Assembly: GCA_030593565.1 (NCBI GenBank)
Contig: JAUVGW010000009.1
Coordinates: 1 to 37,030 of the forward strand
Reading direction: 5' to 3'
DNA from: Phycisphaerae bacterium
Lineage (GTDB): Bacteria; Planctomycetota; Phycisphaerae; UBA1845; UTPLA1
Length of the DNA: 37,030 nucleotides
The position numbers and the translations under genes were made by a program. The notes beneath the pieces were generated by a model. The model saw nothing but the letters and a program-made list of their open reading frames with translations. It did no database searches and was not told where the DNA came from. Below, piece by piece: positions 1-37,030 of the stretch (positions are counted from its first letter, which is position 1; each line of letters opens with the position of its first letter).

Positions 1-802
1 CAACCGTCTCCCCCGCCGCCAATCGCTCCAACACCAAGTCCACGCGTTCCCACGGAATCGCGAAGCCGATCCCCCCGTCATACCACTCCGCCCCCGCCAA
101 CGGCCCACGGCCGCCCGCCATTGGCACGATCAACCCGATCACGCGTCCATCGATGTCGATCAGCGGCCCACCGTAGTTTACGGGCGACGTCTTCGCATCC
201 GTCTGCACGGCATTCCCGTTTCGTCGGCCCAATGCGCTGACGATCCCCAGCGACACCGACGGCCTCGCGCCGCCCAATCCCCGACCGCACGCAATCGCAT
301 ACTGCCCCACATCAGGCGCCTCGCCCACCACCCACCGTGCGGGTGTCAGCCCCGTGGCGTCGACCTTCACCATCGCCAGACGACGAATCAGATCCCGCGC
401 CAGCAGCTTCCCGACAAACCGCCGACCGTCGGAAAGCGTCACCGTAATCACGCTCGGATCCCGTGCGAAGTTGAAACTGCTCGTCAGAATCAGCCCATCC
501 GCCGACACGACCAATCCCGTCGTCGGCCCGTCACCGAGGCGAAACGTCTCCGCTGCAGGACCCCCGTACGTATTCCCAACCAACGGCTGCGCCCCGCCGA
601 CCGTCTCGATCGATACCACCGCAGGCTCCACAACCGAGACCGCCGCACGAATCACCTGCCCCCGCGCCTGATCAAAAACAGACGATGCCAACGGCCCACC
701 GTCGCCGTCGACACGAACATCAACCCCTTCCGCCGCACCGCCCACAGGCATACCCACAGCCAACGCCCCGCAAACCAGCACCTTCGCCACGAATTCCGCC
801 AT
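1..802 (-). CDS. trypsin-like (S1C) pseudoprotease, 3' end beyond window
   Basis: The ATG at 802-800 overlaps the previous gene's stop by one base (TGATG), so translation is probably coupled. The 267 visible codons begin with a short signal-like segment (MAEFVAKVLVCGALAVG, to about residue 25), then follow the chymotrypsin/HtrA fold: GLVVSADGLILT, VTLSDGRRF, LAMVKVD, SLGIVSALG, GGPLIDIDGRVIG and a final GFAIPWERV segment. Aligned by eye to HtrA, the catalytic His (TNNH) is Phe (TSSF), the Asp (TDLA) is Arg (RRLA) and the Ser (GNSGGP) is Tyr (VNYGGP). All three triad residues are missing, so it should not be a protease. The C-terminus, where a PDZ domain might lie, is outside the window. The fold assignment is firm; a binding or regulatory role is inference. 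Confidence 0.85.
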   Translation of the reverse strand, partial: MAEFVAKVLVCGALAVGMPVGGAAEGVDVRVDGDGGPLASSVFDQARGQVIRAAVSVVEPAVVSIETVGGAQPLVGNTYGGPAAETFRLGDGPTTGLVVSADGLILTSSFNFARDPSVITVTLSDGRRFVGKLLARDLIRRLAMVKVDATGLTPARWVVGEAPDVGQYAIACGRGLGGARPSVSLGIVSALGRRNGNAVQTDAKTSPVNYGGPLIDIDGRVIGLIVPMAGGRGPLAGAEWYDGGIGFAIPWERVDLVLERLAAGETV

Positions 803-1980
803 CACGGCTTCCCCCCCACCGTTAGCAACAGATGGACCACACGCTCGCCGCGCTTCACGACGAATTCCACGCGTTGCCCGGGCAACAGCGATTTCCTCAC
901 ACGTTCATAATCCGCAGCATCTCCGATCCGCCGGCCATCGATCGCGATAATCAGGTCGTCCGGCTCGATCCCAGCCGCCGCCGCAGGCGAACCGGACCGC
1001 ACGCGTGCCACGTACGGCGACACATGTCGATATCCAAACTTCGACAGCTTGATGCCGACGTACGGCCGCTGCAAGACGGCGTCACGCTTGGCCGCAGCCC
1101 CGCCGTCCGCGACTGACGCGGCAGGCTCCGTTGTCGCAGGCTCAGTCGCCGCCGCCGGTCCCGTCGTTGCCGGCCTCGCCGTCTCCGCTCGCGACGTCGA
1201 TCCGTCTCCAAGAAACGCGATCACCTCCTCCGACGGCAGCGCGTAGTTCAGCCGCGTATTCATCGTCGACGATTCGACGATCCGCCCGATCAGTCCGACG
1301 AATCGCCCCTGCCCGTCCAGCAGCGCCCCGCCGGGTGCCCCCGGATTCGACGTAATCGCATCATAAACCAGCACCGGCCCCCGATATGCGAAATCCTGCG
1401 CCAACCGCCGCGCATCGAGATCGACCCGCGCGCTCAAAACCCCGCGAACCACCGAAACCGGCTCGTCACCCTCCGCGATCTTGTACCAATTCCCAAACGC
1501 CAAGACCGTGTCACCGATTCGCAAATCGCCCGTCTCCGTCGGCGTCAAATGCGGCAACACCGACCCATCGATCTTCAACAACGCCAGCTGCCGATACTCG
1601 TCCACCCGCGCCAACGTGGCATCAAACGACCGCCCGTCGTTCACGACCACCCGCAGACCCCCGCTCCTCACCAACAAAGACAGCGTCGTGACGATCCGCC
1701 CGTCCTCGGAAACCAACACCCCCGTCCCATACCCATGCTCGCGGCCCAGCCCCGCCCCGTACAGTTTCACCACGGCCGACAGCCCCCGCTCGATCGGATT
1801 CACCACCACGCCGGACCCCACTGTCCGTTCGTCCGCGCCAACATCACCGGACAACACGCCAAACACCACCGATGCAATCGCAACAACCGCCAACGATCGC
1901 ATCCAATGCGGCCGACACTCGCGAGAATACCCCGCCACCCGGCTTGCCGTTTGGCGATCCAGTTTCCTACTCGTCTTCAT
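802..1980 (-). CDS. trypsin-like PDZ pseudoprotease
   Basis: Up to 392 residues. The ATG at 1980 overlaps the upstream stop (ATGA), but the first 26 residues read through the dispersed GGCTTGCCGTTTGGCG repeat (1941-1956). The ATG at 1902 opens a clean signal peptide (MRSLAVVAIASVVFGVLSG) and may be the true start. The S1C domain (about residues 65-270) keeps the scaffold strands, but the His position reads TTLS, the Asp position RQLALLKI and the Ser position NPGAPGGALL, so all three catalytic residues are changed (to Ser, Gln, Pro). A low-complexity Ala/Thr/Glu linker (about 270-300) leads to a C-terminal PDZ domain (PYVGIKLSKFGY, GSPAAAAGIEPDDLI). Probably exported to the periplasm or envelope. 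The neighbouring upstream gene is an intact paralogue, so an adaptor or regulator role is plausible but unproven. Confidence 0.88.
   Translation of the reverse strand: MKTSRKLDRQTASRVAGYSRECRPHWMRSLAVVAIASVVFGVLSGDVGADERTVGSGVVVNPIERGLSAVVKLYGAGLGREHGYGTGVLVSEDGRIVTTLSLLVRSGGLRVVVNDGRSFDATLARVDEYRQLALLKIDGSVLPHLTPTETGDLRIGDTVLAFGNWYKIAEGDEPVSVVRGVLSARVDLDARRLAQDFAYRGPVLVYDAITSNPGAPGGALLDGQGRFVGLIGRIVESSTMNTRLNYALPSEEVIAFLGDGSTSRAETARPATTGPAAATEPATTEPAASVADGGAAAKRDAVLQRPYVGIKLSKFGYRHVSPYVARVRSGSPAAAAGIEPDDLIIAIDGRRIGDAADYERVRKSLLPGQRVEFVVKRGERVVHLLLTVGGKP
1941..1956 (+). repeat. dispersed repeat A core (GGCTTGCCGTTTGGCG)
   Basis: This is an exact copy of a 16-bp core found ten times in the window. 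It falls in the coding extension between the ATG at 1980 and the signal-peptide ATG at 1902, so it either lengthened the N-terminus or lies in the leader of that gene. Confidence 0.8.
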
Positions 1981-3665
1981 AACGGCCGACTCGAAGTCAA
2001 CACCTCCTCGAAACGCTCCTCAACACGCAGCTCGCCATCCACATAAACCCACCGAACATGCGGCAGTTTCAACGCACCGCTCCGCCGATAGTCGCCATAT
2101 TCATAGCGCACTGCTTCACCTGTAACAGGATCCTCAAACGCAATGCGCAGAAGCCGCCCGTCACCATCGTCGAACGCCACAAGGCACACAGGCACACCGA
2201 CCGCCTCCCACCGCAGAACCACCGCAATCGAACCACGAACCTCGTCACCACCAATCACCCGACGGCCCCCGACAGCCGGATCATCCGACTCCGTCAACAC
2301 CGCCCACCGCACGGCACGCTCGACGGCCCCGTGATCCGCCGGCGCACCCGGCCTGCGTATGTCCGCAGCCGACTCCGTCACATCCAACGCGACGCCGTCA
2401 CCCACGGAATCACCGCTCCGCAGACCCGCGCCCCGCGCCCGCAGGAACCGCACAGCGCCCGCCGTCTCACGCCCCCCGACGAAATCCTGAAAACGTCCGA
2501 CCGCTCGCCGCACCGCCCGACGATTCGCCACCCCCGACACGGCATGTGACGACCACTTCTCGAACCTCGCAGCATCCTTGCCGCTGCCGAGATTCTCGTC
2601 GTCGCCCGGAAACGGCAAATCCCTCAAACGGAAGCGCGCTCGTTCCGTCGTCCCGCCACGCTGATACACAACCTCCACAGGCCAACCGCCGGGGTACGTC
2701 CCCAACAACGACAGAAATTGATTCGCCGTCCGAATCGTCTTACCGCCGAATCGAACGATCCGATCACCGGACCGCATCCCGGCATCGAACGCCGACGCCC
2801 CCGCCAACACCCGATCCACCAACACCACGCCGTCCTGATTCATAACGGTAAAACCAGCCGTCGCGTGCTTCACCGCATACCCCGCCCACAGCGCCGGGAT
2901 AAACCGCTTGATCTGATTGACCGAAATCGCGTACCCCACGCCCACATTGATCCGCCCGCGTTCTTCCAGCGAAATCCGACCGTTAATGCCGACGACCCGA
3001 CCCGCCGAGTCGAACAACGGCCCACCCGAATTCCCCGGATTCACCGGCGTATCCGTTTGAATGCAATCGGTGTAACGCAGTGCCCGCCCCATTCCCCACT
3101 GATAGCGATGCACCCCCGAGATAATCCCCAACGTCACCGTCGGCGTGTAGTCCTCCGCCAGCCCAAACGGGTTGCCCATCGCGATCGCCCCATCCCCCGC
3201 CCGCACCGCATCCGAATCCCCCAACGGCACCCAAGGCCAAATCACAGACGGCCGACCAGCGAAAGCCGACAGCTGACGGCCAACGGCTGATGGCTCCCCA
3301 CGTCGCCGCCCCACCAGCTTGAACATCGCCACATCGCCGGTCGGATCAACGCCCAGCACTTCATACTCGTACAAATGGTGGTCGGACAGCCCGCCCAGTC
3401 CCATGCGACTCGCCGCCATGCCGGCCACGACGTGATGATTCGTCAGGCCGTAGCCTTCAGGATCGATGATCACGCCCGCCCCGCCGCCCTGCCGACCCAC
3501 GTCGAACATGCACACCACCGCCGGCGCGGCATCTGCGATCACCTTGATCTGTGCCCGTTCAAACGCCCTGACACGGGCAAGCGCCCCGGCATCAACCGGC
3601 CCACCGCCACCCGCCCGCCCGGTGACAAGCAGACACATCAAAATCCACACCGGCGCTCCTGACAT
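1977..3665 (-). CDS. HtrA-like trypsin/PDZ serine protease, intact triad
   Basis: 562 residues. I chose the ATG at 3665, preceded by GAGG seven bases upstream; a GTG lies one codon earlier. A hydrophobic signal peptide (MSGAPVWILMCLLVTG) is followed by an S1C protease domain (about residues 35-255) with His in LTNHHVV, Asp in TGDVAMFKL and Ser in NPGNSGGPL. A PDZ domain follows (about 265-355; GASAFDAGMRSGDRI). The C-terminal ~200 residues are beta-rich and end in a YEYGDYR...LPHVRWVYVDGE strand pattern resembling LolA-like lipoprotein folds (weak). A short repeat (3247-3295) adds about 20 residues between FKL and PLGDSD, in a surface loop next to the catalytic Asp strand. It overlaps the next gene by ATGA. 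Probably an envelope protease acting with the two degenerate paralogues. Confidence 0.9.
   Translation of the reverse strand: MSGAPVWILMCLLVTGRAGGGGPVDAGALARVRAFERAQIKVIADAAPAVVCMFDVGRQGGGAGVIIDPEGYGLTNHHVVAGMAASRMGLGGLSDHHLYEYEVLGVDPTGDVAMFKLVGRRRGEPSAVGRQLSAFAGRPSVIWPWVPLGDSDAVRAGDGAIAMGNPFGLAEDYTPTVTLGIISGVHRYQWGMGRALRYTDCIQTDTPVNPGNSGGPLFDSAGRVVGINGRISLEERGRINVGVGYAISVNQIKRFIPALWAGYAVKHATAGFTVMNQDGVVLVDRVLAGASAFDAGMRSGDRIVRFGGKTIRTANQFLSLLGTYPGGWPVEVVYQRGGTTERARFRLRDLPFPGDDENLGSGKDAARFEKWSSHAVSGVANRRAVRRAVGRFQDFVGGRETAGAVRFLRARGAGLRSGDSVGDGVALDVTESAADIRRPGAPADHGAVERAVRWAVLTESDDPAVGGRRVIGGDEVRGSIAVVLRWEAVGVPVCLVAFDDGDGRLLRIAFEDPVTGEAVRYEYGDYRRSGALKLPHVRWVYVDGELRVEERFEEVLTSSRPL
3247..3295 (+). 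repeat. short in-frame repeat in protease gene
   Basis: The stretch contains GAAAGCCGACAGCTGACGG and CCAACGGCTGATGGC, partly self-complementary and low in complexity. On the minus strand it encodes EPSAVGRQLSAFAGRP, which interrupts the conserved link between FKL and PLGDSD of the S1C fold without shifting frame. Confidence 0.55.
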
Positions 3666-3705
3666 CACCGTTCCTCACCCCGATCCACCAACACCGATCG
3701 CGATC

Positions 3706-3827
3706 CGTTTAGCCGCGACCCACAGGGGAGCGCGTTGCGGCATCGGTGCCCCAAACTGTAGCACCGGCTGTACCCAATGCAGTCGACATTGGCGGAAAAA
3801 CCCCGCCACTCGGCTTGCCGTTTGGCG
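3706..3827 (+). repeat. composite repeat B+A at the NPCBM gene 3' end
   Basis: The left part is CCGTTTAGCCGCGACCCACA and GGGGAGCGCGTTGC; the right part is CGACATTGGCGGAAAAA, CCCGCCACTC and GGCTTGCCGTTTGGCG. The same two parts recur in the same order at 10737-10836. Read on the minus strand it gives the PPNGKPSGG...TRSPVGRG tail of the NPCBM protein, and its TTA supplies that gene's TAA stop at 3711-3709. Confidence 0.8.
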
Positions 3828-5139
3828 GCCGGAAATCCGCACCACGGCTAGTTTTGGAATGGCTCCTTCGGCGTATTAACCGCGCACTCCCCCAGTCGCC
3901 ATGATCGGAAAGATCAAGATCCTCCCCATAATCGCATTCCAGTGTCAACGTCTTGACACCACGCACATCGAGCGAAATCACCCGCGGCCGTTCGCCGCCC
4001 CGCACGGCCCCGGACGAATACAGTTCCCGCCCGTCGGCCTTCACACGAAACACCACGTTACCATGCGGCGCCACCAGATCATCCACCCCGATCATCGCCG
4101 AAAACCGCTCGTATTCACCATCCAGCGAATAGCTCACAGCGGAAAACGCATGAACGCCGAGACCTTTCTCATGAACGCGCCCCCCCAACGAAATCGGCCC
4201 TCCCGTGACGTTCTGATCCACATGAACCGGCCAATCCACATCAAACAGGCTTCGTCTCACCACGCCGGCAGGTTCCACATCCGACACGTAAACCACGCGA
4301 TGGCTCCGCAGCAGAACGCGCTCGACGCACCGCCACGGAATCGCCAGCTCGCCCAACGAACCCGCGTCAATCACGAGCCGGCTCGCGTCGGCTTTCACAA
4401 TCCGAACATCAAACCACCCACGCAGGCCCAAGTACACACTGACCGGCAGCCGTCCCCGCGACACTGGCGCTGCGCCAAGGACGACCGCATACGCCCGCTC
4501 CAGCGATGCCGTACGCACCTTCGCCCCAAACCGAAACGTCCAGCCCACAGGCGTCAAACCTTCCAACGCACCCGGAAGCACCGACGGCCCGCCCCCGCGA
4601 ACCACAATCAACACATCCCGCCCAACGGCCCGCGCCGCCAACCGCGCCTGCAACTCCCGTTCGGCCGCCGCATCCTCCGCGATGGAAAACCGCACAGCAG
4701 CCAAGGCCGTCAACGGCATCCGCACTGGCCGATCCAACCCAATATCAACACTCAACACATCCGCCCGCCCATCCGGCGGCGACCGAAGCCGACCCATCAC
4801 CCGGCCGCCGTCAGCAAGATAGAACATCCGCCGCCCCACCGAGCGATCCGCGGCCGTTCCCCGCGACACCCCCGCCCCCACAGGTTCAATCCCGTGCAGA
4901 TCTGACAACGCAATCTCGCGATCGCACCCGTCGGCCCAATACCGAACAATCCCGTCACCACCGATTGAAATCAACGAGGCAGAAATGGTCTCGGCCTCAA
5001 TCGTCGTCAGCCGTGCGCGCAGCGCCCCGTCAGGCCACGAATCACCGGGCGCGCTACTCGGCACATCCGCTACGGCCCCGGCCAAGCCGACGCCGACCCA
5101 CAACAACGCCCCCAGCAGGATGCTACCGACACTGCTCAC
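3709..5139 (-). CDS. exported NPCBM-domain protein
   Basis: 476 residues. The GTG start overlaps the preceding stop by four bases (GTGA), and a clean signal peptide follows (MSSVGSILLGALLWVGVGLAGA). Residues ~30-275 form an uncharacterised beta-rich region. Residues ~285-420 match the NPCBM carbohydrate-binding module of glycosidases: VDQNVTGGPISLGG, EKGLGVHAFSAVSYSL, FSAMIGVDD, VVFRVKADGRELY and LTLECDYGEDLDLSDHGDW. No catalytic domain is visible, so it may be a cell-surface glycan-binding protein. NPCBM modules usually end just after DHGDWGSARL; here about 50 more residues come from the repeat B+A element, which also provides the stop codon, so the original C-terminus has probably been replaced. 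Confidence 0.85.
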   Translation of the reverse strand: MSSVGSILLGALLWVGVGLAGAVADVPSSAPGDSWPDGALRARLTTIEAETISASLISIGGDGIVRYWADGCDREIALSDLHGIEPVGAGVSRGTAADRSVGRRMFYLADGGRVMGRLRSPPDGRADVLSVDIGLDRPVRMPLTALAAVRFSIAEDAAAERELQARLAARAVGRDVLIVVRGGGPSVLPGALEGLTPVGWTFRFGAKVRTASLERAYAVVLGAAPVSRGRLPVSVYLGLRGWFDVRIVKADASRLVIDAGSLGELAIPWRCVERVLLRSHRVVYVSDVEPAGVVRRSLFDVDWPVHVDQNVTGGPISLGGRVHEKGLGVHAFSAVSYSLDGEYERFSAMIGVDDLVAPHGNVVFRVKADGRELYSSGAVRGGERPRVISLDVRGVKTLTLECDYGEDLDLSDHGDWGSARLIRRRSHSKTSRGADFRPPNGKPSGGVFPPMSTALGTAGATVWGTDAATRSPVGRG

Positions 5140-6263
5140 GATCCGGATGCGTCCTTTGCAAGTTGTTCATAGTACTGTTCCAACAGTTCACGATACCGGC
5201 TCGGAAACTGCCGCTGCAACGCCTGCAAGACTTGTTCACGTTCCTTCGGCGGCATCTTCCCCCAAACCTCCCCCGGTGCCGCGCGGGCCTTCCGAAGCCG
5301 CCCCACGTCGCCCTCGCCCCCCGGCAACGTCGATTGCTTGGCGCCTTGATCCGGTGGGCCGCCACCGCCGCCAGGCTTATCACACCCGCCGTCCTTCTTG
5401 CCGTCGCCCTTCTTGCCCCCGCACTTCGATTGCTTCTCCTTCTCCTCGATCGCCTTGATCAATGCATCCAACAGCACAATCGCCTCCTCCTGACGCGCCT
5501 TGACCGACTCCCCCGTATTCTCGTTCTTGATCTTTCGATGCGCACAGGCCAGCAAGTCACGAACATCTCCCAGACCATCCGGCACACGCCGCGGCAACTC
5601 GGTCAGAATCCCCACTGCCGCAACGCGAAGACGCTCCGGCGCATTCGGATATCGCCGCAAGAACGACGACAGCGTGGCCTGCGCCGCCTCATATTCCACG
5701 TTGTGAACCTGACAATACCCACGCATGAACGCGATATCGCCCGCCTCAGATGCATAACGATCCACAGGCCGATAGGCTCCCACGACTCGTTCGAGCATCG
5801 ACTGACATTCGTCGATCCGATCAAGCTCGATCATCGCCGGCCCCGCCAGATGCGCCGCAGCCACCGCCAGGTAAGGATCATCATCCGCCGACAACGGCAC
5901 CAGAACCTCAACCGCCCGCCCCGGCTCGTCCTCGTCAAGCAGGTCCAGCCCCTGCTTGAACACAGGTGACAACACCGCCAGCATCTCGCCGACAAACATC
6001 CGACGGTCCTCGCCGGTCAAACCATCCCGCGACGCCAAGACAAAATCCCGCCGCTGCCGATCATACCGATCACCGGCAGCCACATGCGCAAGGAAGCCGG
6101 AATTCACATCATCGACGGAAAACACCGGTTGCGAAGTCGCCACACCATCTCCACCGTTGACAGATGCCCGCCCGGACGACGGTTCATCCGCCCCCCGCGC
6201 CATCGCCGACCACCCCAGCACGACACCCACAACAAAACAAACAAGTCCAACCCGCAGCACCAT
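5136..6263 (-). CDS. exported helical (TPR-like) protein
   Basis: 375 residues from the ATG at 6263 (a GTG lies one codon upstream). The signal peptide is MVLRVGLVCFVVGVVLGWSAMARG. Residues ~60-230 form helical pairs (VAAAHLAGPAMIEL; YEAAQATLSSFLRRYPNAPE) typical of tetratricopeptide arrays. A Lys/Gly/Cys-rich linker (about 270-300, KCGGKKGDGKKDGGC) leads to a C-terminal helix with PPKEREQVLQALQ and YRELLEQYYEQLAK. I recall similar tails in planctomycete proteins near large coiled-coil and DUF4175-like genes, but cannot check this. It overlaps the downstream gene by GTGA. No enzymatic motif; a scaffold role in the envelope is inference. Confidence 0.8.
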   Translation of the reverse strand: MVLRVGLVCFVVGVVLGWSAMARGADEPSSGRASVNGGDGVATSQPVFSVDDVNSGFLAHVAAGDRYDRQRRDFVLASRDGLTGEDRRMFVGEMLAVLSPVFKQGLDLLDEDEPGRAVEVLVPLSADDDPYLAVAAAHLAGPAMIELDRIDECQSMLERVVGAYRPVDRYASEAGDIAFMRGYCQVHNVEYEAAQATLSSFLRRYPNAPERLRVAAVGILTELPRRVPDGLGDVRDLLACAHRKIKNENTGESVKARQEEAIVLLDALIKAIEEKEKQSKCGGKKGDGKKDGGCDKPGGGGGPPDQGAKQSTLPGGEGDVGRLRKARAAPGEVWGKMPPKEREQVLQALQRQFPSRYRELLEQYYEQLAKDASGS

Positions 6264-6295
6264 CACAAAAACCCCATCACAGTTTCATAGCATAG

Positions 6296-6338
6296 AATTT
6301 CGGCTTTCGACTTTTCTGATTTCGGCTTTCGCCGTTTC
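6296..6338 (+). repeat. CGAAARY heptamer array starting at a stop codon
   Basis: On the minus strand the stop TGA is the start of TGAAACGGCGAAAGCCGAAA, followed by more units (CGAAAGC, CGAAATT). The array fills most of the 73-bp gap between this stop and the next ATG. Confidence 0.8.
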
Positions 6339-8349
6339 ACTGCCCTTTCCGCATCTGCTCGTCCATCGCCCGCGCCATGTCGGCCACCGCCGCTTGACGT
6401 TCGCACAATTTCCGCAGCCGCGCCGCGATCTGCTCGCCCGCGGCATCAGGACCGGCACGAACCTCCGCCAACAATCGCGTAGCCTGGTTGACGCGAAGCT
6501 GACACGATCGCAGCAGCTTCAACTCTGCCGAGCCCGGCAGCAGTGATCGACACCGCCCACCACCGCCGCCACCGCCACTGCCGCCGAAATCGTTCTCGTC
6601 CTGCTGCTTCTCCACCGCCTCGATCAGGTCTCGCAACGTCTGTTCAATCTCACCTTGAATCGCCCGCACATGTTCCCCTGTATCCGCCGCCGCGAGCCCG
6701 TCCGCCGCCTGTATCGCATCATCGCGAACCTGCCCCACGATCTCCGGGAACACCGCTGTCGTCCCATCCTCCACCAAAATCGTCAACGCCTCCTCCGCCT
6801 GATCGCCGACCTGACGCTGATCCTGCGAAACCTCCGCCAAACGCAACTGATCCATCCGCGTCCAATGCTCCTTGCCCAACTCCGAAAGATGGTCGGTCGC
6901 CTTGCTCACATCGATCTGCCGAGCCAACATCGCCCGAAACCGCGTCTCCAACGCCGCGAGCGCCTCTTCCTGCTGCTCCTTCCGAAGCTGGTCCAACGCA
7001 TCCTCGACTTCATCCTGCGCCTGCTCCAACTTCTCGAGCGCCTTTCCCTGTTCGTCAAGCGCCTTGTCGAATTCCCCCTTCTCCAGCTCGTCCGCAGCCC
7101 CCTCTTGATGCGGAACAGCGCCTTCCACATCACGCGGACGCGGACCAGGCGGTCCCGCCGGTTTCTTGTCATCCGAATCCCCGCCCCCTTTGGCGCCCTT
7201 GTCTTTCCCACCGCCGCCGTTCTTTCCCCCCTTACAACCCTTCATCCCCTCAGCAACCCGCTTCGTCTTCTGGGCCGTCTCACGTTGCTCCGCAGCCTGT
7301 TTGTCCAGGTCCGGCTTCTCCCGTTGCCGACGCGCCTCGTCCGCCAACTCCTCCGCGGCCTCACGAAGTTCCTCGACCGCACGCGATTGATCCGATTTCG
7401 CCTCCCGCGCTTCGCCGCGTCCCAGTTTCGCCTCGGCCGATTTCATCGCCCCGGCGGCATCGTCCAATTCTGCAGCCGCCGCCTTCATCGCTGCCCCACC
7501 GTCATCCTCGCCAGCCGTGTCATCACCGGCACCTTCCCGCAACGTCGCCGCCAACGCCTCCGTCTCGCCACGCACCTCGACCTGGGCTTCTGCCGCTTTC
7601 TTGACCGCCGGCTCAGCCCGGTCGGTCTCCGACGCCAGATCCTGCTGCCGATCCAGCAGGCGCCGTGCCGTCTCCGCCGCCTTCTCCAAAACCTCCGCCC
7701 GCGCCTCGGCAGCCTTCGCCGACTCCGCCGCCGCCTTCTCCCGCCTCTGCTCCTCGACGATCGACTTCAGCGCCTCCCGCAATTGTGCCAACCGGGCAAT
7801 ATCCTCCTTATGCTGATCGAGGTTGTCCGGCTCCTCCAACAGGTATTTCAAGACGAACTGCAAATCCGCTGCCACCGCCTGCTGTTGGTCGGCCGCGTCA
7901 GAATAGCGGTCATTTTCCAGGCTCAGAATGATCGCCTCAATTCGACGCCTGATCTCAAAACGACGCGCTGTCCCCAACGCCTCCACCAGCTTGTCGGCCT
8001 TCTCCGGATCCGATTCACGCAGTGCGCGACTCAACCGAAACAGGCGATCCTCGAGCCGCTCCACCCGGTCCCGTATGATCGCCTGACGCTCCGCCAACGG
8101 ATGCACCGCCTTCCCGTCTGGCGCCCCATCATCGTCACTCGGCACCACCGCTGCGGCACTCGTGGCCGACGCATCCCCGCCTCCTGTTGCGCCCTTCCCG
8201 GAATCCTGCGCAAGAACCACTGCCCGCGGCACGCCCGCGACGATCCCCAACCATGCCAATGCCACCGTCAATGCAAAACGCCGACCATGCCCAACGGTCG
8301 GCCCGCAACCCAATAATCCGCCAATCCGAAACTCACGACGCAACTTCAT
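6337..8349 (-). CDS. large exported coiled-coil protein
   Basis: 670 residues. The ATG overlaps the upstream stop (ATGA). An N-terminal hydrophobic segment (RRFALTVALAWLGIVAGV) followed by AVVLAQ suggests a signal peptide. Residues ~80-345 and ~420-500 are rich in Ala, Glu, Lys, Arg and Gln with long uninterrupted helices (ERLEDRLFRLSRALRE; EQRREKAAAESAKAAEARAE), a coiled-coil signature. Gly-rich linkers interrupt it (about 370-385, and GGSGGGGGGG near 605). A C-terminal helical stretch (LKLLRSCQLRVNQATRLL) ends in KLCERQAAVADMARAMDEQM. No catalytic motif. Coupling to the preceding membrane gene suggests the two products work together, perhaps as an envelope-spanning scaffold. The stop codon lies in a heptamer repeat. 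Confidence 0.82.
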   Translation of the reverse strand: MKLRREFRIGGLLGCGPTVGHGRRFALTVALAWLGIVAGVPRAVVLAQDSGKGATGGGDASATSAAAVVPSDDDGAPDGKAVHPLAERQAIIRDRVERLEDRLFRLSRALRESDPEKADKLVEALGTARRFEIRRRIEAIILSLENDRYSDAADQQQAVAADLQFVLKYLLEEPDNLDQHKEDIARLAQLREALKSIVEEQRREKAAAESAKAAEARAEVLEKAAETARRLLDRQQDLASETDRAEPAVKKAAEAQVEVRGETEALAATLREGAGDDTAGEDDGGAAMKAAAAELDDAAGAMKSAEAKLGRGEAREAKSDQSRAVEELREAAEELADEARRQREKPDLDKQAAEQRETAQKTKRVAEGMKGCKGGKNGGGGKDKGAKGGGDSDDKKPAGPPGPRPRDVEGAVPHQEGAADELEKGEFDKALDEQGKALEKLEQAQDEVEDALDQLRKEQQEEALAALETRFRAMLARQIDVSKATDHLSELGKEHWTRMDQLRLAEVSQDQRQVGDQAEEALTILVEDGTTAVFPEIVGQVRDDAIQAADGLAAADTGEHVRAIQGEIEQTLRDLIEAVEKQQDENDFGGSGGGGGGGRCRSLLPGSAELKLLRSCQLRVNQATRLLAEVRAGPDAAGEQIAARLRKLCERQAAVADMARAMDEQMRKGQ

Positions 8350-10649
8350 GGCCCGTCCCTCGGTTGACGCGCCGGCTCCTCGCCGAACAGTTCCTCGATT
8401 TCCCGTTCGAGTCGAGCCCGCGTGTCCTCGTGAATGTCCTCCTGAAGACGAAGGATATCCTGCAATAGCGAAACAGCCTCGTTATAGCCTTCCCATCTAA
8501 CCAAGTTCGACAGGATCGAATACATCATCCTAACGATTCTAGCCTGTGACTGTTCCAAGTCATCAGCCGTCTCAGCAGCGAATCCCCGACCCAACCGCGA
8601 CAGCGCATCCACCGCCGCCTCCATCTCCTTGCCAATCAAACGCCCCATCGGAACGATCACGCCATCGTCCAATCGCCGCCGCGTCTTCGGTCCCGCAAGC
8701 CGATTAACCCGCAATTCGGCAAGGATCCCCTCAAACTGACCACGCACGGTCTTGAGCCGACCGATCTGCTGACGCTGTGTACGCGCCTCCTGGGCATATC
8801 GTGTCGACGCGCCCACGCCCGTCGCCCTGCTGCGAAGGTCAACGATCCGCCGTTGAATCTGCTCCTGCGCCTTGATGATCTGCTCAAACTCCCGGCGCCA
8901 TTCGTGCTCGCGCCGACCCAACTCCGCCAGCAACTCCTCCGGCCGAACAACACGCAACGTATAGGCAACCGTCTGACCGCACGCCCCCCCCCGATCCGGC
9001 AACCCATGATCGCGACCAACGGACGACATCGCCCCCTGACTCGGCCCCTGATTCCCCCGCCGCTCGTCGCCATCGCCATCCGAACTGGCGCCCGCCGGCT
9101 GATAATCCGCCGCCACGACCTGCAGCGTGATCTCGTCCCCGGCATGAACCGACAACGGCGATAGCGGCCAGACCTGTTTCACCGTGTACTTCATCTGACC
9201 GGGCTCGAACCCGGCGAGCGATTCAAACTCGGCGGCAGGCTGCGACGTCACCGCCGCCCCCGCCCCCGGCCCGCGCACAACCCGGTACGCCAGTTCCACA
9301 CTGCGCAATCCCAAGTCGTCCTCGCACTCGACCGCCAGATTCAACGCCGCCCCCGCCGTCACGATCTCGCCCGTTCCCGGCAGCGACAGCCGAACCTTTG
9401 GTGATGGATCGGCAAGCAGACGAAATCCATACGTCACCGGCTGCTTGTCGTCGAACCCGTCCCGGTCGACAAGATCAAGGAAATACATACCGCTCCGTGG
9501 CGGCTCGAACGTAGCCGACACCCGATCACCCGACGCCGTCTGCGTCTCGATCACCCCGCCACGCGCGCAGCGCAGAACAGCCGACGCCACCGGCTTGTTC
9601 AACACCGCCTCGATCCGTACACGCGAACCGCGCAGAATATCCGCACTCGTCTGGCCGCTCGGCAATACAAACGAGGATTGCCCCGTATAGGACGGCGGCT
9701 GAATCTGCACGCTCACCTCCCGAACCGACGGACGATTCACCGCCTCGATACGATACCATTCCGTCGGCTCATCCGCGCCGATCCGCGAAACGAGAAACCG
9801 AACCTTCATCGACTGTCCCAACGGCCCATAGTCCAGGATGAACTCGTCCAGGCCGCGACGGTCCATGCCGCGTCTGGACCTTCCCCCCGACAGCGGCGCG
9901 AACTCCGCAATCAGCCCACGCGGCACCTCGCCGTCGGCCTTCGCCACGACAGTCAGATCATCCCCGATCGGCCACCGCAACCGCCCCCCCGCAAAACCCT
10001 CAACCGTTATCCGCGTCCGCGACGGCCACGGAACATCCGCAAGCAACAGGTCCCGCGCGACGTACGTCCCAACAGTCTCGCCGGCGAACAGCAACATGCC
10101 GATCACCATCGCCAACACGCCCAGCCCCAGAACCTCATGACGTCGCTGACGCCGACGGTGCAAGACGGCCTCGGGGCGCACCGACTTGAACCGCCGCGCC
10201 GATTGATCGATCAGCGCCGCCACCATCGCCGGCGATTCACGCGCGGAATCCACCTGCACAACACCCGTCGCGTACGCCACCGCCGAGACCAACAAATCGT
10301 TCAACACCGGGTTCCGCCGCTCGACAAGCGCCGCAACATCGTTCACGTCTACCCGAACGCGGGCAGCACGCAACACATCCACCCATAACCGATGCCCGAG
10401 CAAACACAGTAGCGCCAACAACAAAACAACCCGCGGCCCGATCCCGAGTACCAGCAACCGGTCAACGCCAAAATGCAGCCCAACGGCCGCAGTCATGACA
10501 ACGGCGAGACGACACGCCCCCTGCACAAGGACATACCGCTTCAGCCGGCCCCCGACCCGCCGCAACGAACCGAGCACTTCGGCTTGGAAATCAACCTCCC
10601 GTCCGTCACGATTCACATCGTCTGACCTCATACAAGCGACCGCCCCCAC
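8346..10649 (-). CDS. large membrane protein of the MoxR/VWA cluster (DUF4175-like)
   Basis: 767 residues from 10649; the ATG at 10631 (MRSDDVNRDG) is another possible start. Two hydrophobic helices lie near residues 45-90 (LVLGIGPRVVLLLALLCLLG) and one near 172-195 (VLGLGVLAMVIGMLLFAG). A long extracytoplasmic region with Ig-like beta segments follows (PSVREVSVQIQPPSYTG; GMYFLDLVDRDGFDD; SVELAYRVV), then C-terminal coiled coil (EWRREFEQIIKAQEQIQRR to the end). This layout matches DUF4175-type proteins that sit beside coiled-coil partners in planctomycete MoxR/BatA clusters; the family name is from memory. It overlaps the coiled-coil gene by four bases. Confidence 0.78.
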   Translation of the reverse strand: MGAVACMRSDDVNRDGREVDFQAEVLGSLRRVGGRLKRYVLVQGACRLAVVMTAAVGLHFGVDRLLVLGIGPRVVLLLALLCLLGHRLWVDVLRAARVRVDVNDVAALVERRNPVLNDLLVSAVAYATGVVQVDSARESPAMVAALIDQSARRFKSVRPEAVLHRRRQRRHEVLGLGVLAMVIGMLLFAGETVGTYVARDLLLADVPWPSRTRITVEGFAGGRLRWPIGDDLTVVAKADGEVPRGLIAEFAPLSGGRSRRGMDRRGLDEFILDYGPLGQSMKVRFLVSRIGADEPTEWYRIEAVNRPSVREVSVQIQPPSYTGQSSFVLPSGQTSADILRGSRVRIEAVLNKPVASAVLRCARGGVIETQTASGDRVSATFEPPRSGMYFLDLVDRDGFDDKQPVTYGFRLLADPSPKVRLSLPGTGEIVTAGAALNLAVECEDDLGLRSVELAYRVVRGPGAGAAVTSQPAAEFESLAGFEPGQMKYTVKQVWPLSPLSVHAGDEITLQVVAADYQPAGASSDGDGDERRGNQGPSQGAMSSVGRDHGLPDRGGACGQTVAYTLRVVRPEELLAELGRREHEWRREFEQIIKAQEQIQRRIVDLRSRATGVGASTRYAQEARTQRQQIGRLKTVRGQFEGILAELRVNRLAGPKTRRRLDDGVIVPMGRLIGKEMEAAVDALSRLGRGFAAETADDLEQSQARIVRMMYSILSNLVRWEGYNEAVSLLQDILRLQEDIHEDTRARLEREIEELFGEEPARQPRDGP

Positions 10650-11029
10650 AACAACAACCGTCCAACCGCAACCCGTTTAGCGAGCCACATGCACTGTGGC
10701 ACCGGCGTCCCGCCGGTGCACTCCCGAGACACGATCCGTTTAGCCGCGACCCGCAGGGGAGCGCGTTGCATCACTGGCGACATCCAATACAACCGACACT
10801 GGCAGAAAACCTTGCCACCCGGCTTGCCGTTTGGCGTCCGCAACCCACACACGTTGTGGCACCGGCGTCCCGCCGGTGTGTCCGCGAGCGACACGTCTCA
10901 CGACTCCAAAGCCCACACAAACAAACAACCCACCATCTCAACGCTCTGACATTTCAACTTTCAGGTTTCGGCTTTCGGCTTTCGATTTTCACATTTCGGC
11001 TTTCGGCTTTCCCATTTCAACTTTCCTCA
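10650..11029. repeat. 380-bp intergenic gap filled by repeats
   Basis: No gene is visible. Left to right: a CACCGGCGTCCCGCCGGTG hairpin (10700-10718); composite repeat B+A (10737-10836); a second copy of the hairpin (10860-10878); and a long heptamer array (10951-11029) of about a dozen CGAAAGC/TGAAATG-type units on the minus strand, beginning directly after the stop of the upstream gene. All units have the same orientation as their copies elsewhere. Confidence 0.85.
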
Positions 11030-13738
11030 CTACAGCAACCGCGCCTTCTTCCGCAATATCCACTCAACCGTCAGCAGCCCGACCAACAACACAAGCACAT
11101 ACCATCGATCCCAAAGCGCCCTCGGCAGTCCCCGAACAGGCGGCGGCATCCGGCTACGCTCGCGAATCATCTCCGCCGCCTTCCCGGCTTCATCCACCTC
11201 GAAATACCGTCCCCCGGTCTGCTCGGCGAGTCGCACAAGCCCCGCACGGTCCATCGCCGTGTCCCGCATCTCCACGTCGGACTGTGCCACGACGATCTCC
11301 TTCGCCGCCCGCACGCCTCCATTCAACGCCGCCCCCCCAGGCAACACCACCGAGAACCGAAACGTCCCCGCGCTCCGCGGCACAAACCGCCCCTCGTAAT
11401 AGCCTTCCCGCCCCGGCATAGGCGCGAGCGCCACCACATCATTCCCACGATCGATCCCTACTCCGCCGTATTCGTCACGCGAAACCGATTCCGCGCCAGG
11501 CCGTTCGCCCACGCAGGACGCTGTCATCTCAAGTTCCGGAACAAGCAACGGCTCGAACCCCTCGTCCAACGCGCGAACCGTCAACACGACGGATTCGCCA
11601 AGCTCGAATTGCTCCTTCGACGTCAGAATCAACGCCCGTGCCCGACCACCAAGTTGCTTACCCTCGACAAGGTACCGTAGCGTCCGTATCCAAAAACGAT
11701 CGAAAGCCTGTTCGTCCCCCGTCCGCCATCGCCACGTCGAGTCAAACCCCAGGTACGCGCTGCGACCCGTACCCACAAACTGTGTCGCCAACAGCACCGC
11801 TCGCCCGAAACTGTTGCCCACACGCGGATTCGAATGTCGCAGCAACACCCGCGCGACAGGCTTCTCCCGCCGCACCGGATAATGCCAATAGACGCCTTCC
11901 AGACCCGCCCAAACCGCGCGGTTATCTAACGGCTGCTCCGCCTGACATACAATCGGATTCGATGCCGCCTCCGGAGGAATCACCGGCGGCCACGCCTTCG
12001 TTTGATAGTGCCCAAGATCGTTCAGCATGATCTCCGCGTCCGGCTCCGCAACAATCGGAAGAACATCGACGAGCGCCTTCGATCGCGGCGACCGGAAAAA
12101 CGAACCCGCGTACTTGTTCCCCGCCGCGTACAGCACACCGCCGCCCTGCCCGGACACAAACTCCGCCACCAACTCGCCCCACCCCGGCTCGAACGTCTCC
12201 GGATCGCAATCGAGCAGAATCACCCCGTCGTACGCAAACAATGCGTCAGGCGTTGCCGGCAGTTCCGTAATGACCGTGTTCCCGTCCCGAACCGCACCAA
12301 AATCCGCTGACTGCAACCACGTGGACAGGTCCACAGTTGAATCCCGCTCGAGCATCCGCGACAGGAATCGGTACTCGTAGCTCGGCGCCCCCGCCACGAC
12401 CAAGACGCGCATCTTGTCGTCCAACACGCGCAGCGCCGGTATGATCTCCCGCTGATTGTCGCTCGTGACGGCCTCGTCTGGCTGCGGTACGATCCTCGCC
12501 GTATACGTAACCGCCCCGGGCTCCGAAACCTCGCGAGTAAACACAATCCGCGCCGAACGACCTCCCCCGCGAATCACCGCCGTCTGATTGGCAACCACCC
12601 GATTCGTCTCCCCCTCGCCCGACCTTCGCTCCAACAGCTCGATCCGCGCCGTCCGATCCTCGATGCCGCTCGCCGCGATCCGGACCACAACGCTGAATGG
12701 ATCGTTCTTGAATACGCTACGCGGGGCCGATGCCTCCACAATGCGCAGATTCACAGGCTCCGACGGATCACCCACACCGACGGCATACAACGGCACGCCC
12801 AGGCGCTTCAGCATCGCCCCCACGACCGCCGGCGATTCCCCCTGATTGAAGCCGCCGTCCGTCAGCAACACCACGCCCGCCACCGGCGCGCCCCCCGCCG
12901 AATCCAACGCGCCGCGCACCGCAACGCCCAGGTCGGTCGCCGGACCGCGCGGCACTATCTCGATGCAATCGGCAACCTCGCCGCCCCGGGAAGAAGACTG
13001 TGGCACCGCCGTCTCGGCGGTGGGACCGCCGGATCCCGCCGAACCTCCGCCATCCTGATCCACCAGCGGCGCCTCCGACGCGCCATCACGACGGCCCCGT
13101 TCCGCCCCGCCCCCCCGTTCGCCGTCGGTCATCTCGATCAATCCCGCAAACGTCAGGCCGTCTCCAAACGTGAACACCTTCACATTGTTCTTCACCGCCA
13201 GCGTCGTCAGCAGACGCCGGCCCGCATCGTTCAAGACTCGTGTCGCCAAGTCCGCACGGACCACGCCCTCAGTCGGTATTTCCCCAATCACGTTCTCCAC
13301 CCGCCGGGCGCCCGCCTCAGTTCGATACCGATCGCCCAACGACATGCTCGCCGATGCATCCGCCAGCACAAGCGTGTACGCGTCTATGCGATGATGAACG
13401 TAATCCACGACCACCGGCTCGAGTCCCACCACCCCCAACAACGCCAGCACAAGACACCGACACACCACAAGCGCCCACCGCAGCGTCCCCCCAACCCGCC
13501 CCCTCCCCTCGCGTCGATAAAGCCACACGACTGCGTACAAACCCACAAGTGCCGCAACGGCCCCAACAAAAAGCGCATTACCGCTCGACCAACGGGCAAA
13601 CTCCACCCGCTGCTCAACATCGATAGTCTCCACTCCTTGTGCCAGCACCGAAAACATCCCGTCAACCCGTCCCATCAACCCGTCCGGCCCCCAACGCATC
13701 ATTTCACAAACGCAACAACAGATGAAAAACCTCACCAC
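11030..13738 (-). CDS. membrane VWA / glutamine-amidotransferase-like protein
   Basis: 902 residues from 13738; the ATGs at 13702 or 13675 are equally possible and I cannot choose by RBS. Two N-terminal TM helices (about 52-72 and 86-108) precede a VWA domain whose metal site reads LADASASMS (DxSxS) with VVLLTDGGFNQG further on. After Ig-like strands comes a Rossmann-like GATase1-type domain (RVLVVAGAPSYEYRFLSRML; DGVILLDCDPETFEPGW; GGGVLYAAGNKY) with no clear catalytic Cys, then a beta-rich part and a C-terminal TM helix (WYVLVLLVGLLTVEWIL) with a basic tail. This is the usual third partner of MoxR-DUF58-BatA clusters. A short hairpin repeat (13004-13022) adds TAETAVPQ in a linker inside the VWA domain. 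Confidence 0.85.
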   Translation of the reverse strand: MVRFFICCCVCEMMRWGPDGLMGRVDGMFSVLAQGVETIDVEQRVEFARWSSGNALFVGAVAALVGLYAVVWLYRREGRGRVGGTLRWALVVCRCLVLALLGVVGLEPVVVDYVHHRIDAYTLVLADASASMSLGDRYRTEAGARRVENVIGEIPTEGVVRADLATRVLNDAGRRLLTTLAVKNNVKVFTFGDGLTFAGLIEMTDGERGGGAERGRRDGASEAPLVDQDGGGSAGSGGPTAETAVPQSSSRGGEVADCIEIVPRGPATDLGVAVRGALDSAGGAPVAGVVLLTDGGFNQGESPAVVGAMLKRLGVPLYAVGVGDPSEPVNLRIVEASAPRSVFKNDPFSVVVRIAASGIEDRTARIELLERRSGEGETNRVVANQTAVIRGGGRSARIVFTREVSEPGAVTYTARIVPQPDEAVTSDNQREIIPALRVLDDKMRVLVVAGAPSYEYRFLSRMLERDSTVDLSTWLQSADFGAVRDGNTVITELPATPDALFAYDGVILLDCDPETFEPGWGELVAEFVSGQGGGVLYAAGNKYAGSFFRSPRSKALVDVLPIVAEPDAEIMLNDLGHYQTKAWPPVIPPEAASNPIVCQAEQPLDNRAVWAGLEGVYWHYPVRREKPVARVLLRHSNPRVGNSFGRAVLLATQFVGTGRSAYLGFDSTWRWRTGDEQAFDRFWIRTLRYLVEGKQLGGRARALILTSKEQFELGESVVLTVRALDEGFEPLLVPELEMTASCVGERPGAESVSRDEYGGVGIDRGNDVVALAPMPGREGYYEGRFVPRSAGTFRFSVVLPGGAALNGGVRAAKEIVVAQSDVEMRDTAMDRAGLVRLAEQTGGRYFEVDEAGKAAEMIRERSRMPPPVRGLPRALWDRWYVLVLLVGLLTVEWILRKKARLL
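13004..13022 (+). repeat. in-frame CACCGCCGTCTCGGCGGTG hairpin
   Basis: An 8-bp stem with a 3-base loop, preceded by CTGTGG exactly as in other copies of this family. The stem differs from the usual CACCGGCG/CGCCGGTG form: GG to GC in the left arm is matched by the complementary change in the right arm. It encodes PTAETAVPQ on the minus strand. Confidence 0.75.
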
Positions 13739-13849
13739 AAGGCTTGCCGTTTGGCGACAACAAAAAACACCAGCATCTCAAAACCTTGACGTCTGGCGCC
13801 CGACTTCTGATTTTCGACTTTCGGCTTTCGATTTTCGGCTTTCGACGTT
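13739..13849. repeat. repeat-filled gap (repeat A plus heptamer array)
   Basis: Repeat A core lies at 13741-13756, just upstream of the VWA gene. The heptamer array occupies 13801-13850; on the minus strand the preceding gene's TGA opens TGAAACGTCGAAAGCCGAAA and continues with CGAAAAT, CGAAAGC and CGAAAGT units. Confidence 0.8.
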
Positions 13850-16126
13850 TCACCCCCGTCGCCCAAACCACCAAGCCATCACCTGCTCGAACATCAGAAC
13901 GGTGATCGCGGCCAGCAACAATGGCCACCACAGTTCATGCCGACCGCTCGACGCCTCGTCTTCGAAGACCGACAGGTCACGCACATACTCGAACGGCACC
14001 CCGATCAAGGCATCTTCCAACTTCACCCTGCCCGCGCCGGCCAGGTTGGATTCCGCCGCGTCCGCGTTCACCGCCGCATACCGAACCACCGCCTCCCCGC
14101 CCGCCCCCGTCAACTCGATGCGATAGACACCCGTCTTCCAAGTCGCACGGATAGGCAGCAAACACGCCCCGTCATCCCCCGTCTCGATCTCGACGAAGTA
14201 TGCCGGCTCAACCGGATAGTCCGGCGTCTCAATCCGGGCGGAATGTGCAGATAAACCCGATTCCACCGAGCAAACCAACGGCATCCCGACCACAGCCGTC
14301 AGCCCCGCGCCGGACCGCCGGGCGGCGTACTGCACCAGTTCCAGCATCAACGGAACATAGCTGAAGCTCCCGGCCCAATCGTTCCATTCCTGATCGCAAC
14401 TCGTCGTCACCAGCACGCACAGGCCCCGCCCATACCGTCGCTCCAATATGGCCGGCGAATGCGCCGCATCGTCGAACCGCGCAAAGACCGCGACATCCTC
14501 CCCGTCGGGCGATGCCGCCGCCCCCTCGACAGCCAACGCCGAATCCGAAAACGCCGACACCTGCACCACCCGAAGCACAGAAGCCAGTTCACCAACAAAA
14601 GCCCGCATCACAGGATGGTCCACATCCCAGTCGCCCAACGCAAACGGCCCCGCCCCGGCCGGCGGACGCACGACATCCCCCACAGGCCGCGGCAACAGTC
14701 CCCGCCCTCCCGCGTACAGATGCGCCCGGTAGTACTCCACATCGACCTGATCCCCCAAAAAAACAATCAACCCGCCACCCTCGCGCACGTACGACTCGAG
14801 ACGACGCAAGCCCCCCGTACCCAGCCGATACACGTTCGCAAGGATGACAGCGTCATATTCCCCCAACTCCAACGCCTCCAGGTCCTCCACCCGCACGACC
14901 ATCAGTTCATTGCCGCTAGACGCCCGCCCCATCGGCCGCAGCGCCGTTTTAAGCAAATACACCTCGTCCAGGTACGGATCGTCACTCACCTCGCCATCCA
15001 CAATCAGCAGCCGAACAGCAGGCACGACGTCCACAGGACACCAGCGCGTATTGTCCAGCGCCAGACCGTCGCCTGCCGCCACCCCGCCCAATAGCTCGAC
15101 CCGCAGCACCTCCGAACCCTCATTCGGAAACGTGATCTCCACCGGCTCGCGAACCGTCTGCCGCGGCCCAATCCGCGGTATCACAATCGGCGGCAACGTG
15201 TGACCGGCCAACGAGACCATCAACTCGACCTGCCGAACAGGGCCCGTCGTATGGTTCGACACACCAACCTCGAACCGGGCCGCCACACCAGCCACAATCT
15301 GCGACTGATCCGCGCGAACCTCCGTCACCGCGACATTCCCCGGCGAACCCACGCCCACATCCAGCAAGACAAGATTCACCGATGCACCGTCCTCCACCAG
15401 CCGCACCAACGGACCAACCGGACCCGACGCCCCCGCTGCCTCCGCGGACACAGTCCAATCCACGCCCTGGAAGTCGCTCGCAATATAAACCGTCACATTC
15501 GTCTGCGCTGGCACGTCCCCCACCATCGCGGCAATCACCGCAAATGCATTCGCCATTCGCGCCGTCGTCTGCGAAGCAGTAGCGGCATCCAACCAACCGC
15601 GAAGCTGATCGAGATGGTGCGACCCCAAATGCGGCGCCGTGAAAACCGGCCGCCGAGGATCGCTCGTCCTTAGCAACGTCACAGGATTGCCCGGCGACGT
15701 CGCGGCAATCGATCGGGCCATCTGTTCCAGCGCGCGCTTCGCGCGATCAAAAACCGCCTCCCCGGCATCGACTCCGGATGGCGGCCGATACGCCATCGAA
15801 TAGGAATCATCCAGAAGGAAGATGCGATCCGTCCGGGCCTCCGCCCCCGCCAGCAAGCCGAGCAGCCCCCCCCGCACAAACGGTCTGGCCATCATGACAG
15901 CGATCAGGAGGACGGCCAAACACCGAAGGAACAGCAGGATCAACTGCTCCAGACGAACGCGACGCCGATTACGCCGGTGAGCCTCCAGCAGGAACGTCAT
16001 GGCCGCCCACCGGACGCGACGGAACCGACGTCTTGACAAAATGTGAATCAGAATAGGGCTCGACACCGCGCCGACGCCCAGCACCAACGCGGGATTCAAC
16101 AGAAAACCGGATAGCCAATCGAACAT
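13850..16126 (-). CDS. BatA-like membrane protein with VWA domain
   Basis: 758 residues from the ATG at 16126 (MFDWLSGFLLNPALVLG). Longer readings begin inside a hairpin repeat and are less likely. The N-terminus is the aerotolerance-regulator/BatA domain: TM1, then HILSRRRFRRVRWAAMTFL, then TM2 (LILLFLRCLAVLLIAVMMA). A VWA domain follows (FLLDDSYSMAYRPP, DxSxS metal site; NVTVYIASDFQG). Next come Ig-like strands, a GATase-like segment (AVILANVYRLGTGGLRRLESYVREGGGLIVFLGDQ), further beta strands and a C-terminal TM helix (LWWPLLLAAITVLMFEQVMAWWFG). In related clusters this protein is membrane-anchored and works with MoxR and DUF58. Its TGA stop opens the heptamer array downstream. Confidence 0.87.
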   Translation of the reverse strand: MFDWLSGFLLNPALVLGVGAVSSPILIHILSRRRFRRVRWAAMTFLLEAHRRNRRRVRLEQLILLFLRCLAVLLIAVMMARPFVRGGLLGLLAGAEARTDRIFLLDDSYSMAYRPPSGVDAGEAVFDRAKRALEQMARSIAATSPGNPVTLLRTSDPRRPVFTAPHLGSHHLDQLRGWLDAATASQTTARMANAFAVIAAMVGDVPAQTNVTVYIASDFQGVDWTVSAEAAGASGPVGPLVRLVEDGASVNLVLLDVGVGSPGNVAVTEVRADQSQIVAGVAARFEVGVSNHTTGPVRQVELMVSLAGHTLPPIVIPRIGPRQTVREPVEITFPNEGSEVLRVELLGGVAAGDGLALDNTRWCPVDVVPAVRLLIVDGEVSDDPYLDEVYLLKTALRPMGRASSGNELMVVRVEDLEALELGEYDAVILANVYRLGTGGLRRLESYVREGGGLIVFLGDQVDVEYYRAHLYAGGRGLLPRPVGDVVRPPAGAGPFALGDWDVDHPVMRAFVGELASVLRVVQVSAFSDSALAVEGAAASPDGEDVAVFARFDDAAHSPAILERRYGRGLCVLVTTSCDQEWNDWAGSFSYVPLMLELVQYAARRSGAGLTAVVGMPLVCSVESGLSAHSARIETPDYPVEPAYFVEIETGDDGACLLPIRATWKTGVYRIELTGAGGEAVVRYAAVNADAAESNLAGAGRVKLEDALIGVPFEYVRDLSVFEDEASSGRHELWWPLLLAAITVLMFEQVMAWWFGRRG

Positions 16127-16136
16127 CAACCCACCA

Positions 16137-16261
16137 AGCCCACGGATATCAATCCGTGGGCCCAACCGCCACCGTCACAAACCATCCCCACATTCCAATC
16201 AAACGCCCCTCCGCCGCCCAAGCCCACGGATATCAATCCGTGGGCTCAACCGCCACCGTCC
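16137..16261 (+). repeat. two direct copies of a CCCACGGAT hairpin unit
   Basis: CCCACGGATATCAATCCGTGGG occurs twice (about 16139 and 16223), each followed by CTCAACCGCCACCGTC or CCCAACCGCCACCGTC. Each copy forms a 9-bp stem with a short loop. The pair fills the gap between the DUF58 and BatA-like genes. Confidence 0.8.
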
Positions 16262-16263
16262 CG

Positions 16264-17340
16264 TCATCGCCGCGCCTTCACCGCCCGCAGCCGCGCCGCC
16301 AAATATCCTCGCAACGCCATATCGAGCGGGTCCATCGTAGAAAGCCCCACGTAGTCGATGCGATCGTTCATACAAGCGCCGCGCAACCCGCCGACAAACG
16401 CCCGAACCGCCGCCAGATAGCTCGTTCGTAACGACTGCGGATCGGCCTGTAACCGAAGCTCCGGCGACTCCAATCCCTCGAACAGCGTATTCTCCTGAAA
16501 CGGAAACTCCCGCTCGTCATGATCCAGCACGTGCATCACGACAACATCGTGGTGCGCATAACGCAGGCGCCCCAATCCGACCACAACCTCATCCGGATCG
16601 CCCAACATATCGGAGACAACGATCACCAGCCCCCGCCGCCCCAGCTTCCCCGCAATCTCCGCAAACACCCCATCCCACGATCGCACCGACGAATCGTCCC
16701 GCATAGCCGCCCGTGGCAAAACTGTGGCACCGGCGTCTCGCCGGTGGTTTTCACGGGGAGCATCGGCGTCTCGCCGGTATTCCCGCTGTTTTCCCTTTTG
16801 CCACGGGCTGATAGGCCCCGTCGCACCGTCTGAACCGGTCGATTCCATACCGAGTTCAAGCTGGCGGATCAGCGACCGCAAATGACTGTGGCTCGACAGG
16901 GCCGGCACCTCCGCGCGAATCCCGTCGTCGAACAGAATCAGCCCGACCGCGTCGCGCTGATGAATAAGCAAATACCCTAACGAAGCGGCAATAGTCGCCG
17001 CATATTGGTACTTCGTCATTCTCCCCGAATCCGTGTCATGTTCCGGATACCGCATCGAGCCGGAACAATCCAACAGAACATACGCCCGCAGATTCGTCTC
17101 CGCCTCGAACTGCTTGACGTAAAAACGATCCGACTTGCCATACACGCGCCAATCCAAATGCCGAATGTCGTCCCCAGGCACATACTCCCGATGCTGTGCG
17201 AACTCCACCGACTGACCATGGTACGGGCTCTCGTGCATCCCCCCCATGAACCCCTCGACCACAAACCGGGCGCGCAGCTCCAGACTCCCGATCTGGGCCA
17301 GTATCTCCGGTCGAAGGTACTGCTTCACATCCAACGCCAT
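16264..17340 (-). CDS. DUF58 (VWA-like) protein
   Basis: 358 residues from the ATG at 17340, eight bases after AGGAG. Family hallmarks are clear: the start MALDVKQYL, SVEFAQHREYVPGDDIRHLDWRVYGKSDRFYVKQFE (the DUF58 core, about residues 45-80) and LLDCSGSMRY, a DxSxS metal site. The C-terminal half keeps the VWA fold (RRGLVIVVSDMLGDPDEV; VVVMHVLDHDE). DUF58 proteins accompany MoxR ATPases, and the MoxR gene is directly upstream. About 35 residues in the middle (about 177-211; QREYRRDADAPRENHRRDAG) come from an in-frame copy of the CAGCCCGTGG element, between the QLELGME helix and SSVRSWDGVF. Confidence 0.92.
   Translation of the reverse strand: MALDVKQYLRPEILAQIGSLELRARFVVEGFMGGMHESPYHGQSVEFAQHREYVPGDDIRHLDWRVYGKSDRFYVKQFEAETNLRAYVLLDCSGSMRYPEHDTDSGRMTKYQYAATIAASLGYLLIHQRDAVGLILFDDGIRAEVPALSSHSHLRSLIRQLELGMESTGSDGATGPISPWQKGKQREYRRDADAPRENHRRDAGATVLPRAAMRDDSSVRSWDGVFAEIAGKLGRRGLVIVVSDMLGDPDEVVVGLGRLRYAHHDVVVMHVLDHDEREFPFQENTLFEGLESPELRLQADPQSLRTSYLAAVRAFVGGLRGACMNDRIDYVGLSTMDPLDMALRGYLAARLRAVKARR
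16708..16810 (+). repeat. CAGCCCGTGG hairpin element inside the DUF58 gene
   Basis: The ends are inverted: GCCCGTGGCAAAA on the left and TTTTGCCACGGGC on the right. Inside are a CACCGGCGTCTCGCCGGTG hairpin and a second GGCGTCTCGCCGG unit linked by GGTTTTCACGGGGAGCAT. About 102 bp, so the host frame is kept. The intergenic copy at 36401-36528 has the same plan. Confidence 0.85.
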
Positions 17341-17592
17341 CCACCGATCTCCTATCCCAAACGCGCCATCAACATTGCCGAACCGACAAACCCGATGCAA
17401 TCACACGTTTAGGTATCGCACAGGAATAAGATGACCAATTGTGCCGTCCGGCTGGCCGGCTGGCTTGCCGTTTGGCGGATCAACCATTCACGTTGTTCTT
17501 TCGCTCGTGCGAGAATCCTTTCTCGCACGCCTTCCGGGCGGAATCCGTTCCGCCGCACAACACGCCCCCCAAAAAAGCCGACGCAACAACCA
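17341..17592. repeat. gap with palindromic repeat A element and two hairpins
   Basis: A copy of the larger palindromic form of repeat A spans 17407-17500: left end TTAGGTATCGCACAGGAATAA, core GGCTTGCCGTTTGGCG at 17462-17477, right arm degraded. It is followed by two perfect hairpins: CGTGCGAGA/TCTCGCACG (17506-17529, 6-nt loop) and GGCGGAA/TTCCGCC (17537-17554, 4-nt loop). No T-run follows on either strand, so they are not obvious terminators. No gene is seen. Confidence 0.75.
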
Positions 17593-18660
17593 CTACGCAT
17601 CAATCGCCTTATTCACGCGATCATCATCGAGCAATCCCCCCGCATGCGGCTCAACCTCCGCAAGCAAGTCCACAATCAGCCGGTCAGCACTGTATCCCTC
17701 CGCCTGCGCGGCAAAATTCGTCACCACGCGATGCCGCAGCACCGGCCCCGCCAACGCCCGAATGTCCGCCGTCGAAACGTGATACGCCCCACGTAGCGCC
17801 GCCCGCGCCTTCGCCCCCAGGATCAAGAACTGCACCGCACGCGGCCCCGCTCCCCAGGAAACATGCTTCCGAACGAAATCCGGCGCCGTCGCTTCATTCG
17901 GCCGTGTCCGGCGCACCAATTCCAGCGCATACTTCACGATGGCCGGCGCCGCGGGAACCTTCCGGACGACGCCTTGCAGCTCGATGATTTCCTCCGCGCC
18001 GAGCACCGCCTCCAGGTCCTGATCCATCACCGCCGTCGTTCGCGTAGCAATCTCGTACTCCTCGTCATAGCTCGGATAGTCGATGTACACCTTGAACATG
18101 AACCGGTCCTGCTGCGCCTCCGGCAGCGGATACGTCCCCTCCTGCTCGATCGGATTTTGCGTCGCCAACACGAAAAACGGCGCCGCCAACCGGTGCGTCT
18201 CCCCTCCCACAGTGACCTGATGCTCCTGCATCGCCTCCAGCATGGCCGCTTGCGTCTTCGGCGGCGTACGGTTGATCTCGTCGGCCAGGATCACATTCGC
18301 GAACACCGGCCCCGGCAGAAATCTGAACTCCCGTTGCCCCGTCGCCTTGTCTTCCGTGATGACTTCCGTCCCCGTGATGTCACTCGGCATCAGGTCCGGC
18401 GTAAACTGGATTCGATTGAACGACAGCGATAGACACCGAGCCAGACTCGAAACCATCAACGTCTTCGCCAGCCCCGGTACACCTTCCAGGATGCAGTGTC
18501 CCCCCGCGAACATCGCCGCCAACAACTGCTCGATCACATCATCCTGCCCCACGATCACCTTGCCCAGCTCCCCCCGCAGCCTCGCATACGCATCGCGCAG
18601 CTTCGCCGCCGCGGCAAGATCACCCGATTCCGCCCCGACATTCCCGTCACGTTCGGTCAT
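17593..18660 (-). CDS. MoxR-family AAA+ ATPase
   Basis: 355 residues from the ATG at 18660 (MTERDGNVG), preceded by GAGGAT; an upstream start at 18693 is possible. All MoxR signatures are present: Walker [24 protein letters not shown], Walker [24 protein letters not shown], sensor 1 [18 protein letters not shown], the arginine-finger region QDRFMFK, and a C-terminal lid with sensor 2 ([26 protein letters not shown]). Cytoplasmic; MoxR proteins work as chaperone-like ATPases for VWA-domain proteins, and the next three genes encode DUF58/VWA partners. No repeat insertion is present here. Confidence 0.96.
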
Positions 18661-18937
18661 ATCCTCACGTCCTCCCACAGGTACCCAGCGCATTGTCTCA
18701 GAAACGTATCGATTTGAGCAGACCTCACAACATGGCTTGCCGTTTGGCGGCCCCTCAAAACCAACGACTGGCTATGGTATTCATAAGATCCAATCTACAT
18801 GAATCATTGCGCGAGACGCAGCCGACGACACAAAGAACGATAAAAGTCCCGTGCAAGACGCCTCAACGTCAACCAGTCGCACCGCACAATAATTTCGACT
18901 TTCGCTTTTCGGCTTTCGCTTTTCGACTTTCAACGTT
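18661..18937. repeat. gap: repeat A core and heptamer array
   Basis: Repeat A core at 18734-18749 lies just upstream of the MoxR gene. The heptamer array (about 18891-18940) starts with the TGA stop of the upstream gene (minus strand TGAAACGTTGAAAGTCGAAA, then CGAAAGC and CGAAAAG units). The stretch between (18750-18890) shows no gene or clear motif. Confidence 0.75.
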
Positions 18938-19975
18938 TCACCGCTGCATGATTGGCAGGTGGTTATACGGCAGTTGCAGGATAATCAGCGCCACAGCCGT
19001 CCCATACACATGCCCGACGCCGTCGCCTTCCCACGAACCGTCGTCGTTTTGCGTCGCCAACAAATGGTCCCGAACCCGAGGATAGTATTCCTTCCACGAG
19101 TCATCACCCGCCAGATACATCACCTGCGACAGATACAGGTGCGCATAGAACCAATGGCCCCACGTCCCTTTCCGGTCATGGCCGAATCCGATGCTCCGCT
19201 TGCAGTACGCCAGCGCCCGCAACGCCATCGGGTTATCGTATTCTCCCGCGTTGAACCAACACGCCACCGCCGCCGCCGTAATCGGCGGACGCGATCCCGA
19301 CATCCCCACCCGATACGCGATCCCGCCGTCCGGCTGCACCGATTTTTCCAGGTAGGCCATCGCCCGGTCGATCACCCGCTTCGGAACCGCCACCCCCGCA
19401 TTCCGCACCGCCCGAAGCGCCTGTACCTGTGTCACCGTCACCGATCCCTCGTCGCTGTCCATGTCCGGCGTGTACAGCCACCCGCCAAGCCGACTTTGTG
19501 ACCGCGCCGTCAGCTCCACGCCCTTGTGCAACACCAGGTGGATCTCCGCCAGCCGCTCTCGGTCCTCCTCCATGCCCATGACCTCGGCCAGGAACAACAT
19601 GCTGAAGCCGTGCCCATACATCGACCTCGACGACTCTCGACCCGGCCGACAGATCAGGCCGTTCTGTTGTGACGACCGCAGCAGGTACGTCAACGCCTTG
19701 CTCATCTGAGGCGCATGTGGACCCTGCGTGGGCATGCTCCCGGATGAACCAATCGCTAGCCCCGAAAGCGCCGTCATTGCCACGGGAAACGATCCATAAT
19801 TCCCCTCGTCGCGAAACGCCCCGTCCGAACCCTGCTTCCCGACCAAATACTGCAAGCCCGCCTGAATCGCAGTTTCCGTCTCCTCCGTCACCAACGGCGG
19901 CCGCTTACCCCCAGGCTCAGCCGCCGCAGCCCCGGCCCCCACAGCCGCCACAAGCCCAATCACCGCCAAGCTCAT
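18938..19975 (-). CDS. exported prenyltransferase/squalene-oxidase-repeat protein
   Basis: 345 residues from the ATG at 19975, which overlaps the stop of the small upstream ORF (ATGA) and opens a signal peptide (MSLAVIGLVAAVGAGAAAA). A reading from 20071 starts inside repeat D. The body is an alpha/alpha toroid of squalene-cyclase-type repeats: AIQAGLQYLVGKQGSDGAFRDEG, ALTYLLRSSQQNGL, AMAYLEKSVQPDGGIAYR, DHLLATQNDDGSWEG. The catalytic DxDD motif of squalene-hopene cyclases is not seen, so enzymatic cyclisation is unlikely. Such proteins commonly accompany MoxR/VWA clusters in Planctomycetota (recalled) and are thought to be exported. The stop codon is the first TGA of a heptamer array. Confidence 0.88.
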   Translation of the reverse strand: MSLAVIGLVAAVGAGAAAAEPGGKRPPLVTEETETAIQAGLQYLVGKQGSDGAFRDEGNYGSFPVAMTALSGLAIGSSGSMPTQGPHAPQMSKALTYLLRSSQQNGLICRPGRESSRSMYGHGFSMLFLAEVMGMEEDRERLAEIHLVLHKGVELTARSQSRLGGWLYTPDMDSDEGSVTVTQVQALRAVRNAGVAVPKRVIDRAMAYLEKSVQPDGGIAYRVGMSGSRPPITAAAVACWFNAGEYDNPMALRALAYCKRSIGFGHDRKGTWGHWFYAHLYLSQVMYLAGDDSWKEYYPRVRDHLLATQNDDGSWEGDGVGHVYGTAVALIILQLPYNHLPIMQR

Positions 19976-20418
19976 GCCGTATCCCCCAGAAAGCCCCCAA
20001 CCCAGCGAGCCGGCTCGTCTCGAGCCGGTCTTCCCGTCGGGGGGTACTCCCCCCAGGTGTGGCACGGACAAGCGGGCCCAACAGAACGATCCTCACCAGC
20101 AAGACGCCCTCCACAAAAACCACACACACCACCGCTCAGATAATCGAGCTTGTCCGTGGACGCTCCACACCGACCATCCACCCAGCCTGTGGGGTGGCAT
20201 GGGCAAGCGGGCAAAACCAGACAACCCTCCGCAGTCAAACGACTCCCACAAAAACCACACACCTCACCACTCAGATAATCAAGCTTGCCCGTGGTCGTTC
20301 CACGCGAACCCACGTTCACAGACCATCCTGCCAGGAACGGCACACGAACAGCCACGCCCGCGCTCCAATCACGTGCAAAAACGTGATCATATCGACTCAC
20401 GAATCGATCCTCCTTCAC
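19972..20418 (-). CDS. small Cys-containing ORF built on tandem repeats
   Basis: 148 codons from a GTG at 20418 that overlaps the propeller gene's stop (GTGA). An AGGAGG followed eight bases later by a GTG at 20400 is an alternative start (142 codons). It ends in ATGA with the next gene's start. The product contains two ~45-residue tandem units, each with KLDYLSG, VCGFCG and PACPCH, so a CxxC...CxC pattern that could bind metal. The units coincide with two 96-bp palindromic DNA repeats, and the tail with repeat D in another frame, so the ORF may be only a fortuitous open frame. The double overlap argues for real translation. No function can be assigned. Confidence 0.4.
   Translation of the reverse strand: MKEDRFVSRYDHVFARDWSAGVAVRVPFLAGWSVNVGSRGTTTGKLDYLSGEVCGFCGSRLTAEGCLVLPACPCHPTGWVDGRCGASTDKLDYLSGGVCGFCGGRLAGEDRSVGPACPCHTWGEYPPTGRPARDEPARWVGGFLGDTA
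20001..20040 (+). repeat. repeat D hairpin (AGCGAGCCGG...)
   Basis: Stem CCGGCTCG (20010-20017), loop TCT, stem CGAGCCGG (20021-20028), followed by TCTTCCCGTCGGGG. Copies at 24514-24557 (in a gene) and 29392-29420 (between genes). Confidence 0.8.
20063..20293 (+). repeat. two 96-bp palindromic-ended units, 135 bp apart
   Basis: Units 20063-20158 and 20198-20293 have equal length and share CTCCACAAAAACCACACAC- and CTCAGATAATC-type internal blocks. Each is bounded by inverted ends: CACGGACAAGC/GCTTGTCCGTG in the first, CATGGGCAAGC/GCTTGCCCGTG in the second. The A-to-G change in one arm is matched by T-to-C in the other. The spacing is a multiple of three. Confidence 0.75.
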
Positions 20419-23400
20419 GGCGACTCCGCCCCACCCCCCAAACCCTCACGCGCCAAGACATAGTAACCCTCAGGTGCAACGGCAACGATCCGCCGGTCTA
20501 ACACGACCACATCCGTAATTGCATGACTACGAAGCGGAAGCTCCGCCATCCGCCCCTCATCGAAACGGTAAGGCCGCGGAATCAGACGATCGCCCGTCTT
20601 CTTGTCGAGCACGAGCAACATCGCCCCCTCCAAACCCGATTGCCGACCGATCGCCTCCCCGCCGCGACCATCAGACACAAGCTCAGTCCCCCCCGAGCCC
20701 ACGCGATACTGAACAACCGCCAGATAATCAGGCGATGCCGCCATCATCCGCCGGCTGATACTCGCAAACCGCCCCAAACGCCGATCCCACCGCGACGGCC
20801 CGCCGTCCAAGCCTGACGCGTCACCTTCTTCATTCGCGCGGACGGGAACCGACACAAGCACACACTCCGCAGGCTCCTCCTCCGTCACGCTAAACAGCAA
20901 CAACCGCCCCCAACTCCCGTCCGCGCCTTCCCCCGTCCGATCCAAGGCCGCACGTAGCGGCGGCATTGTCAGATCGTCCACCACGAAATCGCCCAAAACA
21001 TCCCCCGACCCGACATCGACAACCGCATAACGATGCCCGCGATAGCAGACCCCGACGCATCGCTCGCCCAACGCACGAACCTCCTTCACCAGCCCACTCA
21101 AGGCAAGGTCCCACACCATCCGCCCATCTCGAATATCACGTCCGACCACGCGCTTAAACCCACTACGACAAACGACATGCCCAACAACCGCCACATGCGC
21201 ATCGGCATCCTCAACACCCAACCCCAACCCCGCCATCCCAAGCGCCCCAACATCGCCATCACCCGACGTTACGCCTTTCGACCTTTCGACTTTTCGACGT
21301 TTCGCGCCCAGCGCCAACCGCCGCACGACCCGCCCCGTCCCGACGTCCAACACCGTCAATTCAGTCGCATTGCGATCAACCACCGCCAACTCGCCCACCG
21401 AGACATCGCGCCCATGCGGAACGGTTAGGCATCGCGCAGGAATAACATGACCGATTGTGCCGCCCTCGGAGCCGGGTTCTGTGAACCCGGTGAATTGGCG
21501 GCCTACTGGCTTGCCGTTTGGCGGATCAACTGTTTTAGTTATTTCTGCGCGACTCCTTAGCCGCGACCCAACGGGGAGCGCGCTTCGCTCCGCATCCAAC
21601 GCACGCGGATCAACAACAACCCCGCCAACGACCTCCGCCAACACACCCAGGCGATACGCGGGAAAATGACGCCGCCAAGCCGGTTGCCCATCCTCCCGCG
21701 CCGGCACCGCGATCAACGTCTGACTATCCGCCGCCGAAACAATCATCCCCCCGACAGCCAACACCGGCGGATTCGGCAACCGCCCCTCCGAAAAATCCAC
21801 CCCCAACGGCTGCCACATCGCCCGACCCGATGTCAACCCGATCGCACAAAGCTGACTGCCCACACCGAATACACCGACCCGACCCGAAACAGCCATCGGC
21901 AACACGTCAAATTCTGCCAATGCCGAATAGAACCCCACCCCGCCCCCACCAATCGGTTCGAGTTCACTCGCCCAATACACCCGATCGCCCCCACCCGCCC
22001 CGACGCGCAGACCCTTAATCTGCCCCGATATCCCAATTGGCAGCACCTCGGAAAAAACGTCGCCGAGCTGGATAGGATCGTAAAACGATGCCGCAGTCCC
22101 CCTCCCCGTCGAGATGTTCACCTCCTCATCCACCAACCGTAATGCCCCGCGCGCCCGCAGGATCGCAGGCAAACGATCGCCCCCGGCCGCACCACCGTGT
22201 GTACCCACGCATAAGTGTGGCGCCGGCGTTTCGCCGGTGGTTTTCGCGGGGAGCATCGGCGTCCCGCCGGTGGTTTTCACGGGGAGCATCGGCGTCTCGC
22301 CGGTATTCCCGGGTGACGCCGGCGTTTCTGGACCACTGTTTTCACTATTGCCACGGGCTGCCAGGGCGCCCGCGTCCAGCCCCGCAACCGGCGCCCTCGG
22401 CAAACCATCTCCCGGTCGAGTCATCGCATCGGCCAACCGCGCCGCCGCCTCGACGCCGACATCACCGCCCCGCCCCCGCACGGCCGCGCGTCGTAAATGA
22501 AAAACACCCGATTCCAGCGCCCCCTCGACAACCGCCCGCTTCCCCAGTTCCAAGTCAAGACGCGCGCCGACATCCGGCAGAAACGCCAGCACATCCGACA
22601 ACTGCACCGCCGCCGCAACCCGCCCCGAAGACAGCCCAGCATCAACAGCGCCTGCGATCCGCGGCCTCAACTCCGCGCGCTGCGCATCACTCAAATCGCC
22701 CCACATCCTGCCCAGCCGCTCGCCGATCACCACATCCGCCCGTACGTTCAGATGCGGCTCCAACGCCACCGCCTCGTCACCAGCCGCGCGAAGCAAGCCA
22801 AACGCACGCATGAACGCCGCAGTCAACTCGCCCTGCTCGACGAGAACGTCGCACAGCGCCAGTCCCGCCGTCAGCTTATCCACCGAATGCCCCGCCGTAG
22901 CGAAGGCCTGTTCCAGCAGCAGCGCCTGCTCTTCAATCTCCGCCGCCTTGGCCAGTTCCATCAGCGCCACGACTCGGGCATGCGCGATCCTCGCACCCGT
23001 CTCCTCACCGACCGCCGCGCCCATCTTGTCCAACCACGACAACGCCGCCGCCCAATCCTTCTCGAGCATCGCCAACGAAGCCAGTTGCAGCACCGCATCG
23101 GCATCCCCTGCATCCTGCTCCAATCGTGCCAGCGCCATCGTTCGCAGCCGCTTCACATCCGGGAACTTGCTGACCTCCTTCGCACCTACGCTGTAGAGCG
23201 CCCCGCCAACCGCGACCAGATTGCCCAACGGCTCGGATGTCGCCAGAAACTCACCAACCGGCTCGCCGGTCCGCAGATCCAGCGTCAGCAATCCCTCGCG
23301 TGTCGGAACAAGCACCCGCTCGCCGCAAATCGCGGGCCGACCGCTCGGCGTAACACCCTCATGTGTCCACGCCTCCGCCCCGTCCGTCAGTCGAACGGCA

Positions 23401-25337
23401 CTGATTACCCGTTCACCACCGATCAAAACGTGTCGGCCGTCCGCACCAATGACATACCGATGCCTGCCACGCGCATGCGCCCACTGCTCGACGCCGGTCC
23501 GCCGATCAAACGCCACCAGATGATCCCCGTCGTGCGGCGAAATCACGACAAGCCCCGCCGCCACTAACGGCGGCGAACTCAGCCACCCGTCCGCCTCCGT
23601 CAGAATCACCGTATCCGCAAGCTCCAGCACCTCCCGCCCGCCAGCCAACCGCGCCAAGTCGCTCCGCGCGTACCGCGTCAGCCACTTCAACGAAAAATCG
23701 GTCGCATTCAACGCCACAACCAAGCCGGCCCCCGTCGCGACGTACACCGTCCCGTCACACACCGTCGGCTGCAACACGCCATTCATCGGCAGAACACCCA
23801 GCCGCGTACTCCCTAGCAAAACACGTTTCGCGAGCGACCCGTCACGACGCAACACCGCCAGCAGAAAATCCTCCTCCTCAAGGTATGGTACGATCAAATA
23901 CGAACCCGCAACCACCGGCGTAGAATAGAAGTGCGCGGACTTCAACTCGTCCCCGATCACCCCTCCCCGGCCCTTGGTCCACACCACGCGCCCAGTGTCA
24001 GCTTCAAAGGCCCGCAACGAATTCGCCACACCCAACGCATCGGCGGATACGACCCGACGTAGCGGCAGCACCCCCTGCCTCGTCGGAAACTGCTCCCCCG
24101 GCGTTCGCTCCTGTTCGATCACGAACACCAGCCCCATCGCCGTCGAAACCGCCCCCCGATACTCATGAAACAACGTCTGCGTCGTCAGCGCATCGAGGTT
24201 TCCGCTGTTGTCCACCGTCCACGTCCCCGTGTCGAGACGATGACGCACAATCCGAGGATCCCGCGGACGAACTCGCCCCATCGCACGCCACAAAAAATCA
24301 AACGTCGCCAGGTCCCGCGCGATCAATCCACCGGGGCTCGTCACGAACAACGACTGGCCATCCGAAACCGCCTGCCAAACGGTCGGCCGCCCCGTCCGCT
24401 CCACAATCTCCATCGCCAAACGCATATCGAGCGCATCCGCGCCAGGCAACGCATCGTGCCACGCCGCCTCCGCCGTCACGGCCGGGTTGATCGCAGCCGA
24501 CCGCCCCTCCGCCCCAGCGAGCCGGCTCGTCTCGAGCCGGTCTTCCTGTCGGGGCTTCCCCCCCTCACCATCCCGAACCGAATCAACAAACCGCGCCACC
24601 ATCGCAACGCGTCGCCCCCAATCATCCGGCAGCACCTCGCCCGCATCAGCATCCAAGCCGCGCATCTCCGCCACAGCTTCCGCCGCGAGCGCAGCCTGAC
24701 CATCCAACGCTCGCGCCACCGCCGATTTCAGCAGTATCTCCCACCGCGGCACCCGACAATCCGGCAGATGCGCCAACTGATCCAACAGCTCCAGCGCCTC
24801 GCTCCCACGACGCTGATCCAGCAACCAACCCACCGCCAGGTTGATCGCCTCCGGCCCGGGCGTGCTCAACGGATACGTCCGCGAAATCGCCAACAGCCCA
24901 TCAAGGTCGTGCGTCGCCTTCGCATCTTCCAGAAGCCGCCTCACCTCAGCGTCATACAGTTGACGATAAACCGCCTTGCCTTCCTCGGGCCATCCCGCCA
25001 TTTGCCGCTGCGCGCACCACACCGCCGAGGTGTAATGCTGTCCATCATCGAGTGACACCGTCTTGTGCCCGTGCTCGTCGATCACACGCGCCAACGTGTC
25101 GGCCGCCAGCTTCCAGTCCCCACGCCGAGCCGCACCCTCCGCGCGACGCAGCCAGCTCTCCACATCCCGGTCACTCGGCGGAACGAGCCCTAATTCTTCA
25201 CCATACGGAATGACCGACGGCCCCGGCCCCACTTGAATCCCGGCGACGACCCTCGAACCGGCTGGAATCGCACACACCAGCACCAAGGCCGTAATTCCCC
25301 CCCCCAACGCAACATTGTGCCGCCCTGGAGTGCGCAT
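20415..25337 (-). CDS. giant exported PQQ/BamB-like beta-propeller protein
   Basis: 1640 residues. The ATG at 25337 follows GGGAGGC by three bases. A signal peptide (NVALGGGITALVLVCAIPAG) precedes a helical, TPR-like region (about 45-330; RRGDWKLAADTLARVIDEHG). A first PQQ-like propeller covers about 330-740 (FLWRAMG, GRVVWTKGRGG, LVVALNATDFSLKWLTRY, LVAFDRRTGVEQWAHARG, DGAEAWTHEG). A second helical part follows (about 740-1010), then a second propeller (about 1075-1635; SGRAMWQPLGVDF, DIRDGRMVWDLALSGL, VLDKKTGDRLIPRPYRF). Such proteins usually sit at the outer membrane or envelope as scaffolds. First gene of the block and probably its promoter-proximal member. Four different repeat families are inserted in frame (about residues 260-275, 992-1045, 1248-1305, 1344-1356), all in linkers or loops. 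Confidence 0.88.
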   Translation of the reverse strand: MRTPGRHNVALGGGITALVLVCAIPAGSRVVAGIQVGPGPSVIPYGEELGLVPPSDRDVESWLRRAEGAARRGDWKLAADTLARVIDEHGHKTVSLDDGQHYTSAVWCAQRQMAGWPEEGKAVYRQLYDAEVRRLLEDAKATHDLDGLLAISRTYPLSTPGPEAINLAVGWLLDQRRGSEALELLDQLAHLPDCRVPRWEILLKSAVARALDGQAALAAEAVAEMRGLDADAGEVLPDDWGRRVAMVARFVDSVRDGEGGKPRQEDRLETSRLAGAEGRSAAINPAVTAEAAWHDALPGADALDMRLAMEIVERTGRPTVWQAVSDGQSLFVTSPGGLIARDLATFDFLWRAMGRVRPRDPRIVRHRLDTGTWTVDNSGNLDALTTQTLFHEYRGAVSTAMGLVFVIEQERTPGEQFPTRQGVLPLRRVVSADALGVANSLRAFEADTGRVVWTKGRGGVIGDELKSAHFYSTPVVAGSYLIVPYLEEEDFLLAVLRRDGSLAKRVLLGSTRLGVLPMNGVLQPTVCDGTVYVATGAGLVVALNATDFSLKWLTRYARSDLARLAGGREVLELADTVILTEADGWLSSPPLVAAGLVVISPHDGDHLVAFDRRTGVEQWAHARGRHRYVIGADGRHVLIGGERVISAVRLTDGAEAWTHEGVTPSGRPAICGERVLVPTREGLLTLDLRTGEPVGEFLATSEPLGNLVAVGGALYSVGAKEVSKFPDVKRLRTMALARLEQDAGDADAVLQLASLAMLEKDWAAALSWLDKMGAAVGEETGARIAHARVVALMELAKAAEIEEQALLLEQAFATAGHSVDKLTAGLALCDVLVEQGELTAAFMRAFGLLRAAGDEAVALEPHLNVRADVVIGERLGRMWGDLSDAQRAELRPRIAGAVDAGLSSGRVAAAVQLSDVLAFLPDVGARLDLELGKRAVVEGALESGVFHLRRAAVRGRGGDVGVEAAARLADAMTRPGDGLPRAPVAGLDAGALAARGNSENSGPETPASPGNTGETPMLPVKTTGGTPMLPAKTTGETPAPHLCVGTHGGAAGGDRLPAILRARGALRLVDEEVNISTGRGTAASFYDPIQLGDVFSEVLPIGISGQIKGLRVGAGGGDRVYWASELEPIGGGGVGFYSALAEFDVLPMAVSGRVGVFGVGSQLCAIGLTSGRAMWQPLGVDFSEGRLPNPPVLAVGGMIVSAADSQTLIAVPAREDGQPAWRRHFPAYRLGVLAEVVGGVVVDPRALDAERSALPVGSRLRSRAEITKTVDPPNGKPVGRQFTGFTEPGSEGGTIGHVIPARCLTVPHGRDVSVGELAVVDRNATELTVLDVGTGRVVRRLALGAKRRKVERSKGVTSGDGDVGALGMAGLGLGVEDADAHVAVVGHVVCRSGFKRVVGRDIRDGRMVWDLALSGLVKEVRALGERCVGVCYRGHRYAVVDVGSGDVLGDFVVDDLTMPPLRAALDRTGEGADGSWGRLLLFSVTEEEPAECVLVSVPVRANEEGDASGLDGGPSRWDRRLGRFASISRRMMAASPDYLAVVQYRVGSGGTELVSDGRGGEAIGRQSGLEGAMLLVLDKKTGDRLIPRPYRFDEGRMAELPLRSHAITDVVVLDRRIVAVAPEGYYVLAREGLGGGAESP
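21268..21305 (+). repeat. heptamer array read through in frame
   Basis: On the minus strand GCGCGAAACGTCGAAAAG continues with GTCGAAAGGTCGAAAGG. The element opens with CGAAACGTCGAAA where three other copies have TGAAACGTYGAAA, so the stop seen elsewhere is absent and the gene encodes AKRRKVERSKG. Confidence 0.7.
21424..21595 (+). repeat. palindromic repeat A element plus repeat B inside the propeller gene
   Basis: The left end is TTAGGCATCGCGCAGGAATAA. The right end, GTTATTTCTGCGCGACTCCTTAG, is its imperfect reverse complement. The core GGCTTGCCGTTTGGCG is at 21509-21524, with a smaller GCCGGGTTC/GAACCCGGT hairpin nested inside. Repeat B (TTAGCCGCGACCCAACGGGG) follows. Frame is kept; the insert encodes DPPNGKPVGRQFTGF and neighbouring residues. 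Confidence 0.85.
22201..22360 (+). repeat. CAGCCCGTGG-family hairpin array inside the propeller gene
   Basis: Three GGCGTYYCGCCGGTG hairpin units are linked by GTTTTCRCGGGGAGCATC, then GACGCCGGCGTTTC, with a right end TTGCCACGGGCTG. The left CAGCCCGTGG end is not recognisable, so the copy may be truncated. It encodes NTGETPMLPVKTTGG and related repeats on the minus strand. Confidence 0.85.
24514..24557 (+). repeat. repeat D hairpin inside the propeller gene
   Basis: Stem CCGGCTCG/CGAGCCGG at 24522-24529 and 24533-24540, followed by TCTTCCTGTCGGGG. In frame on the minus strand as KPRQEDRLETSRLAG, near residue 266. Confidence 0.85.
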
Positions 25338-25340
25338 GCG

Positions 25341-25347
25341 GCCTCCC
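25341..25347 (-). promoter_or_regulatory. ribosome binding site of the propeller gene
   Basis: GGGAGGC on the minus strand, three bases before the ATG at 25337. It supports that start over any further upstream. Confidence 0.65.
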
Positions 25348-25481
25348 TGCGCGGATCAGTGAGCGGATCAGCAACACGACCCATAGCCCCCCGCGGAAGT
25401 GGGGGGTTGGACAACACCGGCAGCCTGTCCGCCAGCACGTAAGACGCAGACAAGCCCATTCTCAGATAGTCGCCAATCGAT

Positions 25482-25510
25482 ATCCTACATCATCGCACAT
25501 TCGTCTACAA
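25482..25510 (-). promoter_or_regulatory. possible sigma-70-type promoter for the 25-kb minus-strand block
   Basis: Minus-strand TTGTAG (25510-25505) and TAGGAT (25487-25482) are separated by 17 bases, about 145 bp upstream of the first gene. The match is partial (3/6 and 4/6), so this is a candidate only. Confidence 0.3.
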
Positions 25511-25689
25511 TGACGCCGTACCCGAACGCGCGTGCCCCGAGCCATGGCTGCCCTATTGGCTTGCCGTTTGGCGGATCAACCATTTACGTTATTCTTGCGC
25601 GACGCCAAAACACCTGCGGACGACAACGGCGAAACCGGCGGAAACCGATCGTGGCCAAGCGACCGAAACCAAGGATAACCAAACCCCGG

Positions 25690-26664
25690 ATGACACATAC
25701 GCCTACATCTCGGCCGCCCGAAGGACCGGAAGAACCGCACGATCAGAGCGCAACCGGTCTCCCCGCCCAATCCCCCGCCCCCACGGACCCATCTAATACG
25801 ATCTCAGCCGACGCCAGACAACCGCGACGCCCATCCCGGCGGGGCTTTGCACAGGCCGCCCGATTTCTTCTGTTTTCTCAGGATCTCGGCGGCACCGAAA
25901 CCGACGCGGCCAAGGCCGCCCGCTGGATCGTCCCCCTCGGCCTCGTGCTCGGCCTCATCTGGACAGCCGTCTTCCGGCTCACATGGCGAGTCTACGGCGA
26001 AACCGCCAACATGGCCCTCGTCCCAGCATTCGCGGTCGTTCTCCTCGAATGCATCCTGACCGGCAGGCTCCTCGTCATGGGCGCCACGCGGACCGCCGAA
26101 CAAATTACCCGAAACGGCGACGCAAACGTGGACGCCGGCCCGTTGATGCCGCTCTCCGCAATCGGCGCCCTCGTCCTCTGCATGACGGTCCTAGCCCACT
26201 GGATCTTCCTGGTCAGTCTCCGCGATCTCACGACCTGGTGGCCTTCCGATGCCGACCCACGGCACTACTTCAACTTCCTGTATCCCAGGATCATCTTCCG
26301 ACCGCTCATCCTCGCCCCCATCTGGGGAAGATGGGGCATTCTCCTCGCCACAACCGTTGGAAGGCCGACGCCCCACGCTGACGCCGCAACCACCGTCATC
26401 GGGCGTGTCATGGGGCCTCGGCGGCTGCTCCTCCAAACGTTGCTGCCGGTCATCCTCACAACGATCTACTTCAGCCGCGAGCAGAACCGCTTCATCGGCC
26501 TCGTCATGAGCTTGCTCGTCTTCGCCGCGACCTTCCTGGCCTCCGTCGCCTTCGCCCGACGTTGCGGTGGACAAACGCGCCACACGATCTTCGCGGCCGG
26601 ACTGGTCGCACAACTGGCCTTCCTCGCCATCTACAGGGCCTTCTGGCCGCTCATTTACCAATGA
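25690..26664 (+). CDS. seven-TM protein resembling a degenerate CobS
   Basis: 324 residues from the ATG at 25690 (MTHTPTSRPPEG); a GTG at 25651 is also possible. After a Pro-rich tail, about seven hydrophobic segments follow. Several short patterns line up in order with CobS (adenosylcobinamide-GDP ribazoletransferase): RFLLFSQ then PLGLVLGLIW, LTGRLLVMGATRTAEQ at the place of LTGGLHLDGLADTAD, PIWGRWGILLA like the SRWAM segment, and ARRCGGQTRHTIFAAGLVAQL like the C-terminal RRxGGxTGDTxGA motif. The acidic/His residues of the HLDGLADTAD motif are gone (L, M, R, E instead), so cobalamin synthesis activity is not expected. The stop overlaps the ComEC start (ATGA), suggesting coupling. Homology is by eye only; otherwise an unknown membrane protein. 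Confidence 0.65.
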   Translation: MTHTPTSRPPEGPEEPHDQSATGLPAQSPAPTDPSNTISADARQPRRPSRRGFAQAARFLLFSQDLGGTETDAAKAARWIVPLGLVLGLIWTAVFRLTWRVYGETANMALVPAFAVVLLECILTGRLLVMGATRTAEQITRNGDANVDAGPLMPLSAIGALVLCMTVLAHWIFLVSLRDLTTWWPSDADPRHYFNFLYPRIIFRPLILAPIWGRWGILLATTVGRPTPHADAATTVIGRVMGPRRLLLQTLLPVILTTIYFSREQNRFIGLVMSLLVFAATFLASVAFARRCGGQTRHTIFAAGLVAQLAFLAIYRAFWPLIYQ

Positions 26665-29387
26665 CTCTCGCAGACATCCAGCCAGGCATCCCGTTCCCGC
26701 CCAGGCAGAAGCCGCCCGCCCCATTGCTGCCCGTCGCCCTCGGGCTGATCGCCGGCATCGTCGCCGACAGCTTCCTGACACTCCCGACATGGCTCTCCGC
26801 CTCCTTGCTCGCCGTTGGAATCGCCATCTTCATCGCCCAACGCAAAGTTACCTTGTCTAGTGGATCCCAGCCGCGGAGCGGCGACGGAATAAAGCCCAGG
26901 GCGAAGCGCAGCGAGCCCTGGGTCATCGGTTCACGCAATCCGCAGCCCCCAACGGGGGCGACGGAACGACTTTGTGCTGTTCTGCTAGCGCGAGTTTTTC
27001 CACGGAAGCGCGTAGCATTCGCCGCCATCCTGATTGCCGCCGCCGGCCTAGGCTCCTTCCGACACGCCCTCACCGATCGCTTCTTCCCCGACAACCACAT
27101 CCTTCTCTTCACCGACGACAAGCCCATGATCGTCCAACTACAGGGCACCGTCCTCACACCCCCTCGCATCTCCGAGCCCGATCCGGAAAAACAGCGAGCC
27201 TACCACCTCGACCCGAAAACGCGGTTCATCATCCAAGCCACCCACCTCACCGGAACCGACGGTCCCATCCCCGTCACTGGCAAGGTCGCCGTCACGGTCA
27301 AGGACGCCCTCCTCACGCTACGGGTTGAAGATACCGTCCAGTTGACCGGTTGGTTCTACCGCCCGCGCCGCCCCCAAAACCCCGGCGCGTACGATTGGGC
27401 CCAGCACCAACGACGAAACGGCATCCACGCCGACATCTCATGCCCCCACGCCGAATCCATCACCGTCTTGCAAAAACCCCAACACCGCGGATGGCGCCGC
27501 CTCGCCCACGCACTGCGCACCCGCCTCCGCGGCTTCCTCCTGGACGACGCCTTCGAGGAGGACGACCCCGCCGCAGGCGTCATCTCCGCCATGGTCCTAG
27601 GCGAACGCAGCGCCGTCCCCAAGGCCATGAACGAAGCCTTCATCAGCACAGGCAACGCCCACTTCCTCGCCGCCAGCGGCATGCACGTCGGATGGCTCGC
27701 TCTCATGGGCTGGGGCATCGCGCGTCTACTCGGCTTCTACTACCGCACCACCGCGATCTTCGTCGGCCTTCTGATCCTCTCATACGTCCTGCTTGCCGAG
27801 CCACGCCCCTCCATCATGCGCGCAGGCATCATCGGCCTGCTCGCCTGCACCACGATTTACGTTCGTGGACGATACAACGCAGTCAATTCACTATCCTTGG
27901 CCGTCATCATCATCCTCATGCTCGACCCGGCCGACGTCTTCCGGCCCGCTTTCCAATACAGCTTCATGGCCGTCCTCGCCCTCCTCCATCTCTGCCCACA
28001 CATCGCCAAGGCAACGGCCTCCTGGTTCATGAAGATGAACCTCCGCGGCGTCGCGAAATCATTCGACACCGCTCTGTACGCCATCGCACTCACAACCCCG
28101 GATCAGCAATCACCCTCCCTCTTTACCGATCTGCGACGCAAGGCCGGCTTCCTGACGGCCCAGTTGGTGGCCCTGGCCTTCTCCGCCTGGTTCATCACTG
28201 CCCCCCTTGCATGTTATCACTTCAACAACTTCCCCCCGTTCGGATGGCTGCAAACCCTCGTCCTATGGCTCGTCGCCATGCCAGTCACGCTGTTCGGCTT
28301 CCTCACACTCCTCCTCGGCGCTCTTCTTCCCTCCAGCGGTTCGATCTGCGGCCCGGTTCTGAAAGCCGGAACCGATCTCATGGTCACACTCGTCCAAACC
28401 CTCGCCCGCATCCCCGGAACCCTCCTCGACGGTCGATCCCCCTCCACCGCCTGGGTCCTGGCGGTATACGCAATCGTCTGCATTTGGGTGTACAAGCGCC
28501 ATTGGCTCCCCGGAAAGCACGCCTTCAAGGTCTGCGCATTAATCCTCATCCTCTGCTGGGCCGTCCCCCCAAGATGGAACCGCGCAGATTCAGACACACT
28601 CAAGACATGGATACTCGCCGTAGGTGACGGAACCGGAACGGTCGTCGAACTCCCCAACGGCAAGGTCATCCTCTACGACTTCGGCACGCGATCCCCCTAC
28701 GACGTCGGCCCCACCGGCAAGGCCTTCCTCGAACACCGCTGCATCACCCGCCTCGACGCCGTCTTCGTCTCACACGCCAACTTCGACCACTACAGCGGCA
28801 TCACCGCCCTGGCCGACGACTTCGACATTGGCCGCCTCGTCATCAACGATCAATTCGAGCAATTCGCCCCCGAAGACTCTGCCGCCCGCCGCTTCCTCGA
28901 CGACATCCGCCGCCGCGGCATCCCCATCCAGATCACCCACGGCCCACACACCTTCGCCGACCTCGATCCCACCGCCGCCGTCAACATCGAAGCCATCTGG
29001 CCCCCCGCCGCCGACCGGCAACTCGCCCCCAACAGCAACGAAGCATCGACGGTCCTTCGTTTCACCTACCAGGATCACACGATTCTGCTGACCGGAGACA
29101 TCTCCGAAACGGCCATGGCCACACTCCTCGACGACCCACGCATCAAGGCCGACGCCCTCGCCCTCCCACACCACGGCAGCGTCACCCCCCTGACCGCCCC
29201 ATTCCTAGACGCCGTAGACCCCAAAGTAGCCGTCCGATCAACAGGCCAGCGCCGCGCGATGACCATCCACAACATCGAATCCATCGTCGGCAACCGCCAA
29301 TACCTCACCACCGCCGACGAAGGCTGCATCCTGCTCGAGATCAGAAACGGTCAACTGACGGCCCACGCAGCCACACTCCCCCCATAA
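26661..29387 (+). CDS. comEC: ComEC/Rec2-type DNA uptake channel
   Basis: 908 residues; the ATG at 26661 overlaps the previous stop (ATGA). Layout is typical: N-terminal TM helices, an OB-like segment (IVQLQGTVLTPPRI; DTVQLTGWFYRPRRPQNPGAYDW), the multi-TM Competence domain (MVLGERSAVPKAMNEAFISTG, HFLAASGMHVGWLALMGWG, PSIMRAGIIGLLACT) and a C-terminal metallo-beta-lactamase domain (VGDGTGTVVELPNGKVILYD; VSHANFDHYSG; LLTGDISETA; LALPHHGS). The metal motif is HxNxDH where most relatives have HxDxDH. In the family this protein carries single-stranded DNA across the inner membrane during transformation. About 38 residues between TM2 and TM3 (about 65-103) derive from an in-frame repeat. Confidence 0.94.
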   Translation: MTLADIQPGIPFPPRQKPPAPLLPVALGLIAGIVADSFLTLPTWLSASLLAVGIAIFIAQRKVTLSSGSQPRSGDGIKPRAKRSEPWVIGSRNPQPPTGATERLCAVLLARVFPRKRVAFAAILIAAAGLGSFRHALTDRFFPDNHILLFTDDKPMIVQLQGTVLTPPRISEPDPEKQRAYHLDPKTRFIIQATHLTGTDGPIPVTGKVAVTVKDALLTLRVEDTVQLTGWFYRPRRPQNPGAYDWAQHQRRNGIHADISCPHAESITVLQKPQHRGWRRLAHALRTRLRGFLLDDAFEEDDPAAGVISAMVLGERSAVPKAMNEAFISTGNAHFLAASGMHVGWLALMGWGIARLLGFYYRTTAIFVGLLILSYVLLAEPRPSIMRAGIIGLLACTTIYVRGRYNAVNSLSLAVIIILMLDPADVFRPAFQYSFMAVLALLHLCPHIAKATASWFMKMNLRGVAKSFDTALYAIALTTPDQQSPSLFTDLRRKAGFLTAQLVALAFSAWFITAPLACYHFNNFPPFGWLQTLVLWLVAMPVTLFGFLTLLLGALLPSSGSICGPVLKAGTDLMVTLVQTLARIPGTLLDGRSPSTAWVLAVYAIVCIWVYKRHWLPGKHAFKVCALILILCWAVPPRWNRADSDTLKTWILAVGDGTGTVVELPNGKVILYDFGTRSPYDVGPTGKAFLEHRCITRLDAVFVSHANFDHYSGITALADDFDIGRLVINDQFEQFAPEDSAARRFLDDIRRRGIPIQITHGPHTFADLDPTAAVNIEAIWPPAADRQLAPNSNEASTVLRFTYQDHTILLTGDISETAMATLLDDPRIKADALALPHHGSVTPLTAPFLDAVDPKVAVRSTGQRRAMTIHNIESIVGNRQYLTTADEGCILLEIRNGQLTAHAATLPP
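26860..26972 (+). repeat. in-frame repeat with two hairpins inside comEC
   Basis: Contains CCCAGGGC/GCCCTGGG (26895-26902, 26915-26922) and GCCCCC/GGGGGC (26945-26950, 26954-26959), plus CCCAGCCGCGGAGCGGCGAC. It encodes QPRSGDGIKPRAKRSEPWV and PPTGATER. The composition and lack of hydrophobicity differ from the flanking TM helices. Confidence 0.75.
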
Positions 29388-29391
29388 TCTC

Positions 29392-29425
29392 AGCGAGCCG
29401 GGCCGTCCCCGGCCCGGTCACCGGC
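29392..29425 (+). terminator. hairpin downstream of comEC (repeat D relative)
   Basis: Stem CCGGGCCG (29398-29405), loop TCCC, stem CGGCCCGG (29410-29417), within an outer GAGCCGG/CCGGCTC pairing, starting five bases after the comEC stop. No T-run follows, so a terminator role is uncertain. Its flanks (AGCGAG on the left, TC on the right) match repeat D. Confidence 0.45.
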
Positions 29426-29449
29426 TCACAGAACCACCACCCCGACCTA

Positions 29450-29476
29450 TTGCCGAGTATCGCAAACCACTATAAT
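29450..29476 (+). promoter_or_regulatory. sigma-70-type promoter
   Basis: TTGCCG and a perfect TATAAT are separated by 15 bases, about 50 bp upstream of the ATG at 29526. The spacer is slightly short. Confidence 0.5.
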
Positions 29477-29525
29477 CTCGGCCCGCGCATGCGCAATCGC
29501 CCTTCAAGCGAGGACAACCGAGCCC

Positions 29526-30533
29526 ATGTACGAATTCCAATGGACGCTACCGGGAAAACCAGATGAACACGACATCCGGCTCAGAATCCTCGCGCGAAAC
29601 GGCTGGATCGGCCGCAAGGTCCTCCTACTCGACGGCAACCCACTGTACACCCGAAACTGGTTCGGCGGCATCAACCACACCTTCCCCCATCCGGAAGGAC
29701 CCAATCGTCTCCTGACCCTACAAGCCGTGCCGGACCCCAAGACGAGGCGTTGGCAGCCCCAGCTCACCCTGGATGACGCCATCCTGCCCGAACACACCGG
29801 GAATCCACCCCCGCCCGTCCCCCACCGCACAAGACTACTCGCCGTCGTCACAGGACTGACCTACCTGATCATGCTCATGGTGCTCATCATGCTCCCCCAC
29901 GTGTGGCGGATGCTCAACGCAGGCTTCGGTCAAAGTGACACCCGCTTGATGGTCCTCGAAGTCGCCGCTCCGGACCCGACGCACGGCCCGACCCTGCGCC
30001 GCCAACCGTTCCCCCAGGCCGTCCAAGGCCGACCCCACGAACCGACCATCCAAACACACTCACTCCCTACGGCCAGCGAAGGCGCTCCCTATGCCGCAAC
30101 CCTGCTAGCCACCGGAGGCATGCCCTTCGAGGACAAACACGGCGATACCCCCCACTACCGCTGGGTCATCAACAAGCGCAAGCTGCCCAAGGGCCTCAAG
30201 GCCGACAAAAACACCGGAAAAATCACGGGAACGCCGCTACCCCACACGGCCGGCCCTTATCCCCTCACAGTCCGCGTTTTCGACAATGCGTATACCCCAT
30301 TCACGCACATTGCACCATGGATCGCCCCCTTCGCCGCAACGGCCGTTTGCCTGCTCGGATTTTGGAACATGCGGCGATGGTCCGTGATTCTCTTCGCGGC
30401 CCTCATCCTTGCCCAACTGGTCACGGGTGTTGCCGATGTCTGGCACACCTGGTTGCCGCTCAACGTCACAGGACTGATTCTACAGACCTTGGTATTCGCC
30501 ATCGGCGCGAGGAGTTTCACGACGATGCGTTAG
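29526..30533 (+). CDS. membrane protein with a putative Ig (He_PIG) domain
   Basis: 335 residues; a GAGGAC lies about 11 bases before the ATG. Residues 1-100 form a small beta-rich cytoplasmic domain (WTLPGKPDEHDIRLRILARNG). TM1 is near 105-128 (LLAVVTGLTYLIMLMVLIML). The extracytoplasmic part holds a He_PIG-type domain (about 178-258): SLPTASEGAPYAATLLATGG, WVINKRKLPKGLKADKNTG, KITGTPLPHTAGPYPLTVRV. Three C-terminal TM helices follow (about 265-330). I know no function for this layout. Its TAG stop lies in the left end of a palindromic repeat A element (GTTAGGCATCGCGCAG), so the repeat may define the C-terminus. Confidence 0.78.
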   Translation: MYEFQWTLPGKPDEHDIRLRILARNGWIGRKVLLLDGNPLYTRNWFGGINHTFPHPEGPNRLLTLQAVPDPKTRRWQPQLTLDDAILPEHTGNPPPPVPHRTRLLAVVTGLTYLIMLMVLIMLPHVWRMLNAGFGQSDTRLMVLEVAAPDPTHGPTLRRQPFPQAVQGRPHEPTIQTHSLPTASEGAPYAATLLATGGMPFEDKHGDTPHYRWVINKRKLPKGLKADKNTGKITGTPLPHTAGPYPLTVRVFDNAYTPFTHIAPWIAPFAATAVCLLGFWNMRRWSVILFAALILAQLVTGVADVWHTWLPLNVTGLILQTLVFAIGARSFTTMR

Positions 30534-30635
30534 GCATCGCGCAGAAATAACATGACCGATTCTGCCGCTTGGCTTGCTTGCTGGCTTGCCGTTTGGCGGA
30601 TCAACCATTTATGTTATTTCTGCGCAATTCCTTAG
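30529..30635 (+). repeat. palindromic repeat A element, best-preserved arms
   Basis: Left arm GCGCAGAAATAACAT (30539-30553), right arm ATGTTATTTCTGCGC (30611-30625): a perfect 15-bp inverted repeat extended imperfectly on both sides (TTAGG.../...CCTTAG). The core GGCTTGCCGTTTGGCG is at 30583-30598. It occupies most of the gap between the He_PIG and MFS genes. Confidence 0.9.
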
Positions 30636-30674
30636 CCGACACCGACCCCATCAGGGCGCGAAGGCACAGCCAAT

Positions 30675-32111
30675 ATGCGTAACCAACATCCATCCAAAAC
30701 AGAGGCGCCATCGCAGACCACGCCCGATGCGCAGTCGGACCCTATACTCAAATACCCTCCCGGCTTCCGCGGCCGACGCGGCATGAACTGGATCATGCTC
30801 GGCCTGATGTACGCCTCCTACTACATGTGCCGCTACAACCTCTCGATTGCAGCGCCGCGCATCATGGATCAGTTCGGCTTCAACAACGCTCAGTACGGGC
30901 TCATAAACAGCGCTCGCCACCTCGCATACGCGGTCGGTCAATTCATCAACGGCCTCTTCACCGACAAGCTCGGCGGCAAGCAGGCAATGGCCGTCGGCGC
31001 AGGCCTCACCATCATTCTGAACCTGCTCTTCGGCCTGTCGTCCTACGTCGGCTCGGGCAGCGTCCTCTTGTTGTTCATGATCATCCGAGGCGCCGATGGC
31101 TACTCTCAGGCCTTCGGCGCGCCCGGCATGATCAAGGTCAACACCGCATGGTTCGCCAAAAGCGAACGCGGCCGATTCGCCGGCGTCTTCGGCCTGATGA
31201 TCCAGGTCGGGCAGATATCCATCAACGCCCTCGGACCCTGGCTCCTGATCGGACACACCTTCCTCATCCTCGGTCGAGAAGTCGTCATCGGCGGTACATG
31301 GCAATGGCTCTTCTGGGTCCCGCCCTGTTTCGTCGCCGCCATGGTCATCTTGATGTACCTGATCGTCAACAATGAACCCGAGCAGGCAGGATACGCCGTC
31401 CAGCATGACGCTGCCGAGGCACAGGCCGACGCCCAGCACGGCGAAAACGTCCCGATCTCCACCGTTTTCCTCACCATGATCCGAAAGAAGATGGTCTGGA
31501 TCACCGCCTGTGCCTACTTTTGCACCGGCATCGTCAGAACCGCCCAATACGATTGGTGGGTTGTCTATTTCGATCAGGAATGGGACCTGGACATCGCCAC
31601 GTCCACTCTGGTCATCATCACCGGCGCACTCCTGCCCCTCACCGCTTTCATCGGTTCGATCACCTCCGGCTTCATCTCCGATACCCTCTTCAAGGGCAAA
31701 CGCGCCCCCGTCGCCATGGCCCTCTATGCGCTCGAATCGGTCGCCATCCTGGCGGCCGCCATCCTCCTCGGCAACGCCAACACCGCCAGCGCTCCCCTCG
31801 CCGCCGTCCTCATGCTGCTCATCTCCTTGACCTGCAACTCCACGCATTCCATTCTTGGAACCGCGGCCGCCATGGACCTCGGAGGCAGGAAAATGGCCGG
31901 CTTCGCCGCAGGCATCATCGACTCTTTCCAATACTTCGGCGCCGCCGCTTCCGGCTACGGACTCGGCAGGCTCATCGACTACGCCATCAAGAATACCGCG
32001 CTCGGCTGGAATGCATGGTTCTACTTCATGCTCCCGTTCAGCATAATCGGCATGATCCTCATGGGCTTCATCTGGCTCCGAACACGAGGAAAGCAGGTCG
32101 TCGGTGGCTAA
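30675..32111 (+). CDS. MFS transporter of the organophosphate:phosphate antiporter (GlpT/UhpT) type
   Basis: 478 residues, about twelve TM helices. The N-terminal pattern is characteristic of the OPA family: LGLMYASYYMCRYNLSIAAP, then NAQYGLINSARHLAYAVGQFINGLFTDKLGGKQAM, AFGAPGMIKVNTAWFAKSERGRFAGVFGL, a central loop around 250-280 and second-half segments FIGSITSGFISDTLFKGKRAP and GTAAAMDLGGRKMAGFAAGI. OPA transporters exchange phosphate for glycerol-3-phosphate or sugar phosphates; the actual substrate cannot be read from sequence. A GAAGG precedes the ATG by about ten bases. No regulator or phosphodiesterase lies nearby. Confidence 0.92.
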   Translation: MRNQHPSKTEAPSQTTPDAQSDPILKYPPGFRGRRGMNWIMLGLMYASYYMCRYNLSIAAPRIMDQFGFNNAQYGLINSARHLAYAVGQFINGLFTDKLGGKQAMAVGAGLTIILNLLFGLSSYVGSGSVLLLFMIIRGADGYSQAFGAPGMIKVNTAWFAKSERGRFAGVFGLMIQVGQISINALGPWLLIGHTFLILGREVVIGGTWQWLFWVPPCFVAAMVILMYLIVNNEPEQAGYAVQHDAAEAQADAQHGENVPISTVFLTMIRKKMVWITACAYFCTGIVRTAQYDWWVVYFDQEWDLDIATSTLVIITGALLPLTAFIGSITSGFISDTLFKGKRAPVAMALYALESVAILAAAILLGNANTASAPLAAVLMLLISLTCNSTHSILGTAAAMDLGGRKMAGFAAGIIDSFQYFGAAASGYGLGRLIDYAIKNTALGWNAWFYFMLPFSIIGMILMGFIWLRTRGKQVVGG

Positions 32112-32383
32112 AGCAGTTCAACAGCATCCCGGAACGCTGAATAAGTATACCTCAATGGAGCAAGGATACGCCGCGCACCAAGCCGCACCAAGCGGCCCCG
32201 CCCGCTTCGTGCGCCGATTGGCGAGATGGTGCCAAAAAGTTGCGGAAAGTTGCGCCTTTTTGCACTTTGGCCGACGGTCGGAAGAACGCTACGACGATCA
32301 AAGTGCTCCCCACCCGGCTTGCCGTTTGGCGTCCCACCGCCGCCACGTTCCCCTACCCCGCCCAGCGCCGTACAATCATCGAC
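32112..32383. other. intergenic region with one repeat A core
   Basis: Repeat A core GGCTTGCCGTTTGGCG at 32316-32331. A T-rich, partly self-complementary stretch (about 32230-32270; GCCAAAAAGTTGCG and CCTTTTTGCACTTTGGC) may be another repeat family. TACAAT (32371-32376) lies eight bases before the next ATG and could be a -10 box for a very short leader, but no -35 is convincing. Confidence 0.5.
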
Positions 32384-33577
32384 ATGCCCCACCCGCTCCC
32401 CATCTCCCGCATCACCCTCCATCAACTCGCCATCCCCCTGCGCAAACCATTCCGTCACGCCACCGCCCAGCGCGCCGTCGCCGAGCCCGTCATCGTTGCA
32501 ATCGAGCTTGCCGACCACACCGTCGGTTATGGCGAAACTCACCCCCGATCCTATGTCACGGGCGAGACCATCGACGACGTCCTCGCCACCATTCGCGGCT
32601 TGTTCGTGCCCATCCTCCTGGAAACACATCCGAAGAACTTCGGCCAAGCCATCGAGATCGCAGCGGGCCTCCCCACACACAATCCCGGCGGCCGCGTCAT
32701 CACCGCCGCCCGAGCCGCCGTCGAACTCGCCCTCCTCGACGCTTACAGCCGCGCATTCGGCCGCTCGCTCGAGGCCGTCGCCGGATGGCTCGGCGAACCC
32801 AAATCCGGCCCGCCGGGGAGCCGAAATACCGTACGCTTCGGCGGTGTCCTATCCGCAGGCAATCCCAAACATACGCCTTGGTCCATACGAAAGATGCGCC
32901 TCCTTCGTCTGCCGCACTTCAAGCTCAAGGTCGGCGACGATAGCGACGACGACCGCCTCCACGCCGCTGTCCAAACCCTCCGCCACCCCCTCAGCACTGG
33001 AAAGGTCGCACTCCGCCTCGACGCCAACGGCGCGTGGGACCTCGACCGCGCGGCCGAGAAACTGCGCCGCTGGGAAGACCAACCCATCACCTGCGTCGAA
33101 CAACCCCTCCCCAAAGGCGATCCCGCCATCTGGGGCGACCTCGCCACACGCACCTGTCTCCCCCTTATGGCCGACGAATCCCTCGTTACCCCCGATGACG
33201 CCGAAGCCCTCATCGTCCATCACGGCGCCGCCTGGTTCAACATCCGCATCAGCAAGAACGGCGGTCTCATCCCAGCCATGCGTCTCGCCGCCACGGCCCG
33301 CCGCCATGGCATCGACCTCCAACTCGGCTGCATGGTCGGGGAAACCAGCATCCTCTCCGCCGCCGCACGGTGGTTCCTACAAACCGTCCCCGGCATCCGC
33401 TTCGCTGAAGGCAACTTCGGCTCTTTTCTCCTCGCCGATGACGTCACCCGAAAATCGCTAAGATTCGCACTGGGAGGACGTTGGAACCCCATGACCGGCC
33501 ACGGCCTCGGAATCACCATCGACGAAGATCGCCTCCGCCGCCTCGCCATCCAACATCCGACGGCCATCCCATTCTGA
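32384..33577 (+). CDS. enolase-superfamily enzyme, dipeptide-epimerase/MLE-like
   Basis: 397 residues from the ATG at 32384 (MPHPLPISRITLHQLAIPL); upstream in-frame starts read through the repeat. N-terminal capping domain about 1-135, then the (beta/alpha)7 barrel. Catalytic features: KLK in HFKLKVGDD (the KxK acid/base), metal ligands Asp in LRLDANGAWD, Glu in CVEQPLPKGD and Asp in LMADESL, and the second general base Lys in RISKNGG, with GCMVGETSI following. This set matches the muconate-lactonising subgroup, which includes L-Ala-D/L-Glu epimerases and o-succinylbenzoate synthases. Peptidoglycan-peptide recycling is the most likely role but is not proven; no menaquinone genes are near. Confidence 0.88.
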   Translation: MPHPLPISRITLHQLAIPLRKPFRHATAQRAVAEPVIVAIELADHTVGYGETHPRSYVTGETIDDVLATIRGLFVPILLETHPKNFGQAIEIAAGLPTHNPGGRVITAARAAVELALLDAYSRAFGRSLEAVAGWLGEPKSGPPGSRNTVRFGGVLSAGNPKHTPWSIRKMRLLRLPHFKLKVGDDSDDDRLHAAVQTLRHPLSTGKVALRLDANGAWDLDRAAEKLRRWEDQPITCVEQPLPKGDPAIWGDLATRTCLPLMADESLVTPDDAEALIVHHGAAWFNIRISKNGGLIPAMRLAATARRHGIDLQLGCMVGETSILSAAARWFLQTVPGIRFAEGNFGSFLLADDVTRKSLRFALGGRWNPMTGHGLGITIDEDRLRRLAIQHPTAIPF

Positions 33578-33869
33578 TCTGGGCTTCATCCTCCGGCCTT
33601 CCCCGAAAACACGCTTATCGCCCCCCACGCTGAAAATGTCTTGCTACCCAATCCGTCATCCCGTTTGATTCAACCTCCCGTCGCCCATAAAGTAATGTAG
33701 CACGATTGTCCGGTGTTCGTAGGCACGCCGACCTGATATGATCGACCGTGCCCTGCCAGGCAAACGCGCCGTCTGCCTCAGCTCGGCGCCGGCAGTCCCG
33801 ATGGCTGGCTTTCAGATAACGGCGTCTCGACGACACGCCACACGGAAACCTCGTCCGAACGGGTGAACG
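33578..33869. other. intergenic region without visible gene
   Basis: 292 bases between the epimerase-like gene and the kinase. A TATGAT lies at 33737-33742 but no good -35 is at the right distance. I see no repeat from the families listed here. Confidence 0.4.
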
Positions 33870-35156
33870 ATGGCGACGGATGCATCAAACAGCAACATCC
33901 CACCTGCCAGCCCCGCCGACAGCTTCATCAGCCGCGTCGTCGTCGAAGCCAGTCTCGTCTCCCCCGAAGAGCTCAAAGCCTGCGCGGCAAAACAGGAGAA
34001 ACTCCGAAAGGCCGGACACCAGGTTCGCCTGGTCGACATCCTCCTAAAAGCCGGCTTCGTCACGAAGACCCAGGTGAAACGCCTCGCGCATCGCCCAGAC
34101 GACACCGTCACCCATTCCCTCCAGCACCTCCCAGGCTTCCAGATCATGCAGAAGATCGGCAGCGGAGCCATGGCGAGCGTCTACAAGGCGAAGCAGCTCT
34201 CCCTCGACAGGATCGTCGCCATCAAGATTCTCCCGAAACGTCTCAGCGAAGATTCGTCATTTGTCGACCGCTTCTATAAGGAGGGACGGGCAGCCGCGAA
34301 GCTCAGCCACAACAACATCGTCCAGGCCATTGACGTCGGCGAACATCTCGGATACCACTATTTCGTGATGGAATACGTCGACGGAAAAACCGTTTACGAC
34401 GGCTTCCCCGAACATGGAGCATACTCCGAAGACAAGGCCCTCGACATCGCCATTCAGATGGCCCGAGCCCTCGAACATGCCCACGCCCGAGGCCTGATCC
34501 ACCGCGACGTCAAGCCCAAGAACATCATGATCACCAAGGACGGCACCGCCAAGCTCGCGGACATGGGCTTGGCCAGGGAAGCCGGCGACGCCGAGGCCGC
34601 TGCCGCCGAAAAAGGCCGTGCATACGGAACGCCATACTACATCTCGCCCGAGCAGGTTCGCGGCGTGGAAGATGTGGATTTCCGCGCCGACATCTACTCG
34701 CTCGGCGCAACCCTCTACCACATGGTCACCGGCAGGGTCCCCTTTGAAGGCGACACGCCCGCCGAAATTATGCACAAGCACCTGCGTACGCCCCTGACGC
34801 CGCCGGATCATATCAATACGTCACTTTCCACGGGATTCGGAGAAGTCGTCGAACGGGCCTTGGCGAAGAACCGAGACCGAAGATACCAATCCACGAGCGA
34901 TCTGCTCCTCGATCTCGAAATGGTGCGCCGCGGTGAAGCACCGCCCCAGGCCCACAGCGGCCTCAACAATCAACTGCTCGCAAACCTGGCAACCGAAGGC
35001 GCCGAGGTTTCCGATGACAGTACGTACATGCCACATCCGGCGCAGATCTTGCCGAAACTCCCGATGCCCGGCTATGTCGTTCCGCTGATCATAGCACTGG
35101 TGGTCGAGTTTTTGATCATCGTCGCACTGCTAGGAGTACTGCTGGCCGGGGGGTAG
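33870..35156 (+). CDS. membrane-anchored Ser/Thr protein kinase (Hanks type)
   Basis: 428 residues. An N-terminal helical region (about 1-85; VSPEELKACAAKQEKLRKAG...DILLKAGFVTKTQVKRL) resembles the small helical domains often placed before planctomycete kinases. The kinase domain (about 92-360) has the P-loop GSGAMASVYKAK, Lys in VAIKIL, FVMEYVDG, catalytic HRDVKPKNIM, DMG replacing DFG (Asp kept), GTPYYISPEQ and DIYSLGATLYHMVTGRVPFEG. A single C-terminal TM helix (VPLIIALVVEFLIIVALLGVLLA) ends the protein, so it is tail-anchored with the kinase domain in the cytoplasm and almost no extracellular sensor. Confidence 0.95.
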   Translation: MATDASNSNIPPASPADSFISRVVVEASLVSPEELKACAAKQEKLRKAGHQVRLVDILLKAGFVTKTQVKRLAHRPDDTVTHSLQHLPGFQIMQKIGSGAMASVYKAKQLSLDRIVAIKILPKRLSEDSSFVDRFYKEGRAAAKLSHNNIVQAIDVGEHLGYHYFVMEYVDGKTVYDGFPEHGAYSEDKALDIAIQMARALEHAHARGLIHRDVKPKNIMITKDGTAKLADMGLAREAGDAEAAAAEKGRAYGTPYYISPEQVRGVEDVDFRADIYSLGATLYHMVTGRVPFEGDTPAEIMHKHLRTPLTPPDHINTSLSTGFGEVVERALAKNRDRRYQSTSDLLLDLEMVRRGEAPPQAHSGLNNQLLANLATEGAEVSDDSTYMPHPAQILPKLPMPGYVVPLIIALVVEFLIIVALLGVLLAGG

Positions 35157-35216
35157 TTTCCGCGCCTTCTTCATTCATGCCAGGCGACATGACAACATGA
35201 TGCCACTCTTTCCAAT

Positions 35217-35240
35217 CAGGCGCGCACGGTCCCGCGCCTG
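35217..35240 (+). terminator. hairpin downstream of the kinase gene
   Basis: CAGGCGCG (35217-35224), 8-nt loop, CGCGCCTG (35233-35240): a perfect 8-bp GC-rich stem about 60 bases after the kinase stop. It lacks a T-run. Confidence 0.4.
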
Positions 35241-35550
35241 GACATCGATTGGTTTACGCTCGTAACGCACACATCCCATTTCTCCGAAAGCGCGGCGCCT
35301 TCTCATGGCATGAACGTCGCGCAAAAATAAAATAGAAATCACCAAGAATTCCACTGGCCAACCCCGCGGCGCGCCGGTAGTATTTACGTGCCGCAGCAGA
35401 AGTCAAGGAGGTCTATTAGACAAACGCTTCTACTTTGTTTGAACGGCATGGATGCCGACTCGAATCTACGTATCACCCACAATCAAGCTGGCCGAATCAC
35501 CCACGGCTGTGGGCTTGCGCGTGCCTTTCCGCGAAAGCCCCGATGCGAAC

Positions 35551-35557
35551 AAAGGAG
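35551..35557 (+). promoter_or_regulatory. ribosome binding site fixing the sigma-factor start
   Basis: AAAGGAG, eight bases before the ATG at 35566; it excludes the longer reading from 35452. Confidence 0.75.
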
Positions 35558-35565
35558 TGTTCGGC

Positions 35566-36342
35566 ATGAAGTCCTTGCGGTGCGACGTAGCCTCAGTATG
35601 GAAGCGATATCTCAAAGCCCGCCACATCGAACTTCGCAACAAGTTGATCGAGCATTACCGACCGCTCGTTCACATGCAGGCCGCAAGGCTGGCCCAGAAG
35701 CTGCCGGCGCAAATCAGCTACGACGAAATCTGCTCAGCCGGATACGATGGTCTCCTCGAGGCGGTCGAGGCATACGACCCATGCCACAAGGCGAAGTTCG
35801 AGACGTTCTGTCAACAGCGCATCCATGGTGCTGTGATGGATTGGCTCCGCGCACTCGACGGGCAATCCCGGACCGTGCGTAGCTTCGAGAAGCAGCGAAT
35901 GCACTGCAAGGAAATCCTCGACTCTGCACTGGGACGCCCCCCGACCAACGCGGAGATCGCCCAGCAAATGGGCGTCACCACCGACCGCTTCGCCGAACTC
36001 TCCAGGCTCTCGCGGCTCGGACACGAAGTCCATCTCTCCGCCATTCAGAGCGACGACGACGGCTATCATCGCGGCTCCCCAGGTGGTTGGGACATCGGCG
36101 ACGCCAACGCGGTCGACCCCTCCCAACGCGTCTCGCGACAGATGCTCACGGACTACATCGCCCGTGGTCTGAATCGTGAGGAACGCCTCGTCCTCGTCCT
36201 CTACTACACCGAAGGCCTCACCATGGCCGAGATCGGCTTGGTCCTCGATCTGTCGGAGTCGAGAGTCAGCCAAATACACAAGGACGTCATCACGCGCTTG
36301 CGGAGGCGATTCAAGAACGAGGCCGCCGAACTCGTCGCCTGA
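35566..36342 (+). CDS. FliA/WhiG-type alternative sigma factor
   Basis: 258 residues. I chose the ATG at 35566 because AAAGGAG (35551-35557) lies eight bases before it. Region 2 is clear (RNKLIEHYRPLVHMQAARLAQKLP; YDEICSAGYDGLLEAVEAYDP; FETFCQQRIHGAVMDWLRALD), as is region 3 (RPPTNAEIAQQMGVTTDRFAEL) and the region 4 helix-turn-helix (LNREERLVLVLYYTEGLTMAEIGLVLDLSESRVSQIHKDVITRLRRRF). Length and order fit group 3 sigma-28 factors. No flagellar or anti-sigma gene is adjacent, so the regulon is unknown; the kinase just upstream may be functionally linked, which is inference. Confidence 0.94.
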   Translation: MKSLRCDVASVWKRYLKARHIELRNKLIEHYRPLVHMQAARLAQKLPAQISYDEICSAGYDGLLEAVEAYDPCHKAKFETFCQQRIHGAVMDWLRALDGQSRTVRSFEKQRMHCKEILDSALGRPPTNAEIAQQMGVTTDRFAELSRLSRLGHEVHLSAIQSDDDGYHRGSPGGWDIGDANAVDPSQRVSRQMLTDYIARGLNREERLVLVLYYTEGLTMAEIGLVLDLSESRVSQIHKDVITRLRRRFKNEAAELVA

Positions 36343-36400
36343 TTGCGGCGAGCTCATTCCACTACCAGGCCCCGGGCGAGCCTGATCTACAGTGGGTCAG

Positions 36401-36528
36401 CAGCCCGTGGCAAAACTGTGGCACTGACGTCTCGCCGGTAGTTTTCCCGGGGAGCATCGGCGTCTCGCCGGTATTACCAGGTGGCACCGGCGTTTCCGAA
36501 CCGCTGTTTTCCCTATTACCACGGGCTG
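36401..36528 (+). repeat. CAGCCCGTGG hairpin element, intergenic copy
   Basis: Inverted ends CAGCCCGTGG (36401-36410) and CCACGGGCTG (36519-36528). Inside are three GGCGTYTC-type hairpin units (CACTGACGTCTCGCCGGTAG; GGCGTCTCGCCGG; GGCACCGGCGTTTCCG) linked by GTTTTCCCGGGGAGCATC. The plan is the same as in the DUF58 gene copy. Confidence 0.88.
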
Positions 36529-36538
36529 TTAGAGCTCC

Positions 36539-36690
36539 AGGGCAATCGCAAGAATGGCCGGGCGGTGGTCATTGCAGCGGTTTGCGCGCTCGTGTAGCGG
36601 CCGACCTCCGTGTCGGCCGTCGGAAACCGTTGGTGTTCTACGGCCGACACGGGGGTCGGCCGCTACATCCGCCATTCTTGCGATTGCCCT
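36539..36690 (+). mobile_element. 152-bp MITE-like element with nested palindrome
   Basis: Perfect 20-bp terminal inverted repeats: AGGGCAATCGCAAGAATGGC at 36539-36558 and its reverse complement at 36671-36690. Inside is a 26-bp inverted repeat with one mismatch (36595-36620 against 36640-36665; TAGCGGCCGACC...GGTCGGCCGCTA), 5' flanked by GTAG. Outside, TTAGAGCTCC occurs on both sides (36529-36538 and 36693-36702), as a target-site duplication would. No transposase is encoded. Confidence 0.8.
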
Positions 36691-36776
36691 GGTTAGAGCT
36701 CCTTCTGGCATCCAAAGTCTCTGCGTGACGCAGGTGGCGATCGACGATCTTTTTTCCTTTTCTTGCCAAGAACAGC

Positions 36777-36806
36777 TTGACTTTGATCATCTATAGATAA
36801 TAATAA
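36777..36806 (+). promoter_or_regulatory. possible promoter in AT-rich region
   Basis: TTGACT (36777-36782) and TAATAA (36801-36806), 18 bases apart, in the only strongly AT-rich stretch of the window (about 36745-36850). Confidence 0.4.
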
Positions 36807-36850
36807 TGGTTAGTGATTGAATAGTCAAGGCCCAACTGGAGAAAATTCAC

Positions 36851-37030
36851 GTGGCCCGCATGACCGCCAATCGACCCGGCACACCCGATAAAGCCAGCCC
36901 CCGAGCCATGGCCTGGAAGCGGGGGTGCGGACGGGGCTCCATTCTGGGACGTGGGCGGCCCTTCCGTGGAAAGCAGGGTGCGGTTGCGGATGCGGGGTGG
37001 GACGAGCGGTTGCAGCGTGCGGCGGCGGCG
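36851..37030 (+). CDS. possible start of a gene running off the window
   Basis: From the GTG at 36851, 60 codons without a stop reach the right edge (MARMTANRPGTPDKASP...). GGAG lies nine bases upstream and a candidate promoter about 45 bases upstream. The peptide is basic and Gly/Arg-rich and matches no family I recognise. In high-GC DNA 60 open codons are weak evidence. Confidence 0.3.
   Translation, partial: MARMTANRPGTPDKASPRAMAWKRGCGRGSILGRGRPFRGKQGAVADAGWDERLQRAAAA

Follow-up and report, generated by a model that had tools for sequence, protein, structure and literature searches.

HtrA proteases are homotrimers whose subunits activate one another. In DegS, the activation cluster links Arg178 of loop L3 with the LD loop of the adjacent subunit, with the participation of Thr167 and Gln191 (PMC11642142). 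The R302A variant of HtrA1, in which the equivalent arginine is replaced, is inactive and still trimeric (PMC5666011). The Deg5/Deg8 assemblies of Arabidopsis chloroplasts, the only known Deg hetero-oligomers according to a 2016 paper, are made of homotrimers (PMC4877387). MamO is an HtrA scaffold that has turned into a metal binder; it is needed non-catalytically for MamE-dependent proteolysis, and no contact between MamO and MamE was detected (PMC4794232).

We analyzed a window of 37,030 nucleotides, the whole stretch of DNA under study. The window is one entire contig (G000:C27) of a Planctomycetota genome bin whose nearest relatives are Phycisphaerae MAGs. It carries three HtrA-fold genes, HtrA-A, HtrA-B and HtrA-C (hereafter A, B and C; Table 1). 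The literature we searched, which excluded most subscription papers, contained no description of this planctomycete A-B-C trio. Our main reading, to which we assign a probability of roughly 60%, is that the three proteins form a hetero-oligomeric envelope protease, most simply with 1:1:1 stoichiometry, in which B and C gate A and which serves as the proteolytic arm of a MoxR operon. The broader claim that B and C are functional non-catalytic partners of A is, in our judgment, very probably correct.

Three HtrA-fold proteins, one with a catalytic triad

Table 1. Positions of the trio and of the operon upstream of it in the window
Feature	Position	Strand	Description
HtrA-A	1977..3668	-	563 aa; signal-peptide-like N-terminus, intact S1C protease domain, PDZ, C-terminal extension
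HtrA-A triad	H79 (3434-3432), D112 (3335-3333), S214 (3029-3027)	-	From family alignment
HtrA-B	802..1980	-	392 aa; pseudoprotease and PDZ; triad positions S101, Q131, P216
HtrA-C	2..805	-	268 aa, open 3' end; pseudoprotease; triad positions F111, R142, Y211
A stop/B start overlap	1977..1980	-	4 nt
B stop/C GTG start overlap	802..805	-	4 nt; 1 nt with ATG 802 as the start of C
NPCBM-domain protein, secreted	3709..5139	-	Directly upstream of A; conserved neighbour
TPR-like protein	5136..6266	-	Conserved neighbour
Coiled-coil protein, weak DUF4175 similarity	6337..8349	-	Conserved neighbour
DUF4175 protein	8346..10649	-	Conserved neighbour
Large protein, weak VWA match	11030..13738	-	Conserved neighbour
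BatA/VWA membrane protein	13850..16165	-	Conserved neighbour
DUF58 protein	16264..17400	-	
MoxR AAA+ ATPase	17593..18693	-	Heads conserved block

All three proteins matched the Pfam family Trypsin_2 (E=3e-25 for A, 6e-19 for B and 4e-22 for C), and PDZ_2 was found in A and B. The contig end truncates C, whose orthologues end in a PDZ domain. A, B and C all have the HtrA/Deg (S1C) fold, a trypsin-like double beta-barrel with a C-terminal PDZ, but the His-Asp-Ser triad of S1C enzymes is present only in A. A structural model of C (pLDDT 88, pTM 0.83) gave DegS and DegP as its best PDB matches. The NCBIfam MamO model scored A at 28 bits and B at 41 bits, with no score listed for C; set against a cut-off of 800, these values rule out MamO membership for the window proteins.

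The original prediction had described three co-directional HtrA-type genes, one with a triad and two that had lost all of it. We confirmed this arrangement on the minus strand and located every motif that had been quoted for A, B and C, and the family alignment placed S/Q/P (B) and F/R/Y (C) at the triad positions. The predicted 4-nt overlap of A and B was correct. The 1-nt overlap predicted for B and C assumes the ATG start of C, and the GTG start at 805 makes it 4 nt. B was also rightly said to keep its PDZ domain, but this trait is not peculiar to B because the part that is missing from C carries a PDZ domain in its orthologues.

We assembled planctomycete loci from the neighbourhoods of relatives and from a scan for C. 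B was searched for in 60 relatives, most of which had an orthologue. The best 80 of 377 loci were taken from the scan of genome contigs for C; all were planctomycete-like, a few being MAGs labelled otherwise. Removing duplicates gave 127 distinct planctomycete loci, and the genomes were mostly MAGs. The triad of A was HDS in all 103 distinct orthologues. Among 104 orthologues of B, the His was found in none, the Ser in one (G/Q/S in L149) and the Asp in eight. His, Asp and Ser were each absent from the triad positions of all 117 core C sequences. Tyr occupied the Ser position in 110 of these and Phe in 7; Phe took the place of the His in 106, and Trp, Tyr, Ile or Val did so in the rest.

An aromatic cluster (F111/F113/Y211) is conserved at the dead site of C. 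This cluster favors an alternative in which B and C have been repurposed for unrelated binding of a metal, glycan or lipid and adjoin A merely via a common pathway, and the conversion of the MamO scaffold to metal binding offers a precedent (PMC4794232). We nonetheless regard repurposing as quite improbable, since it fits poorly with the co-occurrence, gene fusions and activation-cluster residues described below.

Selection, ancestry and gene order of the trio

We estimated selection with pairwise codon models on close pairs, leaving out saturated pairs. The dN/dS of unsaturated close pairs was 0.017-0.17 for B and 0.02-0.09 for C, similar to the active A, and omega=1 was rejected in every comparison. 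In a tree of 140 domains, built by a quick method with SH-aLRT as its only support, A, B and C formed one clade each (97, 91 and 98, respectively), and the genome's other HtrAs were placed near A. The single clades of B and C indicate that catalysis was lost long ago and not repeatedly at individual loci. Judging from this tree, B and C are not recent paralogues, each appearing as one ancient clade. Local duplication in one genome was ruled out by the same tree.

The complete trio was found in 94 of the 127 distinct loci. Its genes were co-directional and ordered A-B-C in all 94, and each of these loci had exactly three HtrA domains and never a fourth. Incomplete trios were mostly explained by contig-end cuts or by a C gene elsewhere in the genome. 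The original prediction also held that B and C are under selection for a non-catalytic role. This claim is well supported by dN/dS values far below 1, by the rejection of omega=1 and by the recovery of the same order in related genomes.

We also considered whether B and C might be decaying duplicates or artefacts of annotation or assembly. The window, as a single MAG contig whose end cuts C, would allow for an artefact, but the same trio is present on single-contig or complete chromosomes (L106, which is CP054190.1, and G209/G232). In addition, the reading frames are open in more than 90 loci, dN/dS is well below 1, and B and C are one ancient clade each. We give this explanation practically no credence, and a pseudogene reading of B and C is refuted by dN/dS, open frames, conservation and single clades.

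We examined co-occurrence in 199 genomes of the phylum using thresholds of E<=1e-70 for C, E<=1e-60 for B and E<=1e-95 for A, which were set after the score gap was seen and separate strong matches clearly from background. Strong matches were found in 33 genomes for C, 32 for B and 34 for A, and all 32 B-positive genomes also carried C and A. The sole genome with C and no detected B is G366, where C sits at the end of a contig, and the additional genome with A (G191) has a divergent trio. The trio is distributed over many planctomycete families. Exact co-occurrence extends to unlinked genes and argues against repurposing for unrelated binding. A, B and C have also diverged in a correlated manner (Mantel r 0.80-0.84 vs a null maximum of 0.20), a pattern that shared ancestry alone could produce.

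A few genomes depart from linkage. All three genes are present and far apart in G269 and G286, and C lies apart from L043/L050, at L171. These unlinked cases count against our main reading.

A second gene order, B-C-A, occurs in other planctomycete families and is complete in about a dozen loci, where an active HtrA comes after two that lack the triad. When both types were placed in one tree, the first gene of this type grouped with B (91), the middle gene with C (95) and the last with A (96). The two orders are therefore cyclic permutations of a single ancestral trio. The C protein of the B-C-A type retains the Asp, sometimes the Ser and never the His, suggesting that His may have been the first triad residue lost in C.

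A and B are encoded in a single open frame in 16 distinct loci. Placing these fusions on the A tree takes six changes, of which well-supported branches force at least four, and the A-B fusion arose independently at least about four times. We saw no B-C fusion among the loci examined. One A-B fusion was modelled with AlphaFold2 from 16 sequences, giving a pLDDT of 81 and a pTM of 0.75; this pTM, obtained without PAE, is above the expectation for two independently placed halves and is only suggestive of a defined arrangement.

Fusions of this kind count against repurposing, and their recurrence in one chain is awkward for another alternative, in which A, B and C are separate homotrimers. B3 and C3 would then be peptide-binding chaperones or capture modules that stack on A3 or feed it, comparable to Deg5/Deg8. 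This arrangement is in keeping with the full scaffold of each protein, with the PDZ domains retained by B and C and with the homotrimeric build of the known hetero-oligomeric Deg pair (PMC4877387). It does not readily account for a constant number of three genes with one active member. Overall, we consider separate homotrimers rather unlikely.

Relay residues and a possible mixed assembly

The equivalents of the DegS relay residues are nearly invariant in A, with Arg178 kept in 91 of 92 sequences and Gln191 in 92 of 92. C retains both residues in 92 of 92 sequences despite its dead site; its Arg178-equivalent is Arg194. L3 is 10 residues long in C, compared with 19 in A and 22 in B, and the long L3 of B is conserved in a form of its own. 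The combination of a short L3 and the arginine is common to the C proteins of the A-B-C and B-C-A types. A mixed trimer predicts that a dead subunit should always retain the residue known to activate a neighbour in HtrA, as C does. The conserved activation-cluster residues of C argue against repurposing, and separate homotrimers do not easily explain why C would keep the inter-subunit Arg and Gln yet lose most of L3.

In B, the Gln191-equivalent is gone and the Arg178-equivalent is not conserved, an observation that counts against our main reading. At the position of the LD aromatic (Tyr162-equivalent), C has mostly Phe, Leu or Tyr. We had considered that C might lack this aromatic and form a donor/acceptor ring with B, and the per-column counts ruled this out.

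For the mixed assembly, we propose the following mechanism. A would be the sole catalytic subunit, and B and C would assemble with it as obligate non-catalytic subunits. Since HtrA functions as a trimer and the genes always number three, with one active member, the simplest form would be a 1:1:1 heterotrimer that replaces the HtrA homotrimer. B and C would each bring a PDZ domain and reshaped activation loops (a long L3 in B; a minimal L3 with the invariant Arg and Gln in C), gate access of substrates to A and switch its single active site via the HtrA relay from L3 to the neighbouring LD. The fusions, the co-occurrence and the conservation of relay residues are in line with the original prediction that the pseudoproteases might regulate the active protein. 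From these sequence patterns we infer the physical assembly, its stoichiometry, the direction of regulation and the link to MoxR. The strictest version has in our estimate slightly less than an even chance of being correct: an obligate asymmetric A:B:C heterotrimer, coupled to a MoxR-type AAA+ envelope system, whose one active site is under the control of two ancient pseudo-subunits.

The genes upstream of the trio run in the order MoxR, DUF58, BatA/VWA, VWA, DUF4175, coiled coil, TPR and NPCBM, followed by A-B-C. We found the full operon order in seven other genomes (G009, G005, G002, G232, G080, G226 and G047) and a nearly full one in G301, with several families represented. The coiled-coil, TPR and NPCBM genes adjoin the trio in most other loci. 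The trio may be the proteolytic arm of this MoxR-DUF58-BatA-VWA-DUF4175-TPR-NPCBM envelope operon. Such a role would give the poorly understood MoxR-DUF58-Bat operons a concrete proteolytic output and define a testable envelope machine in planctomycetes.

Comparison with known systems

A heterotrimer, if confirmed, would be a new quaternary principle in the HtrA family. DegP, DegQ and DegS (HtrA, MEROPS S1C) resemble the trio in fold, PDZ architecture and envelope location, and A, B and C all align with them. They are, however, homo-oligomers of active subunits, whereas B and C are without a catalytic triad. If one active subunit is naturally combined with two dead ones across the phylum, the inter-subunit relay could be taken apart one subunit at a time.

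The closest precedent is MamE/MamO of magnetotactic Alphaproteobacteria, in which an active HtrA is paired with an HtrA-fold pseudoprotease. MamO differs in that it keeps the His and Asp (its Ser is replaced by Thr), acts in the magnetosome, binds metal and includes a TauE transporter domain. The trio instead has two pseudo-members with every triad residue exchanged; all its proteins have signal-peptide-like N-termini and PDZ domains, and its genes belong to a MoxR-type operon. Deg5/Deg8 is similar to the proposed complex as a hetero-oligomeric HtrA/Deg protease of paralogues, but it has two members, is built from homotrimers and does not combine a single active member with two dead ones. Two features of these precedents count against our main reading, namely the homotrimeric build of Deg5/Deg8 (PMC4877387) and the activation of MamE by MamO with no detected contact (PMC4794232).

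The best functional analogy is the ClpP/ClpR core of chloroplasts and cyanobacteria, which combines active and inactive paralogues in one protease (PMC6508832, PMC7966870). That core differs from the trio in its fold and family, its ATP dependence and its cytosolic or stromal location. If the mixed assembly is correct, the A-B-C trio would be to the HtrA family what ClpP/ClpR is to the Clp proteases.

Repeats, insertion and gene block around the HtrA trio

The trio consists of adjacent genes for an active HtrA protease (A) and two HtrA pseudoproteases (B and C). We found that the eight-gene MoxR-to-NPCBM block next to it keeps its synteny across several planctomycete families. A 26-bp dispersed repeat, CCCGCCAC[CT]CGGCTTGCCGTTTGGCG, was present in 24 copies in the genome bin when up to 2 mismatches were allowed, and its reversed control gave 0 copies. 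One repeat copy is translated close to the N-terminus of B, and another close to the end of the NPCBM gene. Gene A in the window carries an insertion, RRRGEPSAVGRQLSAFAGRPSVIWPW, that is absent from relatives. The DNA core of this insertion (3265-3290) occurs a single time in the genome bin.

Positions of sequence features in the window
Feature	Position	Strand	Remark
Eight-gene block MoxR-DUF58-BatA-VWA-DUF4175-coiled coil-TPR-NPCBM	3709-18693	(-)	Directly upstream of HtrA trio
26-bp dispersed repeat, four copies	1931-1956, 3802-3827, 10811-10836, 32306-32331		
In-frame insertion in gene A	about 3230-3310	(-)	After catalytic Asp region

Unusual orthologues of B and C

Only one B orthologue (locus L149; G/Q/S) has Ser at the nucleophile position, and this gene lacks both the His and the Asp. 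Another B gene (L058, genome G003) has no adjoining A or C, and the genes alongside it are unrelated. Long C-terminal extensions are found on C at loci L130, L134, L138, L154 and L155, giving frames of 650-700 aa. The genomes with an extended C are Schlesneria-type and other Planctomycetia-like.

Trios with the active gene last

Trios in other planctomycete families are arranged B-C-A, with the active gene last (L183, L194, L196, L197, L199, L201, L204 and L212). Their C-type member has lost the His and kept the Asp, and in some cases it has also kept the Ser.
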